Shown: positions 1 through 64,000 of the stretch, piece by piece
Numbering within the stretch: position 1 is the stretch's first letter
How the letters are laid out: every line of letters starts with the position of its first letter
Assembly: GCF_000299355.1 (NCBI RefSeq)
Contig: NC_018664.1
Span: 679,115 to 743,114, forward strand
Length of the DNA: 64,000 bases
From: Gottschalkia acidurici 9a
GTDB lineage: Bacteria > Bacillota > Clostridia > Tissierellales > Gottschalkiaceae
Direction: 5' to 3'
Notes under the pieces: generated by a model
What the model was told of the DNA's origin: nothing
The model's input: the letters and a program-made list of their open reading frames with translations, nothing else
Database searches by the model: none
Program-made: the position numbers and the translations under genes

Positions 1-972
1 AAAGAAAATATGTATACTACAGCTATAGATGAAAGTGACTATGCTATTAAGCCTATGAACTGTCCAGGATCTATGCTTGTATACAAATCAGGAATGTATA
101 GCTATAGAGATTTACCACTTAGAATGTGTGAACTAGGTCAAGTACACAGACATGAGCTAGCAGGTGCATTACATGGTCTTATGAGAGTAAGAACATTTAC
201 TCAAGACGATGCTCATATATTTATGCTACCAGAACAAGTTAAAGATGAGTTAATAGGAGTAATAGAACTAGCAGACTATATGTATGAGGTATTTGGATTT
301 AAGTATCATGTAGAACTTTCAACTAGACCAGAAAGCTCTATGGGAACTGAAGAACAATGGGAAATAGCAACAGATAACTTAAGAGAAGCTTTAGAAGAAA
401 AAGGAATAAAATATATAATAAATGAAGGCGATGGAGCATTCTACGGACCAAAAATAGACTTCCATCTAGAAGATAGCATAGGACGTACTTGGCAATGTGC
501 AACTATACAATTAGACTTCCAAATGCCAGAAAGATTTGACTTAACATATGCAGGTCAAGACAATGAAAAACACAGACCAGTTATGATTCATAGAACAATA
601 CTAGGAAGTATGGAAAGATTTATAGGAGTACTAATAGAGCACTATGCAGGTAAATTCCCTACATGGTTAGCACCAGTTCAAGTAGATATACTACCAATAT
701 CAGATAAATTTAATGACTATGCAAACGAAGTGAAAAAACAATTAGAATCTAAAGGAATAAGAGTAGAAATGGATACTAGAGCTGAAAAAATAGGATATAA
801 AATAAGAGAAGCTCAAATAGCAAAAACTCCTTATATGTTAATAATAGGTGAAAAAGAAGTTGAAAATGGAGAAGTTTCTGTAAGAGTTAGAGACGAAGGA
901 GATATAGGATCTATAAAAGTAGATGAATTTGTAGCAAGAGTAGTAAAAGAAATAGAAGAAAAAGCAAGATAG
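1..972 (+). CDS. thrS: Threonyl-tRNA synthetase, C-terminal part (5' end outside window)
   Basis: Charges tRNA-Thr with threonine in the cytoplasm. The reading frame is open from base 1, so the N-terminal TGS/editing region and part of the catalytic core lie upstream of the window. What remains is the class II core followed by the anticodon-binding domain (about the last 95 residues, starting near WLAPVQVDILP). The three zinc ligands expected in ThrRS are visible: Cys in MNCPGSM, His in QDDAHIF and His in MIHRTILGS. Motif 2 (RMCELGQVHRHE) and motif 3 (HRTILGSMERF) are intact. The gene ends just before a strong hairpin at 978-1010. Identity is very secure. Confidence 0.97.
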   Translation, partial: KENMYTTAIDESDYAIKPMNCPGSMLVYKSGMYSYRDLPLRMCELGQVHRHELAGALHGLMRVRTFTQDDAHIFMLPEQVKDELIGVIELADYMYEVFGFKYHVELSTRPESSMGTEEQWEIATDNLREALEEKGIKYIINEGDGAFYGPKIDFHLEDSIGRTWQCATIQLDFQMPERFDLTYAGQDNEKHRPVMIHRTILGSMERFIGVLIEHYAGKFPTWLAPVQVDILPISDKFNDYANEVKKQLESKGIRVEMDTRAEKIGYKIREAQIAKTPYMLIIGEKEVENGEVSVRVRDEGDIGSIKVDEFVARVVKEIEEKAR

Positions 973-977
973 AAAAT

Positions 978-1010
978 AATTGGCTGAAGGCACTAGTCTT
1001 CAGCCAATAT
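978..1010. terminator. Bidirectional hairpin between thrS and the DeoR remnant
   Basis: Arms of about 11 bp (AATTGGCTGAAG / CTTCAGCCAAT) lie directly after the thrS stop codon and overlap the stop of the minus-strand DeoR fragment, so the hairpin can end transcripts from both sides. Confidence 0.75.
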
Positions 1011-1223
1011 AATATTAGTTTTTAACTTCTTGAATTTATTTATTATACTTTTATTTAAATTAGAATCCGTAACTATGTAGTCAATGTTGTCAAGAGTTAC
1101 TATGTTTACAGTTATATCTCTATCAAACTTACTACTATCAGCAGCTACAAAAACCTTTTTTGACCTTTCTACAATCATTCTTCTTGTAACTACCTCGTGC
1201 ATATTAAAATCAGAAATACCATA
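993..1223 (-). pseudogene. DeoR-family sugar-responsive regulator, C-terminal remnant
   Basis: The minus strand encodes about 76 residues that read like the end of a DeoR-family effector domain: YGISDFN, then RRMIVERSKKVFVAADSSKF, then IDYIVTDS. In the family this part binds a phosphorylated sugar. The helix-turn-helix N-terminus and most of the sensor domain are absent, and an in-frame stop precedes YGISDFN. No ribosome site fits the internal ATG at 1202. The piece is therefore a truncated relic rather than a working gene. The family assignment rests on the VAADSSKF and IVTDS motifs. Confidence 0.7.
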
Positions 1224-1316
1224 CTATAAGATCTATGAAAAATCTTGCTAGACTCTTAGATAAAATAAATGACTTAATAAAAGAAAGTAAAAAACCAAAC
1301 AGTAAATTAATATATA

Positions 1317-1345
1317 AAAGCGAACTTTAAAAAGTTCGCTTTTTG
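1317..1345 (+). terminator. Rho-independent terminator
   Basis: AAAGCGAACTTT / AAAGTTCGCTTT stem followed by a T-run. It insulates the MoxR/VWA operon from upstream transcription. Confidence 0.75.
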
Positions 1346-1371
1346 TGTATAATAAAGAATATAATTACAAC

Positions 1372-1399
1372 TTGACATCAGTATATTGAGTGGTAAGAT
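1372..1399 (+). promoter_or_regulatory. Probable sigma-A promoter of the MoxR/VWA operon
   Basis: TTGACA at 1372-1377, 16-bp spacer, TAAGAT at 1394-1399. It lies about 95 bp upstream of the VWA gene start and just after a terminator. Confidence 0.5.
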
Positions 1400-1495
1400 G
1401 TGACTAAAGGTAATAAAGTACTAGGGTAGATTAAGAAGTTAAAACAATTATATAAAATTTATTATTTGACTCTTAGATATATAGGAGGTAGGTAT

Positions 1496-2854
1496 ATGGG
1501 TGAGATCATGACTGTAGAAGAAAAGTTTATTAGGGCTAGAATAGTCCTTTTAAAAGGGGATCCATTTATAGGAAAGTATTTATTACTACTAGATAAGCCT
1601 ATAGAGTGCGGTGGAGATAATTCTAAAAATGACTATTCTGCATTAGCGAATTTAAAAACAATGGCTACTACTGGTACAAAGCTTTATTATAATAGAGAGT
1701 ATGTAGATAAATTAAGTTTTAAACAATTTCTATTTGCCATTTTACATCAAATGTTGCACTGTATTGCAATGCATCCTGCTAGAGGTATAGAAAGAAATGA
1801 TAAGATATGGAATATGGCTAGTGACTTATGGGTTAATGATAGATTAAAAAGGAAGCAATTAGAGTATAAAGAAAGTAGAGATATAGACTATGAGCCATAT
1901 GATGACGAATTATTTTCAGATAATAACAGAATACCAGATATGTCTGTTGATGATATATATGAGGAACTTATGGATCAATATAAAGAACAAATTGAGAGCA
2001 GAAAACAAAGTCAACAAAATAACGCATCTTTTGAAGATGGCTCTGAGCAGAATAATGGAGATAATAGTAGTCAAGGTAAAATGGATGATAGTATAACTCT
2101 CAAGTCAGGATCTAAAACCTTCAACTTAGGAGAGTATAATCCAGATATTATCAAGCCTGAAAATGTTGGAGAAAGCTCTGCAGACTTAATAAAAGAAATG
2201 AGTGAAATGAGTGCCTCAGCAAATGTACATTCACAATTATCAGGTATAGGAACAGAATTACTCAGTGAACAAGAGATAGGTATGCAAAGAGCGGAGACTA
2301 AATGGTATATATACTTTGATAGATTCTTAAAAAAGTTATATAGATATGATACCTCATATAGTACACCTGAGAAGAGTTTACTTTATACTAGAAGGATATA
2401 TAAAGGACCATCAAAGACTACCTCATATAAACTCAATTCGATAATAATAGCTATGGACTGCTCTGCCTCAGTTTGGTCAGATCAAGATGCTATGGAAAAG
2501 TTTTGGTTTCATATAAATAATATTATGAGGAAATATAAAGCAGAAGGAAGAGTATTACTTTGGGATGGAGAAGTTGGAGTTGACTTAGATTTGTCTAAGT
2601 TTAAACCTAATGGAGAATATGAGTTACCTAGAGGTGGAACAAGACCAACTAGTGTATATGAATATATATATAAGAATAAAATAAAGTATGAGTTACTTGT
2701 TATGCTAACGGATGCATATTTTATAAAGAGAGAACTAGTATCTATAGCAAAAAATGACGATAAGAAAACAATATGGGTTGTATCTGGAAAACATGAAGCT
2801 TATAAAAAATTAGGCGATTATGCTAAAAAGGCAAGGGTTTGTAAGCTAGGATAA
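1496..2854 (+). CDS. VWA-like / putative metallopeptidase-domain protein (DUF2201 type)
   Basis: The N-terminal half resembles the putative metallopeptidase domain paired with VWA-like modules, seen as LHQMLHCIAMHP where the family usually has HExxH. Here the second position is Gln, so peptidase activity is doubtful. A low-complexity Gln/Asn/Ser-rich hinge follows near residues 170-215. A C-terminal VWA-like fold carries the metal-site signature DCSAS. I place the start at ATG 1496, seven bases after AGGAGG; an upstream TTG at 1466 has no site. It is followed 19 bases later by a MoxR ATPase. In known MoxR-VWA pairs the two act together as a chaperone-like machine; the substrate here is unknown. 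Confidence 0.8.
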   Translation: MGEIMTVEEKFIRARIVLLKGDPFIGKYLLLLDKPIECGGDNSKNDYSALANLKTMATTGTKLYYNREYVDKLSFKQFLFAILHQMLHCIAMHPARGIERNDKIWNMASDLWVNDRLKRKQLEYKESRDIDYEPYDDELFSDNNRIPDMSVDDIYEELMDQYKEQIESRKQSQQNNASFEDGSEQNNGDNSSQGKMDDSITLKSGSKTFNLGEYNPDIIKPENVGESSADLIKEMSEMSASANVHSQLSGIGTELLSEQEIGMQRAETKWYIYFDRFLKKLYRYDTSYSTPEKSLLYTRRIYKGPSKTTSYKLNSIIIAMDCSASVWSDQDAMEKFWFHINNIMRKYKAEGRVLLWDGEVGVDLDLSKFKPNGEYELPRGGTRPTSVYEYIYKNKIKYELLVMLTDAYFIKRELVSIAKNDDKKTIWVVSGKHEAYKKLGDYAKKARVCKLG

Positions 2855-2873
2855 TATTAGGTGGAGGGATAAT

Positions 2874-4043
2874 ATGAAGAATACAGGTGTAAAAATTCAA
2901 TCAACTAACACAGGACTAATGGAAAAAAGTTTAGATTATATTTGGGAATTAAATAAATCTCTTCCTAAAGAAAAGAAAAAAGCTGTATTAATAATAGGAG
3001 CACCAGGTATCGGAAAATCTCAAATAGCACAAAGTGTAGCTAAGAAAAAGGGATGTAAATTCATAGACTTCAGACTTTTAACTATGTCTGAGACTGAATT
3101 AAAAGGAATACCTTTTCCTAGCGAAGATAATAAAAAAGCAGTATTTTTACATCCGGATATTTTTCCAGATGCAGAGAGAGATGGAGAAGAAGGAATACTA
3201 CTTTTAGAAGAACTTACATCTGCTAATAGAAATCTTATGTCAACTATGTACCAATTAGTGCTAGACAGAGAACTAGGAACATATAAGTTACCAGATGGAT
3301 GGCTAGTAGTAGCAACAGGTAATAGAGAAGAGGATTATGGAGAGTTTTATGTTATGCCAGCGCCATTGGCAGATAGATTTCTAATATACGAACTTGCTAA
3401 TTCAGGATCAGAATTTTTAGATGAATGGGTAGGGTGGGCATATAAAAACAATATTTCGGTAGAAATAATTGCATATGTTCGTAAGTTTCCTAAAAGTTTA
3501 CATGACTTCGATCCAGATTTATATGAAGAAGGTATGATTATATTTCCTACTCCAAGATCATGGGCAGCTTTATCTGACATAATAGAGTTCGATAAAAAGA
3601 GAGGCGGAGAGAAGGAATTAAGTGAAGAAGCTAAGGGTATGGTACTGTCTGCGGTTGGACCAATACATGGTAATCAGTTTATAAATTTCTATCACTGTAG
3701 AAATAATCTACCAAACGTAGACGACATATTGAACGGAAGACCATATGCACCAATAACATCAGATCAAGAAAATGAACTAGCATTAACTATAGCTAGCTTA
3801 ATAGATTTAGCTAAAGATCAGTTTATGGGAGAAACAGTTGGACCAAAAGGTAAAGAATATATGCTAAATATAGTTAAGTTCCTTAACAATGTTGCTGAAA
3901 AAATTGGATTAGAATATTTCGTTTTAGGAATACATCAAATAACTTCAATAAATAAGGAACTAATAAACAGACTAATTTTTACTGAAATGGACTTGCCAGA
4001 GTTTGATGAGATAATTACAAAATATGCACATCTATTGCATTAA
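2874..4043 (+). CDS. MoxR-type AAA+ ATPase
   Basis: An AAA+ ATPase of 389 residues. Walker A is GAPGIGKSQ near residue 42, the Walker B segment is ILLLEELTSA and the sensor-1 region is VVATGNREEDYG. The ending EELT (rather than DEI) is common in MoxR relatives. ATG 2874 follows GGTGGAGGG. It is co-transcribed with the VWA protein upstream and an unknown protein downstream. MoxR ATPases usually remodel or insert cofactors into partner complexes together with a VWA protein; nothing in the window names the target. Family confidence is high, role low. Confidence 0.88.
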   Translation: MKNTGVKIQSTNTGLMEKSLDYIWELNKSLPKEKKKAVLIIGAPGIGKSQIAQSVAKKKGCKFIDFRLLTMSETELKGIPFPSEDNKKAVFLHPDIFPDAERDGEEGILLLEELTSANRNLMSTMYQLVLDRELGTYKLPDGWLVVATGNREEDYGEFYVMPAPLADRFLIYELANSGSEFLDEWVGWAYKNNISVEIIAYVRKFPKSLHDFDPDLYEEGMIIFPTPRSWAALSDIIEFDKKRGGEKELSEEAKGMVLSAVGPIHGNQFINFYHCRNNLPNVDDILNGRPYAPITSDQENELALTIASLIDLAKDQFMGETVGPKGKEYMLNIVKFLNNVAEKIGLEYFVLGIHQITSINKELINRLIFTEMDLPEFDEIITKYAHLLH

Positions 4044-4084
4044 ATATAGTCCTACGATACATCAAATAGTAAAGGAGGGTTAGC

Positions 4085-4954
4085 ATGGGAGATAGTTTTC
4101 TAGATAAATTAACGGATCAACTTAAACGACAAACTATAGAACAGTATCTAATATATAGTCTTGATACTTGGGAAAATTATATAGATAGACTAGGTTTAAA
4201 AAATGAAAATATAGTTCAGTATATTACTAATAAGGACAATATATTGAAAATAGAAGGGTTTATAAATGAAAATGGAATATTAGGCTTACAATATAATCAA
4301 GACCAAATCCTAAAAAGGCATATAATAGGATTTGATTATGATATAAGCATAAGAAAAGCAGAGTCATGGACTTTTGAGGAATACTTTAAGGACTATAGAG
4401 AATATTTAGTTAAATACACTATAAAAAACATTTTAAAACTTAAATTAATTTTTCAAACTATTGCATATAAAATGACCATAGTACCAAGACTAGCTGTATT
4501 TGATACTATAGAAAATGATGTAGGAGAAATTGAATACAATATAAGTTACTCTGGTAAAATATCTGAAAGTTTAATTATAAATATGAGAGGAAATATATCA
4601 GAAGTTCTAGCAATACTATCCAATGATAGAAGTGATGATAAGGCTATTTTAATAGAGGAAGAGTTAGCTGATATATGGGATATATTATCTGAGGGACTCT
4701 TTAGCCTAATAATTTATGATAGATATCCTAGAAATCTCGAGAATATACTACCAGAGGCAGTATATAAGAAGCAAATTGAAGATAGAATACTTAAAAATGA
4801 AATATCTGTAAGATATGATGGAGAGTTATATCGTGCAATTAAATTAGATGACTCATATGTAGTATTAAATTCTGAATTACATGCTGTAACAGATACGGAG
4901 CAAGCTAAAGCAATATATTGTAAGGTAAATTTAGCAAAATCAATGCTAAGGTAA
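4085..4954 (+). CDS. Unknown protein, third member of the MoxR/VWA operon
   Basis: I do not recognise this 289-residue protein. It has no signal peptide or clear membrane segment, is rich in Ile, Asp, Glu and Tyr, and looks like a soluble mixed alpha/beta protein. It begins 41 bases after the MoxR gene, behind AAAGGAGGG, and is on the same strand, so it probably belongs to the same transcript. The constant neighbourhood with an AAA+ ATPase and a VWA protein suggests a dedicated adaptor or substrate of that machine. That is inference from context only. Confidence 0.6.
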   Translation: MGDSFLDKLTDQLKRQTIEQYLIYSLDTWENYIDRLGLKNENIVQYITNKDNILKIEGFINENGILGLQYNQDQILKRHIIGFDYDISIRKAESWTFEEYFKDYREYLVKYTIKNILKLKLIFQTIAYKMTIVPRLAVFDTIENDVGEIEYNISYSGKISESLIINMRGNISEVLAILSNDRSDDKAILIEEELADIWDILSEGLFSLIIYDRYPRNLENILPEAVYKKQIEDRILKNEISVRYDGELYRAIKLDDSYVVLNSELHAVTDTEQAKAIYCKVNLAKSMLR

Positions 4955-5073
4955 TAAATGTAATTAAAAAAATATAATACTGAAAAAAATTAAAAGTGTT
5001 ATAATTAATTAAATAAAGGTAGGATGTGTGAAATTTATTTAGATTAATAATTAAGTCGAAAGGGAATCTATAA

Positions 5074-5781
5074 ATGAATTTAATAATATTATTAGACGAA
5101 GACTTTGTAAGTGAAAATAAAGTTAATATATCAGGACGTAGACTTGAACACATACTAAATATTCATAAGGCGGAAATAGGAGATGCTTTAAGAGTAGGTA
5201 GGCTAAATGGAAAAATAGGAACAGGCACTATTGTGAATATGAATGGTGAGTATATAGAAATGGAAATAGAACTTACACAGGATCCACCAGATCCTTCAAA
5301 TATTCAATTAATATTAGCTATGCCTAGACCTAAAGTATTTAAACGGATTATTCAAGATGTTACTACTATGGGAATTAAAAAAATATATATAATAAAGACT
5401 TGGCGAGTTGAAAAAAGTTTTTGGAACAGTCCTGTATTAGAAGAAGAAAAATTATTTGAACATATGATTCTAGGACTAGAGCAAGCTAAAGATACGATAT
5501 TGCCCAAAATTGAGATAGTAAAGCTTTTTAAACCATTTGTAGAGGATGAAATTCCTGATATAATAAAGGGTACTAAAGCAATAGTTGGTCATCCTATATC
5601 AGATATTGAATGTCCAAGAAATATGAATTCTAAAGTAACACTAGCTATAGGCCCAGAAGGTGGTTTCATAGACTATGAAATAGAGATGTTAAAAAAACAA
5701 GGGTTTGAAGTAGTTACATTGGGAAATAGAATATTGAGAGTAGAGAATGCTGTTCCATATATAATAGGAAGGCTTTCATAG
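5074..5781 (+). CDS. rsmE: 16S rRNA m3U1498 methyltransferase RsmE
   Basis: A SPOUT-class methyltransferase that modifies U1498 (E. coli numbering) in the decoding region of 16S rRNA with S-adenosylmethionine. The length (235) is close to the family norm of about 240. An N-terminal PUA-like part (RRLEHILNIHKAEIGDALRVG) precedes the trefoil-knot domain. The signature LAIGPEGGF lies near residue 192 and is followed by VVTLGNRILRVENA, which is the knot's SAM-binding loop. Start ATG 5074 follows AAAGGGA. A TATAAT at 5000-5005 may be its promoter. In many Firmicutes rsmE sits with prmA and dnaJ; that context is absent here. Confidence 0.93.
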   Translation: MNLIILLDEDFVSENKVNISGRRLEHILNIHKAEIGDALRVGRLNGKIGTGTIVNMNGEYIEMEIELTQDPPDPSNIQLILAMPRPKVFKRIIQDVTTMGIKKIYIIKTWRVEKSFWNSPVLEEEKLFEHMILGLEQAKDTILPKIEIVKLFKPFVEDEIPDIIKGTKAIVGHPISDIECPRNMNSKVTLAIGPEGGFIDYEIEMLKKQGFEVVTLGNRILRVENAVPYIIGRLS

Positions 5782-5818
5782 GTTGCATGTTTATATGCAT
5801 TAGAAATGGAGGAAAATT

Positions 5819-8800
5819 ATGAAAAGTGTTTTAAATGTAGGACTAGATGTAGGGTCAACTACAGTTAAAATTGTAGTCATAGATGAATATAACAATATAG
5901 TTTATAAAAAGTATTCTAGACATTTTTCAGATGTAAAAAATACAGTAATATCTATGTTAAAAGAACTAAAAGATGTTTTAAAAGATAATAACATTACAAT
6001 GATGATTACAGGATCGGGTGGATTAGGAATATCAGAAGATTTAGGCGTTGGTTTTACTCAAGAAGTAGTAGCTTGTACTAGAGCCATAGAAACATTTATT
6101 CCAGAAACTGATGTTGCAATAGAACTAGGTGGAGAAGATGCTAAAATAACTTACCTAGGCAATTCTATAGAACAGAGAATGAATGGAACTTGTGCAGGTG
6201 GAACGGGAGCTTTTATAGATCAGATGGCAGCACTGCTTCAGACAGATCCTACTGGAGTAAACGACCTAGCTAAAAAATATAAAACAATATATCCAATAGC
6301 ATCAAGATGTGGAGTATTTGCTAAGACAGATGTACAGCCTCTTTTAAATGAAGGTGCACTTAAAGAGGATATATCAGCATCTATATTTCAGGCAGTAGTA
6401 AATCAAACTATAAGCGGTTTAGCACAGGGAAGACCTATAAAAGGTAAAATAGCTTTTCTAGGAGGACCATTATACTTTTTATCAGAGTTAAGAAATAGAT
6501 TCATAGAAACATTAGAGTTAAAAGAAGAAGATGTAATATTCCCGGAAGATTCTCAATATTATGTAGCTTTAGGGTGTGCCATGTACTCTAAAACGGAAAA
6601 AGAGTTAAACTTTGATGATTTATTAAGTAAAATTCCACAAATTCATAAAGATGAGGCTATATTTGATGATGGTTTACCACCACTTATAGAAAATGAAGAG
6701 GAATATAGAGTATTCAAAGAAAGACATGATAAGCATAAAGTAAAAAGAAGAGACTTAAAAACTTATGAAGGAAAGGCTTATTTAGGAATAGACGCTGGAT
6801 CGACAACTACTAAAATGGCATTAATAGATGAAGATTCTAACCTTCTATATTCATACTACGGAAGTAATAAGGGTAAGCCACTAGATTCAACTATAAGTGC
6901 TTTACAAGATATGTACTCTAATATGAATGATAAAACTAAAATAGTGAACTCTACGGTAACAGGATATGGGGAGCATCTTTTAAAGGCAGCATTAAACATA
7001 GATATAGGTGAAATAGAAACAGTTGCACATTACAAAGGATCAGAGCATTTTCTACCAGGAGTAGACTTTATACTGGATATCGGTGGACAAGATATGAAGA
7101 GTCTAAAAATTAATAATGGAACTATAGACTCAATAATGTTAAATGAAGCTTGTTCATCTGGTTGCGGATCTTTTATAGAGACTTTTGCAAGTTCGTTAAA
7201 GGTACCTGTTGAAGAATTCGGAAAGGAAGGGCTTAAGTCTAAAAAACCAGTAGATTTAGGAACTCGCTGTACTGTTTTTATGAACTCCAAAGTAAAGCAA
7301 GCACAAAAAGAAGGGGCTAGTGTAAGAGATATATCAGCAGGTATTTCACTTTCAGTTATAAAAAATGCACTATATAAGGTTATAAGAATAAGAAATACTG
7401 ATGAACTAGGTGAAAAAATTGTAGTTCAAGGTGGTACATTCTATAATGATGCAGTCCTAAGAGCATTTGAACAAATAATAGGAAGAGAGGTAGTAAGACC
7501 AGATATTGCAGGCATAATGGGAGCCTTCGGAGCAAGTTTAATAGCAAAAGAAAGATATGTGGAAGGTCATGAAACAAAGCTATTAGACTCAAATGAGTTA
7601 AAGGAGTTTAAAGCGGATTCATCTATGGCGAGATGCGGACTGTGTGGAAACAACTGTCTTTTAACTATAAATAAATTTTCAAATGATAGAAAGTTTATAT
7701 CAGGAAATAGATGTGAAAGAGGATTAGGAATAGAGAAGTCAGAAAAAGAAGACTTACCAAATCTTTATGCATATAAATATAAACGACTATTTAGCTATAA
7801 GCCATTAAAAAAGGAAGAAGCAAAACGAGGTGTTATAGGTATACCAAGAGTTTTAAATATGTATGAAGACTATCCATTTTGGTTTACATTTTTTAATGAA
7901 CTTGGCTATAGGGTAGAGCTATCAAGTAGATCAACAAAAGATATATATGAACTTGGAATGGAAACTATACACTCAGAATCAGTTTGCTATCCAGGTAAGA
8001 TAGTAAATGGACATATAATTAATCTTATAAATAGAGGTATAAATAAAATATTCTATCCTGGAATACCTTTTAATATAAAAGAAGAGGAAAGTGCGGATAA
8101 CCATTATAACTGTCCAATAGTAATATCTTATACAGAGGCTATAAATTCAAATATAGACGAGATAAAGTCTGATAAAGTAAAGTTATACAAACCATTTTTA
8201 CCTATAGATGACATAAAGAGAATGAAAAAAAGAACTTATGAAGAACTAAAGGAAGAAGGACTAACGTATAAAGAAATATCAGATGCTTTAGATAAAGCAT
8301 ACGGTGAGTTAGAACTATATAAAGAAGATATAAGGAAAAAAGGAGAAGAAACATTAGAATATATCCGAGAGAAAGATATAAAAGGAATAGTATTATCAGG
8401 TAGACCATATCATATAGATCCTGAAATTAATCATGGAATACCAGAGCTCATAACTTCTTTTGGATTTGCAGTATTGTCAGAAGACTCTATAGGTCATTTA
8501 TATAAAGAAGAGCAGTCTTTAAGAGTAGTAGATCAATGGATGTATCATTCAAGATTGTACAGAGCTGCAAACTATGTATCAAGAGAAAATAACTTAGAGT
8601 TAATACAACTAAATTCATTTGGATGTGGACTAGATGCAGTTACAACAGATCAAGTAAATGAGATTTTAGAAAGTCATGGAAAACTTTGCACAGTTATAAA
8701 AATAGATGAAATCAATAACTTAGGAGCAGTAAGAATAAGAATAAGATCATTAATAGCTGCTATAGAAGAAAGAGATAAGAAACACATAGAGCCAAAGATA

Positions 8801-10081
8801 GATGTATTAGATAATGAAAGAGTAATATTTACTAAAGAAATGAAGAAAACTCATACTATCCTCTGTCCACAAATGTCTCCTATGCATTTTCAATTTTTAG
8901 AAGCAGCACTTATAAATGATGGATACAAGTTAGAAGTGCTAGAGACCGTGGACAAAGAAGATATAAATGAGGGATTGAAATATGTAAATAATGATGCATG
9001 TTATCCTTCCATTATAACCATAGGTCAAATAATGAGAGCATTAAACTCAGGTAAATATGACTTAAATCATACATCAGTTATAATGTCCCAAACTGGGGGA
9101 GGATGTAGAGCTACTAACTATATAGCATTTATAAGAAAAGCTTTAAAGGATGCAAATATAGATCATATACCAGTTATATCATTAAATGCAGTAGGTATGG
9201 AGAAAAATCCAGGATTTAAATTAAGTATATCTATGCTTGATAGATTAATGATGGGAATGATATATGGGGATTTACTAATGAGAGTACTTTATAGAGTAAG
9301 ACCTTATGAAAAGAAAAAAAATTCAGCTAATGAGTTATATGAATATTGGGTAGATAAATGCAAGGCTTCTATAAAAGATGGAAAAAGAAGCGAATTTAAA
9401 GAAAACATATATAATATAGTTAAAGATTTTGATAATTTAGAAATAAACGAAGATTTAGTAAAGCCAAAAGTAGGTATAGTAGGTGAAATATTAGTAAAAT
9501 ATCATCCTGCGGCAAATAATCATATTGTAGAATTGCTAGAGGAAGAAGGAGTAGAAGTAGTAATTCCAGATCTTATAGAATTCTTCTTATATACGTCATA
9601 TGATAATGTAGTTAAATACAATAAGTTATCAGGAACTTATAAGAGTATGGTAATGGGGAATCTAGCTATAAAGACTATAGAATATTTTAGAAAAGATATG
9701 AAAAAGGCATTAAGAAATAGCAAAAGATTTACTGCTCCTATAGAGATACAAGAGATGGCGAAACAAGCAAGTAAGTATCTATCTTTATGTAATCAAACTG
9801 GAGAAGGATGGTTCTTAACTGCTGAAATGATAGAGCTAATAGAAAGTGGTGTTCCTAATATGCTTTGTTTACAGCCATTTGCATGTTTACCAAATCACAT
9901 AACAGGAAAAGGAATGATAAAAGAATTAAAAAGAAACTATCCATTAGCAAATGTGGCACCAATAGACTATGACCCAGGAGCAAGTGAAGTAAATCAAATA
10001 AATCGTATAAAATTAATGTTATCTGTAGCATTTAGAAATCTGGAAATAGAAAATAAAACAGATCTTGCACCAGCAGATTAA
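5819..10081 (+). CDS. Tandem 2-hydroxyacyl-CoA dehydratase activase-like protein (1420 aa)
   Basis: A very large protein of the acyl-CoA dehydratase activase / BcrAD-BadFG ATPase group. Two ASKHA ATPase modules lie in tandem: [13 protein letters not shown] near residue 8 and [13 protein letters not shown] near residue 322. Each module keeps a Cys expected to hold a bridging 4Fe-4S cluster ([11 protein letters not shown] and [11 protein letters not shown]) and a second Cys (SRCGVF, GTRCTVF). A Cys-rich link (CGLCGNNC...CERG) follows near residue 600. The C-terminal half is the DUF2229-like and dehydratase-like part with further Cys ([18 protein letters not shown]). Activases use ATP to inject one electron into radical dehydratases; whether this stand-alone giant does so is not established. 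ATG 5819 follows GGAGG. Confidence 0.88.
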
Positions 10082-10096
10082 ATAAAATAAAAAACT

Positions 10097-10122
10097 AGCC
10101 CTAGAAAAATCTAGGGCTTTTA
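10097..10122 (+). terminator. Rho-independent terminator after the activase gene
   Basis: A 9-bp perfect stem AGCCCTAGA / TCTAGGGCT with an AAAA loop and a T-run, 16 bases after the stop codon. Confidence 0.85.
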
Positions 10123-10144
10123 AGTATAGAACTATTACAAAAAA

Positions 10145-10243
10145 TTAAAGCAATGATAGAAATAAGATCGCAAGTGTAGCTACTGAAATAACTCCTAGTA
10201 TAATGTATAGAGTTTTTCTAGTTAGGACAACTATTCTAGACAT
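10145..10243 (-). CDS. Predicted 32-residue single-pass membrane peptide
   Basis: The minus strand has ATG at 10243 preceded by AAGGGGTGA at good spacing, then 32 codons and TAA. The product starts with MSRIVVLTRKTLY, and a single hydrophobic helix follows (IILGVISVATLAILFLSLL). The positive-inside pattern (basic N-terminus) predicts N-in topology. It resembles the N-terminal anchor of clostridial cell-wall hydrolases and deacetylases, but no catalytic domain follows, so it is either a true small membrane protein or a stranded anchor. I give no function. Confidence 0.5.
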   Translation of the reverse strand: MSRIVVLTRKTLYIILGVISVATLAILFLSLL

Positions 10244-10345
10244 AGCCAAATCACCCCTTATATACTACTTTATTTTAAAATGTTTAAAAATATGACTTAT
10301 AATGTGATAAAATATATAAAAACAAACTATTGAAGGGGGGAGAAA

Positions 10346-10984
10346 ATGCCAAAGAGTACTTTTTTTAATCTTTCAGAGGAAAAAAAAGAAAGAATACTTG
10401 AAGCTGCTATAGATGAATTTGCTGAAAATCCATATGAAAGTGCAAGTATAAATAAAATAGTTAAGAACTCAGAAATAGCAAAGGGAAGTTTCTATCAGTA
10501 TTTTGAAGATAAAAAAGATCTATTTAAATATTTGATTGAAATCTGTGAAACTGAGAGAGTAAGATACATAGAAGAAGTCAATCAGAACAAAAGTTATTTA
10601 AATCACTTTAGAATAATGAGAGAATGCTACAAAGCAAATATAAAGTTTTTTATTGAAAAACCTAAATTGTCATCTATAATAAACAAATTTTCTAAAAATA
10701 CAGATTCAAATTTGAAAAAGGAAATATTAGAAGATCTATCCCTAGAAAATAACTACTCCTTTGAATCAATTCTTAAAGAAGGGGTTGACAAAGGAAGTAT
10801 ATACTACAATGTAGATATAGAGTTTATATCATATCTTTTAGAAAATATAGGTTTTATTATAAAAGAATATGCTAAAGATAAAAAGAAAAAAGATGGATAT
10901 GTAAACTACGACTCAATTATAGATTCTGCAATAGATTTGATAGAAAATGGAATTAAGGATAAAAAAGAAGTAGTAGGGGTATAG
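10346..10984 (+). CDS. TetR/AcrR-family transcriptional regulator
   Basis: A 212-residue one-component regulator. The N-terminal helix-turn-helix is clear: ILEAAIDEFAENPYESASINKIVKNSEIAKGSFYQYFEDKKDLFKYL, with the typical recognition helix region KGSFYQYF. The C-terminal helical domain is variable and would bind an unknown ligand. It follows GGGGGG-type ribosome site GAAGGGGGGAG. No transporter or enzyme is divergently placed against it; the neighbours are the activase gene and the tiny peptide array, so its regulon is not evident. TetR members usually repress their own promoter. Confidence 0.93.
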   Translation: MPKSTFFNLSEEKKERILEAAIDEFAENPYESASINKIVKNSEIAKGSFYQYFEDKKDLFKYLIEICETERVRYIEEVNQNKSYLNHFRIMRECYKANIKFFIEKPKLSSIINKFSKNTDSNLKKEILEDLSLENNYSFESILKEGVDKGSIYYNVDIEFISYLLENIGFIIKEYAKDKKKKDGYVNYDSIIDSAIDLIENGIKDKKEVVGV

Positions 10985-11001
10985 AAAATATATTTTAAAA
11001 A

Positions 11002-11031
11002 ATTCAGGAGAGTATTTCTACTCTCCTGAAT
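11002..11031. terminator. Bidirectional terminator (TetR gene / tiny-peptide array)
   Basis: 13-bp perfect stem ATTCAGGAGAGTA / TACTCTCCTGAAT with a TTTC loop. The better T-run lies on the minus-strand exit, so it mainly ends the peptide-array transcript. Confidence 0.75.
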
Positions 11032-11056
11032 CATTATAGTTTATTTTAATTATTAA

Positions 11057-11179
11057 CTACCACTTACCAAATCCACCATCACAGATGCAGAATATTATTA
11101 CTAATAATAGGAAGAAGAATAAAAGTTCACTTCCTACTCCTACACCACCACCGCAATTATTCGCTCTAACTTCAGACAT
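11057..11179 (-). CDS. Tiny Cys/Gly/Phe-rich membrane peptide, copy A (40 aa)
   Basis: ATG at 11179 follows a ribosome site AAAGGGGG. The peptide starts MSEVRANNCGGG, has a hydrophobic core SELLFFFLLLVIIF, and ends CICDGGFGKW. The layout (short polar head, Gly run, Phe/Leu helix, Cys-x-Cys and GGFGKW tail) is shared with two neighbouring copies. It recalls the YjcZ-like tiny sporulation proteins of Firmicutes, which are similarly Gly-rich with one hydrophobic stretch, but I cannot prove homology. The Cys pair could support cross-linking or metal binding. Last gene of the three-gene array. Confidence 0.75.
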   Translation of the reverse strand: MSEVRANNCGGGVGVGSELLFFFLLLVIIFCICDGGFGKW

Positions 11180-11256
11180 TCTAAAAACCCCCTTTAATTT
11201 GCATTCAATATATTATTTAAATAAAGAGGATAAAAGTCCTCAATATTTAAAAGTAA

Positions 11257-11376
11257 TTACCACTTACCAAAGCCTCCACCACAGCAGCAGAATAATATTA
11301 CTAACAGTAGGAAGAAGAATAGTAGTTCTCCACCACCACAACCTCCACCAAACCATGATGCTCTAGTTTCACTCAT
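11257..11376 (-). CDS. Tiny Cys/Gly/Phe-rich membrane peptide, copy B (39 aa)
   Basis: ATG at 11376 follows AAAGGAGG. The sequence starts MSETRASWFGGGCGGG, continues ELLFFFLLLVILF and ends CCCGGGFGKW. It is the most Cys-dense copy, with three consecutive Cys after the helix. The coding similarity to copies A and C is high in the helix and tail and low in the head, which argues that all three are translated and under selection rather than random ORFs. It is separated from copies A and C by about 80 and 55 bases with no internal terminator. Confidence 0.75.
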   Translation of the reverse strand: MSETRASWFGGGCGGGELLFFFLLLVILFCCCGGGFGKW

Positions 11377-11430
11377 TCTAAAAACCTCCTTTAAATTTTA
11401 AAAATTAAATGTTGAATATTCCAAAATGTA

Positions 11431-11556
11431 CTAGAATTTACCAAAGCCACCATCACAGATGCAAAATAGTACTACTAATAATAGGAAGAAGAATAGTAAT
11501 TCACTACCAATACCTCTACCTCCACCACCACACCATAGTCCTTTAGTTTCACTCAT
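11431..11556 (-). CDS. Tiny Cys/Gly/Phe-rich membrane peptide, copy C (41 aa)
   Basis: First gene of the minus-strand array. ATG at 11556 follows AAAAGGAGG. It starts MSETKGLWCGGGGRGIG, has the core SELLFFFLLLVVLF and ends CICDGGFGKF. It shares the MSET start with copy B and the CICDGGFGK tail with copy A. Two promoter-like elements lie upstream (11592-11620 and 11703-11732), both shaped like mother-cell sigma-K sites. A role in the spore envelope is therefore a reasonable guess, not a demonstrated one. Confidence 0.75.
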   Translation of the reverse strand: MSETKGLWCGGGGRGIGSELLFFFLLLVVLFCICDGGFGKF

Positions 11557-11591
11557 TATAAAAACCTCCTTTTAATTTGTTAACTCCATAT

Positions 11592-11620
11592 CAATATATG
11601 ACGGAGTTTTAAATTGGTGC
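11592..11620 (-). promoter_or_regulatory. Sigma-K-like promoter, proximal
   Basis: On the minus strand: GCAC, 16 bases, CATATATTG. This resembles the Bacillus sigma-K pattern (AC, 16-17 bases, CATAnnnTA), about 35 bp upstream of peptide copy C. Shares the string GCACCAATTTAAAAC with the distal copy except one base. Confidence 0.4.
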
Positions 11621-11702
11621 ATAATTTTTTGAAAAATATTTATTATAATTTTTAGTGCGTATTAAGATTAAGTTTTTAGGTACAATAAGTTCAGCGTTAA
11701 TA

Positions 11703-11732
11703 CATACTATGAAGTACGTTTTGAATTGGTGC
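11703..11732 (-). promoter_or_regulatory. Sigma-K-like promoter, distal
   Basis: On the minus strand: GCAC, 17 bases, CATAGTATG. It is a second copy of the proximal element and overlaps the plus-strand ileS promoter, so the two directions may interfere. Confidence 0.35.
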
Positions 11733-11749
11733 TAAAAAAATACTATAAT
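11721..11749 (+). promoter_or_regulatory. Probable sigma-A promoter of the ileS T-box transcript
   Basis: TTGAAT at 11721-11726, 17-bp spacer, TATAAT at 11744-11749. Placed just upstream of the T-box leader. Confidence 0.6.
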
Positions 11750-11755
11750 TTAGTT

Positions 11756-12041
11756 GAATAATAAATAGAACTATAGTAATATTAATAGAAGAATATAAAA
11801 AGCTATGAAGAGGACAGTAATAATAGAAAATAGTTTTTAGAGAGATAATCATATGGTGAAAGATTATCAACTATACTATTATGAACATCACCTTAGAGCC
11901 TGCTACTTGAAGGGGAGTAGAGTAGCACGTAGAGATACGTTAAAGTGTAATGAGAAATAGAAGTCGTTCTGTGTACTTCTATAAAATGGGTGGTAACACG
12001 ATATACTCGTCCCTAAGGATATAAACTTAGGGACTTTTTTT
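11756..12041 (+). ncRNA. T-box leader sensing tRNA-Ile, upstream of ileS
   Basis: A transcription-attenuation leader that reads the charging state of tRNA-Ile. The conserved T-box GGGTGGTAACACG is at 11988-12000; its TGGT would pair with the ACCA end of uncharged tRNA. Stem I is visible as AGAGAG near 11842, GGTGAAAG, and a helix of AATAATAG against CTATTATG. An ATC codon at 11887-11889, right after this helix, is the likely specifier and matches Ile. The intrinsic terminator is at 12009-12041. When tRNA-Ile is uncharged the antiterminator forms and ileS is expressed. Confidence 0.9.
12009..12041 (+). terminator. T-box attenuator terminator
   Basis: 9-bp stem GTCCCTAAG / CTTAGGGAC followed by seven T. 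It is mutually exclusive with the antiterminator containing the T-box. Confidence 0.9.
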
Positions 12042-12082
12042 AGTTTATTTATAGGAAACACTATATTGAAAGGATGAATCAC

Positions 12083-15000
12083 ATGGAAAAGTTTAAAGAA
12101 CTCTCTAACTTATCAGTAAGTGAGAACGAAAAACAAATATCAGATTTCTGGGATGAAATAGATATACTAAATAAAAGTATAGAAATAAGAGAAGGGAAAA
12201 CTCCATTCGTATTTTATGAAGGACCTCCAACTGCAAATGGTAAGCCGGGAATTCACCATGTTATAGCAAGAACTCTTAAAGACTCAGTATGTAGATACAA
12301 GACTATGAAGGGTTATCAAGTAAAAAGAAAAGCAGGATGGGATACACATGGACTTCCAGTAGAAATAGAAGTTGAAAAGCAACTAAATTTAAAAGATAAA
12401 CATGAGATTGAAAACTATGGTTTAGATAAATTTAATAAAAAATGTAAAGAGTCAGTATTCACATATGAAAGTCTTTGGAAAGATATGACTAAACGTATGG
12501 CATATGCTGTAGACCTAGACAATCCATATATAACATTAGACAATAACTATATAGAATCGGTCTGGTGGATATTAAACAAATTCTTTAAAGAAGGATATAT
12601 ATATGAAGGTCATAAAATATTACCATACTGTTCAAGATGTGGAACAGGACTTGCTTCACATGAGGTAGCACAAGGATATGAAGAAATTAAGTCAAATACA
12701 GTTATAGCAAAATTCAAAAGAAAAGATGCAGATGAATACTTCTTAGCATGGACAACTACACCTTGGACACTTGCATCAAACGTATCTCTTACTGTGGGAG
12801 CTGATTTAACTTATATAAAAGCTAAGACAGATGAAGGTATATTCTATGTAGAAAAAGAACTAGCTAAAAAAGTATTTGGTGATACAGAATATGAAATATT
12901 AGAAGAAATGAAAGGTAAAGATTTAGAATATGTAGAGTATGAACAATTAATGCCATTTGTTGAAACAGACAAGAAAGCATTTTTCATAACTGTAGCAGAC
13001 TATGTAACTAATGAAAATGGTACAGGTATAGTTCATACAGCACCAGCATTTGGGGAAGATGACTATAACACTGGAAGAAGATACGACTTACCAGTACTTC
13101 AACCTGTAAATGAAGACGGTAAATATACAGCTACTCCATGGGAAGGAAAGTTTGTATTAGATGAAAATACAGACATAGAGATTATAAAATGGTTACATGG
13201 AGAAGGAAAGCTATTTAAGAAAGAAAAAGTAGCTCATAACTATCCACACTGCTGGAGATGTAAAACTCCATTACTATACTATGCTAAACCTAGCTGGTAT
13301 ATAGAGATGACAAAGCTAAAAGATCAGTTAATAGAAAATAATAATACAGTAGAATGGTATCCAGATTATATTGGAGAAAAAAGATTTGGAAACTGGTTAG
13401 AAAATGTTAATGACTGGGCAATATCTAGAAGTAGATATTGGGGAACTCCACTGAATATATGGAGATGTGAGTGTGGTCATTTAGATAGTGTAGGTTCAAG
13501 AGCAGAATTAGTAGAAAAATCTATAGAGAATATAGATGAGAGCATAGAATTACACAGACCATATGTTGATGATATACATTTCAAATGTGAAAAATGTGGC
13601 GGAACAATGACTAGAGTAAAAGATGTTATAGATTGTTGGTTTGACAGTGGATCTATGCCATATGCACAATATCATTATCCATTTGAAAACAAAGAATTGT
13701 TTGAACAACAATTCCCAGCAGACTTTATATGTGAGGGAATAGACCAAACGAGAGGATGGTTCTACTCACTACTTGCGATATCAACATTTGTAATGGGTAA
13801 ATCACCATATAAAAGAGTACTAGTAAATGACCTTATCTTAGACAAAGAAGGAAAGAAGATGTCTAAGTCTAGAGGAAATACAGTGGATCCTTTTGAGTTA
13901 TTTGATAAATACGGTGCGGATGCTCTAAGATGGTATCTACTATATGTTTCACCAGCATGGACACCAACAAAGTTTGACGAAGATGGACTAAAAGAGGTAT
14001 TAAGTAAGTTCTTTGGAACAGTTAAAAATGTATATAACTTCTTTACTCTATATGCAAACACAGACGATGTAGATCCTAAAGACTTCTATGTAGAAGTAAA
14101 AGATAGACCTGAATTAGATAGATGGATAATATCTAAATACAACAGCCTACTAAGAGAAGTTGAAAGAGAACTTGAAATATTCGATTTAACAAAAGTAGTA
14201 AGAAAAATTCAAGACTTTGTAAATGAAGACTTATCTAACTGGTATATCAGAAGATCTAGAAGACGTTTCTGGGATCCAGAGTTAAGTACAGATAAGAAAG
14301 CAGTTTATAATACAACTTATGAAATACTAGTTGGAATCTCTCAAATTATAGCTCCATTTGCACCATATACATCAGAAGAGCTATATAAAAACTTAACAGG
14401 AAAAGAATCAGTTCACTTAAGTGAATATCCTGTGGTAAATGAAAGTTTAATAGATGCTAAGATAGAAGAAAGAATGGACTTAGTAAGAGACCTAGTTGGA
14501 CTTGGAAGAGCTTCAAGAGAAACAGTAAGAATAAAAGTACGTCAACCAATCCAAAAAGTATTAATAGATGGAAAATATGAAAGTCTAATATCAGACTTAG
14601 TACCACTTATACAAGAAGAGTTAAATGTAAAAGAAGTAGAATTTACTAAGGATCTAAAACAATATATGAACTTTAGTTTAAAACCAAACTTTAAAGTTGC
14701 TGGACCAGTTTTAGGATCTAAGATAAAAGCATTTGGTGGAGCACTTGCAAAACTTGATGCATCAGAAATAGTTCCTAAACTAGAAGCTGGAGAAAGTGTA
14801 GGTTTAGATCTTGATGGTGAAAACTTTGAAATAAATAAAGATCTAGTAATGATAAACACATCAGCAAAAGAAGGATTTAATGTTTCTATGGAAAACAACT
14901 TATTCGTTATACTAGATACAACTTTAACTCAAGGATTATTAAATGAAGGATACGCAAGAGAGTTTATATCTAAAATACAACAAATGAGAAAAAATAACGG

Positions 15001-15190
15001 ATATGAAATGATGGATAATATCAAAATATTCTTTGATGGAAATGATGATATATCTAATGCAGTAGAAGCATACAAAGAATATATAATGAGTGAAACTCTA
15101 GCTGTAAGCATAGAAAGAGTATCAGATGATACTTTAGAAGCTAATAATCTAAATGGTCATGATACAGGAATTAAGCTTGAAAGAGTTTAA
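12083..15190 (+). CDS. ileS: Isoleucyl-tRNA synthetase
   Basis: Charges tRNA-Ile. About 1035 residues, the longer IleRS form seen in many clostridia and eukaryote-like IleRS. The class I signature is PPTANGKPGIHH (HIGH region) near residue 45, the editing domain follows, WCISR-like NDWAISRSRYWG lies near residue 440, and KKMSKSRG is near residue 590. Zinc-type Cys pairs occur (CEKCGG). I prefer ATG 12083: AAAGG lies at proper spacing for it but touches ATG 12074. Expression is controlled by the Ile T-box upstream. The gene ends at a strong terminator. Confidence 0.97.
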   Translation: MEKFKELSNLSVSENEKQISDFWDEIDILNKSIEIREGKTPFVFYEGPPTANGKPGIHHVIARTLKDSVCRYKTMKGYQVKRKAGWDTHGLPVEIEVEKQLNLKDKHEIENYGLDKFNKKCKESVFTYESLWKDMTKRMAYAVDLDNPYITLDNNYIESVWWILNKFFKEGYIYEGHKILPYCSRCGTGLASHEVAQGYEEIKSNTVIAKFKRKDADEYFLAWTTTPWTLASNVSLTVGADLTYIKAKTDEGIFYVEKELAKKVFGDTEYEILEEMKGKDLEYVEYEQLMPFVETDKKAFFITVADYVTNENGTGIVHTAPAFGEDDYNTGRRYDLPVLQPVNEDGKYTATPWEGKFVLDENTDIEIIKWLHGEGKLFKKEKVAHNYPHCWRCKTPLLYYAKPSWYIEMTKLKDQLIENNNTVEWYPDYIGEKRFGNWLENVNDWAISRSRYWGTPLNIWRCECGHLDSVGSRAELVEKSIENIDESIELHRPYVDDIHFKCEKCGGTMTRVKDVIDCWFDSGSMPYAQYHYPFENKELFEQQFPADFICEGIDQTRGWFYSLLAISTFVMGKSPYKRVLVNDLILDKEGKKMSKSRGNTVDPFELFDKYGADALRWYLLYVSPAWTPTKFDEDGLKEVLSKFFGTVKNVYNFFTLYANTDDVDPKDFYVEVKDRPELDRWIISKYNSLLREVERELEIFDLTKVVRKIQDFVNEDLSNWYIRRSRRRFWDPELSTDKKAVYNTTYEILVGISQIIAPFAPYTSEELYKNLTGKESVHLSEYPVVNESLIDAKIEERMDLVRDLVGLGRASRETVRIKVRQPIQKVLIDGKYESLISDLVPLIQEELNVKEVEFTKDLKQYMNFSLKPNFKVAGPVLGSKIKAFGGALAKLDASEIVPKLEAGESVGLDLDGENFEINKDLVMINTSAKEGFNVSMENNLFVILDTTLTQGLLNEGYAREFISKIQQMRKNNGYEMMDNIKIFFDGNDDISNAVEAYKEYIMSETLAVSIERVSDDTLEANNLNGHDTGIKLERV

Positions 15191-15200
15191 TTAAGAAATA

Positions 15201-15250
15201 AAGCCGTTAGGCTCTAGTAGTAAAATATACTAGAGTTTAACGGCTTTTTA
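15201..15250 (+). terminator. Terminator after ileS
   Basis: Long stem AAGCCGTTA...TAACGGCTT with an inner CTCTAGTA/TACTAGAG helix and T-run. Confidence 0.85.
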
Positions 15251-15285
15251 TATATTATAACTCTTTCTGAGCTTATCCAAAAGAG

Positions 15286-15468
15286 TTACTCAAAGAATGT
15301 TTCTAATGTAGTATCATACGCTTGCTCTATATGTTTCTTTAAAGTTGCAAAATCATCTGCACTCATATCCGCAAAACTTGAAGCTTCCTCTTTATTTTCA
15401 GTAAACACAATCTCAATATCTTGTATTTTTAAGTATTGATTATTACTATCTCTAACTAACATCTTCAT
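15286..15468 (-). CDS. Small conserved-looking protein of unknown function (60 aa)
   Basis: ATG at 15468 follows AAGGGGGAT, a convincing ribosome site. The product is acidic (MKMLVRDSNNQYLKIQDIEIVF, then an Asp/Glu-rich middle, ending LETFFE), soluble and without motifs I know. It is single and convergent to ileS. I cannot assign a function. The good start and codon use make it a credible gene. Confidence 0.6.
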   Translation of the reverse strand: MKMLVRDSNNQYLKIQDIEIVFTENKEEASSFADMSADDFATLKKHIEQAYDTTLETFFE

Positions 15469-15567
15469 ACTGTATCCCCCTTGATTTTTGTGGTTTATAT
15501 AGTATATTGCGTATGCATAAGAGATATGCTTAAATTAATACTTTTTAAAATTATATTTGAAAAGTAT
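15469..15567. other. Gap upstream of the 60-aa gene
   Basis: No gene seen. It presumably carries the minus-strand promoter of the 60-residue gene; no clear -10/-35 was resolved. Confidence 0.35.
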
Positions 15568-15613
15568 TATTTTAGTATTTATTTATGATATGATATAAAT
15601 AAACACTAAAATA
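15568..15613. repeat. Large near-perfect palindrome upstream of the CRISPR-Cas locus
   Basis: Two 19-base arms (15568-15586 and 15595-15613) match as an inverted repeat with one mismatch, around the loop GATATGAT. No gene starts immediately beside it. It could be an operator, a small-RNA promoter region or a relic of a mobile-element end. Confidence 0.6.
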
Positions 15614-15667
15614 GAATATATTAATTGAAGCAAAATGTAATGTAAAAGTTTTTATTAACTATAAACT

Positions 15668-15697
15668 AATTTAATAGAACTATAATAGAAAAAATAT
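15668..15697 (+). repeat. Degenerate CRISPR-repeat-like sequence upstream of cas operon
   Basis: Aligned to the 30-base array repeat, 21 of 30 positions agree, including the unbroken run TTAATAGAACTA and then TAGAA. A second partial match (ACTAAA-TAGAAT, 15605-15617) lies upstream. Both sit before a perfect hairpin. The resemblance may be chance in such AT-rich DNA; a similar but shorter match also occurs near 11760. Confidence 0.35.
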
Positions 15698-15743
15698 AAG
15701 AAGGCAGATACTTGATTAAAGTATCTGCCTTCTTATATTTTTT
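15695..15743 (+). terminator. Perfect 18-bp hairpin with T-run, no known upstream gene
   Basis: TATAAGAAGGCAGATACT pairs perfectly with its complement at 15720-15737 around a 7-base loop, then TTTTTT. It is a textbook terminator on the plus strand, yet the only gene upstream is on the minus strand. This suggests an unannotated short transcript between about 15,590 and 15,740. Confidence 0.75.
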
Positions 15744-15867
15744 GAATAATAAAGCAATTAAAATAATAGATTAAAAAATAGTTATAGAACTATTTGTAAT
15801 TTCATATTATATATTATATTTAATATAAACTGGTTGGTAAAAAACAAATATATATGGAGGGATTAAA

Positions 15868-16152
15868 TTGGAAAAACAGTTGAAAGAATCAACAATAATC
15901 TTTAAATTATATGAAATTAAAAGTCATAATAAGTTCAAAATAATAAAAGATAATGACTATAATGAAGATTATAGAATTAAAGTAAACATTTCTTATGATA
16001 AGGGGAGAAAAATACATAGAACAAATATACATGTAAATGAAATGATATTAAAAAAAGATATTTATCAAGATAAGGAAAAAAGTTTTAAATTTATTCATAG
16101 CACTATAGATTTAATTATGAAATTTATATTATTAGTAGTTCGTATACGTTAA
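15868..16152 (+). CDS. Unknown 94-residue protein upstream of the cas operon
   Basis: TTG start at 15868, seven bases after GGAGGG. The protein is Lys/Ile-rich and basic, starts MEKQLKESTIIFKLYEIKSHNK, has a beta-like middle (RIKVNISYDKGRKIHRTNIHVNE) and ends with a short hydrophobic stretch LIMKFILLVVRIR. I do not recognise it. It is transcribed toward the cas genes but a palindrome at 16191-16223 separates them. It could be a CRISPR-accessory gene or an unrelated passenger. Confidence 0.5.
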   Translation: MEKQLKESTIIFKLYEIKSHNKFKIIKDNDYNEDYRIKVNISYDKGRKIHRTNIHVNEMILKKDIYQDKEKSFKFIHSTIDLIMKFILLVVRIR

Positions 16153-16190
16153 GAACATATAGTATATTCACGCATAATTTAAGATTATAA

Positions 16191-16223
16191 GTGTATACAG
16201 CATTTAAATAATGTTGTATACAC
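16191..16223 (+). promoter_or_regulatory. Palindrome GTGTATACA...TGTATACAC between 94-aa gene and cas operon
   Basis: Perfectly paired outer arms of nine bases plus an inner CATT/AATG. The downstream T content is modest, so it may be a terminator or an operator for the WYL regulator next door. Confidence 0.45.
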
Positions 16224-16344
16224 TATTTTAAAATCTTTTCAAGAAAACAAGTATATGAATAATCTGTTTTAAAAGAAGGATTTTGCAATATTACATAAAA
16301 TATAACATGTATAAGACAAAAATAAACAATATAGGTGATAAAAA

Positions 16345-17301
16345 ATGTCGAGAGTATCTAATGCTCTTACTATGTATTTTCTAATACAGGGTAGAAAGAT
16401 GATCAGTGTTGAAGAATTAGCAAGAGAGCTAGAGGTATCAGAAAGAATGATAAAAAAATATAAAGTAGACCTAGAGATGGCAGGAATATATATAAGTTCT
16501 AAGTTAGGTAGATATGGTGGATATTATTTAGAAACCAAAAAGGGTCTAGAAGGTATTGGTCTCACAGAAGAAGAGTTAAATGCTTTAAGAATGGTAAAAG
16601 AAACAATAAAAAGTGGGAATTATCATTACAGCGCTAGATTTGAAGCTATAGTTAGCAAATTATTAAAAAAACAGGATGAACTAGAAGATATAAGCTACTA
16701 TAATAAGGCACTAATAGATTCAGAAGAAACAATAATAAAGGAAAAAAGCTCATGGACAGATATAAATTTAGCTATAAATCAAAAGAAAAAAATAATTATG
16801 AAATATAAATCTCTACAACCTCAAAAATTAGAAATAAAAAAGAGAGTAGTACATCCATATGGAATTATTGACTATAAAGGTGCTACATACTTTTATGGGT
16901 ATTGTGAAATAAGAGAGGATATAAGATTTTTTAAACTATCTAGAATAATAAGTTATGAAATACTAACTGAAACATTTTCTATAAAAGATGATTTTAACTT
17001 TGATGAAGTCAGTAAAAAGTTATTTGGAATCTTTAATGATAAAACAATAAACTTAAAATTAAAAGTACATTATCCTATGAATGAAATAATAAAAGAAAAG
17101 GAAATAAGTGAAACACAGAAAATAACTGAAATAGATGATAAAACTATGTACTTTGAAGCTGAGATGAGAGGATATACGGAGATAAAATCTTGGATAATGA
17201 GCATGGGTAGTAATGCAGAGGTTATAGAACCTGAAGAGCTTAAGGAGGACATATTAAATGAAATTGAAAATTTATTTAAAATATATGGAAAAACTTTTTA
17301 A
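16345..17301 (+). CDS. HTH/WYL-domain transcriptional regulator of the CRISPR-Cas locus
   Basis: 318 residues. An N-terminal winged helix-turn-helix (LIQGRKMISVEELARELEVSERMIKKYKVDLEMAGI, residues 10-50) precedes a WYL domain near residues 140-215 (KKRVVHPYGIIDYKGATYFYGYCEIREDIRFFKLSRI) and a WCX-like C-terminal part. WYL regulators are frequent partners of type I CRISPR loci and are thought to sense nucleic-acid or other ligands. It precedes cas6 by 55 bases in the same direction, so it is likely to control the operon. RBS is weak (AGGTGAT), fitting low expression. Confidence 0.9.
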   Translation: MSRVSNALTMYFLIQGRKMISVEELARELEVSERMIKKYKVDLEMAGIYISSKLGRYGGYYLETKKGLEGIGLTEEELNALRMVKETIKSGNYHYSARFEAIVSKLLKKQDELEDISYYNKALIDSEETIIKEKSSWTDINLAINQKKKIIMKYKSLQPQKLEIKKRVVHPYGIIDYKGATYFYGYCEIREDIRFFKLSRIISYEILTETFSIKDDFNFDEVSKKLFGIFNDKTINLKLKVHYPMNEIIKEKEISETQKITEIDDKTMYFEAEMRGYTEIKSWIMSMGSNAEVIEPEELKEDILNEIENLFKIYGKTF

Positions 17302-17356
17302 TGGTACATTATACTTCCTACATAAGTGCTACAATTAAATAAAAGGTGGTGATAAC

Positions 17357-18085
17357 TTGAGATTTGCAGTTGAATTATTATTAGAAAATGACAGAGTACC
17401 CAAAGATAAAAATAGAATTATATTATCTATTTTAAAAAATAATTTTAATTCATACAATAAAGAATACTATGAAAGTCTTTATGAAAAAACAAATAATAAT
17501 ATAAAAGACTTTACTTTTTCTCTATATATGGGACAATGTCAATTTTTAAGAGAAGAAATAGTCATACCTGAAAAAAAGATAATACTAAACTTTTCAGCAC
17601 ATAACTATGAAGATGGAATAATGTTTTATAACTCTTTCTTAAGCAATATAGGTAGATCATATCCTATAAAAGACAATGCTATAAAAGTAAGCAATATAAG
17701 TATGAGAAAAGAAAAAACTATATATGGTAATGAAGTAATATTTAAAACTATGTCACCTTTAGTTGCTAGAGAGCATAGAGGAGATAATAAAAAAACTTGG
17801 TATCATTCACTTAGGGCAGAAGAGGGACAAGTGATTTTAAAGGAAAACATCAGCTATCAACTTAACAATGTATTTGGTGAAAGGGCGAAATTAGATATAG
17901 AAGAAATAGATATAGAAGTGTCACAAAATATTAAAGAAGTGAAAGTAAAAAACTATGGTATAGAAATATTAGGAAATATAGGTTTGTTAAAGATAAATGC
18001 AAAACCATATTTATTGGACTATTTATACAAAGCAGGAATAGGTAGTAAACGTAGTAGTGGGTTTGGTATGGTTGATATAGTGTAG
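17357..18085 (+). CDS. cas6: CRISPR pre-crRNA endoribonuclease Cas6
   Basis: Cleaves the array transcript inside the repeat to release crRNAs that end with the repeat's 3' stem and begin with an eight-base handle. The length (242) fits type I-B Cas6. The Gly-rich C-terminal loop is GIGSKRSSGFGMVDI; a His typical of the active site is at HNYEDG or HREH. The start is TTG 17357 behind AGGTGG. It stands first among cas genes and 11 bases before cas8b1, so they are translationally linked. Confidence 0.93.
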   Translation: MRFAVELLLENDRVPKDKNRIILSILKNNFNSYNKEYYESLYEKTNNNIKDFTFSLYMGQCQFLREEIVIPEKKIILNFSAHNYEDGIMFYNSFLSNIGRSYPIKDNAIKVSNISMRKEKTIYGNEVIFKTMSPLVAREHRGDNKKTWYHSLRAEEGQVILKENISYQLNNVFGERAKLDIEEIDIEVSQNIKEVKVKNYGIEILGNIGLLKINAKPYLLDYLYKAGIGSKRSSGFGMVDIV

Positions 18086-18096
18086 GGGGTGAAAAA

Positions 18097-19768
18097 TTGG
18101 GGAGTACAATTAAGTTAAGTATGAATGATTGGCTATTTAATGCAGGTCTAGTAGGGATTTATAATATTTTAAAAGAATCAAATTTTGATGTGAAAATAAG
18201 TGGACAAGATATTGAGTTTGATTATTCATATTTAGAAAATTTTGAAGAAAGTTATTTTTATTATTTCATAAATAAATATGAAAAGAGCTTGTCTTGGTAC
18301 AAGATAGTTTCATATGAAGAAAGAATAGAATATCATGAAGAAAGCAACTTTGAGAACTTTAATGAAAAAAGCTTAGAGGATTTAAATAATTATATAAAGA
18401 ACGTAGCTAAATACTATATAAAAAGTGCTAGTTATAAGTCAACTTATGGTTTATTTAATAATGAGATAGATATTTTAGCTTTGGAAAAAGAACTATCCAC
18501 TATTACTTTAAGGAAGAAAGAAAGTATAGAAGATAAAATAGTAGAAGTTAAAGATAGATTTGAAAAGCTGAAAGTAATAATTAATTTCTGCAAAAGTGAA
18601 AAAGGAAAAAAATACTTAGCTAGCAAAAATGTTATCTATAATATTATAAAAAATTCTTGGAATGGCATAAGTTTTTTAAATCCACAAACTAAAGAGAAAG
18701 ACGTTTATATAGATTATAAAAACTATTTTGTAGTTCCAACTAAAGAGTATTTAGATGCAGATAAATCTAAATATAAGTATGATTGCTTTATATGCGATAG
18801 TAAAATTAAAGACCTGAAAGATGATTTAAGTTTTTTAAATATGATAGGATTTGATGTTAACAGAAAATCATCTCATGTTTGGAATTTTGTAAATGATATA
18901 GCTATTTGTTCTTTATGCAAACTTATATACTCATGTGTTCCAGCGGGAATTACCTATGTGTATGATAAAGGCATATATATAAATGATAACTCTAGTATGA
19001 AAAATGCAATAGATATAAATCAAAAAATAAAATCTGAAGTACTAAAAACTGATGATAATACTAGAACACTTACTTATAAAGCACTGGTTACATCAATTCA
19101 AGAACAATCTAATGATAAAATAAAATATGAGTTAGCTGATATTCAGCTTATAAGATATGAGGACAGTAAGTATAAGTTTAATATACTATCTAAAAAATCA
19201 TTAAAGGTTATGAGAGATTCAAGAGATAATTTAGATAGTTTAATTAAATGTGGGTTTAAAGAAATAAATACTTATTTTAATATTTATGAACTTGTTATAG
19301 ACAGTCTATTAAATAGTCAGAATCTTTTTACTTTAATACACAGACTGTTTATGCAAAAGCTATCTAGTCCTAAAGACTCTTACTTTAATACGTTTCACCT
19401 AATAAGTATGTTAAAAATAAATATAAGATTTTTAAAGGGGGTAGGTTATATGAAAGATATAGATAAGGACGCTATTGTTAGAGAGGGAAATGCTTCAGGG
19501 TATTACTTAAGAAAAAAATATGATAGTAAGGGATCTGTAGATAAGTTAAATGGCATATCATATAGGCTGCTAAATGCTTTAAAAACCAACAATGTAGATA
19601 GTTTTATGGATACATTATTAAACTGTTACTTATATGCTAAAATTTCAGTTCCACCTATAATGGTTGATTCATTAAAAAGTGAAGAGGAATTTAAGACAAT
19701 AGGCTATGCATTTGTTGCTGGACTTATAGAAGGTAAAGATGAGATTAAAGAGAATGGGGGAAAGAGTG

Positions 19769-19779
<11 letters not shown>
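18097..19779 (+). CDS. cas8b1: Type I-B Cascade large subunit Cas8b1/Cst1
   Basis: 560 residues. The zinc-type pairs CFIC (Cys230/Cys233) and CSLC (Cys271/Cys274) are the hallmark of the Cst1/Cas8a1-Cas8b1 group. In Cascade the large subunit recognises the PAM and helps recruit Cas3. The start is TTG 18097, behind AGGGGGTG. The stop overlaps the next start by 11 bases, the tight coupling typical of Cascade genes. Assignment combines the zinc motif, size and position between cas6 and cas7; the sequence is otherwise poorly conserved. Confidence 0.87.
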
Positions 19780-21401
<1,622 letters not shown>

Positions 21402-21409
21402 GATAGGAG

Positions 21410-23377
21410 TTGATTGCTATAAATAATTATTTAGCTAAATCTAATCCTAAAGAAACAATTATAGAGCATACTGATAAACTAATTAAAAACTTTGATATCT
21501 TAAAAGAAATGTATCCCAGCTTACAAGTAAACTGGGACATGCTCTATAAAGTCTGTTTATATCACGATTTGGGAAAAATGAATATAAAGTTTCAAGATAA
21601 AATAGAAAAAAGAAAAAGACATGATGATGAAATACCACATGGTATATTGAGTTTGGCATTCATTGACTTCGAAGATTTAGAAGAGCAAGGATATTCAGAG
21701 GACGATATAAAAATAATATTTCACTCTATAGCATATCACCATGATAGAGTTTTAGATTACACAAATGATCAATTAGAAGAAGAAATAGAAAGTTTGAAAA
21801 GTGAATTTTTTGGATTTAAGTATGATAAGTTAGAATTCAAATTTATTAATGACTATATAGAAGAACAATTTTTTATAGCAAATGACAGAATTTATAGCAA
21901 AAATGAAAATCATTTTTTAAAATACATTATGATAAAAGGTTTATTAAATAGATTAGACTATGCAGCAAGTGGGCATGTAAAAGTGGAAACAAAGAATGAC
22001 TTTTTACTTAATGATTTAAATGAGAAGTTATTAGAGAGTTGGAAGGAGAAAGACTCAAACTCAGATTGGAATAAGCTACAACAGTATATGATAAATCACA
22101 GGGAAGATAATATCGTAGTGGTAGCACAAACTGGAATGGGAAAAACAGAGGCTGGACTTTTATGGATAGGAGATAATAAAGGTTTTTTCACTTTACCATT
22201 AAAGACTGCTATAAATGCGATATATGAAAGAATAACTGATAAAATAGTTATAGATAACTACGATGAGAAAGTAGGACTACTACATTCAGATATGAGAAGA
22301 GAGTACTTAGATAGAAAACATGAAATCGAATCAGATATAGACGAATATTATAATAAAACTAGACAACTATCGTTACCACTTACAGTATGCACTATAGATC
22401 AAATATTTGACTTTGTATATAGATATAGAGGCTTTGAATCTAAATTGGCAACCTTGTCATATTCGAAAGTAGTTATAGATGAAGTACAAATGTACTCTCC
22501 TGATTTATTAGCATATTTAGTAGTGGGACTTTCTTATATAGATAAAATTGGTGGAAAGTTTGCGATACTTACGGCTACACTTCCGAAGCTATTTGTAGAT
22601 TTACTAGAAAAAGAAAAAGTACAGTTTAAAATGCCTGATCCATTTACAAATAAAAGAATAAGACACAGCTTAAAAGTGGAAAATCAAAAACTAAATTCAG
22701 AATTTATAAAACAAGTTTACGATAGTAATAAAGTCTTAGTAATATGTAATACGGTGAAAGAAGCTCAAAAAATATATGGTGAGCTAAAAGATTCTTTAGA
22801 TTTAGAGAATATAAATTTATTTCACAGCGGGTTCATAAAAAAGAACAGGAAAACTAAAGAAGAACAAATCTTAAAGTTTGGAAATAAAGATAATGAAGGT
22901 AAAGGAATATGGGTGGCAACTCAGGTGGTGGAGGCATCTTTAGATATTGACTTCGATATTTTAGTTACAGAGCTATCAGATTTAAATGGATTATTTCAAA
23001 GAATGGGAAGATGTTATAGAGATAGAGACTGGAATAAAGAAGGTTACAACTGTTATGTATTTGATGGTGGAGAAGGTAAATGTACAGGTGTAGGAGCCTT
23101 TATAGATAAAGAAATATTTAGATTGTCAAAAAAAGCTTTGAAAAATATAGATGGTAATATAGACGAAAATAAGAAAATGGAACTTATAGATAGTGTATAT
23201 ACTACAGAAAAACTTAATGGGACAGACTATTATACTAAATTGATAGATGCTATAGTATATGTTAAAAGTATAGAATCATTTGAAAAATCTAAGAAAGAAA
23301 CCATGAAAATGTTTAGAAATATACATTCAACAACAGTAATACCTAAAATAGTATATGATGAAAATAAAAAGAAATAG
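21410..23377 (+). CDS. cas3: CRISPR nuclease-helicase Cas3 (HD plus DExH), disrupted 3' end
   Basis: Degrades Cascade-marked DNA. The HD nuclease lies first (YHDLGK near residue 52, then HGILSLAF and YHHDR). The helicase follows: AQTGMGKTEA near 240, VVIDEVQ near 357, ILTATLP, VATQVVEASLDID and the arginine motif LFQRMGRCYR. The first codon is unclear: TTG 21410 abuts AGGAG, and ATT 21413 is a rarer alternative. The frame stops after VYDENKKK, yet Cas3-like coding sequence continues to 23665 across three one-base shifts (see next entry). All catalytic motifs precede the break, so a truncated protein may still act. Confidence 0.9.
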   Translation: MIAINNYLAKSNPKETIIEHTDKLIKNFDILKEMYPSLQVNWDMLYKVCLYHDLGKMNIKFQDKIEKRKRHDDEIPHGILSLAFIDFEDLEEQGYSEDDIKIIFHSIAYHHDRVLDYTNDQLEEEIESLKSEFFGFKYDKLEFKFINDYIEEQFFIANDRIYSKNENHFLKYIMIKGLLNRLDYAASGHVKVETKNDFLLNDLNEKLLESWKEKDSNSDWNKLQQYMINHREDNIVVVAQTGMGKTEAGLLWIGDNKGFFTLPLKTAINAIYERITDKIVIDNYDEKVGLLHSDMRREYLDRKHEIESDIDEYYNKTRQLSLPLTVCTIDQIFDFVYRYRGFESKLATLSYSKVVIDEVQMYSPDLLAYLVVGLSYIDKIGGKFAILTATLPKLFVDLLEKEKVQFKMPDPFTNKRIRHSLKVENQKLNSEFIKQVYDSNKVLVICNTVKEAQKIYGELKDSLDLENINLFHSGFIKKNRKTKEEQILKFGNKDNEGKGIWVATQVVEASLDIDFDILVTELSDLNGLFQRMGRCYRDRDWNKEGYNCYVFDGGEGKCTGVGAFIDKEIFRLSKKALKNIDGNIDENKKMELIDSVYTTEKLNGTDYYTKLIDAIVYVKSIESFEKSKKETMKMFRNIHSTTVIPKIVYDENKKK

Positions 23378-23665
23378 AATCATATATAGAGATAATGAAT
23401 GAAGAGTATAAATTAGATATGCTTGATGAAGAAAGAAAAGATCTTAAAGAAAAGAAATTAGAGAGCTAGAATTAACATAGATGACTTTACACTAAGCTTA
23501 CCTTCACATAGAGAAGATAAAAGCTATATAAAACAAATACCTATAAGTATCTATGAAAACTTGAAAATATATGATTGTATATATGATGAAAATACAGGAA
23601 TAAGGTATAAAGAAAAAAAGTCTGAAGAAAAGAAAAATTCAAGTTATGATGATAGAAGTTTTTAA
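23378..23665 (+). pseudogene. cas3: Displaced C-terminal segment of cas3
   Basis: After the stop at 23377 the Cas3 C-terminus continues in other frames. First, IESYIEIMNEEYKLDMLDEE in the -1 frame; then EIRELELT; and finally IDDFTLSLPSHRED...IPISIYENLKIYDCIYDENTGIRY, back in the original frame, ending at TAA 23663-23665. Adding one A at each of three A-rich places (for example the A-run 23366-23370) would make one continuous reading frame. Either cas3 has truly decayed or these are base-calling losses. Confidence 0.8.
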
Positions 23666-23683
23666 AAATAAATAGGTGATGGC

Positions 23684-24175
23684 ATGAAAAAAGTAACAGG
23701 GGTAATGATTTATTATTACTTCGTATGTAAAAGAAAGCTATGGTACTTCATAAATGATATTACAATGGAACAAAATAGTGATTTAGTAAGTATGGGAAAG
23801 CTTATAGACGAGACATCTTATAGTAGAGAAAAGAAACATATAATGATTGATGAGGTTATAAATATAGATTTTTTAAAAAACTGGAAAGTACTACACGAAG
23901 TTAAAAAGTCAAAAAAAATAGAAGAAGCGTCTAAATGGCAATTAAAGTATTATATATGGGTATTAAGAGAAAAAGGTATAGACATAGAGAAGGGAATACT
24001 TGATTATCCTCTCTTACGAAAAAGAGAAGATATTATTATAGAAAGAGAAGACGAAGAAGAATTAAGACTAGTACTAGAAGATATAAGAAAAATAAAACAA
24101 CAACATTTACCACCTAAAGGTCAGAAAAAAGCTATATGTAAAAAGTGTGCATATTATGAACTATGCTATATTTAG
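23684..24175 (+). CDS. cas4: CRISPR adaptation nuclease Cas4
   Basis: 163 residues, RecB-like exonuclease family. Cas4 trims prespacers and selects PAM-bearing ends with Cas1-Cas2. An N-terminal Cys (FVCKRKLWYF) and the C-terminal cluster CKKCAYYELC provide the four ligands of the usual 4Fe-4S cluster. A catalytic LHEVKKSKK block near residues 69-77 corresponds to the QxxxY/K region. It follows GGTGATGGC and ends nine bases before cas1. Confidence 0.93.
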   Translation: MKKVTGVMIYYYFVCKRKLWYFINDITMEQNSDLVSMGKLIDETSYSREKKHIMIDEVINIDFLKNWKVLHEVKKSKKIEEASKWQLKYYIWVLREKGIDIEKGILDYPLLRKREDIIIEREDEEELRLVLEDIRKIKQQHLPPKGQKKAICKKCAYYELCYI

Positions 24176-24184
24176 GAGGTTAAA

Positions 24185-25177
24185 ATGGGAGAGACTTTTT
24201 ATATTTTTAGAGATGGGAATTTAAGCAGAAAAGACAATAATATAGTTATAAGGACTCCTGAAGGAGATAAAAAGAACTTAAAATCTGAGGTAACAGATGA
24301 AATATATTTGTTTGGAGAAGTAAGCATGAACACTAAGCTACTAAATTTTGTATCCCAACAAAAGATAACAATGCATATATTTAATTACTATGGGTTTTAT
24401 AGTGGAAGTTTTTATCCAAGAGAATCAAATATAAGTGGTCATTTACTAGTAAAACAAGTTAAGAAATATGAGGATAAAAGTGAACGACTAAAATTAGCAA
24501 AAGAAATCCTTAAAGCAGGATCATATAATATATATAGGAACTTAAGATATTATAACAGTAGAGGAATTGACCTAAATAACCCTATGAAAGAAATTCAAAG
24601 TTTAATTAACAAACTTGACTACGGGACAAGTATAAGTGGAATCATGGGGCTAGAGGGAAATATAAGGAAGATATACTACTCAACTTGGAATGATATAGTT
24701 AGACAAGATATAAGCTTTGAAAAGAGAATAAAAAGACCACCGGATAATATGATTAATTCCTTGATCTCATTTGTAAATAGCTTAATATACACAACTGTAT
24801 TGTCTGAGATATATAAAACCCAACTTAATCCAACAATAAGCTATTTGCATGAGCCTGGTACAAAGCGATTTTCACTTTGTCTAGATATAGCGGAAATATT
24901 TAAACCGCTTATAGGAGATAGAATGATATTTTCACTTCTGAATAAAAATCAAATAACAGATAATGATTTTGAAAGAGAATCGAATTTCTTGTATATAAAA
25001 GATAGTGGGAAGAAAAAAATACTTATGGAATATGATAAACGTCTCAGTAAAACTATAGCACATAGAGATTTAGGTAGAGATGTATCTTATAGATATCTTA
25101 TGAGACTGGAGTGTTATAAGTTGATAAAGCATATAATAGGAGAAAAAGAGTATGAAGGTTTTAAGATTTGGTGGTGA
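24185..25177 (+). CDS. cas1: CRISPR integrase Cas1 (type I-B)
   Basis: 330 residues. Integrates new spacers at the leader end. The metal-binding triad is visible: Glu157 in GLEGNIRKIYY, His222 in LHEPGTKRFSL and Asp234/Glu237 in LDIAEIFKP. The N-terminal beta domain (TFYIFRDGNLSRKDNNIVI) and alpha domain are of normal length. ATG 24185 follows AGGAGG. It overlaps neither neighbour but sits nine and six bases from cas4 and cas2. Confidence 0.97.
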   Translation: MGETFYIFRDGNLSRKDNNIVIRTPEGDKKNLKSEVTDEIYLFGEVSMNTKLLNFVSQQKITMHIFNYYGFYSGSFYPRESNISGHLLVKQVKKYEDKSERLKLAKEILKAGSYNIYRNLRYYNSRGIDLNNPMKEIQSLINKLDYGTSISGIMGLEGNIRKIYYSTWNDIVRQDISFEKRIKRPPDNMINSLISFVNSLIYTTVLSEIYKTQLNPTISYLHEPGTKRFSLCLDIAEIFKPLIGDRMIFSLLNKNQITDNDFERESNFLYIKDSGKKKILMEYDKRLSKTIAHRDLGRDVSYRYLMRLECYKLIKHIIGEKEYEGFKIWW

Positions 25178-25183
25178 TTTTGT

Positions 25184-25462
25184 ATGTACGTTGTTCTAAT
25201 GTATGATATACTAACAGATGAGGGTGGAGCGAGAGTACACAGAAATACATTTAAGATATGCAAAAGGTATTTAACTCATATACAGAAATCTGTATTTGAA
25301 GGCAACTTAACGGAACTCAATTTAATGAAATTGAGAAAAGAATTAAGTGAGCACATAAGAGATAATAAAGATTCACTAATAATATTTAAAAGCAGAGATG
25401 AAAAGTGGCTAACTAAAGAGTTTATAGGATTAAAAGATGATAAAACATCTAATTTTTTTTAA
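25184..25462 (+). CDS. cas2: CRISPR adaptation protein Cas2
   Basis: 92 residues, ferredoxin-like fold that bridges two Cas1 dimers. MYVVLMYDILTD carries the conserved Asp at residue 8; RVHRNTFKICKRYLTHIQKSVFEG and the end EKWLTKEFIGLKDDKTSNFF match typical Cas2. The stop is 185 bases before the first repeat, so the array leader begins directly after it. Confidence 0.97.
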   Translation: MYVVLMYDILTDEGGARVHRNTFKICKRYLTHIQKSVFEGNLTELNLMKLRKELSEHIRDNKDSLIIFKSRDEKWLTKEFIGLKDDKTSNFF

Positions 25463-25647
25463 AAGGGGGATGTCGATCTGTAGTAGTGTAAAAAATACTA
25501 AGGATAGACAACCCTAGAGAAGATCTAATTTATAAATGGTTTTATATGAAAATTAATGTGAAAACATATGTTACTCTGATAGAAAAAGGACACATAGACA
25601 GAAAGTTTAATTGTGGCCTAGATAAATAGATGAATAGATCAAAACGG
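25463..25647 (+). promoter_or_regulatory. CRISPR leader
   Basis: AT-rich stretch between cas2 and the first repeat. Leader status is inferred from its position beside cas1-cas2, the perfect repeats that follow it and the degenerate repeats at the far end. No open reading frame is evident. Confidence 0.75.
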
Positions 25648-27876
25648 GCATTAATAGAACTAAAGTAGAATGTAAATATTCTTTAATTCTCTATATTTTT
25701 TTTGCTTATACTCGCATTAATAGAACTAAAGTAGAATGTAAATACTCCTAATAATTCTATAGCTTCTTTTAGTTGTTCGGCATTAATAGAACTAAAGTAG
25801 AATGTAAATATTTTTTCAAAATCATATTTTGCAGTAAGGCCATTTGGCATTAATAGAACTAAAGTAGAATGTAAATGGATAAACACTAGCCAAATGACTA
25901 GGAGAAAAAACAGCATTAATAGAACTAAAGTAGAATGTAAATTTCATTGCCATCTCTGATGAAGCTAATGTACTTATCGCATTAATAGAACTAAAGTAGA
26001 ATGTAAATATCCATCATACAATTCATCAAATGTAAATTGATCCTTGCATTAATAGAACTAAAGTAGAATGTAAATGTTAGAATTGATGAATTATCAAGAC
26101 AGGATCTTGACGGCATTAATAGAACTAAAGTAGAATGTAAATCCACATTAGAGGTTTAATTGATAAGGTGCATACTTTGCATTAATAGAACTAAAGTAGA
26201 ATGTAAATCTTGAAAGAGATTTTAATTGTCTCTTTGCTTCTTGAAGCATTAATAGAACTAAAGTAGAATGTAAATAAAATTTAAACACCCACTAAGTCTT
26301 TCATACTTACTGCATTAATAGAACTAAAGTAGAATGTAAATATGATAGAGATGAAATGTTGAATATCAAATCTTACTTGCATTAATAGAACTAAAGTAGA
26401 ATGTAAATACATTAACTAAAGAATCTAAAAAACTTCTTGCAAAGGCATTAATAGAACTAAAGTAGAATGTAAATTCTATTGAATTTCTGAAAAGATTTAT
26501 TCATTTTATCGCATTAATAGAACTAAAGTAGAATGTAAATTAAAAATAATAAGTAATTTATTTTATTTTCATATTAGCATTAATAGAACTAAAGTAGAAT
26601 GTAAATCTTTCTAAGTTGGTGAATTTATCAGTACCAAACATCGCATTAATAGAACTAAAGTAGAATGTAAATAGTTTTACGATATATACTGAAGAAGAGC
26701 CACGAGAAGGCATTAATAGCACTAAAGTAGAATGTAAATAATCGAATAGGCATAATAAATAGCAATAGCAACAAGCGCATTAATAGAACTAAAGTAGAAT
26801 GTAAATACGGAGATGGGGGAGACCCCCAAACCCCTGTTTTTTAGCATTAATAGAACTAAAGTAGAATGTAAATTTCTTTTAAATAGATTTAGTCCAAGTG
26901 CTATTATTAGCATTAATAGAACTAAAGTAGAATGTAAATATGCAACGAATGCTATAATCTTTCATTTCTGATATCGCATTAATAGAACTAAAGTAGAATG
27001 TAAATATATAGTAAAACATCATTCTTCCTTGACAACTGATTGCATTAATAGAACTAAAGTAGAATGTAAATAAAGTAGAGTGGTATACTCCTAAATCAGG
27101 ATTTTCATGCATTAATAGAACTAAAGTAGAATGTAAATTTGGTAAAGCAATGATAGGTATACTCTCTGTTTTTGCGTATTAATAGAACTAAAGTAGAATG
27201 TAAATATTGATTTTTGATAAGTGTTCTCTATATAAATTCTTCGTATTAATAGAACTAAAGTAGAATGTAAATAAATTTAGAAAAGTAGATAGAGCTAACT
27301 TAACCGTATTTGTATTAATAGAACTAAAGTAGAATGTAAATATGGGTGACACCACAGGACTTTTCTAGAGGTTTCTAGTATTAATAGAACTAAAGTAGAA
27401 TGTAAATTTCCACATAGTAGAAAATAGTGTACTTCTCAGACCACGTATTAATAGAACTAAAGTAGAATGTAAATGCTAAATATCCTAGTAAATATGGGAC
27501 TGCTCTATCTCCGTATTAATAGAACTAAAGTAGAATGTAAATATATATGAGCAATGTGAAGTAATGCAATCCATATTCGGTATTAATAGAACTAAAGTAG
27601 AATGTAAATGAAGATTTGAAGAAACAAACTAAACAATTTATAGAGGGTATTAATAGAACTAAAGTAGAATGTAAATTTACTATAGCAAGGTCTAAAGCTT
27701 TGGCAATTGCTCGTATTAATAGAACTAAAGTAGAATGTAAATTCGATTTTTTCTAGTATTGGATCTTTAGGTTGAGATTGGTATTAATAGAACTAAAGTA
27801 GAATGTAAATTTTGGACAAGGTTATAAGTCTATGTCACCAGTAATCGTATTAATAGAACTACAATAGAATGTAAAT
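25648..27876 (+). CRISPR. Type I-B CRISPR array, 34 repeats of 30 bp and 33 spacers
   Basis: Repeats begin GCATTAATAG or GTATTAATAG and end GAATGTAAAT, with central AACTAAAGTA. Spacers are 36-39 bp. I counted repeats at 25648, 25714, 25780, 25847, 25913, 25979, 26046, 26113, 26179, 26246, 26312, 26379, 26445, 26511, 26577, 26643, 26710, 26777, 26844, 26910, 26976, 27042, 27109, 27176, 27243, 27312, 27378, 27445, 27513, 27580, 27647, 27713, 27781 and 27847. Repeats 1-23 have C at position 2; repeats 24-34 have T. Repeat 17 has a private A-to-C change, and repeat 34 has two changes, as expected at the leader-distal end. The 3' end GAATGTAAAT matches clostridial I-B repeats and sets the array on the plus strand. 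Confidence 0.98.
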
Positions 27877-27902
27877 GACATAAATATTTCGTTTAGTTGC
27901 TT

Positions 27903-27926
27903 GTATTAAAGGAACCAGATAAAAAT
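27903..27926 (+). repeat. Decayed terminal CRISPR repeat
   Basis: GTATTAAAGGAACC...AAAAAT lies 26 bases after repeat 34 and keeps the outline of the array repeat. It marks the old, leader-distal end. Confidence 0.45.
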
Positions 27927-28026
27927 ATCATAATATTGATAAAGCATATACATAAGTTATCAACATAATATTATAATATAGTAGTTATATAAAAACATAT
28001 TATAGGGATAAGGGGTAGATTATTAA

Positions 28027-28845
28027 ATGATAAAAATAGATGATAAAAAGTGTATAGTATGTGGACAATGTGTTAAGGATTGTTTTTTAAGAGATATAGA
28101 AATAGTTGATAATAAGGTTCAGACTAATAATGTAACTTGTATAAAATGTGGACATTGTATAGCGGTATGTCCTACAAATGCAGTATCAATAGATGAGTAT
28201 AATATGGAAGAGGTAAAAGATTATAATAAAGATGAATTTTCAATAGATTCTGATAACTTATTAAACTTCATAAAGTTCAGGAGAACTGTTAGACAGTTTA
28301 AGAATAAAGAAGTAGAAAAAGAAAAGATTTTAAAAATAATAGAAGCTGGAAGGTTTACTCAGACTGGTAGTAATATGCAAAATATATCCTACATAGTTGT
28401 AAGAGAAGGATTACAAGAGTTAAAATCTTTAGCATTTAAAAGTTTAAAGAAAAAGGGAGAAGAACTTATAAGCAATACAACATCGAGCATGGCAGTTAAG
28501 AGATTTGGTAAGCTATGGATAGATATGTATAAAGAACATGAAGAAAGTCCTAATAAAAATGACAAGCTATTCTTTAATGCTCCAGCAGTAATAATAGTTG
28601 CAGCCAATACAAAGGTAGATGGAGCCTTAGCCTCTTCTAACATGGAACTTATGACTAATGCTTTAGGACTAGGAACATTATTTAGTGGATTCTTTGTAAT
28701 GGCAGCGCAAGAGGATGAAAAGATTATGGATTTTCTTGGGGTTGAAAAAGATAAACAAATTGTAACATGTATGATAATCGGATATCCGGATGTGAAGTAT
28801 TTAAGAACAGTACCGAGAAAAGAAGCAGATATAAGTTGGATATAG
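28027..28845 (+). CDS. Nitroreductase-family protein with N-terminal 2x4Fe-4S ferredoxin domain
   Basis: 272 residues. The N-terminus has two classic cluster motifs, CIVCGQCVKDC and CIKCGHCIAVCP. An FMN-type nitroreductase domain begins near residue 75 with FRRTVRQFKNKEVEKEKILKIIEAGRFTQTGSNMQN and continues to GYP. Such fusions probably pass electrons from ferredoxin to FMN to reduce nitro-compounds or flavin; the native substrate is unknown. It stands alone between the CRISPR array and a long gene-poor gap, behind a weak site AAGGGG. Domain calls are strong; the physiological role is open. Confidence 0.92.
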   Translation: MIKIDDKKCIVCGQCVKDCFLRDIEIVDNKVQTNNVTCIKCGHCIAVCPTNAVSIDEYNMEEVKDYNKDEFSIDSDNLLNFIKFRRTVRQFKNKEVEKEKILKIIEAGRFTQTGSNMQNISYIVVREGLQELKSLAFKSLKKKGEELISNTTSSMAVKRFGKLWIDMYKEHEESPNKNDKLFFNAPAVIIVAANTKVDGALASSNMELMTNALGLGTLFSGFFVMAAQEDEKIMDFLGVEKDKQIVTCMIIGYPDVKYLRTVPRKEADISWI

Positions 28846-28856
28846 AAAAGATACAA

Positions 28857-29277
28857 TTTTTCTATATATAGTTTTTAGCTTATATATAATAAGTAGATAA
28901 TTAATTACTTACTTAATAAGTATTATAAATATTATTATTCCTAAAGAATATAGCATAATAATATATATTACTATTGAGTAAGTTTTTTTATATGGGAATA
29001 GTTTCATATCAATGATTTCAATATAAAAAATTCAAGAGTATCAGAATATGATTTGTGTTATCATTTACCTGTATTGCCACTTAAGAACTTAGATATTAGC
29101 AACATAATTATGTTTTAGAATAAGTTACCTATGGATTCAGATCTCTTCGAACTTAAATTATTACTCAAATATAAAAATTGGATTACATTTTACAATATAA
29201 CCTCCAAAAAGACAAATAAAGATGTATAATATAGATACAAGAGTATTAGTTCTACATATAAAGAAGAGAGGCGACAA
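28857..29277. other. Gene-poor stretch with possible minus-strand remnant
   Basis: No intact gene is seen. On the minus strand broken pieces read like a decayed membrane protein: KFLSGNTGK near 29085 and MKLFPYKKTYSIVIYIIMLYSLGIIIFIILIK (two parts, ending near 28907), separated by stops and frame changes. The match is only visual, and the stretch may simply be AT-rich spacer. Confidence 0.25.
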
Positions 29278-30558
29278 ATGATGCTAAAAAATAATAAAAA
29301 ACTTACTTATACTCTGCTAGCATTTTTACTGGTGGTACTAGTAATAATAGTGAAAGGTTCCATGACTACGGAAGGTAAGAGGGGAAGTCAGAAAGTCAGC
29401 ATATATCTGAATAATGAACTTATAAAGTTTAAAGATGATGAGCCTGTAAATAAAGAGGGAACCATATATGCACCATTAAATGAGTTTGCAGAAAAAATAG
29501 ATGCGAAAGTAAAATATGACCTTTTAGACAATAAGGTACTCATAACTAAAAAAGACAAGCATATACTTATAAAGACTAAAGAGAATTTAGCTATCACGGA
29601 AGAGAATAAGAGCTTCTTTATAGAAACAATCGGAAAGTCTAAAAGTACACTGGTTCCAGTAGCTTTAGTATCAAAACATTTTGACTATAAAGTATCTGAG
29701 GAGTCAAAAAAATCTACTGTAAGAATTAATGAAAAATCTACTAAAGTAAATGATGACCAAGAAAAGAAAGAAAGTTCGGATAAGGGCAAAGCAGTTAATA
29801 CAATAGCCAATAATAAGCAAACTCCTAATACGGAAAATAATAAAGAAAACAAACAATCTCAAAAAAATGAACCTAAAGATAATAATTCAAACGTAGCAGA
29901 AAACAAGGAAACTCAAGAAAATAAAGATCCTAATAATGATGAAAAAAAGGATGGAAAAGTGGCATATCTAACTTTTGATGATGGTCCTAATATAAATACT
30001 CCTCAAATATTAGATGTTCTCAAAGAGAAGAATGTAAAAGCTACATTTTTCATGTTAGGATCTAGTATAGGCGCACATGGAGATATAGCTAAAAGGGTAA
30101 GTGAAGAGGGTCATGCTTTAGGATTACATAGCGTTACTCATAACTATAAAAGTGTATATGCATCTCCAGACTCTTTTTTACAAGAAATGAATACAGCTAA
30201 TAATATGCTACATGAGGCTACTGGAAAAAATACATTGCTAATAAGAGCACCTTATGGCAGCAAACCATATATGAAACAGGAATTCAGAGACTTAGCTATT
30301 TCATGGGGATATCGTATATGGGACTGGAATGTTGATAGTAGAGATAGTATAAAGAAAAACACAACACCTGATGAAGTTTATAATAATGTAGCTAATCAGT
30401 TAACTAATAAAAATGAAGTAATAATACTTTTTCACGATAGGGAGCACACTCTAAAAGCATTACCTAGAGTCATAGATTACTTGCATTCACAAGGATTTGA
30501 AATTAAAAAACTAGATACTAGTATGACACCAATGAATTTCTGGGGAGATACAAGATAA
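29278..30558 (+). CDS. Membrane-anchored polysaccharide deacetylase
   Basis: 426 residues. An N-terminal signal anchor (LTYTLLAFLLVVLVIIVKG) places the protein outside the membrane. Residues 40-150 form a copper-amine-oxidase-N-like repeat domain, often a wall-binding or stalk module. A Lys/Asn/Glu-rich linker (about 155-225) follows, and then a NodB deacetylase domain: TFDDGPN, HSVTHNY, RAPYGS, WDWNVDSRDS and ILFHDREHT. The Asp and two His metal ligands are present. The likely job is N-deacetylation of peptidoglycan or another surface glycan, giving lysozyme resistance. The substrate is unproven. ATG 29278 and the next ATG are both possible. Confidence 0.92.
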   Translation: MMLKNNKKLTYTLLAFLLVVLVIIVKGSMTTEGKRGSQKVSIYLNNELIKFKDDEPVNKEGTIYAPLNEFAEKIDAKVKYDLLDNKVLITKKDKHILIKTKENLAITEENKSFFIETIGKSKSTLVPVALVSKHFDYKVSEESKKSTVRINEKSTKVNDDQEKKESSDKGKAVNTIANNKQTPNTENNKENKQSQKNEPKDNNSNVAENKETQENKDPNNDEKKDGKVAYLTFDDGPNINTPQILDVLKEKNVKATFFMLGSSIGAHGDIAKRVSEEGHALGLHSVTHNYKSVYASPDSFLQEMNTANNMLHEATGKNTLLIRAPYGSKPYMKQEFRDLAISWGYRIWDWNVDSRDSIKKNTTPDEVYNNVANQLTNKNEVIILFHDREHTLKALPRVIDYLHSQGFEIKKLDTSMTPMNFWGDTR

Positions 30559-30623
30559 TATATATGATATAATTGAAATAATATATTTTAAATTATTGGA
30601 ATTGCTTTAAGGAGAGGAAAATA

Positions 30624-31460
30624 ATGAACATAAAAATACTAGGAGACAGTTGCTGCGACCTAACTGATGAGCTAAGAAGAAAAATGAATGTAAAATTAAT
30701 TCCATTAACTATACATGTAGACGATGATTCATATATAGATGATGATACACTAGATACTAAAGAACTTCTAAAGAAAATGAAGGAGAGCACCAATTCTCCA
30801 AAAACAGCTTGCCCATCTCCGCAAGAGTATATAAAAGAATATGAAGGAGAAGAAAGTGTGTTTGTAGTGACTCTTTCTTCTAAGTTGAGTGGAAGCTATA
30901 ATAGTGCTGTTTTAGCTAAGAATATTTTACTAGAGGAAATTAAAGATAAATTTATTCATGTGTTTGACTCTAAAAGTGCATCTTCAGGAGAAGCTCTAAT
31001 AAGTATGAAGATATTTGAACTTGCAAAAAATGGATATGACAACAATCAAATAGTAGAAAAAGTAGATCAATATATATCGGAAATGAAGACGCTTTTTGTG
31101 CTTGAATCTTTAGATAATCTTATAAAAGCAGGTAGAATAAGTACATTAAAAGGAAAGTTAGCATCCATGCTATCAATAGTACCTATTATGAAAGCTACAA
31201 ACGATGGAGAAATAGACTTATTTGAGAAAGTAAGAGGTTCTAAAAAAGCATTTAAAAGATTACTAGATGCTATAGGTGAGCAAGGAGAAAAACTAGAAGA
31301 AAAGATACTAGGTATAACTCACTGTAATTGCTTGGAGAAAGCACTTGAATTTAAAGAAGAAGTTATGAAAAAATATAACTTTAAAGATATTATAATATTT
31401 GAAACAAAAGGAATAAGTACTGTCTATGCAGATGATGGTGGTTTAATAATATCATTTTAA
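30624..31460 (+). CDS. DegV-family fatty-acid-binding protein
   Basis: 278 residues with the DegV fold. The N-terminal MNIKILGDSCCDLTDELR has the DS(C/S)CDL motif, TLSSKLSGSYNSA lies near residue 90 and the C-terminal KGISTVYADDGGLIISF is canonical. DegV/FakB proteins hold a fatty acid and may present it to a kinase for phospholipid synthesis; no kinase lies here. AAGGAGAGG precedes ATG 30624. It forms its own unit ending in a bidirectional terminator. Confidence 0.93.
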   Translation: MNIKILGDSCCDLTDELRRKMNVKLIPLTIHVDDDSYIDDDTLDTKELLKKMKESTNSPKTACPSPQEYIKEYEGEESVFVVTLSSKLSGSYNSAVLAKNILLEEIKDKFIHVFDSKSASSGEALISMKIFELAKNGYDNNQIVEKVDQYISEMKTLFVLESLDNLIKAGRISTLKGKLASMLSIVPIMKATNDGEIDLFEKVRGSKKAFKRLLDAIGEQGEKLEEKILGITHCNCLEKALEFKEEVMKKYNFKDIIIFETKGISTVYADDGGLIISF

Positions 31461-31477
31461 TAGCTTATAAATTAAAT

Positions 31478-31509
31478 AAATAACACCAACATAAAAATGT
31501 TGGTGTTAT

Positions 31510-31511
<2 letters not shown>
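31478..31511. terminator. Bidirectional terminator, degV / helicase
   Basis: 15-bp arms AAATAACACCAACAT / ATGTTGGTGTTATTT with T-runs on both sides, overlapping the helicase stop. Confidence 0.85.
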
Positions 31512-33606
<2,095 letters not shown>

Positions 33607-33752
33607 CCCTAGAATATCTTAACATAAATGAGGATAAAAAAAGTGCAATATAGGACAAAATATAAATGAAATTTTTAATTTTGCAAATGCAAGATATATA
33701 TTTTATAATAAGATATAATGGAATTAGAAAATGTAATATGGGGTGGTTATAT

Positions 33753-33959
33753 TTGTTATATATGGGAACTTTGCTGATAATAATAGGTTCATATTCGATT
33801 TTAGAAGATTTTTATGATTTTAAATCTATTTTAAAAGAAAGAGTGTTAGTAAAGAAAGAAAATGTCAATATTGATGGATATTTAAAGGTAAAAGCTATGA
33901 TAGGTATATTCAGTATAGTTGTAGGAATACTTTCGATTATAAACTATATTTATTACTAA
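33753..33959 (+). CDS. Small two-helix membrane protein, unknown
   Basis: TTG 33753 lies after GGGGTGG; a further upstream start at 33666 has no site. The 68-residue product starts MLYMGTLLIIIGSYSILEDF, has a polar middle and ends IGIFSIVVGILSIINYIYY. Two helices with a Lys-rich loop are expected. It is directly upstream of, and probably transcribed with, the membrane phosphatase-like gene. The function is unknown. Confidence 0.55.
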   Translation: MLYMGTLLIIIGSYSILEDFYDFKSILKERVLVKKENVNIDGYLKVKAMIGIFSIVVGILSIINYIYY

Positions 33960-33969
33960 GGAGTAATGT

Positions 33970-35876
33970 ATGAAAAGAAGGTTACTATGTATGATATTAA
34001 CTACAATTATATTAATCTTAAATGTAAATATAGTTGTAGCTGATAATTACAATAAAAAACAATAATGGTAGTATTAGATGAACTGGACTTTGAAAAATCT
34101 GAAAAGATAATAAATGATAAGCTATCTATGGGTCTTTTAAGTTGTAAAACGGGTGATAGTCATAAGTCAAGTAGTGAAGAGAGCTTGTTTATGACTATAG
34201 CAACAGGAAGAAGAGTCAGTATTCCTAATAATACTTTTAAAACTATTAAAAAAGTAAAAGAAAAAGGTGTAATAGAAGATTATGATGAAATAAAGAGGAG
34301 TTTAGATGCAAAGTACTCTAGTTTTTCAAAGCATATAGATTTTTTAGGAGATACTCTAAAAAAGAACAAGAAAAAAACATCTTATATAGGAAATAGCTCA
34401 GAATCTCTGATAATATCAGATAAAAATGGTGAAATAGATTATTGGGAAAAAGAAGTCAATTATAATATTGACTGGCTCAAGACTAATACCGAAAAAATGC
34501 TTAATAGGTCTGACGTTCTTTTAGTGTCTTTTAATGTAAACAATAGTGAGGAAAGAATAAGGCTATTAGAAGAATATCTAAAAAGTATAAGTAGGCATAA
34601 TGTTATGGTGTTTCCTAAGACTGTATCTGGAGACATGGACTATAGATTAAATAGTACTATAGTTCCTATATTATACTCTGAGAATAACAATAATGTAGGT
34701 ATACTTACTAGTAAAAGTACTAAAAGGTTAGGCGTTATAACTAACTTAGATATATTTCCTACTATTATTAGTTACTATGACATAAATATGAGTTCAAGTA
34801 TAGGAAATGAGATAGAGGTAGTAGAAAAATCTAATTTATTAGAAAAGAATAAAGAAATTTTTAAAGAGTTTTTAAATTTAAATATAATAAAGTATGTATT
34901 TCATGGACTATTAACTGTTATACAGGTGTATATAGTTTATAGCTATTTACACAAAAATAAAGATAGAAATAAGCTTAAGTTTTTAGTTGCCATTATACCA
35001 ATGTCTATACTGATTTCATTAGTATTGGGATTGTTTCATCTTCATACAAGTATAGTGCTATATTTAACTATAGTACTTGGACTATCAATTTTATTGATAC
35101 CTTACTTATATAGCAAGAATATAAGGGTAGTTGAGACATTAAGTGTATTAACCAATGTGATAATACTACTTGGTGTATTTTTAAAACCATCAATGCTATA
35201 CAATTCCTTTATAGGATATAACAGTATAATAGCAGGTGGTAGATTCTATGGATTTAATAATGAAATAATGGGAGTATTAATGATTACTTCTGCTATAACT
35301 TATTTTTTCGTAAGAGACATACTTAAAAATAGTATAATTTCTAATATATTTTTAATTTCATATATTCCAATAGTGATAATATCGCTTTCAGGAAGATTTG
35401 GAGCAAATTTTGGTGGATATTTAACTTCGATAGCATTGTTTCTAGTTTTAATATATTTATCGATATTAAATAAGAAAGCAAATAAAAAAAGTTTATTAAC
35501 TTTGATTGCTATAGGTATAGGAATTTTATGTGTAAACTTATACTTTGATATAAGAAATGATGCTGGAAGCCATGCAGGGAAACTTCTAGAAAGGGTAAGA
35601 TTACTAGGATACTATGAATTTATAGATATGATAATAAAGAAGTTAAAACAGCTTATATACATGACTATAGTTCCACCATGGTGCATCATATTTATAAGTC
35701 AGATATATTTTATGATAAAAAAGTTTAGACAAATAGAAAGAAGTAAGCTTACCAAAGGCTTAACTATGTTCATAATATCAATTGTTGCACTTATAGTAAA
35801 TGATACAGGAGTAGTAGCATTTGTATATATGAATGCTTATCTAATAGGCCTAATGATAGAATCGGATTACTCTTGA
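33970..35876 (+). pseudogene. Phosphatase-like polytopic membrane protein, frame-shifted after the signal peptide
   Basis: ATG 33970 follows AAGGAG and encodes a signal peptide (MKRRLLCMILTTIILILNV...VVADNYNKKQ) that stops at 34063. A 603-residue frame opens at 34065 with no ribosome site (MVVLDELDFEKSEK). Reading one extra A in the A-run 34054-34059 joins them as NYNKKTIMVVLDELDF. The first 250 residues look like an alkaline-phosphatase/sulfatase-like extracellular domain (LFMTIATGRR, LGVITNLDIFPTI). About ten membrane helices follow. It is likely an envelope enzyme. Call it a pseudogene or a gene with a sequence error; the long intact remainder favours an error or recent loss. Confidence 0.75.
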
Positions 35877-35893
35877 GAAACGGAGGGAAGCAA

Positions 35894-37612
35894 ATGATAA
35901 AAAAATTTATATCTTACTACAAACCACATAGCAAACTATTTATACTAGATATGTTTTGTGCACTTATGATAGCAGTGATTGATCTTATATTCCCTATGTT
36001 TACTAGAAAAGTAGTAAATGAAATAATACCGCAGGGACAACTAAGAACACTCTACATACTAGGTGGAGTAATGTTAGTGCTTATAATAGTTAGAACTATA
36101 TGTAACTACGTAGTTGACCGTTGGGGACATATAGTAGGTGTTAGAATGGAATATGATATGAGAAATGACTTATTTTCTCATATGCAGAAGTTATCGTTTA
36201 GTTACTTTGATAACAATAAAACAGGAAATATAATGTCTAGAATAGTAAATGATTTAAGAGATATAACTGAGTTAGCTCATCATGGTCCAGAAGATTTATT
36301 TATATCATTAATTATGATGGTAGGATCTTTCTTTATTTTACTTAGTATAAATGTGAAGCTAACACTTTTAATCTTTGCATTTATTCCAATAATAGTGTGG
36401 ATATCTGTAGTTCAGAGAAAAAATATGACTAAGGCCTTCAGAGGTCAAAAAAGAGAAATTGCAGGTGTAAACTCTAGACTGGAGAATAGTATATCAGGAA
36501 TTAGAGTTACAAAGTCTTTTACTAATGAAGACTTTGAGATGGAGAAATTCTTAGAAGGAAATACTAAGTTTAAAGAAACCAGAGAAGAAGCCTTTGTCTA
36601 TATAGGAATATTTTCTACTGGAATACAATTTTTTTCTAAGTTTTTAAACTTACTAGCAATAGTAGCAGGAGGTTGGTTTTATTATAATGGAAGTATAAAT
36701 ATAGGTGATTTGTTAGCTTATATACTATATGTAACTTATTTCTTACAACCTATAGTAAAACTATCACAATTCATTCAACAGTATCAAGATGGTATGAGTG
36801 GATTTGAAAGATTTATAGAGATAATGGAAATTGAACCTGAAATTGAAGAAAAGTTTGGAGCAATAGAACTAAAAGATGTAGATGGAAAGATAGAATTTAA
36901 AGATGTTTCATTTAATTATAATGATAGCGTAGAAAATGTAATTTCAAATATAAACTATACTGTTGAAAGTGGAAAGACAGTTGCGCTAGTAGGCCCGTCT
37001 GGTGGAGGTAAAACAACACTTTGTCACCTTATACCAAGATTTTATGAGGTAAGTAGCGGTAAAATATTAGTAGATAATACAGATATTAAAGATCTTACCT
37101 TACAGTCTTTAAGAAAGAATGTTGGACTAGTTCAGCAAGATGTATTTTTATTTACAGGAACTATAAAGGAAAATATACTTTACGGAGATATAAATGCTAC
37201 TGATGAAGAAGTAATAGAGGCTGCTAAAAAAGCTAATATTCATGACTTCATAATGAGCTTACCAAAAGGATATAATACAGATGTAGGTGAGAAAGGGGTT
37301 AAACTTTCAGGAGGACAGAAACAAAGAATTTCTATAGCTAGAGTGTTCTTGAAAAACCCACCAATACTCATACTAGATGAAGCTACATCTGCGCTAGATA
37401 ATGAAAATGAAATAATAATACAAGAATCTCTTGAGAAGCTTTCTGAGGGTAGAACTACTATAGTAATAGCTCATAGACTATCTACTATAAGAAATGCATC
37501 AGAGATAATAGTTTTAACTAATGAAGGTATAGTAGAGCAAGGAAATCATGATGAACTTATTAATAAGAATGGAATTTACTCAAAACTATATAATTCACAA
37601 TTTAGAGTTTAG
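35894..37612 (+). CDS. ABC exporter, fused membrane and ATPase domains
   Basis: 572 residues from ATG 35894, behind GGAGGG; the TTG at 35873 overlaps the prior gene and has no site. Six membrane helices are followed by an ATPase domain: Walker A GPSGGGKTT near residue 370, LSGGQKQR signature, Walker B ILILDEATSALD and AHRLSTI. This is a homodimer-type type IV exporter related to MsbA/BmrA. The substrate (drug, lipid or peptide) is unknown. It directly follows the phosphatase-like gene and ends at a terminator. Confidence 0.93.
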   Translation: MIKKFISYYKPHSKLFILDMFCALMIAVIDLIFPMFTRKVVNEIIPQGQLRTLYILGGVMLVLIIVRTICNYVVDRWGHIVGVRMEYDMRNDLFSHMQKLSFSYFDNNKTGNIMSRIVNDLRDITELAHHGPEDLFISLIMMVGSFFILLSINVKLTLLIFAFIPIIVWISVVQRKNMTKAFRGQKREIAGVNSRLENSISGIRVTKSFTNEDFEMEKFLEGNTKFKETREEAFVYIGIFSTGIQFFSKFLNLLAIVAGGWFYYNGSINIGDLLAYILYVTYFLQPIVKLSQFIQQYQDGMSGFERFIEIMEIEPEIEEKFGAIELKDVDGKIEFKDVSFNYNDSVENVISNINYTVESGKTVALVGPSGGGKTTLCHLIPRFYEVSSGKILVDNTDIKDLTLQSLRKNVGLVQQDVFLFTGTIKENILYGDINATDEEVIEAAKKANIHDFIMSLPKGYNTDVGEKGVKLSGGQKQRISIARVFLKNPPILILDEATSALDNENEIIIQESLEKLSEGRTTIVIAHRLSTIRNASEIIVLTNEGIVEQGNHDELINKNGIYSKLYNSQFRV

Positions 37613-37636
37613 GCAGCCTTTGGCTGCCTTATTTTT
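37611..37636 (+). terminator. Terminator after the ABC exporter
   Basis: GGCAGCC TTT GGCTGCC stem and T-run, starting at the stop codon. Confidence 0.85.
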
Positions 37637-37700
37637 GTGTCAATAAGTAAAGTAAGTGCATAGTATATTATGAAAATGATTATGAAAAAGGGGGATTTAA

Positions 37701-38132
37701 ATGAAAAATGTATATGATCATATTCCTTATCCAGAATTATACTATATAATATATCCTAAGGTTGTTCAATGTATGGAAGAATATTTTGGAGGATATGAAA
37801 TTACGCATGATATATCACAAGGGGAAATAGAGAGTTTAATTGATAGTGTATATGCAAAAGTTATTAGCGAATGTCCTGAAATAGCAGAAGATGAGGTTGA
37901 AATGGAAAGTTATGATGTAAATAGCTCAATAAGACCAAGACCTTTCTTTGGAAGAAGAAGGCTTTTAAGAGATATAGCAGCTATAATATTCTTTGGAGAG
38001 TTATTTAGAAGAATGGGTAGACACCATGGACGTAGACATCATAGACTTGGACACCATTCAAACTATGACTATTCAGACTATGACTATCAGGCTTATGTAT
38101 ATGATTTTTACAATCAAGGATATATGTATTAA
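37701..38132 (+). CDS. Unknown protein with His/Arg-rich and Tyr/Asp-rich tail
   Basis: 143 residues, unrecognised. A folded N-terminal part (MKNVYDHIPYPELYYIIYPKV) is followed by a basic region (RPRPFFGRRRLLRD), a His/Arg block (GRHHGRRHHRLGHH) and a tail of Asp-Tyr pairs (YDYSDYDYQAYVYD). This composition is reminiscent of spore-coat and surface proteins. A CATAGTATA lies about 40 bases upstream, like a mother-cell -10 element, but no matching -35 is clear. AAAGGGGGA precedes ATG. Ends at a bidirectional terminator. Confidence 0.65.
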   Translation: MKNVYDHIPYPELYYIIYPKVVQCMEEYFGGYEITHDISQGEIESLIDSVYAKVISECPEIAEDEVEMESYDVNSSIRPRPFFGRRRLLRDIAAIIFFGELFRRMGRHHGRRHHRLGHHSNYDYSDYDYQAYVYDFYNQGYMY

Positions 38133-38160
38133 AATAGGATGGAGTAATCCATCCTATTTT
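38131..38160. terminator. Bidirectional terminator
   Basis: 13-bp arms AAAATAGGATGGA / TCCATCCTATTTT, shared by the convergent genes on both sides. Confidence 0.85.
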
Positions 38161-38867
38161 AATTCTCTTATTATTCCTAATGGTGTTTTTTGATGTTCTT
38201 CACCCAATGGATTATCACTTAAAACTTTAGATATTTCTTTAGGATTCATATCATCATGGGAAACTCCTAGAGTGTTTGCACCTACATCATTAACGCCTAC
38301 TATAGCTACACAAATATTACCTAATCTTTTACTAGCTTCTCTACATATTTCGTTACAATTTTCTGGGGCTAAAATAATATACTCATCATATGGAGGAATA
38401 TTGCCATCATATGAACCGTCTATATATCTTGCCTTACTACCAATTAATTTATAAAAATCACCGCTTCTTCTAAGTATCTTTTTAGTGAATCCAGCTATGA
38501 TAGCTGCGAATAACATTCTTATAGTGCCACATTCTCTTATAGCTATTTCCATAGTTTCAGGTCGTCCTAATCCCATACCGAGAGAAGATATTGTGATAAA
38601 TTTTGATAAAAACTCAGCTAATGGACTTACTTTAATTTCTCTTGCCAGAAATATTCTATTTTGAGTTATAGCAACAACCTTTTTAGATATGAATAGAATA
38701 TCACTCTTTTCAACAATATCTTTAGTATATTCATATGCTATATCTGAAATATTATCATTTTCAGTGATTAAATGAGTTTTTATTGGTATACGATAAAAAG
38801 TTCTACCATCGAAAATTATTTCTAATTTTTTACCTTCATTAGCAGACATATCTTGCACGTTACTCAT
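38154..38867 (-). CDS. F420-0:L-glutamate ligase (CofE)-like protein
   Basis: 237 residues from ATG 38867, behind AGAGGAG; a longer frame to 38915 lacks a site. The N-terminus has the CofE-like IPIKTHLITENDNI and a segment DILFISKKVVAITQNRIF. The C-terminal end contains VAIVGVNDVG. In methanogens and actinobacteria CofE adds glutamate to coenzyme F420; no other F420 gene is seen here, and Firmicutes usually lack F420. It may act on another cofactor. The family match is by motif recognition; the function in this organism is uncertain. Confidence 0.75.
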   Translation of the reverse strand: MSNVQDMSANEGKKLEIIFDGRTFYRIPIKTHLITENDNISDIAYEYTKDIVEKSDILFISKKVVAITQNRIFLAREIKVSPLAEFLSKFITISSLGMGLGRPETMEIAIRECGTIRMLFAAIIAGFTKKILRRSGDFYKLIGSKARYIDGSYDGNIPPYDEYIILAPENCNEICREASKRLGNICVAIVGVNDVGANTLGVSHDDMNPKEISKVLSDNPLGEEHQKTPLGIIRELK

Positions 38868-39037
38868 TTGGACTCTCCTCTTTATGTTATACTTAGTGAT
38901 AGTGAAATTATACAACTAAAATTCTGTATAATCAACAAGAAATATGTAATAAATAATATATTTGTTATAAAGGGGAGATACACTTAATAATTACAAGTGA
39001 TCTCCTAAAATATTTAATTTGAATACTTTAATTTAGG

Positions 39038-39217
39038 TTATTTTATATTATAAGAATCTTCAGTTGTATTTTCTGACACAATTATACCATCAGACTGACT
39101 AGAGTATAAGTTAGAACTATTCAATAATCCCATTCTATCTTTAGCATCTTTTAATTTAAGGTTATCTACATTCTTCATAAAATTATCATCTAAACTACTC
39201 GATAACATACCTTTCAT
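39038..39217 (-). CDS. Unknown 59-residue protein
   Basis: ATG 39217 lies after GGAGG, which favours it over the TTG at 39232 inside that site. Polar, Ser/Asn/Asp-rich (MKGMLSSSLDDNFMKNVDN ... SENTTEDSYNIK), no motif, no membrane segment. A small soluble or spore-related protein is possible, but nothing supports a function. Confidence 0.45.
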   Translation of the reverse strand: MKGMLSSSLDDNFMKNVDNLKLKDAKDRMGLLNSSNLYSSQSDGIIVSENTTEDSYNIK

Positions 39218-39330
39218 ATATAAAACCTCCAATAGATTACTATATTTGTTAATAAATATTGCTTACTACTATATTATTTGTAATAATAATATAAACATGC
39301 TATGAAATATTTTAAATAAAAGGAGTATAT

Positions 39331-39656
39331 ATGATTAATAAGAAAATCTTTAATATACTTAAAATATTTATATCTATAGTGATATTTTGCTTAGCAGTGA
39401 AATATGAACAATTAAAGATGTATAATTCTAGTTATAACTTTTTTTGATATATATTTATTGAGGTATTTAGAAACTTATGTATGAAATTATACCGATAATA
39501 ACTAACTTAATTTCATGCAAGTGGACAATAGAGTTACATAGAAAAGATAGTTATATATGACTTAAGTAAAAGTAAAATACTTTTTCCAAGTTTTATACTT
39601 ATAATAATGGGAGTATCTTACTTTATACTGGCAGTGAAGAATTTAGAAATTAAATA
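39331..39656 (+). pseudogene. Broken small membrane protein with several frame changes
   Basis: ATG 39331 follows AAAGGAG and reads MINKKIFNILKIFISIVIFCLAVKYEQ, stopping at a T-run. The protein then resumes in other frames: FDIYLLRYLETYV, IITNLISCKWTIELHRKDSYI and YDLSKSKILFPSFILIIMGVSYFILAVKNLEIK. Joined, it would be about 110 residues with a helix at each end. At least three frame changes are needed, more than elsewhere, so it is probably decayed. I see no recognisable family. Confidence 0.6.
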
Positions 39657-39772
39657 GGCTATAGTAAAGATTTATGTAAAAATGTATGTTAAAGACTTTA
39701 AAAAAACAGTATTTTTATATATAATATAAACATATGATAATCTAAATAAAATAAAAAGTAAAAGGTGATGAG

Positions 39773-40309
39773 ATGAAGAGATTAGTTGAATATTTTACTT
39801 TTAAAGACTTAAGTATGTTTTACTTTTTAAACACTAGATTAAACTGTAAACTTTTAAATAGAATCATGCCTTATGTTACAGAGCTAGGTGGGGTAGTATT
39901 TTCAACAATCTTTCCAATCGTCCTTATAGTATTAAATAAAAGACAGTCTAGAACTATAGGATTTGAGATACTATTTTCATTAGGATTAGGTCAAGTAATA
40001 GTTCACATCTTAAAAAAGTCACTAACGAGAGAGAGACCATATAATATATTAAAAAATATAAATACATTTGGAATAGAACTAAAAGATTATTCATTCCCTT
40101 CAGGTCATACCACAGCAGGGTTTACTACAGCAGTACATCTTTCAATGTATATACCACAATTTATGCTTGTATTTGTAGCAATGGCCGTAATGGTAGGAAT
40201 TTCAAGAATATACTTGGCAGTACACTATCCATCAGATGTAGCGGTAGGGTTAGTGATTGGTATAAGTGCATCACTGGTATCACACTCCTATTTAGTAAGC
40301 TACTTGTAA
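39773..40309 (+). CDS. PAP2-family membrane phosphatase
   Basis: 178 residues with the three catalytic motifs of PAP2 enzymes: KKSLTRERPYN, SFPSGHTTAGF and SRIYLAVHYPSDVAVG. It has about five membrane helices. Likely substrates are undecaprenyl pyrophosphate or phosphatidic acid, so it may recycle the lipid carrier of the cell wall. GTGATG context with AAAGGTGATG precedes ATG. It stands alone. Confidence 0.93.
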   Translation: MKRLVEYFTFKDLSMFYFLNTRLNCKLLNRIMPYVTELGGVVFSTIFPIVLIVLNKRQSRTIGFEILFSLGLGQVIVHILKKSLTRERPYNILKNINTFGIELKDYSFPSGHTTAGFTTAVHLSMYIPQFMLVFVAMAVMVGISRIYLAVHYPSDVAVGLVIGISASLVSHSYLVSYL

Positions 40310-40338
40310 ATATGGTATATAATGATACTTTAAAAGGA

Positions 40339-40380
40339 TAAGAAGGATCTTGAAAACTACGTATTTAAGATTCTTCTTTA
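40339..40380 (+). terminator. Imperfect terminator hairpin
   Basis: AAGAAGGATCTT pairs imperfectly with AAGATTCTTCTT, then TTATTTTTA. It follows the PAP2 gene. Confidence 0.5.
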
Positions 40381-40503
40381 TTTTTATCACATAACACTTT
40401 ACAACTTTATCTGAGTAAAGTATAATACTATAAGCAGAGAACTTGATTATTGAATAAAATAAATCAAGTTGTATTAATATATTTATCAAAAGGAGGAAAT
40501 AAG

Positions 40504-41358
40504 ATGAAAAATAGAATTTTATTTATTATAATATCAATTTTAGCATTTTCGCTAGCTTTTACAGGATGTAGCCAAAAACAAGAGCCAGCAAAAGGTTCTG
40601 CTACTGAAGTAAGTAAACAAAATGATGAAAACAAAAAAGGAAATTCGGAAGATAAATTATTAGAAAATGATACGTTAGTGTTAGGGTTAGATGATAGTTT
40701 CCCACCTATGGGATTCAGAGATGAAGAGGGAAAAATTGTGGGATTTGACATAGACCTTGCTGAAGAAGTTGCAAAAAGAATGGGAGTAAAGTTAGAACTT
40801 AAGCCAATTGATTGGTCTACAAAATCTCTAACTTTAAATAAAGGTGATATAGACGTTATATGGAATGGTTTTAGTATAGATGAACAAAGAAAAAAGGAAG
40901 TAGACTTTTCTACTCCATATCTTAATAATAAACAGATTGTAGTAGTAAGCAATGATTCTAAAATAGAAGATAAAGACGGATTATCCGGAAAGATACTAGC
41001 AGTGCAATCGGGAAGTACTAGTGATACAGCATTATCAAAAGATAAAAAAGTATCAGGTTCACTAAAAGAAGTAAAGAAATATTCAGATAACGTTCAAGCG
41101 TTAATGGATTTAAAAATAGGTAGAGTAGATGCGGTTTTAGTAGATGAAGTAGTTGGAAGATACTATGTTGCTAAAAAACCTGGTGATTACAAGATCTTAA
41201 AAGAAGATTTTGGAACAGAGCAATATGCAGTTGGTATTAAAAAAGGAAATACTAAACTTACAGAAGCAATAAACAAAGCATTAGAAGAGGTAAGAGCTGA
41301 CGGAACAGAAGCTGAAATATCTAAAAAATGGTTTGGTGAAGATATTGTATCTAAATAA
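40504..41358 (+). CDS. Amino-acid ABC transporter substrate-binding lipoprotein
   Basis: 284 residues from ATG 40504, behind AAAAGGAGG; the longer TTG frame from 40450 has no site. The lipoprotein signal peptide ends in the lipobox AFTGC. A solute-binding family 3 domain follows (LVLGLDDSFPPMGFRDEEGKIVGFDIDLAEEVAKRMGVKLE, WNGFSIDEQRKKEVDFSTPYL and SGSTSDTAL). It captures a polar amino acid outside the membrane. It is followed 14 bases later by its permease. No ATPase gene follows. Confidence 0.93.
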   Translation: MKNRILFIIISILAFSLAFTGCSQKQEPAKGSATEVSKQNDENKKGNSEDKLLENDTLVLGLDDSFPPMGFRDEEGKIVGFDIDLAEEVAKRMGVKLELKPIDWSTKSLTLNKGDIDVIWNGFSIDEQRKKEVDFSTPYLNNKQIVVVSNDSKIEDKDGLSGKILAVQSGSTSDTALSKDKKVSGSLKEVKKYSDNVQALMDLKIGRVDAVLVDEVVGRYYVAKKPGDYKILKEDFGTEQYAVGIKKGNTKLTEAINKALEEVRADGTEAEISKKWFGEDIVSK

Positions 41359-41372
41359 TTAGGAGGAGTATT

Positions 41373-42020
41373 ATGGTTGATATACTAAATACGACAAAGT
41401 ATATTTTAGGAGGGTTAGGAGTAACTATATCATTATCCCTGGTAACTTTATTTTTATCTATACCCCTAGGTATGCTATCGGCTATAGGAAAGATATCATC
41501 TCCTTATATCATAAGAAAAATATTAAATTTCTACACGTGGATATTTAGAGGAACACCATTACTTTTACAAGTGCTGTTTGTATATTATGGACTTCCTATA
41601 ATACATCCATCATTGGCTATGAGTGAATTCCAGGCAGCATCATTAACATTTACATTAAATTATGCTGCATACCTTACAGAGGTATTTAGAGCTGGTATAG
41701 AATCTATAGACGATGGTCAATATGATGCAGCTAAGGCACTAGGGTTTAATTATAAGGAAACTATGAAATATATAATAATCCCTCAAACCATAAGAAGAGT
41801 AATACCTCCTACTTGTAATGAAGGTGTAAATCTTATAAAAGATACAGCACTAGTTGCAGTTATTGGAATGGGAGACTTATCTAGAGCAGCTAAAGAAGTA
41901 GTAAGTAGAGAATTTAATATTACCCCTTTTATTATAGCAGGGATAATATATCTTATAATGACATCTTTAATAATGTATGTATTTAGAAAGTTAGAGGACA
42001 GATATTCTATATATATGTAA
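41373..42020 (+). CDS. Amino-acid ABC transporter permease
   Basis: 215 residues with about five membrane helices; the EAA loop EVFRAGIESIDDGQYDAAKALGF is clear and marks the ATPase docking site. Polar amino-acid type (HisM/GlnP family). It pairs with the lipoprotein upstream. A typical operon adds an ATP-binding subunit, which is missing here; it may be supplied by another operon. AGGAGG precedes ATG. A terminator follows at 42034. Confidence 0.93.
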   Translation: MVDILNTTKYILGGLGVTISLSLVTLFLSIPLGMLSAIGKISSPYIIRKILNFYTWIFRGTPLLLQVLFVYYGLPIIHPSLAMSEFQAASLTFTLNYAAYLTEVFRAGIESIDDGQYDAAKALGFNYKETMKYIIIPQTIRRVIPPTCNEGVNLIKDTALVAVIGMGDLSRAAKEVVSREFNITPFIIAGIIYLIMTSLIMYVFRKLEDRYSIYM

Positions 42021-42033
42021 GGTAAAAGTTTAT

Positions 42034-42070
42034 AAAAAGCTATTAATATCATTGATATTAATAGCTTTTT
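42034..42070 (+). terminator. Terminator after amino-acid permease
   Basis: 17-bp perfect stem AAAAAGCTATTAATATC / GATATTAATAGCTTTTT with a 3-base loop, then more T. Confidence 0.9.
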
Positions 42071-42160
42071 TATTTTACTTTCATATGTTTTATTAATATA
42101 TGTTGAGAATAAGGTGAAAAATACTTTTTGTATAAAAAATTAAAAATTTAAATAAAAAAC

Positions 42161-42189
42161 TTGACGAAAAATGTCGAAAGGAGCATAAT
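42161..42189 (+). promoter_or_regulatory. Probable promoter of the antiporter gene
   Basis: TTGACG, 17-bp spacer, CATAAT, 31 bases before the antiporter ATG. Confidence 0.5.
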
Positions 42190-42219
42190 GTTTATGGAGT
42201 CATAAAGGAGGTAGAAAGT

Positions 42220-43458
42220 ATGGAAACATCAAGTATTGCATTAGCGGCAGACTATTTATTAGAGACAATAGCTATAATTTTAATTGCAGGAATGATATTT
42301 GGAAAGATTAGTGACTATATAAAAATTCCAGATGTTGTACTTTATATTCTTGCTGGTATAATTTTAGGACCGCATGCTTTAGGATGGATAAGTGTAGAAA
42401 AATATGAAATAACTAATCAACTGATACTTACATTTGGTGCGGCTTATATATTGTACGATGGAGGTAGAGAAATAAAGCTGAAAATATTAAATAAAGTAAA
42501 AGTATCAGTTATGTTATTGGCTACTCTAGGAGTTTTAATCTCCACATTTATAACTGGATACTTTGCTTCTAGGATATTTAACATAGATATTATGACAGCA
42601 CTACTATTAGGGTCAGTTATAGCATCCACAGATCCATCTGTATTAGTACCTTTATTTAAAAAGGTTAAAATAAATAACAAGCTTAAACAAACTATAATTT
42701 CAGAGTCTGCGTTTAATGATGCAGCAGGTGCGATAATTACATTTGCAATAATTGGAATCATTTCAGGAAAGTCATTCTCTGCTATAGGAAGTACATTAGA
42801 GCTTTTAAAAACTGCAGGTGGGGGTATTTTAGTAGGACTAGTGATAGGATATATATCTTCACTTTTAGTTGCGCATAAAGAATATGCTATTCTTAAAGAG
42901 TATCCTGCTGAATTATCAGTTGCAACAGTAATAATATCTTACATCCTTTCAAACAAGCTAGGCTTTAGTGGATTTATGTCAGTATTCATAGTAGGAATGA
43001 TATGCGGAAATAAAAAAGTATTTAAGTTTTATATGCAAGACGAGTACTTTACAACCCAGCATAGATTTAGAGAAGTTTTAACAATTATACTAAGAATGAT
43101 GATATTTATATTACTAGGAACGCATGTAGAGCTTGTAGCATTAGCTAAGTACTGGAAGGGTGCATTAGCAGTAGTATTAATACTTATGTTTGTAGCGAGA
43201 CCAATATCTGTATTAATATCAGTATCACTTGATAGGAAAGCAAAATGGAGCTTGAGAGAAATTATATATTTAATGTGGGTAAGAGAGACAGGGGTAATTC
43301 CTGCTGCTCTATCGGGAATGATAGTTACATTAGGAATTCCAAATGCTCAAATAATATCTTCAGTAACATTTGCCACTATACTAATAACACTGACAGTTCA
43401 AGCAAGTACCTCAGCAGCATTAGCAAGGTATCTTAAATTAGATGAAGACTATAAATAG
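42220..43458 (+). CDS. Monovalent cation:proton antiporter (CPA family)
   Basis: 412 residues and about 12 membrane helices. Cation-binding motifs include ASTDPSVLVPLF and ESAFNDAAGAI, as in NhaP/CPA1-like antiporters. It would exchange Na+ or K+ for H+ across the membrane. AAAGGAGG precedes ATG 42220. It lacks the C-terminal TrkA-type domain of KefB-like relatives and ends shortly after helix 12. Single gene followed by a terminator. Confidence 0.9.
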   Translation: METSSIALAADYLLETIAIILIAGMIFGKISDYIKIPDVVLYILAGIILGPHALGWISVEKYEITNQLILTFGAAYILYDGGREIKLKILNKVKVSVMLLATLGVLISTFITGYFASRIFNIDIMTALLLGSVIASTDPSVLVPLFKKVKINNKLKQTIISESAFNDAAGAIITFAIIGIISGKSFSAIGSTLELLKTAGGGILVGLVIGYISSLLVAHKEYAILKEYPAELSVATVIISYILSNKLGFSGFMSVFIVGMICGNKKVFKFYMQDEYFTTQHRFREVLTIILRMMIFILLGTHVELVALAKYWKGALAVVLILMFVARPISVLISVSLDRKAKWSLREIIYLMWVRETGVIPAALSGMIVTLGIPNAQIISSVTFATILITLTVQASTSAALARYLKLDEDYK

Positions 43459-43480
43459 AAATAGTTTTTAAATTAAAATT

Positions 43481-43527
43481 AACACTATAAAACTTATTGA
43501 ATATTATTAAGTTTTATAGTGTTTTTT
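43481..43527 (+). terminator. Terminator after the antiporter
   Basis: 16-base arms AACACTATAAAACTTA / TAAGTTTTATAGTGTT, then a T-run. Confidence 0.85.
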
Positions 43528-43553
43528 ATTTTAAAAAATTTTTATTTAAATTG

Positions 43554-43583
43554 TTGACATTTATGCTCGACTGATAATATAAT
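43554..43583 (+). promoter_or_regulatory. Strong promoter of the P-type ATPase
   Basis: TTGACA at 43554-43559, 18-bp spacer, TATAAT at 43578-43583. It is followed ten bases later by an operator palindrome. Confidence 0.8.
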
Positions 43584-43592
43584 AAGAGTGAA

Positions 43593-43614
43593 CATATGAA
43601 TAGGTATTCATATG
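43593..43614. promoter_or_regulatory. ArsR/SmtB-type operator
   Basis: Perfect 10-bp arms CATATGAATA / TATTCATATG around GG. The core TGAA-N6-TTCA is the usual pattern of ArsR/SmtB metal-sensing repressors. It lies between the -10 box and the ATPase start, where binding would block transcription. The repressor gene itself is not in the window. Confidence 0.7.
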
Positions 43615-43635
43615 AAAAGGATGGGAGGCGAAGAA

Positions 43636-45759
43636 ATGTCTAGTAAAGAAATTATATTACAAGGTCTGAACTGTGCTAGTTGTATCAGTAAGATAGAACA
43701 ACAGACAAGTAAGATAGAAGGTGTAGAGGAGTCTAAATTTAATTTTGCAAGTGAAATATTAACTGTAGACTATAGAGGAAAAAAGGAATTTAAAGAGGTA
43801 TTTAAGGAAATAAAAGATATAGTAAATAAAGCGGAACCTCATGTAAAAGTTAGAATGAAAGAAGAACAAGATGAACACAACCATGATCATGGTCACGATC
43901 ATTCTCATGACGGAGGAAGTGTTAAGAAAAATATTATAAGGTTTTCAATAGGGGGAATCTTATTATTAATATCATATATTTTTAATCTGGAATCTAATAT
44001 AAAAGCAGGACTAATTTTAACTAGTTATGTATTAATAGGCTATGATGTAGTATTAAGAGCTTTTAAAAATATATTAAGAGGTCAAATATTTGATGAACAT
44101 TTTTTAATGACTGTAGCTACATTTGGAGCAATAGCTATAAAGGAGTATCCTGAGGCAGTTGCGGTTATGTTATTTTATCAAGTAGGTGAAACATTCCAAG
44201 ATATAGCTGTTGGTAAATCAAGAAGATCTATAAAGTCACTGTTAGATATAAGACCAGATTATGCGAATCTAAAGGTAGGAGAAACAATATCTACAGTTAG
44301 TCCAGAAAAGGTTAATATAGGGGATACTATAATTGTAAAACCAGGTGAGAGGGTACCCCTAGATGGTAAGGTTATAGAAGGAAGTTCAATGGTTAATACT
44401 TCTGCACTTACTGGAGAATCTGTACCAAGAAGTGTTAACAAGGGTGACGAAATATTAAGTGGATTTATAAACGAAAATGGTATATTAACTATTGAGGTAA
44501 CTAAGAGTTTTGGAGAATCTACAGTATCTAAAATACTAGATTTAGTTCAAAATGCAAGTGGTAAAAAGGCACCTACTGAAAAATTCATAACTAAGTTTGC
44601 AAGATACTATACACCGGTGGTAGTTATATCTGCTATTCTTATAGCTTTTATACCTCCAATAATACTAGGTCAAGAGTTTTACACATGGGTATATAGAGCA
44701 TTAGTATTTTTAGTTATATCATGCCCTTGTGCATTAGTGGTATCTGTTCCTCTAGGATTCTTCGGTGGTATTGGGGCAGCTTCAAAATCTGGAATATTAG
44801 TAAAGGGTGGTAACTATTTAGAAGCATTAAATGATATTGAAATACTAGTAATGGATAAGACTGGTACTCTTACTAAGGGAATATTTGAAGTTACAAAGAT
44901 AGATGCTCAAGAAGGATTTAGTGAAGAAGAGATACTGAAGTTTTCAGCATTGGGTGAGATACACTCAAGTCATCCTATTGCTACTTCTATAAAGAAGGCT
45001 TATGGAAAAGAGTTAGATTATAACAAAATAGAAAATTATGAAGAAGTCGCTGGTCATGGAATAAAGGCTACAATAGAAGGTAAAGAAGTTTTAATTGGAA
45101 ATATTAAGCTTATGAATAGAGAAAACATAGATGCAGAGAAGTCAAATGATATAGGAACTATAGTATATGTAGCTATAGAAAATAAATATGCAGGAAGCAT
45201 ATTGATATCTGATGAGATAAAAGAAGATGCACATAAGACTATACAAAGTCTACACAATCTTGGTATAAAGAAAGCAGTAATGCTAACTGGAGATAATAAG
45301 AATATAGCTGAAAAAGTAGCTAAAGACTTGGGGATAGATGAAGTATATTCGGAACTACTTCCAATAGATAAAGTTAGTAAAGTAGAAGCATTAAATGCTA
45401 AAAAATCGGAAAAGGGTAAATTAGCATTTGTAGGGGATGGAATAAACGATGCACCAGTACTTGCTATGGCAGACATAGGTATTGCAATGGGTGGCTTAGG
45501 ATCAGATGCTGCTATAGAAGCTTCTGACATAGTTCTAATGACTGATGAAATATCTAAGATAAGCACATCTATAAAAATAGCAAGAAAAACTAAAAAAATA
45601 GTTATACAAAATATAGTGTTAGCACTAGGTACAAAATCTATAGTATTAGTACTAGGAGTCTTTGGTATAGCAAATATGTGGGTAGCAGTATTTGCAGATG
45701 TTGGAGTAGCATTAATAGCAATACTAAACTCTATGAGGGCATTAAAGATAGATAAATAA
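43636..45759 (+). CDS. Zn2+/Cd2+/Pb2+-exporting P1B-type ATPase
   Basis: 707 residues from ATG 43636, behind GGGAGG; the earlier ATG at 43612 lies within the operator. An N-terminal heavy-metal domain (GLNCASC, CxxC) is followed by a His-rich stretch (HNHDHGHDHSH) that may hold Zn. Then come the CPC ion channel (CPCALVVSVPLG), phosphorylation site DKTGTLTKG, HP motif (HSSHPIATS) and GDGINDAPVL hinge. The CPC motif and the His-rich arm favour Zn/Cd/Pb over Cu. The gene sits behind an ArsR-type operator and so is probably metal-induced. Confidence 0.93.
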   Translation: MSSKEIILQGLNCASCISKIEQQTSKIEGVEESKFNFASEILTVDYRGKKEFKEVFKEIKDIVNKAEPHVKVRMKEEQDEHNHDHGHDHSHDGGSVKKNIIRFSIGGILLLISYIFNLESNIKAGLILTSYVLIGYDVVLRAFKNILRGQIFDEHFLMTVATFGAIAIKEYPEAVAVMLFYQVGETFQDIAVGKSRRSIKSLLDIRPDYANLKVGETISTVSPEKVNIGDTIIVKPGERVPLDGKVIEGSSMVNTSALTGESVPRSVNKGDEILSGFINENGILTIEVTKSFGESTVSKILDLVQNASGKKAPTEKFITKFARYYTPVVVISAILIAFIPPIILGQEFYTWVYRALVFLVISCPCALVVSVPLGFFGGIGAASKSGILVKGGNYLEALNDIEILVMDKTGTLTKGIFEVTKIDAQEGFSEEEILKFSALGEIHSSHPIATSIKKAYGKELDYNKIENYEEVAGHGIKATIEGKEVLIGNIKLMNRENIDAEKSNDIGTIVYVAIENKYAGSILISDEIKEDAHKTIQSLHNLGIKKAVMLTGDNKNIAEKVAKDLGIDEVYSELLPIDKVSKVEALNAKKSEKGKLAFVGDGINDAPVLAMADIGIAMGGLGSDAAIEASDIVLMTDEISKISTSIKIARKTKKIVIQNIVLALGTKSIVLVLGVFGIANMWVAVFADVGVALIAILNSMRALKIDK

Positions 45760-45831
45760 AATGTATAAATAACATTAAAAAGCAATACCTTATAGTATGT
45801 AGATTTTACTATTATAAAGAAGGTGTTGCTT

Positions 45832-47238
45832 TTGAATTTTAAAAAGAGATTATTAGTTGGACTATCGATCTTAATAACAATCATTGCGGTAATTGGTCTT
45901 ATCACATTAACTAAAGAAGAAAAACTATTTAAAAACATAAATACATCTATTAATTCCAAAAATATAATGAATACCGTAGAAGAGTTAACATCTAAAAAAT
46001 ATAATGGAAGGCTTATAGGAACAGAAGGAAATCAATTAGCAACAGAGTATCTTGTAGATCATTTTAAAAAAATAAATCTTAAGAATCCTGAAAAGTTAAA
46101 AGACTATAAGCAATACTATAAGCAGAATGTTAGAGCTACCAATAGTGCACCAATATTAAGTGTACTAGATAAAAATGGGAAGATAGAGAAAGAATATAAT
46201 TATATAGAAGATTTCTCTGTAGTAACTTATAACTCATTATTAAGTATAAAAGGAAAAGCCTCAGGACAGGGGGTATTGATAGAGGATGTTGATAAATTAA
46301 GTAAAAGTCCAGAAACGTTTAGGGGAAAAATATTACTAGTATCTAGAGAAACAATGGGAAAATACGGACTTCGAAATATACTGCTAAACATTATAGAACA
46401 TAAGATAGAAATTAAAGGAATAATATTAGAGGTTGAAATTGAGAAAGAAGATAAAAGCGGATTTGCAGTAGCACCTAACGCACCAGCAGTAGATAATTTT
46501 AGTAAAAATGGACCAATGCTATTTACACTAGAGTCAGGAGCATTTAAGGAGATATCTAATCTTACAAAAGAAGGTAAGAATATATATATGACTGCAGATT
46601 ATAGCATTGAAAATGTAGAGGGAGCAAATGTAATAGGACTTCTGGAGGGAAATCATAAAGAGTTAAAAGAAGAATTTATAATAATAGGAGCTCATTTTGA
46701 TCATGTAGGTGATAATAAAAATGGAACATATAATCCTGGTGCACTAGATAATGCATCTGGAACGGCTACTATGATGGAGATAGCTAGAATTTTATCAGAG
46801 AATAAGATAAAACCTAAGAAGTCAATACTATTTATAGGATTTAATGGTGAAGAGGAAGGGCTTTATGGTTCATATAACTATGCAAATAATCCTTTGTATC
46901 CTCTTAATGATAAGACTGTAATGATAAATTTAGATATGGTAGGTTCTAAAAGAAAAGTTCCATTAGAATCTGTAAGCTATGATAGTAGTAATACTGAGTT
47001 AAGAGATGAATTGTTTAAAATATCTAAAGAATTAGGGATCGATAGTAGAACAAATGTAAGTCAGGGAAGTGATCATGTTCCGTTTGCAGCAAAAGGTATA
47101 AAATCAGTTTGTCTTATTCATATGGACTTAGAAAGTGGATATCATACACCACATGATACAATAGATAAAGTAGATAGAAAAAGAACAGAAGAAGCAGTTA
47201 AAGTAGTACTTTCTTACTTAGACAATAATGCATATTAG
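45832..47238 (+). CDS. M28-family zinc peptidase, membrane-anchored
   Basis: About 468 residues. The start is most likely TTG 45832, behind AAGGTG; the frame also has a GTG at 45823 inside that site. A signal anchor (LLVGLSILITIIAVIGLITL) places it outside. The M28 zinc ligands are present: AHFDHVG, GALDNASGTATMMEIA, FNGEEEGLYGS, NLDMVG and the last His in YHTPHDT. Residues 130-235 resemble a protease-associated insert. It may act as an aminopeptidase that trims peptides at the surface. Ends at a strong terminator. Confidence 0.9.
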   Translation: MNFKKRLLVGLSILITIIAVIGLITLTKEEKLFKNINTSINSKNIMNTVEELTSKKYNGRLIGTEGNQLATEYLVDHFKKINLKNPEKLKDYKQYYKQNVRATNSAPILSVLDKNGKIEKEYNYIEDFSVVTYNSLLSIKGKASGQGVLIEDVDKLSKSPETFRGKILLVSRETMGKYGLRNILLNIIEHKIEIKGIILEVEIEKEDKSGFAVAPNAPAVDNFSKNGPMLFTLESGAFKEISNLTKEGKNIYMTADYSIENVEGANVIGLLEGNHKELKEEFIIIGAHFDHVGDNKNGTYNPGALDNASGTATMMEIARILSENKIKPKKSILFIGFNGEEEGLYGSYNYANNPLYPLNDKTVMINLDMVGSKRKVPLESVSYDSSNTELRDELFKISKELGIDSRTNVSQGSDHVPFAAKGIKSVCLIHMDLESGYHTPHDTIDKVDRKRTEEAVKVVLSYLDNNAY

Positions 47239-47248
47239 TGAAGAATTA

Positions 47249-47297
47249 AAAAAGTCCTAAGTTCTAAATATCAGATATTTAGAACTTAGGACTTTTT
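47249..47297. terminator. Bidirectional terminator, M28 peptidase / hemerythrin
   Basis: Long perfect stem AAAAGTCCTAAGTTCTAAAT with its complement ending at 47297; T-runs in both directions. Confidence 0.9.
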
Positions 47298-47850
47298 AAC
47301 TATACTTACTTTCAAGTTCATTTACAAACTTAATATATTTGTTTTTTACTTCGATATGAGCACTATTCTCTTCAAATTCTTTGAATTGAATATCTAATTT
47401 GTCTAAAGTTTCTTTTTTTAGATTATTAGTAGCATATTTATATATCATATTGTCCTCTTTATTTATATGCTTAGTCAGTAGGTTAGCGTAACCAATAGCA
47501 TTTCCTATTATATCAACTATAGCTTCTTTATCGCCAGATTTATGCGAGTTTAATGCAACTTCTAAGTCCATAACTAAAGATCTACCAAAGTTATGTTCTA
47601 TAAGCATTCCTTGTATAGGACCTTCACCTATAGTCTCTTGTAACTCATTGTTCATATCTATGAACAACATATCTTCTTCCTTGCCATGATGATACTTATC
47701 AGCGTAGTTTCTGATGAAATCAATTACTTGGAAAAAATCATCATATGGAACTTCCATTCCATTAGTTAATTGAAAACATAACTTTCTTATTACTTTTATA
47801 ACCTTCTTTATATTATCGTGTTCACTTACTAAGATATCTATAGAGTTCAT
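47296..47850 (-). CDS. Hemerythrin-like metal-binding protein
   Basis: 184 residues from ATG 47850, behind AAGGGAAGTGA. The four-helix fold carries the iron ligands: SEHDNIKK (His), YHHGKEEDMLF (His and Glu), EHNFGRSL (His) and HINKEDNM (His and Glu/Asp). In anaerobes such proteins bind oxygen, NO or iron and may protect the cell. Stands alone, in the minus direction. Confidence 0.9.
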   Translation of the reverse strand: MNSIDILVSEHDNIKKVIKVIRKLCFQLTNGMEVPYDDFFQVIDFIRNYADKYHHGKEEDMLFIDMNNELQETIGEGPIQGMLIEHNFGRSLVMDLEVALNSHKSGDKEAIVDIIGNAIGYANLLTKHINKEDNMIYKYATNNLKKETLDKLDIQFKEFEENSAHIEVKNKYIKFVNELESKYS

Positions 47851-47977
47851 AAACAATCACTTCCCTTAAATTATTATAGTATATTTTATCCATTCACTAG
47901 AAATATAAACATTGCTTATATTGTTACTAAAGAGATTATAGCATGGATTCTATTATGAATAATGTGATTCAAAACAA

Positions 47978-48026
47978 AAAAGAGAAGTAAAGTTTTATAA
48001 TTTGAATACCTTACTTCTCTTTTAAA
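47978..48026 (-). terminator. Terminator of the zinc-ribbon gene
   Basis: Stem AAAAGAGAAGTAA / TTACTTCTCTTTT with a 22-base loop and T-run on the minus exit. Confidence 0.65.
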
Positions 48027-48087
48027 TTTATAGAGATAAATAGTTTGTTTAGTTTTAATAAATTATATAGTTTACAATATCATATTG

Positions 48088-48609
48088 TTATACCTGCCTC
48101 TTAAATACATTAGTAATACCATTGAAAATGACTACTAATGTATCGTCATCTTCAAAGTGAAACTTATGTACCATATCTAGGTCCTCTGGTATGGAATCAT
48201 CATTTACCATGGATATATATAATGTTAAAGTATTAGAATCCTCTATAGAGTATGTTCCGCTCATACTCCTACCTTCTTCAGTATAATTTAGTTCGAATTT
48301 TGTACTTTCAAACTTAATATAATCAAATACACCTTTATCATCCTCACATATCCAAGTACCTAAAATTTTCTGCACAGTATCTTCAGTTGATAATTGCATT
48401 GGTAATTGATGAGATATAAAACTATCGAAATCCGAATGTATTCTATAGATTATGACAAATAAGATTACAAAAGTTGTAATTAAAAATAAAAATGTCTTCA
48501 TTAGCTCTCTATTTCTTTTAGAGCTCTCCTCAGCATCTAGCCAATAACCACATCTTGAACAGAACTGGTAATGTTCCTTTACCTCAGAGCCACAACTATT
48601 GCAACGCAT
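48088..48609 (-). CDS. Zinc-ribbon membrane protein of unknown function
   Basis: 173 residues. The N-terminal ribbon MRCNSCGSEVKEHYQFCSRCG has two CxxC pairs. A short linker leads to a membrane helix (TFLFLITTFVILFVIIY). The remainder (residues 75-173) looks like a beta-rich lipocalin-like or DUF domain (KILGTWICEDDKGVFDYIKFE, LTLYISMVN), probably extracellular. ATG 48609 follows GGAGG. The arrangement is common in Firmicutes and its function is not established. Confidence 0.8.
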   Translation of the reverse strand: MRCNSCGSEVKEHYQFCSRCGYWLDAEESSKRNRELMKTFLFLITTFVILFVIIYRIHSDFDSFISHQLPMQLSTEDTVQKILGTWICEDDKGVFDYIKFESTKFELNYTEEGRSMSGTYSIEDSNTLTLYISMVNDDSIPEDLDMVHKFHFEDDDTLVVIFNGITNVFKRQV

Positions 48610-48864
48610 CTGACATACCTCCTTATATTAGTATATTCTGCATCTATTAGAAAAAACCTTTAAATAATGTCTGTATTAACATTTAATAAAGGTAAATTAT
48701 ATAGATTGAAAAATTAATTTTAACATGTAATTATAGCATGATTTTAATAATTACTCAATAATATGAAATTTATAAAAATTAAGTTCCAAAATGAATAGAA
48801 ATTAACAATAATAGACATAACTATAGAAAGATAATGAAACTTTATAATAAGGAGGTCTTACTAA

Positions 48865-51003
48865 ATGAGTGATAAAGATATAAAAAACTCTTTCGAGAAA
48901 AGTGCTGAAACAATGAGAGGTGATAATAAAACTCTTGGTTCACAATTAACAAAAGCAGACTATAATGATCCTGAGATACATGGGGATATACACAAAGATG
49001 TAAAAGTAGATTATAAAAGTATGGAGAAATCGCCATCAACTATGGAAGAGGTACATAGATGGCAGAGAGATCATATAAAAAAGGATGATCAGTCAAAAGA
49101 AGGATATCCATTAAATGTTATAATAGATCCTGCAATGAGAGAAATGTATCAAGTAGTACATAATGCAGGTATGACTAACGTTTTTGATAGATTTAGTCAA
49201 CAACAACCAATACAGTGTAAGTTTTGTGTAGAGGGATTATCATGTCAACTGTGTGCAAATGGACCTTGTAGAATAAGCCCTAAGTCACCAAGAGGAACTT
49301 GTGGAGTAGATGCTCACACTATGGTTTCAAGGAACTTTATGTACAGACACGTTACAATAGGTACATCTGCAAATATATTTCATGCGCATCAAGCAGCAAG
49401 AACTTTAAAAGCAGCAGGCCAAAGTCCCGAGAGCGGATTAAAAATAAGAGATCCTGAAAAACTAAAAAAGTTTTCAGATATGTTAGGGCTAGATGCAAAT
49501 AAGCCTATAAATGAATTAGCAGTTGAATTTGCTGATGTTGTAATGAATGACATCCACTCTCCATTCCATATAGAGTCTAGGCTAGTAGAAGCATTTGCAC
49601 CTACTAAGCGTAAAAATTTATGGAGAAAGCTAGGATTATTCCCTGGTGGGGGTTATAGTGAGGTTGCATATGCTCAAACTAGCTGTATGACTAACTTTAG
49701 ATCTGACCCTGTGGAGTTCCTACTTAATAGCGTTAGACTAGGAATAGCAAATGAGTATCAAGGAATATTTATTCTAGATATAGTTCAAGAAATGCTAATG
49801 GGAACTCAAAAAGTAGCTATGAAAAAACAAAACATGGGTCTACTAAAAGAGAATATGATAAACGTTATAACTAATGGCCATATGCCATTGCTTGCAAACG
49901 TAGCTATAGATTTAGCTTCTACAGATGAATGGCAACAAAAAGCTAAAGATTTAGGAGCTGATGGAATACAAATATTAGGTCATGTTTGTGAAGGTCAACA
50001 GCTTATAAACTATGATGGTACGCATAATCAAAAAGCATATGCAGGTCAAGAAGGAGAATGGCTATCTGAAGAGTATTTACTTGCAACTGGTGTAGTAGAC
50101 TTATTTATGTTTGACTATAACTGTACAGTTCCTACTCTTCCGCTATATGCTAAGAAATTCGGTACTAAATTATTAAGTACTCATCCTGTAATTAAATTAC
50201 AAGGAGTAGAGACATTAGACTTTGTACCAGAAAAAATGAAGGAACAAGCTGAAAAAGCATTAGAGAAAGCATTAGAAGGGTTTAAAGAGCGTAAAGCTTC
50301 AAACAGAGAAGTATATATACCGGAATATACTTCAGAATGTATGGTTGGATTTAGTACTGAATCTGTTAAAGAAGCATTAGGAGGAAGCTTTGATCCACTT
50401 ATAGAACAAATAGCAAATGGAAACATAAGAGGAATAGCAACTATAGTAGGGTGTACTACTGCTAGATATGGCCAAGGTGGTAGTAATATATTTAAAATAA
50501 CTAAAGGGCTAATAGAAAACAATATACTAGTTCTTTCAGGTGGATGTACTTCTTCAGTTATGCAATACACTGGACTTAGTCATCCAAATGCAGCAGATGA
50601 AGCAGGAGAAGGACTAAAAGCAGTTTGTAAATCACTTGGAATACCACCAGTACTAAACTACGGTGCTTGTGTAGATATAGGAAAAATGACTCAAACAGCT
50701 AAGGAACTAGCAGATATACTAGATGTAGATACTGATAAATTACCATTAGTAATAGGTGCTCCAGAATACTTAGAGCAAAAAGCAGTATCGGATGCTTGTA
50801 CAGCACTAGCACTAGGTTGGTTAGTTCATATAGCACCAGTACCTTCTATAACAGGTAGTGATCTAGTAGTTAAAACACTTACAGAAACTACAGAAACGCT
50901 GGGACTTGGTAAAGTAGTAGTAGAGTTAGATGCTGAGAAAACTATTCAAATATATGTAGATCACATAGAGAAAAAACGTAAGGAATTAGGACTTACGACT
51001 TAA
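48865..51003 (+). CDS. cooS: Anaerobic Ni-Fe carbon-monoxide dehydrogenase catalytic subunit, divergent form
   Basis: 712 residues, longer than the usual ~630 because of an N-terminal extension of about 80 residues. The B-cluster block CxFCxxGxxCxLCxxGPC is seen as CKFCVEGLSCQLCANGPC; the D-cluster is of the CxxC type. C-cluster ligands His (NGHMP), Cys (DYNC), Cys (VGCTT), Cys (SGGC) and Cys (GACVD) are present, but the usual CCTGNE block reads GHVCEGQQL. The catalytic Lys is in APEYLEQKAVS. It would interconvert CO and CO2. No cooF, cooC or acetyl-CoA synthase neighbours exist, so its partner is unknown. AAGGAGG precedes ATG. Confidence 0.85.
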   Translation: MSDKDIKNSFEKSAETMRGDNKTLGSQLTKADYNDPEIHGDIHKDVKVDYKSMEKSPSTMEEVHRWQRDHIKKDDQSKEGYPLNVIIDPAMREMYQVVHNAGMTNVFDRFSQQQPIQCKFCVEGLSCQLCANGPCRISPKSPRGTCGVDAHTMVSRNFMYRHVTIGTSANIFHAHQAARTLKAAGQSPESGLKIRDPEKLKKFSDMLGLDANKPINELAVEFADVVMNDIHSPFHIESRLVEAFAPTKRKNLWRKLGLFPGGGYSEVAYAQTSCMTNFRSDPVEFLLNSVRLGIANEYQGIFILDIVQEMLMGTQKVAMKKQNMGLLKENMINVITNGHMPLLANVAIDLASTDEWQQKAKDLGADGIQILGHVCEGQQLINYDGTHNQKAYAGQEGEWLSEEYLLATGVVDLFMFDYNCTVPTLPLYAKKFGTKLLSTHPVIKLQGVETLDFVPEKMKEQAEKALEKALEGFKERKASNREVYIPEYTSECMVGFSTESVKEALGGSFDPLIEQIANGNIRGIATIVGCTTARYGQGGSNIFKITKGLIENNILVLSGGCTSSVMQYTGLSHPNAADEAGEGLKAVCKSLGIPPVLNYGACVDIGKMTQTAKELADILDVDTDKLPLVIGAPEYLEQKAVSDACTALALGWLVHIAPVPSITGSDLVVKTLTETTETLGLGKVVVELDAEKTIQIYVDHIEKKRKELGLTT

Positions 51004-51019
51004 GTTAATACTTTAAATA

Positions 51020-51060
51020 AAAACTAGAGATTATGATAAAGGATAATCTCTAGTTTTTAT
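51020..51060 (+). terminator. Terminator after cooS
   Basis: AAACTAGAGATTAT / ATAATCTCTAGTTT stem and T-run. Confidence 0.85.
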
Positions 51061-51093
51061 TATTCGCTCTGTTAGAGAATTATGCGATTAATT

Positions 51094-51230
51094 GTGAAAA
51101 ATGGGTTCAACTATAATTCACTATATTTTATAGAAAGGATTTCTATATAATGATATTAGGACTTTCTATAAGACAATGTGCAGAAGAAGTTAGTGTAGGT
51201 GTTAAGACATCATTTTTTTATGTATTATAG
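51094..51230 (+). pseudogene. IS1595-family transposase N-terminal remnant
   Basis: In one frame: NCEKWVQL, stop, FTIFYRKDFYI, then MILGLSIRQCAEEVSVGVKTSFFYVL. The last block matches the helix-turn-helix start of IS1595-type transposases (LSIRxxAExxxxSxKTSFxWRHK). The DDE domain is absent. Only a fragment remains. Confidence 0.6.
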
Positions 51231-51430
51231 AATATTTCTTCAACTAAGGAAAAAGAATAAAAAAGCAGAAATAGATATATTGAGTTAGCTTAAAATTATG
51301 AAATTCTCAATATAACTGTTCTTTGTTAGTAAATCATCCAATAAGGTTTATAATGTAAGAAAGTTCGCAATTATCATATAGTGTGAAACAATCAACTGTA
51401 AATGAAAAAACAATAATATTCTTTGAAAAC
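51231..51430. other. Gap between IS remnant and inverted repeat
   Basis: No intact gene. A CTTTGAAAACTGAATAATA-like string starts the inverted repeat at 51421. I cannot say more. Confidence 0.4.
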
Positions 51431-52062
51431 TGAATAATACAGTGTTTAAAAGCTAGCATGTTTTTCATCTATCTATAAAATATATAGAAAATATGGTATA
51501 ATTTTAATGTTGGTTAAGTCGCAATAGTTAGATCTGATGGACTAATAAAAAGAGGTGCTAATAGATGTGGATATTAGGGAAAATATAAAATCATTAAAAA
51601 TTAACATACAAAACAATAAAATTATAAGCTCAATTGTTCTAATTCTTAATTTAATATATCCAGTTATTTTGATATTGAATATGAATAATATTGGTATAGA
51701 TAGCGATTTAAACTTCTATTCTTGTTTATGGGTAGGGTTTTATAGTTCTATTTTCTCAATTGTTTTTGTTAAGAAAGATATAGTTAGCACATCATTGATT
51801 ATAATTAATATGTTTATTGTTTCATTTACACTCATTATATCATTAATGGGTGGGATATTAGGCTTATTAAGTACAATTATTATGATGATTTTCCCATTCA
51901 CACCAGATAGATGGATTTCTGAATTAATAGATTTTTATTATCATAGACAATAAAAATCTAATTTTTCAAGGCGCATTTCTCGTGTTATTGTTAGTTCACA
52001 ATGTTATTATTAGACGTAATGATTACAAAATAAAATAATTACTTAAAACACCGTATTATTCA
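51431..52062. repeat. Inverted-repeat-flanked accessory segment
   Basis: TGAATAATACAGTGTT at 51431-51446 recurs inverted at 52047-52062 with one mismatch. A direct repeat AGTCGCAATA lies at 51517-51526 and 52087-52096. Between them is one membrane-protein gene and little else. It could be a non-autonomous mobile segment. Confidence 0.45.
51567..51953 (+). CDS. Unknown four-helix membrane protein
   Basis: About 128 residues from GTG 51567, or 132 from GTG 51555; AGAGGTG overlaps the upper choice, so the start is unsettled. Hydrophobic segments: IISSIVLILNLIYPVILIL, CLWVGFYSSIFSIVFV, SLIIINMFIVSFTLIISL and GGILGLLSTIIMMIF. It ends with FTPDRWISELIDFYYHRQ. Its codon use is T-richer than its neighbours. 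It lies inside an inverted-repeat pair and next to a transposase remnant, so acquisition is likely. No family recognised. Confidence 0.55.
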   Translation: MDIRENIKSLKINIQNNKIISSIVLILNLIYPVILILNMNNIGIDSDLNFYSCLWVGFYSSIFSIVFVKKDIVSTSLIIINMFIVSFTLIISLMGGILGLLSTIIMMIFPFTPDRWISELIDFYYHRQ

Positions 52063-52085
52063 AAATTGAATTTTACGGTGTTTTT
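52045..52085 (+). terminator. Terminator-like hairpin with AACACCGTA / TACGGTGTT
   Basis: 11-bp arms, AT loop and T-run, about 95 bases after the membrane-protein gene. Confidence 0.6.
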
Positions 52086-52122
52086 GAGTCGCAATACAAA
52101 TATATTACGAATTAAACATTAT

Positions 52123-52167
52123 AAAAATAGCTAGATATTCCATGTTCCAATAGTTCTAGCTATTTTT
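52123..52167. terminator. Bidirectional terminator for the NitT permease gene
   Basis: 13-bp arms AAAAATAGCTAGA / TCTAGCTATTTTT with T-runs on both exits. Confidence 0.75.
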
Positions 52168-52222
52168 ATTGCTTATTTATCACACAATTGTCTAACTGAG
52201 ACTTATCATTATATAATAAGCT

Positions 52223-53035
52223 TTATTGTCTCCACTTTATAAATTTCTTTTCTACTATAGCTATTCCTTTATACATAATAGCAGCAAGAACTGCTAATAT
52301 AATAACACTCATCATAACTAAGTCTAGCTTAAATACTTGACCGCCATAAACTATTAAATATCCTATACCGGCACGAGAAACTAAGAATTCACCAACTATA
52401 ACTCCAACCCAAGCAAGACCGATATTTACTTTTATAGTACTTATTATAGAAGGAACACTGGCAGGTAACACTAATTTTCTTAGTATTTGAAATTTAGTTG
52501 CTCCAAATGTTTCAAGCATTTTTATACTATTCTCATCCACTTCTTTAAAGCTAGTATATATATTCATGATCGTTATAACGATTGATAATGTAACAGCAGT
52601 TACTATAATACCTGCATAACCAGCACCTACCCATATTATAATAATAGGAGCTAATGCAGTTTTAGGTAAACTATTTAAAATTACTAAATAAGGATCAAGC
52701 ACAATAGCTAAGAAATCTGACCACCATAATATTATAGCTATTATAATCCCAAGAATAGTTCCAATTAAGAAACCTATTACAGTTTCCATAACGGATATAC
52801 CTATATGTTTAAACAAGGTACCATCGCTAAGGAACGATATAAATAGTTTATAGATTTCATAAGGGGAACTAGTAAGAAATGTGTCTACCCATTTTAATCT
52901 AGCAGCTAATTCCCATAAGGCTAAAAATACTACTAAGATTAAAATTTGAGTTAAAAAAATGGCTCTTTTTCTAGTCTTATAGTTCTTTAAGAATTTTTGT
53001 TGTTCCTTGCTAATTTCTTTATTCGACATGAACAT
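52223..53035 (-). CDS. ABC transporter permease, NitT/TauT family
   Basis: 270 residues and six predicted helices, with the EAA-like loop KMLETFGATKFQILRKLVLPASVP. The relatives SsuC, TauC and ThiX transport nitrate, sulfonate, taurine or pyrimidine precursors. It starts within the ATPase gene (about 17-base overlap), so the two are translated together. The substrate-binding protein is absent from the window. The gene ends before a bidirectional terminator. Confidence 0.9.
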   Translation of the reverse strand: MFMSNKEISKEQQKFLKNYKTRKRAIFLTQILILVVFLALWELAARLKWVDTFLTSSPYEIYKLFISFLSDGTLFKHIGISVMETVIGFLIGTILGIIIAIILWWSDFLAIVLDPYLVILNSLPKTALAPIIIIWVGAGYAGIIVTAVTLSIVITIMNIYTSFKEVDENSIKMLETFGATKFQILRKLVLPASVPSIISTIKVNIGLAWVGVIVGEFLVSRAGIGYLIVYGGQVFKLDLVMMSVIILAVLAAIMYKGIAIVEKKFIKWRQ

Positions 53036-53807
53036 CCAGCTCCTTCCATATTTTGTTGAAATAAAGTCTAAATTCAGGAGCTTCTCTACACTTAAGAGGA
53101 GTATTTACACCATTATTGCAAGTCAAGTCTATATCTATTATTTCTTTTATACTAGCAGGTCGCTTAGTTAATATAACTACTCTGTCACCCATAGAAATTG
53201 CTTCTGCAATATCATGAGTTATCATAAAAGCAGTTTTATTTTCATTCTTTAATATGGATGATATTTCATCAGCAATACCTAATCTAGTATGGTAGTCAAG
53301 TGCAGAAAAAGGTTCATCTAAAAGCAAAATATCAGGTTTTGTTGCTAGCGTTCTTATAAGAGCTACACGTTGCCTCATTCCACCAGATAATTGTCTAGGA
53401 TAGTGATGCTTAAATTCTGAAAGTCCATAAGTCTCTAGCAATTTTTCTGCAAAAGCTATATTTTCATCGGTTAATTTATTCTGTATTTCAAGACCGATAA
53501 GTACATTATCTAGTATAGTTCTCCACTCAAAAAGATAATCACGTTGGAACATATAGCCTATGTCTTTATTAGGTCCAGTAACTTTCTTGCCATTGACTAA
53601 AACGTTTCCACTAGTAGGTTTTAATAAACCTGCTATTATTGAGAATAAAGTGGATTTACCACATCCACTAGGTCCAACCATTGTGACAATTTCCCCACTA
53701 AAAATATCTAAAGAAATATTATTAATAGCCAAAGTTTCGCCATCTAAAGTATGATAAGTCATACCTATATTTTTGAGCTCAACAATTTTCTTACCTCCCA
53801 TATGCAT
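53019..53807 (-). CDS. ABC transporter ATP-binding protein, NitT/TauT family
   Basis: 262 residues. Walker A GPSGCGKST, Q-loop YMFQRDYLFEWRT, signature LSGGMRQR, Walker B ILLLDEPFSALD and switch His in MITHDIAEA. The Trp after the Q-loop is typical of TauB/SsuB. It powers the permease encoded downstream. ATG 53807 or the ATG two codons later are both plausible behind AAGGAG. A likely substrate is a sulfonate, nitrate or HMP-type precursor, but this is not fixed by the sequence. Confidence 0.93.
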   Translation of the reverse strand: MHMGGKKIVELKNIGMTYHTLDGETLAINNISLDIFSGEIVTMVGPSGCGKSTLFSIIAGLLKPTSGNVLVNGKKVTGPNKDIGYMFQRDYLFEWRTILDNVLIGLEIQNKLTDENIAFAEKLLETYGLSEFKHHYPRQLSGGMRQRVALIRTLATKPDILLLDEPFSALDYHTRLGIADEISSILKNENKTAFMITHDIAEAISMGDRVVILTKRPASIKEIIDIDLTCNNGVNTPLKCREAPEFRLYFNKIWKELDVHVE

Positions 53808-53986
53808 CTTCTCCTTTAAATAAAATTCGTATGATTATCATATTCAGAATGAGTAAATATGTGAACTATATACCGTAAAATAGTAATTAATCTAAATATT
53901 TTGTAACGAATATAAACAGCTTTTATATTATATATTAGGATATCTTTGTCACAAGATGTTTTATGAAATTAAAGGAGATGTTGTAA

Positions 53987-54502
53987 ATGGCAGAACCATC
54001 ATGTATAAGAGACAGTAATGGCGATAAGAGGTTAGGCTGGAAGGTTGAATTGACTTCACCAGCCCCTTCAGCTACTCAATCTAATACTTTTAGTTATAGA
54101 TTAACCAATATTGATGATACAAATGATTTAAATAGTGTAGAGATATGCCTGTGTTCTTCACTGAGTCTTCAAGAATTAAGAGATTTGCTAGAAGATTGTA
54201 GTGCTATTGTCACATATGACGATGGTAGTACAAGAGAAGCGCAATGTGATGTTCAAAGTTCACAAGATATTGTTGACTGTAGTGTAGGATTAAGAGTAAG
54301 GGGCATACCTGCAGCAGGACAAAGGGGCCAAACTCAAATTAATATAACAATGACTTTCACTGAACCTCTCCAAGTATCACCTGTTAGAGTTGGAATTAGA
54401 GGACGTGGTCAAGGTGCACCTAGAGAAGAATGGGAAGATATATGTGGACCTGGTTGTCCAGTAATACCGCCACCACCACCAAGTCGTAAGATAATGCTAT
54501 AA
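53987..54502 (+). CDS. Cys-containing protein of unknown function, possible spore surface
   Basis: 171 residues, no signal peptide or membrane helix. Several Cys (CIRD, CLCSS, CSAIV, CDV, CSV and a CGPGC near the end) and a PPPPPP track near residue 161-166. Middle region beta-rich (INITMTFTEPLQVSPVRV). It follows AAAGGAGATG. Together with the clostripain-like gene and the next Cys-rich gene it forms a same-strand cluster. Such composition fits a surface or exosporium component, but I cannot assign a family. Confidence 0.6.
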   Translation: MAEPSCIRDSNGDKRLGWKVELTSPAPSATQSNTFSYRLTNIDDTNDLNSVEICLCSSLSLQELRDLLEDCSAIVTYDDGSTREAQCDVQSSQDIVDCSVGLRVRGIPAAGQRGQTQINITMTFTEPLQVSPVRVGIRGRGQGAPREEWEDICGPGCPVIPPPPPSRKIML

Positions 54503-54510
54503 ATTAAAAT

Positions 54511-54540
54511 AATACTCCCACTTGTACGAGTGGGAGTATT
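54511..54540 (+). terminator. Hairpin after the Cys-rich gene
   Basis: 12-bp perfect arms AATACTCCCACT / AGTGGGAGTATT. The plus-strand T-run is poor, so it may work in the minus direction or only pause. Confidence 0.55.
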
Positions 54541-54770
54541 AAAACTTCTAGAAGGTATGCATTAGATTACAAATATAATTGTCATTTTTAATAATAATAG
54601 CTATATGAACTATAGAAATATATAAATATTAGCACTAACAAGAGTATTGTTTATAACGGATTCGACTGGGGTCAGAAAGTTGTATAGTTAATCTAAATAT
54701 AAAAAGAAAAGCGGATAAAAATAAAAAGCTTTATTTACTAAGAAAATATCTGAAAGAAAGTGATAATATC

Positions 54771-56071
54771 ATGAAAGAAGCATCTAATTCTATCAATAAT
54801 ATATTAAAGAAATTAAAAGACAAGAAAGAGTGGACAGTATTAGTCTATGGTAATGGAAACAATGAATTAGAGCCAGAAATTTATGAAGTATTTTCTAAAA
54901 TTAATGATGAAGTGGTAAATGAAAGTATTAGAGTCATTACCCAACTAGCCAGAGCACCACAAAGTCTGGTAAAGCTACTAAGACCTACTTTATTAAGAAG
55001 TAATCTAGATAGCTGGCATGGTGTGAAAAGGTATGAAACTACATTAGAAGGTACTACGATAGTAGAGGATTTAGGAAACAGAAATATGGCAGATCCTTAT
55101 ACTTTATATGAATTTATAACGTGGGGTATTACCAACTATCCATCTAATAATGTAATGCTTATATTATCAGGTCATGGTGCAGGATTTGCTGGTATGATGA
55201 CTGATTTAGCTAATGATCATCCATTTATAATGTCTATGAATGGTATATGTAGTGCTATTTACAATAGTAAGCAAAAGACTAATAAGAATATAGATTGCAT
55301 ACTGTTAGATGCATGCTATATGAATATGATAGAAATATGGTATGAACTTGCATTAATCTCCAATAGTCCTGTCGACTATATTTTAGTGCCATCTAAAAAT
55401 GTGCCAATTGAGGGATTACCATATCATTTAGTAATTAGATATCTACAAGAAGAATGTAACAATAAAAAGAAATATTAGAAATATTAACAAATACAACTCA
55501 AAGCTTTAACTTAGAAGATAAAAGCAATAAATTACTATTGGTGAATCTGAATAAAAGTAAATTTACCAGTCTAAAAGATTCTATAGATAGATTCTCCTAT
55601 GCGCATATATATAAGGACAAAAAACTCATAGAGAAGATAAGAGGAAGAATGTTAGAGCCTGCTGTGAATATTTTATATCTAGAGAAAATTTTCAATAAAG
55701 ATAATAATAAATATGAAATAAAAGAAGAATTTGAAAATATAATAGAGTCTAATGAAATATCTAAGTATACTCAAGAAATAGAGAACGGTCCAAGTGTTTA
55801 CCTACCTAAAAATAATATACAATATGATCCAGTAAAAAGTTATTATCGTAATATGAGATTTCTAGAAAACAATAGATGGCTAAATATAATAGAGAATGAG
55901 TATACAAAAGATTATTATGAAAATCTAGAGAGAGATAATTTTTACGACAAACTCCCTACACCTAGACCCATTCCCATAGTAAATGTTATATCTGTAATAC
56001 TAGAACAAAATCCAAATCTTAGTCAAAGTGAAGCATATGAAATTATACTTGAACTAGGATGGCGAACATAG
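54771..56071 (+). pseudogene. Clostripain-family (C11) cysteine peptidase, split by a one-base shift
   Basis: Two frames make one protein. The first (54771-55478) holds the C11 catalytic pair: His in LILSGHGAG and Cys in LLDACYMNM, and stops after CNNKKKY. Coding sequence resumes one frame over, as KEILEILTNTTQSFNLEDKSNKLLLVNLNKSKF, through to 56071. An extra A in the A-run 55464-55468 would join them. Total about 430 residues, near the family norm. No signal peptide is seen. It sits among Cys-rich small proteins that it might process. The break may be a sequence error or a recent mutation. Confidence 0.75.
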
Positions 56072-56073
56072 TA

Positions 56074-56110
56074 ACAATTTGAATTGTACAACCATATAAT
56101 ATAATGAATA
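56074..56110 (+). promoter_or_regulatory. Sigma-K-like promoter for the 133-aa gene
   Basis: AC near 56073-56074, 17 bases, CATATAATA at 56092-56100. This fits the sigma-K pattern closely. The gene starts 80 bases downstream. Confidence 0.4.
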
Positions 56111-56180
56111 GAATGAATTATATTCGCTAAAATCCTAGTAATTTATTTATATTGTATTATATAGAGGGAGAGGATTATAA

Positions 56181-56582
56181 ATGGCATATATGTTAAATTC
56201 AAAAGTTATATGTGATATACCAGGTTCTCTAGATTGTCAACAAATTGATACTGGTGAAATAGAAATAAGAAGTGTTAATGATATAGTAATCCATGGTAGA
56301 GTTGTAGACTGTCAAGGAGATGGAATAGAAGGTGCAGTAGTTAAAATATTCCGTAGACGTGATAATGGCACACTAAGAGCTATTGACCATACTTTCAGTG
56401 GTTGTGAAGGATTTTATATGATAAACATACCAAGGGATGGAAATGATCCAATAGTAGTTATGACTTCTGCTTCAACTTGTAATGCACCAGAACAATGCTC
56501 TGGGGAACAGTGTGACTTAGAATGTAACGGATCAGGTGAGGACAAAGGAAAATGTAGAAGTAGTAAAAGAGCATATAAATAG
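56181..56582 (+). CDS. Carboxypeptidase-regulatory-like (Ig-fold) protein with Cys-rich tail
   Basis: 133 residues. Residues 30-95 form a CarboxypepD_reg-like beta sandwich: IVIHGRVVDCQGDGIEGAVVKIFRR ... GCEGFYMINIPRDG. The C-terminal tail is Cys-rich (CNAPEQCSGEQCDLECNGSG). Such domains often occur in surface and spore-envelope proteins. The sigma-K-like promoter upstream supports, but does not prove, sporulation expression. GGGAGAGG precedes ATG. No membrane helix. Confidence 0.7.
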   Translation: MAYMLNSKVICDIPGSLDCQQIDTGEIEIRSVNDIVIHGRVVDCQGDGIEGAVVKIFRRRDNGTLRAIDHTFSGCEGFYMINIPRDGNDPIVVMTSASTCNAPEQCSGEQCDLECNGSGEDKGKCRSSKRAYK

Positions 56583-56589
56583 TTAGATA

Positions 56590-56628
56590 AAAAAGCTTTG
56601 TAGAAACTATATTACAAGGCTTTTTAAA
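56590..56628 (+). terminator. Terminator before truA
   Basis: AAAAAGCTTTGTA / TACAAGGCTTTTT stem with T-run. Confidence 0.7.
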
Positions 56629-56651
56629 ATAAAATTATAATAAAAAAAATA

Positions 56652-56680
56652 TTGACAAGAATAAATATGAATAATAGTAT
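56652..56680 (+). promoter_or_regulatory. Promoter of truA
   Basis: TTGACA at 56652-56657, 17-bp spacer, TAGTAT at 56675-56680. Confidence 0.65.
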
Positions 56681-56714
56681 TACTCACATAGAGTTACTTT
56701 TAGGAGGATTGTAA

Positions 56715-57470
56715 TTGAGAAATATAAAATTAACTATAAAATATGATGGATCTAGATACAAAGGATGGCAAAGGCAAGAAAATACTGATATGACAGTGCA
56801 GGAAAAAATAGAGAACGTACTTAAAAGAATTACAAACGAAAACATAGAAATAATAGGATCAGGAAGAACTGATGCAGGTGTTCATGCTATAGGACAAGTA
56901 GCAAATTTTAAAACTGAAAGTGATATGTCTTTAAAAGAGATTAAAAAGTATTTTAGTATATATCTACCTGATGACATAGTAATTGATAGAGTGGAAGAGG
57001 TAGAGGAAAGATTTCACTCAAGATATAATGCTATATCTAAAAAGTACTTATATAAAATATGGAATGGGGACAACTTAGACCCTTTTTCAAGAAAATATTC
57101 AGTTCATATAGAACAATCATTAAACTTAGAAAAGATGAGAAAAGGTGCTGGCTATTTAATAGGAGAACATGATTTCACAAGCTTTACGACAGATAAGTCT
57201 AAGAAGAAATCTAAAGTAAGAACCATATACTCTATAGATATAACTAAAAATGATAAATCAGTGGAAATCTTGTTTCATGGAAATGGATTTTTATATAACA
57301 TGGTAAGAATAATAGTAGCAACACTCATAGATGTGGGACTAGAGAAGTCAAAGCCTGAGAATGTATTAAAAATATTAGAAGGAAAAAATAGAGCATTAGC
57401 AGGAGATACAGCCGTAGCAAAAGGATTATATCTACTGGAAGTAGAATATAAAAATTCTAAAAATGAATAA
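56715..57470 (+). CDS. truA: tRNA pseudouridine(38-40) synthase TruA
   Basis: 251 residues, typical length. Converts uridines 38-40 of the tRNA anticodon arm to pseudouridine. The catalytic Asp lies in SGRTDAGVHA near residue 52. Other family blocks: KYDGSRYKGWQRQ at the N-terminus, HSRYNAISKKYLYKI and FLYNMVRIIV. TTG 56715 lies behind TAGGAGG. In other Firmicutes truA is in the ribosomal-protein region; here it is between surface-protein genes and a glutamate-synthase-like gene. Confidence 0.96.
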   Translation: MRNIKLTIKYDGSRYKGWQRQENTDMTVQEKIENVLKRITNENIEIIGSGRTDAGVHAIGQVANFKTESDMSLKEIKKYFSIYLPDDIVIDRVEEVEERFHSRYNAISKKYLYKIWNGDNLDPFSRKYSVHIEQSLNLEKMRKGAGYLIGEHDFTSFTTDKSKKKSKVRTIYSIDITKNDKSVEILFHGNGFLYNMVRIIVATLIDVGLEKSKPENVLKILEGKNRALAGDTAVAKGLYLLEVEYKNSKNE

Positions 57471-57527
57471 TTAACACAATATAGACAAACACTAAGTTTA
57501 CTTACTATACTTAAATGAGGTGTTAAT

Positions 57528-58862
57528 ATGTTAAGTTCATTATTACTAAGAATATTAGATCCTGTAGCAGATGATATTACAAGAACGTTACTAACAGAGG
57601 ATTATGCTAATAATCCATATGTATTAGTAACAGCTGCCCAAAAACTTACCATGAAAGCATTAATAGAAACCACTATGAGAGCAGAGACGGGTAAAGTACT
57701 AGGGTTACCTTATGGAAGCAATATAAATCTTTCACCATGGGAGAAAATCTTATTAAATCCCAGACAATTATTTGAACTTCCAACTGAAAGCTTAAAAGAT
57801 ATAAATATGAATGTAACTATTGGTAAAAATGCTAAAAAACCATTGAATCTAGATATACCTATAATGGTAACAGGTATGTCTTATGGGGGTTCACTGAGTC
57901 TTAAAATGAAGATGGCTATAGCAAAGGGTACAGCTATGGCAGGTACGTCTACTAACACGGGCGAATCAGCAGTTTCACAAGAAGTTAGAAAAAGTGCAAA
58001 GTATTTGATAGGACAATATAATCGTGGTGGACTTATGACAAGTGATGAAATGTTAAGTCAACTGGATGCTATAGAAGTACAATTAGGTCAAGGTGCATGG
58101 GGTGGAGCAGTAGAGTCAACTAAATACTCAGATAAGATAGATGAACACCTAAGAGGAGTATGGAACTTAAAAGAGGGCGAAGATAGCACTATATACTCTA
58201 GAATGCCACAACCACCAGTAAACTCAACCCAAGACATAATAAAGTTAGTCAATAAGTTAAAACAAGACTATGACGTACCAATAGGAATAAAGATAGCTGG
58301 AACAGATTTCATAGAAAATGAATTAACAGTTATATCTAATACTAATGCTGACTTTATAGTAATAGATGGTTCTGAAGGTGGAACAGCAGTAGCTCCACCA
58401 ACACTTGCAGATAATGTGGGATTGCCAACATTACATACACTTAGCAGAACTATAACTTGGCTTGAGAAACATAATCTAAAGGATAAGTTTGATGTAATAG
58501 TAGCGGGTGGATTAGCTACACCTGGACATTTCCTTAAAGCATTAGCATTAGGAGCAAATGCAGTATATATAGGCTCTACAGCAGTATTTGCAGTAGTTCA
58601 AGCTCAATCTACAAAGGTTACACCAGAGTCACCACCTACACAATTAGCCTTACATGATGGAAAATATGCGGATAAATTAGATGTAGATTTAGGAGCAAAT
58701 CATCTTAAGAATTTTTTAAATTCATGTGTAGAGGAAATGAAGCTAGCACTACAAGCTACAGGAAAAAGACATGTAAATGAACTAACTAAAGAAGATCTAG
58801 TTACTGTAGATAAAGATGTAGCGGAATTTTTACAAATAAGATATGCAGGAACTGCAAGATAA
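57528..58862 (+). CDS. FMN-binding glutamate-synthase-like protein
   Basis: 444 residues with a single glutamate-synthase central-type FMN barrel. The typical blocks are IMVTGMSYGGSLS, STNTGESAV, GQGAWGG, VPIGIKIAGTDFIE, IDGSEGGTAVAPP and GGLATPGHFLKALALGANAV. Cysteine ligands for a 3Fe-4S cluster (as in GltB) are not present. The role of these stand-alone proteins is unknown; they are common in clostridia. The N-terminal 40 residues are helical. The GAGGTG site precedes ATG 57528. Confidence 0.88.
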   Translation: MLSSLLLRILDPVADDITRTLLTEDYANNPYVLVTAAQKLTMKALIETTMRAETGKVLGLPYGSNINLSPWEKILLNPRQLFELPTESLKDINMNVTIGKNAKKPLNLDIPIMVTGMSYGGSLSLKMKMAIAKGTAMAGTSTNTGESAVSQEVRKSAKYLIGQYNRGGLMTSDEMLSQLDAIEVQLGQGAWGGAVESTKYSDKIDEHLRGVWNLKEGEDSTIYSRMPQPPVNSTQDIIKLVNKLKQDYDVPIGIKIAGTDFIENELTVISNTNADFIVIDGSEGGTAVAPPTLADNVGLPTLHTLSRTITWLEKHNLKDKFDVIVAGGLATPGHFLKALALGANAVYIGSTAVFAVVQAQSTKVTPESPPTQLALHDGKYADKLDVDLGANHLKNFLNSCVEEMKLALQATGKRHVNELTKEDLVTVDKDVAEFLQIRYAGTAR

Positions 58863-58876
58863 TTATGAATCACAAA

Positions 58877-58918
58877 AATAGTTGGTGTATAATATATTAT
58901 ACACCAACTATTTTTTTT
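58877..58918 (+). terminator. Terminator after the glutamate-synthase-like gene
   Basis: Perfect long stem AAATAGTTGGTGTATAATA with its complement, then eight T. Confidence 0.9.
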
Positions 58919-59012
58919 GAATATCAAATGAAAAAATAAAAACTGACAAACTATGTCTATTTATAGTACAATATAGTGGTTAATTAAAACTTAATAAAAG
59001 CGGAGTGATAGA

Positions 59013-59738
59013 ATGAAAATTTATATAGTAAAAAGCTATGAAGAGTTAAGTAAAAAGTCAGCTAATATAGTTGCAAGTCAAGTAATATTAAAGCCTAACA
59101 GTGTATTAGGATTAGCTACAGGAAGTACACCAGAAGGACTATATAAAGAACTTATAAAGCTTTATAACAAAGAAGTTGTGGACTTTAAAGATGTGAATAC
59201 ATTTAATTTAGATGAATACTACGGTATACATAGACACAATCCTCAAAGTTACTATTACTATATGAGAAATAATCTTCTAGATCATATTAATATAGAGAAA
59301 AATAATATAAATATACCTCATGGATTAGCTGAGGATGTAGAGGCTCACTGCATGGAATATGAAGAGTCTATTAAAAAATTAGGGGGAATAGACCTACAAA
59401 TACTTGGTATAGGAAGAAATGGACATGTAGGATTCAATGAACCTGGAGATGACTTTAAAGCAAAAACACACTTAGTGGAACTACAAGAAGAAACAATAAA
59501 AGATAATTCAAGATTCTTTGAAAAACCAGAAGAGGTTCCAACTAAAGCTATAAGTATGGGAATAAAAACTATAATGAGTGCACGAAAAATACTTTTAATA
59601 GCTAATGGAGAAGGAAAAGCAAAAGCTATTTATGACACTATTAAAGGACCTATAACTCCTAAAGTTCCAGCATCAATATTACAGCTTCATAAAGATGTAA
59701 CTGTAATAATAGATGAAGCAGCAGGAAAACTATTATAA
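59013..59738 (+). CDS. nagB: Glucosamine-6-phosphate deaminase
   Basis: 241 residues. Converts glucosamine-6-phosphate to fructose-6-phosphate and ammonia, feeding amino sugars from wall or host glycans into glycolysis. Signature GLATGSTPEGLYKEL, FNLDEYYGI and the active-site GIGRNGHVGFNEPG. ATG 59013 follows GCGGAGTGAT. nagA is not seen nearby. The neighbours are unrelated, so it is probably a single unit. Confidence 0.96.
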   Translation: MKIYIVKSYEELSKKSANIVASQVILKPNSVLGLATGSTPEGLYKELIKLYNKEVVDFKDVNTFNLDEYYGIHRHNPQSYYYYMRNNLLDHINIEKNNINIPHGLAEDVEAHCMEYEESIKKLGGIDLQILGIGRNGHVGFNEPGDDFKAKTHLVELQEETIKDNSRFFEKPEEVPTKAISMGIKTIMSARKILLIANGEGKAKAIYDTIKGPITPKVPASILQLHKDVTVIIDEAAGKLL

Positions 59739-59832
59739 GCTGAGTTTTCTTAACAGTAAGACAAAAGAACTATAAGATACTTATAATATAATTATTACTA
59801 TAAAAGTTCGGAACTAAACCGTGGGGGCAGAG

Positions 59833-60428
59833 ATGCTTGATATGATGAATTTAATTTTTTCAAAAGAATTATTAGAATTATTAGGGTCAATGTTTTTAGA
59901 AGGAAGTTCCTTACCCTTTCCTGGAATTATTGTTGTATTAGCTTTTGGTCATGTTTTGCAACCTACTTTTAAGTATTCTATTTTTATAGCCTTTCTAATG
60001 TCAATAACATATACATTAGCAAGCTTTATACCATACTTTATAGGAAGAAAACTAGGAGTAGGTATTCTTTCTATATTTGATAGAAGGGTTAAAGTAAAGG
60101 CTGCTATAGAAAAGTGTAAAGGTTTAGTGAATAAATATGGCACGATAACCATAGCTATGTCTAGACCCTTTGGATGGGGAAATCAAATATCTTATATAGC
60201 CGGAATTAGCAAAATAAATCCTATAATATACGGTATATTTACGTTTTGCGGTATATATCCTTGGTCACTTATTATGATTAACTTAGGAAGAATATATAAA
60301 GGTGATAAAAGTATAGTGTTCAATATTTTAAAAAATACTCGATATATTTATATGCAGTTGTAGGTATAAGTATAGTCATTTACATGTTAGTAGCTTATAT
60401 AAGATATAGAAACCGATATTGCAAATAA
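59833..60428 (+). pseudogene. DedA/VTT-domain membrane protein, frame-shifted near C-terminus
   Basis: ATG 59833, behind GGGGGCAGAG, starts MLDMMNLIFSKEL. The core has EGSSLPFPGIIVVLAFGH, YTLASFIPYFIGRKLGVGI and SRPFGWGNQISYIAGISKINP, which are typical DedA/SNARE-associated sequences. The main frame stops at 60363. The last helix then appears one frame over: YAVVGISIVIYMLVAYIRYRNRYCK, ending at 60428. Adding one A to the A-run 60330-60335 gives a continuous protein of about 197 residues. DedA proteins are proposed lipid-carrier flippases. Truncation would remove only the last helix. Confidence 0.8.
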
Positions 60429-60484
60429 TTACTATATATATTAGAATATATGCAGATGATAAAAAACTAAAAGGAGTGAAAGCA

Positions 60485-60754
60485 ATGATATTATACGTTA
60501 CTATTTTAGAAACTATAGATGCAGAAAAAGACAATGAAGTATTAGAAGAACATATAGCTTTCTTAAATCAAAAATTAGAAGAAGGAACTTTAGTAGCAAA
60601 AGGACCTTTCACAGACCATACAGGTGGGCTTATGATTTACAAAGCTAACTCTATCGATGAAGCAAGAAAGATCATAGAAACTGATCCAGCTGTAAGAGAT
60701 AATACAAGAAAAATATCACTACTTAAAGAATGGAAAAGTACACTAGAAGTTTAA
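60485..60754 (+). CDS. YciI-family protein
   Basis: 89 residues from ATG 60485, behind AAAGGAG; the longer frame from 60419 has no ribosome site and begins in the DedA remnant. The ferredoxin-like YciI fold is indicated by HIAFLNQKLEEGTLVAKGPFTDHTGGLMIYKANSIDEARKIIETDPAV. The conserved His and Asp of the family (HTGG, DPAV) are present. The biochemical role is unknown. Confidence 0.87.
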   Translation: MILYVTILETIDAEKDNEVLEEHIAFLNQKLEEGTLVAKGPFTDHTGGLMIYKANSIDEARKIIETDPAVRDNTRKISLLKEWKSTLEV

Positions 60755-60761
60755 TAGAAAA

Positions 60762-60800
60762 TAAAATCCTCAGGGAAATTTACCTTGGGGGTTTTTATTT
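60762..60800 (+). terminator. Imperfect terminator after yciI-like gene
   Basis: CCTCAGGGaaatttaCCTTGGGGG stem followed by a T-run. Confidence 0.65.
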
Positions 60801-60838
60801 GACTATTTTTATTTACTATAGGGATTAGGTGATATGAT

Positions 60839-61537
60839 TTGAACAACAAATTTTTAGATGGGTTTAAGAAGTCCACTCCTATAATAATGGGATACTTTCC
60901 AGTATCATTTACATATGGAATAATGGCTTCAAATGGAGGGTTAGATCCACTAATAGCATTAACAATAGCATTAACAAACTTTACGTCAGCAGGACAGTTT
61001 ATAGGAACCAATGTTATTATTTCAAATGGAACTTTTTTAGAAGTAGGAATAGCAACATTTGTGGTAAATATAAGATATGCACTTATGTCATTATCTCTTT
61101 CACAGAGAATAGTAAAGATGCCACTTTATAAAAAAATGATAATGTCTTTTGGAATAACAGATGAGATATTTGCTGTTGCAGCACTTGAAAAAGAAAAAGT
61201 AAGCTTTTCATATATGATGGGGTTAACACTCATGCCGTACTTATCTTGGGCTATTGGAACTATTACAGGAGCATACTTTTCAACTCTTTTACCAGAGAAA
61301 CTTCAAAATGCCATGGGTATAGCATTATATGGTATGTTTTTAGCTTTAGTAGTGCCAGAGGCTAGAAAAAGTAAAAAGGTATTAAGTGTAGTTGTTGTAT
61401 CTATAGCAATAAGTATAGCATTTAGATATATATCATTCTTAAAAGTTATTTCTGGGGGCTGGGTAATTATAATTGCTACGATAATAGCTTCTACATTCGG
61501 TGCAATAATTTTACCACAGGAGGATGGAAATGAATAG
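60839..61537 (+). CDS. azlC: AzlC-family branched-chain amino-acid exporter subunit
   Basis: 232 residues, six or more helices. FLDGFKKSTPIIMGYFPVSFTYGIMA and SAGQFIGTNVI are typical AzlC blocks. With AzlD it exports branched-chain amino acids or their analogues. The start is TTG 60839 after TAGGTGATA. It overlaps the azlD start, as is typical. Confidence 0.9.
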   Translation: MNNKFLDGFKKSTPIIMGYFPVSFTYGIMASNGGLDPLIALTIALTNFTSAGQFIGTNVIISNGTFLEVGIATFVVNIRYALMSLSLSQRIVKMPLYKKMIMSFGITDEIFAVAALEKEKVSFSYMMGLTLMPYLSWAIGTITGAYFSTLLPEKLQNAMGIALYGMFLALVVPEARKSKKVLSVVVVSIAISIAFRYISFLKVISGGWVIIIATIIASTFGAIILPQEDGNE

Positions 61538-61832
61538 AACTTTCACATATATACTTATTATGGCTATAGTTACATATATACCTAGAGTGCTTCCAATAGC
61601 TCTTATGACAAGAGAAATTAAGTCCAAGTTTATAAAATCATTTTTATATTATATTCCTTTTGCAGTATTAGCATCTATGACTTTTCCAGCTATAATTTAT
61701 TCAACAGGAAACATATATACAGGAATAATAGGAACTATAGTAGGAATCATATTAGCATATTTTAATAAAAGCCTTATACAGGTAGCAATCATCAGTGTAG
61801 TTGCAGTTTATATATCAAGCTTTTTAAATTAA
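61530..61832 (+). CDS. azlD: AzlD-family exporter subunit
   Basis: 100 residues, about four helices. ATG 61530 lies six bases after AGGAGG; the ATG at 61524 abuts that site. FTYILIMAIVTYIPRVLPIALMTREIKS is the AzlD signature region. It overlaps the end of azlC by eight bases and completes the exporter pair. Confidence 0.9.
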   Translation: MNRTFTYILIMAIVTYIPRVLPIALMTREIKSKFIKSFLYYIPFAVLASMTFPAIIYSTGNIYTGIIGTIVGIILAYFNKSLIQVAIISVVAVYISSFLN

Positions 61833-61940
61833 CTTATAAAAAGTGTTATCAAACAAGCCAGTTATGTATATAATGTTTATTACAGTGTAAGTTAAAAAGC
61901 TGTTTTTTGATGGCAACTATTTTAACTTATATTCAGAAAA
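61833..61940. other. Short gap before the NCS2 promoter
   Basis: I see no gene or clear terminator in this part. The hairpin expected after azlD is not obvious. Confidence 0.4.
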
Positions 61941-61964
61941 TATGACAAATATCTCGGAAAACGT

Positions 61965-61993
61965 TTGTCATAAAGAAAAATATATGTTACAAT
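61965..61993 (+). promoter_or_regulatory. Promoter of the NCS2 permease leader
   Basis: TTGTCA at 61965-61970, 17-bp spacer, TACAAT at 61988-61993. The -35 lies in the right arm of an ATGACAAA / TTTGTCAT inverted repeat (61942-61949 and 61964-61971), a possible operator. Confidence 0.65.
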
Positions 61994-61997
61994 GATG

Positions 61998-62205
61998 TTG
62001 CAATGAAATTTAACAATGTCTTATAGGCAGAATCAACCTCTTACGTGGAATAGTTAATTCTGACAGATGTTGTTTACCAAGAATGACAAATTACAAATAA
62101 ATGACAATAGTTTGTGAAAATTCATTCAATTTTACATAAACGGGTCTCTAATAGGCATCTAAGGTTAATCTTGGACACTAAAAAATACTATTGGAGGGAT
62201 TTTAG
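61998..62205 (+). ncRNA. Long structured 5' leader of the NCS2 permease, unclassified
   Basis: About 205 bases lie between the likely start site and the ATG. Helix P1 pairs 62012-62021 with 62065-62074 (10 bp including two G-U). Helix P2 pairs 62028-62037 with 62053-62062 (10 bp, one mismatch). The unpaired bases between P1 and P2 are TATAGG and AC. CCAAGA (62077-62082) can pair with TCTTGG (62169-62174). It lacks the purine-riboswitch core. Class unknown. Confidence 0.5.
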
Positions 62206-63768
62206 ATGAGTAAAAACACATCAGTATTTGATGTAGATGGAAAACCGTCTATAGGCACGTCGTTGCCACTAGCAATTCAGCACTTATTAGCTATGATTAT
62301 AGGTAACATTACTCCATGTATCGTAGTAGCTAACCTTAATCTACCAGACATGGGAGGACCATTAAGCGGAGCAGATACTACTTTACTTATTCAAAGTGGT
62401 CTGCTTATAGCAGGATTAGCAACATTAATTCAATTATATCCAGTTTGGAAATTTGGGGCTAGACTTCCTATGATAATGGGTGTAAGTTTTGGATATATTC
62501 CTACACTAATTTCTATAGGTAGCGCATACGGAATAGCAGCAATGTTTGGAGCACAACTTGTAGGTGGTATAACAGCTATACTAGTTGGTATGTTCATAAA
62601 ACCACTTAGAAAGTATTTCCCACCAGTTGTTGCAGGAACAGTTGTTTTAACTATAGGTCTATCATTATATACAGTAGCTTTAGGCTATGTAGGTGGAGGA
62701 AACCCATCAAAAGGAAACTTAGCTTTAATAGAACAAATTCAAACTGAAGTTAAAGATAGTACTTTAACAGATGAGCTTAAAACAAATATTATGAAAAACA
62801 GTTTTATAAAATCGGATGTTAAAGAATTAGTTTCAGAAAGTAAAGAAATGACTCCAGAAATTCAAGATAAATTAGAAGGATCAGTACCTTACCTTCAAAA
62901 AACATCATTCGGTTCAGTACAAAACTGGATATTAGCAGCAGTAACTCTTTTAGTAGTTCTTGTATGTAACCAATTTGGTAAAGGATACTTTAAGCTTGCT
63001 AATATACTTATAGGTATACTAGCAGGATATGCAGTAGCTTTAGCAATGGGTATGGTAAGTTTTGAAACAGTTACAAATGCAAGTCGGATAGCTTTACCTA
63101 AATTCAGACCATTCGGTATGGCTTTTCCAATACCAGCTGTAATTTCAATGGTTATTATATATATAGTTAACTCAATCCAAGCAGTTGGAGACTTCACAGG
63201 AACAACTATGGGAGGTATGGGTAGACAGGTTACTGATGATGAATTATCAGGTGGTATAATGGGAAGTGGACTATCAAGTGCTGTTTCATCATTCTTTGGA
63301 GGACTTCCAATAGCAACTTATAGTCAAAACGTTGGTATAGTTGCAACTACTAAAGTTGTAAGTAGATTTGTATTTGCAGTAGCAGCTATATTCATGTTAG
63401 TAGCAGGACTTATACCTAAATTTGGTGGTCTTATGACTACTATACCTCAAGCAGTACTTGGAGGAGCTACAATAACAGTATTTGGTTCAATCACTATGAC
63501 AGGTATAAAAGTTATAATAGAAGATGAACTTTCGTTAAGAAATACTACTATAGTAGGTCTAGCAATAGCAATAGGAATGGGTATTTCATTAGTCCCTGAA
63601 TCACTATCACAGTTCCCAGACTGGGTTAAAATCGTATTTGGTGGTTCTGCAGTTACTATAGCAACTATTATAGCATTCGTTTTAAATATAGTATTACCTC
63701 AAAAATCATTAGCAGATGAGCAAGCAGAGCGTGATGCATTAGAAGCAAGTAAAAAATCAGCAAAATAA
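62206..63768 (+). CDS. NCS2-family nucleobase (uracil/xanthine) permease
   Basis: 520 residues and about 14 helices. LPLAIQHLLAMIIGNITPCIVV at the start and QAVGDFTGTTMGGMGRQVTDDELSGG are family marks. The GGLPIATYSQNVGIVATT block matches the substrate-binding signature of xanthine/urate-type members (QNVGxxxxT). It imports a purine or uracil with H+ or Na+. A 60-residue soluble insert lies near residues 160-235. TTGGAGGG precedes ATG. The long leader points to controlled expression. Confidence 0.93.
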   Translation: MSKNTSVFDVDGKPSIGTSLPLAIQHLLAMIIGNITPCIVVANLNLPDMGGPLSGADTTLLIQSGLLIAGLATLIQLYPVWKFGARLPMIMGVSFGYIPTLISIGSAYGIAAMFGAQLVGGITAILVGMFIKPLRKYFPPVVAGTVVLTIGLSLYTVALGYVGGGNPSKGNLALIEQIQTEVKDSTLTDELKTNIMKNSFIKSDVKELVSESKEMTPEIQDKLEGSVPYLQKTSFGSVQNWILAAVTLLVVLVCNQFGKGYFKLANILIGILAGYAVALAMGMVSFETVTNASRIALPKFRPFGMAFPIPAVISMVIIYIVNSIQAVGDFTGTTMGGMGRQVTDDELSGGIMGSGLSSAVSSFFGGLPIATYSQNVGIVATTKVVSRFVFAVAAIFMLVAGLIPKFGGLMTTIPQAVLGGATITVFGSITMTGIKVIIEDELSLRNTTIVGLAIAIGMGISLVPESLSQFPDWVKIVFGGSAVTIATIIAFVLNIVLPQKSLADEQAERDALEASKKSAK

Positions 63769-63792
63769 TAATTTATTTAAGTATATATGAGG

Positions 63793-63830
63793 AAGGTATG
63801 TGTCGTTTAAAATTGACACATACCTTTTTT
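63793..63830 (+). terminator. Terminator after the NCS2 permease
   Basis: AAGGTATGTGTC / GACACATACCTT stem with a T-run. Confidence 0.9.
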
Positions 63831-63913
63831 AATAATAATTAAGAGGAATAAGTTGTATCATATCAAATTATATAGTATGAGGTTAAAGATAATGAATGAC
63901 TGGAGTTGAGAAT

Positions 63914-64000
63914 ATGCAGAAGATAAAAGTGATTCATACGGGGGATATACACTTAGGGCTAGAATTTAAGAATACGAATTTTGACCCTAATTTTTCAAGA
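63914..64000 (+). CDS. SbcD/YhaO-type DNA-repair exonuclease, start only
   Basis: ATG 63914 follows GGAGTTGAG and runs off the window after 29 codons: MQKIKVIHTGDIHLGLEFKN. The HTGDIHLG motif (Asp and His metal ligands) is the start of Mre11/SbcD metallophosphoesterases. Relatives act with SbcC/YhaN-like ATPases in double-strand break repair. The downstream partner cannot be seen. Confidence 0.8.
   Translation, partial: MQKIKVIHTGDIHLGLEFKNTNFDPNFSR

Follow-up and report, generated by a model that had tools for sequence, protein, structure and literature searches.

Unnamed micro-proteins with a near-invariant phenylalanine/leucine core and sigma-K-type promoters in the spore-formers of the Tissierellales

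The window, by which we mean the whole 64,000-nucleotide stretch of Gottschalkia acidurici DNA analysed here, contains an array of three micro-protein genes, all on the minus strand and encoding, in order from their promoters, peptides of 41, 39 and 40 codons. Three adjacent paralogues of 39-41 residues had been predicted at this place, and the minus-strand open reading frames lie exactly there (11057-11179, 11257-11376 and 11431-11556); the predicted span of 11057-11732 proved too wide for the array proper, which stops at 11556, position 11732 being the end of the distal promoter. The locus reads as follows:

11002..11031, no strand assigned (listed on the plus strand; the minus-strand T run was read directly): 13-bp hairpin closing the array (AGGAGAGTAGAAATACTCTCCT then GAATTTTTT)
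11057..11179, minus strand: micro-protein 3 gene (40 aa, MSEVRANNCGGGVGVGSELLFFFLLLVIIFCICDGGFGKW); open reading frame, ribosome site, selection
11226..11241, minus strand: weak hairpin of 5 pairs, small and terminator-like, separating micro-proteins 2 and 3; of uncertain use
11257..11376, minus strand: micro-protein 2 gene (39 aa, MSETRASWFGGGCGGGELLFFFLLLVILFCCCGGGFGKW); open reading frame, ribosome site, selection, AlphaFold2 helix at residues 16-32
11431..11556, minus strand: micro-protein 1 gene (41 aa, MSETKGLWCGGGGRGIGSELLFFFLLLVVLFCICDGGFGKF), nearest the promoters; open reading frame, AGGAGG 8 nt upstream, purifying selection, HMM match to relatives
11593..11620, minus strand: proximal promoter of the sigma-K type, GCAC-N16-CATATATT, lying 37-64 nt upstream of the first start codon; most relatives have the motif at a similar distance
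11704..11732, minus strand: distal promoter of the sigma-K type, GCAC-N17-CATAGTAT, lying about 150-175 nt upstream of the first start codon
11796..12017, plus strand: T-box leader of the divergent ileS, a neighbour outside the array (Rfam RF00230, 130.5 bits)

The strong ribosome sites foreseen for all three genes are present, AAGG(A/G)GG lying 8 nt before each ATG. The paralogues are 74-77% identical in pairs, and among them synonymous change exceeds nonsynonymous change (pS 0.38-0.51, pN 0.17-0.21); between the window array and that of the closest relative, pS reaches up to 0.62 with a pN of 0.08. Within the core, which spans 13 codons, changes affect 3-8 of about 9-10 synonymous sites, versus 0-3 of about 30 nonsynonymous ones. 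The three array genes are real coding genes, under purifying selection. The helix and the tail are shared by the three peptides, as had been predicted, but their heads are not simply different: all of them have Met-Ser-Glu and a Gly-rich linker in common. Phenylalanine is written TTC in 12 of the 17 array codons, versus 136 of 668 in the long open reading frames of the window, and the same preference extends to the relatives (734/1207 family codons, 259/1222 in neighbour genes), as expected for highly expressed genes.

The array genes belong to a family whose proteins, 26-90 residues long, are organised around a near-invariant hydrophobic core, LLFFFLLLV-hh-F. Across 138 cores from 99 distinct proteins, the consensus is L-L-F-F-F-L-(L/I)-L-V-h-h-F, in which positions 1-4 and 8 never vary. 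The collection was gathered by profile and by pattern, which favours the core, the pattern permitting other hydrophobic residues at positions 2-12. The 111 LLFFFLLLV cores are spelled in 102 different ways in the DNA, and hence conservation is at the protein level. Ser, Glu and Asp precede the core, and Gly and Cys-x-Cys follow it; the Cys-x-Cys pair is found in 75 of the 99 proteins, mostly directly after the helix, while 24 lack it and 9 have no cysteine at all. In single-core members, the heads average a net charge of -1.6 and the tails one of +0.2.

Beside the single-core peptides, there are two-core members of about 50-90 residues, one of them in Tissierella praeacuta. The source genome itself possesses two further members outside the window, i.e., an 87-residue two-core gene at 774.1 kb of contig C2 (774115-774249) and a 28-residue single-core gene at 2352.4 kb of the same contig (2352355-2352450). 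The former has a long acidic, Cys-containing head and stands on the downstream side of a gene that by eye is TldD/PmbA-like, and long-headed members of this kind occur at five loci in several relatives. The latter, perhaps truncated or a pseudogene, has a TAG directly after its core, a sigma-K-type site about 90-100 nt upstream and a ferritin-like gene (by eye) nearby. We also observed, at five loci in or near the same arrays, small proteins of the same layout with Ile/Leu/Trp cores (e.g., GEFIWIIIIIIIFCCFC; positions 2680-2871 of locus L042 and 134-328 of locus L062), likely a sister family; those scanned gave no Pfam match.

For each core, a single short helix about 17 residues long is predicted, and for the two-core version a helix-turn-helix. 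AlphaFold2 models, which cannot place a helix in a membrane, give with modest confidence (mean pLDDT 67) a single helix at residues 16-32 of window micro-protein 2 and helices at residues 18-34 and 40-60 of a two-core member. Scans of the window, single-core and two-core proteins against Pfam, NCBIfam and PHROGs returned no credible match, the source genome's own two-core protein matching PHROG 11913 weakly (E 0.007), and a PDB sequence search found nothing. The family is so far unnamed and absent from Pfam, NCBIfam and PHROGs. As regards family libraries, the suggestion that such genes are missed by length cut-offs is likely correct. The literature, with most subscription journals outside reach, contained neither the core peptide LLFFFLLL nor a description of such a family for the Tissierellales.

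The surroundings of the array are not those of a sporulation locus, its window neighbours being ileS and a gene for a TetR-type regulator. The 13-bp hairpin that closes the array is common to it and to the convergent TetR-type gene. On the other side, the ileS T-box leader points away from the array, and the sigma-K-type promoters lie about 65-200 bp from the start of the leader; apart from this T-box, the Rfam scan near the array gave no match. The closest relative carries an array of 8 copies, again near ileS, with one gene between.

Two copies of GCAC-N16/17-CATAnnnT had been described upstream of the array, and both are present on the minus strand, at 11593-11620 and 11704-11732; in the whole window, this motif occurs three times, versus 0.59 expected by chance. 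A second site is not general in relatives, so the use of the distal promoter is less certain and it may be secondary. A sigma-70-like match at 11583-11555 (11/12) was rejected as a promoter because the start codon and its -10 box overlap. The sigma-K reading holds in a comparison of 68 distinct upstream regions of first-in-array family genes, each spanning positions -260 to -12 relative to the start codon. AC-N15-17-CATAnnnT is found in 49 of them, versus 4.8 expected (at most 11 in 100 dinucleotide shuffles), and in 44 of the 60 clusters of unlike upstream sequence, most sites starting 56-98 nt before the start codon, while the regions upstream of long open reading frames in the same loci, used as controls, contain it in 17 of 210 cases. 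None of the other sigma motifs is enriched in the same 68 regions (SigE 2 versus 1.8 expected, SigG 0 versus 0.4, SigA 1 versus 0.6). A hold-out of 41 regions fetched later gave 29 with the motif, versus 2.3 expected (at most 6 in 200 shuffles). About 30% of the family upstream regions have no exact match.

The position just before AC, which the search left free, holds A or C at 43 of 44 sites, and at 23 of 23 in the hold-out, as in the mAC -35 element of the Bacillus subtilis sigma-K consensus. Most of the family upstream regions present mAC and CATAnnnT, separated by 16 or 17 nt and suitably placed ahead of the gene. In Clostridium difficile, sigma-E and sigma-K promoters have a common -10 element and differ by ATA (sigma-E) or AC (sigma-K) at -35 (PMC3789822); the family regions are likewise marked by the AC type and not by ATA. 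By its promoter motif, membership of the family in the sigma-K regulon is supported.

In the source genome, sigK itself is split. Its 5' part stops, its 3' part starts at about model position 115, and the 11.5 kb that separate them encode a large serine recombinase (Resolvase/Recombinase/Zn-ribbon; C2:1449000-1462500). A split sigK with a site-specific recombinase inside is the arrangement of a skin element, such elements interrupting sigK in B. subtilis and C. difficile, where they are excised in the mother cell (PMC5025042). The recombinase has the domain set of the C. difficile CD1231 (Resolvase/Recombinase/Zn-ribbon, PMC5025042), but its gene adjoins the 5' half of sigK here and the 3' half in C. 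difficile. This skin-like element, of about 11.5 kb, also carries genes for a Coat_F-domain, a YmaF-family and a DUF1259-type protein, and the 5' half of sigK seems, by eye, to encode a pro-sequence-like N-terminal extension, unlike that of C. difficile. Since sigK is interrupted in this way, expression of the array would need excision of the element in the mother cell.

Within the order, the distribution of the family follows that of a sporulation gene. We used 80 related genomes, 52 of which possess the sporulation marker spoIVA (TIGR02836). The profile built from the three window proteins matches in 51 of the 80, and the two-core model in 53, i.e., in all 52 genomes with spoIVA and in one of the 28 without it (Fisher p 1.8e-20, uncorrected for shared ancestry). 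This lone exception is 88% complete, and the other sampled members of its genus carry spoIVA. Within the order as sampled, the family is restricted to spore-formers, as would be expected of a spore envelope protein, and the coding conserved in relatives that the original prediction depended on is found in every sampled spore-former of the order. Family and spoIVA are jointly absent from one genus in each of two families and from four whole families; this scatter does not correspond to one clade and implies several separate losses. In a class-wide sample, spoIVA is present in 42 of the 44 genomes positive for the family versus 281 of 391 overall (p 4e-5), the two exceptions being 78% and 92% complete with spoIVA-positive family-mates. 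Outside the order, the occurrence of the family is patchy, and thus it cannot be counted among the universal sporulation genes. A phylum-wide sample, poor in genomes of this order, gave the source genome as sole positive at E<=1e-4. In a scan of genome contigs with a tblastn filter, two named relatives alone were retained, the core being probably too short for that filter. Plasmids and phages contained no relative of the family, and none was confirmed in viral contigs.

We consider it likely that these are late-sporulation micro-proteins of the mother cell, transcribed from sigma-K promoters, and that they would contribute to the spore envelope as small units of structure or anchorage. The order-wide restriction to spore-formers, together with the sigma-K-type promoter, makes the family probably a set of overlooked building blocks of the outer layers of the spore, and the coat or cortex-membrane identity initially proposed is plausible. 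The micro-proteins would be made in the mother cell after engulfment, and we infer from the favoured Phe codons, the strong ribosome sites and the multiple copies that they would be produced in large amounts. The short Phe/Leu helix would then insert into the outer forespore membrane, or else the peptide would pack into the coat. Under the positive-inside rule, the head and tail charges suggest that the Cys/Gly tails would face the mother cell, where the Cys-x-Cys pairs could cross-link the peptides to one another or to coat proteins; such cross-linking cannot be essential in all members, since some lack the pair or any cysteine. The peptides would in this way act as structural or anchoring units, and the codon usage, typical of high expression, favours abundant late units of this sort. 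The neighbours of the array in the window, which are not spore genes, count against this explanation. A more specific proposal, which is possible but which we hold to be rather doubtful, is that the near-invariant LLFFFLLLV helix self-assembles, by way of a specific interface between Phe and Leu residues, to form a hydrophobic layer at the outer forespore membrane or coat, with tails cross-linked by Cys-x-Cys, and that the family would be an undescribed structural family of clostridial spores, universal in the spore-formers of the order and among the most abundant late proteins.

Peptides that are small, very hydrophobic, arranged in arrays and apparently late and abundant could also be membrane-active agents which, timed by sigma-K, would help to break open the mother cell and set the spore free in a holin-like way together with sigma-K autolysins, without being spore components. 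We find this unlikely, as the core residues hardly vary and the Cys/Gly tails are conserved, which suggests a specific partner and not a general disruption of membranes, and no known lysis family was matched in Pfam or PHROGs. The frequency of Cys-x-Cys and its position, mostly right behind the helix, would suit membrane peptides that handle metal or redox late in sporulation, for example in metal loading or as a disulphide relay for the coat, and not as structural units. This reading seems to us improbable: some members keep the core without any cysteine, and the expansion in copy number, up to the 8 copies of the closest relative, suits structural use better.

Type I toxins of the Ldr/Ibs or TxpA type are similar in size to these tandem single-helix peptides of 30-40 residues, and a toxin or bacteriocin-like array could be imagined on this ground. 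It is very improbable, however, for a family that is stable in all spore-formers of the order, missing from close non-spore-formers, preceded by sigma-K promoters, and without plasmid or phage match or confirmed viral relative. Finally, false matches arise easily with short open reading frames and with hydrophobic HMM cores, which raises the question of chance frames or low-complexity sequence. This explanation is refuted by the selection pattern, by the ribosome sites kept in relatives, by the promoter enrichment, and by the same models giving no match in 27 of the 28 related genomes without spoIVA.

The composition of the clostridial spore coat and outer membrane is poorly known, and annotation overlooks micro-proteins. 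A family that is lost together with sporulation and has a readable sigma-K promoter is a sequence marker for spore formation, and its upstream regions also supply training examples of clostridial sigma-K promoters. It also poses the question of the exact LLFFFLLLV identity kept in a transmembrane-like helix across many families while the flanks drift.

Several known spore proteins invite comparison with the envelope units that we favour. SpoVM is a very small mother-cell peptide at the forespore surface, sigma-E-timed, amphipathic and single-copy; the present micro-proteins may resemble it in size and mother-cell origin, as they may other micro-proteins of the outer forespore membrane, and are set apart from it, by description, by their sigma-K-type promoters, fully hydrophobic core and multiple copies. 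The C. difficile exosporium proteins CdeC and CdeM are late mother-cell, Cys-containing proteins of the spore surface, distinguished, again by description, by being much larger and by having no LLFFFLLLV helix. The YjcZ/SscA-type proteins of Bacillus have about 25-50 residues, a Gly-rich head and one short hydrophobic helix. None of the 3 window, 36 family and 10 two-core or related proteins reaches the curated cut-off of 21.35 bits of their model TIGR01732 (tiny_TM_bacill), which also has no match in the whole source genome and was positive in the B. subtilis control; the family described here differs from them by its LLFFFLLLV core, the flanking Ser/Asp/Glu and Cys-x-Cys, and its two-core versions. 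Several "YjcZ family sporulation proteins" are listed in B. cereus (PMC8313275). The likeness between the two families is one of analogy only, and consists in the tiny size, the Gly-rich head, the short helix, the several paralogues per genome and the link to sporulation.

Follow-up and report, generated by a model that had tools for sequence, protein, structure and literature searches.

A protein built like CO dehydrogenase that may well not act on CO, from a catalogued yet uncharacterised group in spore-forming anaerobes

Introduction

The nearest solved relative of the protein described here is CooS-V of Carboxydothermus hydrogenoformans, a CO dehydrogenase (CODH) homologue of structural group D-1. 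CooS-V carries a hybrid cluster and has no CO activity, according to the portion of Jeoung 2022 (PMC9311411) drawn on here; in the same portion, Glu494 of HCP and Glu556 of CooS-V are cluster ligands, Asn337 precedes the corresponding ligand in CooS-V, and the Glu at the Cys295 position of CooS-V is called probably prerequisite for the hybrid cluster. Clade D CODHs are described as 64% solitary and as having no clear role so far in the accessible part of PMC13056359, and the published view of the clade, as far as the available texts go, is that it is stress- or redox-related. The motif set of group D-2 appears as a structural group, restricted to bacteria, in Table 2 of Inoue 2019 (PMC6344411, available portion). 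The words 'spore' and 'sporulation' are absent from the main texts of PMC6344411, PMC13056359, PMC9311411 and PMC13240472, and a search of open main texts pairing CODH with spores gave nothing on clade D in spores among the matches listed.

Here we analyse a CODH-like gene within a 64,000-nucleotide stretch of Gottschalkia acidurici 9a DNA (the window, to which all coordinates refer). We argue that it belongs to D-2, a group catalogued yet uncharacterised and found in spore-forming anaerobes, and that its product, built like a CO dehydrogenase, may well not act on CO.

A CODH-fold gene with a long N-terminus

The open reading frame at 48865–51003 (+ strand) is real and encodes a CODH-fold protein of 712 aa: it starts with ATG, and an AGGAGG ribosome-binding site (48850–48855, + strand) lies nine bases 5′ of the start. 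The product scores 662.8 bits with the NCBI CODH naming model TIGR01702 (cut-off 478), which makes it likely that genes of this kind are annotated as CO dehydrogenase and taken as a sign of CO oxidation; with the HCP model TIGR01703 the score is 32.7 bits, below the threshold of 360.8. CooS-V is the closest solved structure by sequence (7b7q; 441 bits, ~36% identity) and also the top PDB fold match of the AF2 model (7b9a; TM 0.89 by target length). The model has a pTM of 0.84 and a mean pLDDT of 79; pLDDT is below 50 at residues 376–378 and 532–538, around the active site, and the model is too weak there to decide the active-site geometry.

Directly 3′ of the stop codon lies a hairpin (51016–51061, + strand; z −6.58) that is a likely terminator; a consensus terminator scan returned no terminator-like site. 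Since the next listed upstream ORF is on the opposite strand, the gene is probably monocistronic.

Solved CooS-type CODHs align only from query residue 85–94 on, which bears out the long N-terminus reported in a preliminary description of this locus. The extension of ~85 residues (48865–49119, + strand) is present in the first three relatives aligned (85–87% identity). Its second half is strongly conserved, with W66, Q67, R68, H70, Q76, G80, P82 and N84 invariant in a 35-sequence alignment, and a Pfam search of residues 1–87 gave no match.

Cluster ligands and acid-base residues

An alignment taking in CooS-V, CODH-IV, the D. vulgaris CODH, HCP-like proteins and relatives places all six C-cluster ligands in standard positions. 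On the + strand these are H339 (His261 of CODH-II; 49879–49881), C375 (Cys295 of CODH-II), C420 (Cys333), C530 (Cys446; 50452–50454), C561 (Cys476; 50545–50547) and C602 (Cys526; 50668–50670). The preliminary description had taken the GHVCEGQQL block (49978–50004, + strand), which does stand in place of the usual CCTGNE, for a sign of an altered C-cluster, and had named six standard ligands within a known clade as the observation that would overturn it. The alignment and the D-2 motif set give just this: the ligand Cys is retained as C375, followed by the invariant E376, and the sole loss is the preceding, non-ligating Cys. At ligand level, then, the idea of an altered cluster is not supported.

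Other positions do differ from those of canonical enzymes. Asn170 (49372–49374, + strand), invariant in the 35-sequence alignment, replaces the acid-base His93, a feature of active Ni,Fe-CODHs that the window protein lacks. The ligand C420 is preceded by Asn419 (50119–50124, + strand), as in CooS-V, and the E637-Q-K639 motif (50773–50781, + strand) has its Glu at the position of HCP Glu494 and CooS-V Glu556, two residues ahead of K639, the equivalent of Lys563. The D-cluster is of the CxxC type, as observed earlier (C118xxC121, reading CKFC, type III; 49216–49227, + strand), and is followed by the B-cluster cysteines C127, C130, C135 and C146 (49243–49302, + strand). In its type III D-cluster, its ligand string (H C C C C C) and its acid-base residues, Asn and Lys, the protein matches D-2; judged by sequence, it is a member of this published structural group.

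We compared 19 sites across the 75 of 80 relative loci that have an ORF of >600 aa (L113, L117, L119, L120 and L121 were dropped). Seventy-four of the 75 are identical to the window protein at every site and one has Leu for Val at 374; Asn-Cys, the EQK Glu and the Asn in place of the acid-base His each occur in 75/75. Asn-Cys and EQK are also found in CooS-V, in 14/14 D-1-type relatives and in 3/3 HCP-like proteins, whereas eight canonical CODHs read QC and (S/H)EK at these positions. CooS-V and the 14 D-1-type relatives have Glu for Cys295 and Tyr for Asn170, and the HCP-like sequences show an alignment gap where the Cys295 block stands. Asn-Cys and Glu are no proof of a nickel-free cluster: both are shared, along with the six ligands, by all six clade-C-type relatives (L021–L026), whose acid-base residues are Tyr and Gln, and a CODH of clade C reportedly oxidises CO slowly. 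D-2 is therefore distinguished by the whole combination, above all Asn170, E-Q-K and CxxC, and not by the Glu alone. The chief objections to a plain hybrid cluster are the retention of Cys295 and the comparison with clade C.

Relatives, carrier genomes and nickel-related genes

A scan of genome contigs found 82 relatives, of which 80 were kept; as exact peptide seeds were required, the scan is biased to close relatives. All 80 are Bacillota by record titles, and in a sample of the phylum 16 of 398 genomes carry D-2. The 34 relatives in the 35-sequence alignment are 67–87% identical to the window protein, with invariant active-site residues. Among the 80 loci the ORF is shorter in L069 and cut by the contig end in L113; L120 and L121 have short ORFs only and L117 and L119 none. 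The only match in one genome, G187, consists of fragments at a single place.

In a midpoint-rooted phylogenetic tree, the placement that had been proposed as a check, the D-2 relatives form their own branch with 100/100 support, which joins the C/E/F side and not CooS-V, at a support of only 85/84. The suggestion of a divergent clade that may have a different role is supported in part, by this branch, by the Asn for His in 75/75 relatives, by genomes in which no other CODH or CooC was found and by the forespore-type elements described below.

In the window's genome (98% complete) the D-2 gene is the sole CODH, and there are two HCP-like genes. The genome gave no match to the PF03598 (ACS) profile and none to one CooC query at E 1e-10, and the other ORFs of at least 35 aa at 40000–60000 hold no ferredoxin-like Cys motif, in line with the earlier remark that acetyl-CoA synthase, nickel-insertion and ferredoxin genes are missing nearby. 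Among 38 carrier genomes, picked mostly for isolate-type titles, 13 have D-2 as their sole CODH (cut-off for other CODHs, E 1e-30). With G000 and G002 added, 15/15 such lone-D-2 genomes gave no match to the single CooC query, which matched in 5/5 control genomes with other CODHs. CooC is dispensable for some CODHs. No NiFe hydrogenase was found in 9/15 lone-D-2 genomes; it is also absent from one control genome in which CooC is present (G151).

SASP genes occur in 40/40 D-2 carriers tested (the 38 plus G000 and G002) and spoIIR in 32/32 tested. In a sample of Sporomusa ovata's class SASP genes were found in 42 of 250 genomes; nine of the 38 carriers are listed in this sample, and each of the nine belongs to the 42 with SASP. 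A spoIVA profile was dropped as evidence for a link with spores: being present in 340 of 398 phylum genomes, all 16 D-2 carriers included, it is too common for its co-occurrence with D-2 to add much.

Forespore-type elements upstream of D-2 genes

Upstream of the window gene lies a weak candidate forespore promoter, GAATA-N18-CATAACTA (48793–48823, + strand; GAATA at 48793–48797). Taken singly this match is not significant: its empirical p values are 0.20 and 0.27, against 0.04 and 0.06 upstream of the closest relative, L030, and the trained matrix introduced below ranks it at the 72nd percentile. When 78 non-redundant upstream regions across the family (window included) were scored against their shuffles with B. 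subtilis sigma F and G consensus sequences, sigma F reached z 9.6 and sigma G z 7.9; sigma E was in slight excess (z 2.3), and sigma A, K, B and H were near the shuffled level (z 0.1 to 0.9). An apparent enrichment of sigma E and K over 639 neighbour upstreams was rejected because those controls include coding upstreams, and the test was redone with per-sequence shuffles and with 363 intergenic controls. Against the latter the D-2 set (n=79, with the window left out and L030 added) gave p 8.8e-12 for sigma F, 2.7e-15 for sigma G and 0.98 for sigma A. For sigma F and G respectively, the positive controls gave 6.8e-5 and 0.022 (SASP, n=24) and 0.011 and 0.067 (spoIIR, n=30), D-1-type relatives gave 2.4e-5 and 7.2e-7 (n=13), and other CODHs were not enriched (0.66 and 0.11, n=13). 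L011 was left out, its upstream being too short.

A D-2 matrix was built by starting from the sigma F consensus and training on 52 sequences; the median distance of its best site from the ATG is 66 bases in the 5′ direction (quartiles 62–72). In a cross-lineage test 10 of 26 sequences of other lineages exceeded the 95th percentile of the 639 controls (p 1.4e-4). With this matrix only 1/24 SASP and 2/30 spoIIR genes scored above the 95th percentile of the controls. A strict D-2 pattern matched 16/79 D-2 upstreams, 6/363 controls, 0/24 SASP and 1/30 spoIIR genes; the D-2 −10 element is thus not identical to that of known forespore genes. The textbook sigma G site G[ACT]AT[AT]-N16-19-CATNNTA occurs in 6/13 D-1-type upstreams (three of them identical), as against 2/78 for D-2, 0/13 for other CODHs and 3/363 for controls. 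Sites of this kind, such as GTATT-N17-CATACTA, lie upstream of the D-1 (CooS-V type) genes L010, L013 and L016–L019. In the accessible part of PMC3789822, C. difficile sigma F and G promoters are described as similar to the B. subtilis ones, and the sigma G promoters retain an A downstream of the −10 element; the D-2 matrix also has an A there. C. difficile cooS CD0174 is given as sigma B-controlled in the source text available. Overall, the control regions of the relatives hint at production inside the developing spore, perhaps in a protective capacity.

Neighbouring genes

In Thermohalobacter (L036/L043) the genes flanking D-2 encode, as judged by eye, HCP, RIC, an FNR-type regulator, a hemerythrin-like protein and an FAD oxidoreductase. 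Of 79 neighbourhoods (the window plus 78 loci, some shortened by contig ends), 24 have a homologue of one of these or of Mn-catalase within 3.6 kb: FNR in 11, hemerythrin in 7, FAD oxidoreductase in 7, Mn-catalase in 3, HCP in 2 and RIC in 2, counts that carry no genome-wide background. The remaining 55 neighbourhoods, again some of them shortened, have none of these stress genes, consistent with clade D being 64% solitary, and neighbour clustering found no partner conserved family-wide (largest cluster, 11 loci). Some D-2 genes are placed near such oxidoreductases in the available portion of Inoue 2019 (PMC6344411). Geosporobacter ferrireducens has two D-2 copies (L048 and L049), the second of which adjoins HCP- and RIC-like genes.

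In the window itself a hemerythrin-family protein (PF01814; 47296–47856) is encoded ~1 kb from the CODH-like gene and is counted among the seven. NitT/TauT-like ABC genes at 52223–53807 (identified by eye), which recall an association of clade B in the available part of Inoue 2019 (PMC6344411), were considered as a D-2 trait and discarded: permease homologues occur in 1/79 neighbourhoods, the window's own, and the 11/79 found with the ATPase query were taken as generic ABC matches. Elsewhere the window holds, at 17357–27900, a Cas cluster (cas6, cas8, cas7, cas5, cas3, cas4 and cas1-like, by eye) and after it a CRISPR array with 34 repeat copies ~66–69 bases apart; a clostripain-family (PF03415) gene, possibly split in two, with only the first ORF matching the family (54771–56071); and a 1420-aa fused CoA-enzyme activase (BcrAD_BadFG + DUF2229; 5819–10081).

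Discussion

Our preferred reading, offered tentatively and falling somewhat short of probable, is that the D-2 protein is a nickel-free oxidoreductase expressed in the forespore and protecting the spore; its cluster, substrate and expression are what we infer. In a homodimer, electrons would travel from the bridging D-cluster by way of the B-cluster to the active-site cluster. This may be of the Fe/S or Fe/S/O kind and free of nickel, with H339, C375, C420, C530, C561, C602 and perhaps E637 holding it in place; it would reduce a small oxidant of nitrogen or oxygen and would not handle CO. The gene would be expressed alone from a forespore sigma G/F promoter. The product could protect the developing or germinating spore, the role thought to belong to the Mn-catalase, rubrerythrin and SodA that the C. 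difficile sigma G regulon includes (PMC3789822, accessible part), and the N-terminus may serve in targeting or in contact with a partner. Pointing this way are the Asn-Cys and EQK motifs, common to D-2, CooS-V, D-1-type and HCP-like proteins and not found in the eight canonical CODHs; the hybrid cluster and lack of CO activity of CooS-V, nearest in both sequence and fold; the contrast between lone-D-2 and control genomes in CooC, together with the nine genomes in which NiFe hydrogenase was not found; the enrichment of sigma F and G but not sigma A elements, which other CODHs do not share; the cross-lineage test; SASP genes in every carrier tested against 42/250 in the Sporomusa class sample; and the Thermohalobacter flanks with the stress genes near 24/79 loci. 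The same reading has to contend with the Cys295 kept where CooS-V has Glu, the clade-C-type relatives, the insignificant promoter match of the window, the rarity of textbook sigma G sites in D-2 and of D-2 matrix hits among SASP and spoIIR genes, the 55 neighbourhoods without stress genes, the uninformative spoIVA association, a CooC test of one query, and G151, which has CooC and also lacks NiFe hydrogenase.

Several of these observations suit other explanations. A vegetative reductase of nitrosative or oxidative stress, or a redox sensor, under FNR/HcpR-type control would agree with the published view of clade D (as far as the texts available go), with CRP/FNR-like genes in 11/79 neighbourhoods, HCP and RIC in two, and with the hemerythrin-family gene near the window gene, the spore-former distribution then reflecting lineage only; the enrichment of forespore rather than sigma A elements and the SASP genes in 40/40 carriers count against it, and we consider it rather unlikely. 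Less likely again, and in our view improbable, is a true Ni,Fe-CODH whose six ligands build a normal C-cluster and which oxidises CO, perhaps at a slow rate like that reported for a single clade C enzyme in the source available. The conserved ligands and Lys563, the TIGR01702 score and the clade-C-type enzymes with their Asn-Cys and Glu speak for it, against which stand the Asn for the acid-base His in all 75 relatives, the CooC not found in any lone-D-2 genome and the ACS absent from the window's genome. That the gene is a functionless, decaying CODH remnant can hardly be credited: the fragmented match in G187 and L117 and L119–L121, without full-length ORF, are what would be expected of decay, but strong conservation among the 34 aligned relatives, with invariant active-site residues, already argues against it.

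Extending the preferred reading, a nickel-free forespore oxidoreductase, to clade D at large would make the 'CODHs' of endospore formers, D-2 and D-1-type too, forespore and not CO enzymes, and would give D-2 a cluster of its own kind that combines the full Ni,Fe-CODH ligands with the hybrid-cluster Glu and lacks the acid-base His; we regard this joint claim as possible and rather doubtful. A spore role, if correct, would account for genes that stand alone in genomes with no other CODH, and it is directly testable. D-2 would likewise put to the test which residues determine whether a Ni,Fe C-cluster or a hybrid cluster forms.

Among known systems, the D-2 group of Inoue 2019 is like the window protein in its type III D-cluster, its H C C C C C ligand string and its Asn and Lys; in the available portion of that text (PMC6344411) neither an N-terminal extension nor spores are mentioned for D-2, and the HCP Glu is named for D-1. 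CooS-V (group D-1; 7B7Q) shares the CODH fold, the CxxC D-cluster, the EQK Glu and Asn-Cys, and differs in having Glu295 and Tyr where the window protein has Cys375 and Asn170, and in having no N-terminal extension. The clade C CODHs (L021–L026) have the six ligands, Asn-Cys and the Glu at the HCP position in common with it, but carry Tyr and Gln at the acid-base positions and CG, not CxxC, in the D-cluster region. HCP shares the Glu494-type Glu, Asn-Cys and the common cluster cysteines, although the window protein lies far below the TIGR01703 cut-off. Canonical Ni,Fe-CODHs of clades E and F have the same fold and six C-cluster ligands, and are set apart by their acid-base His, CCT, QC and (S/H)EK.
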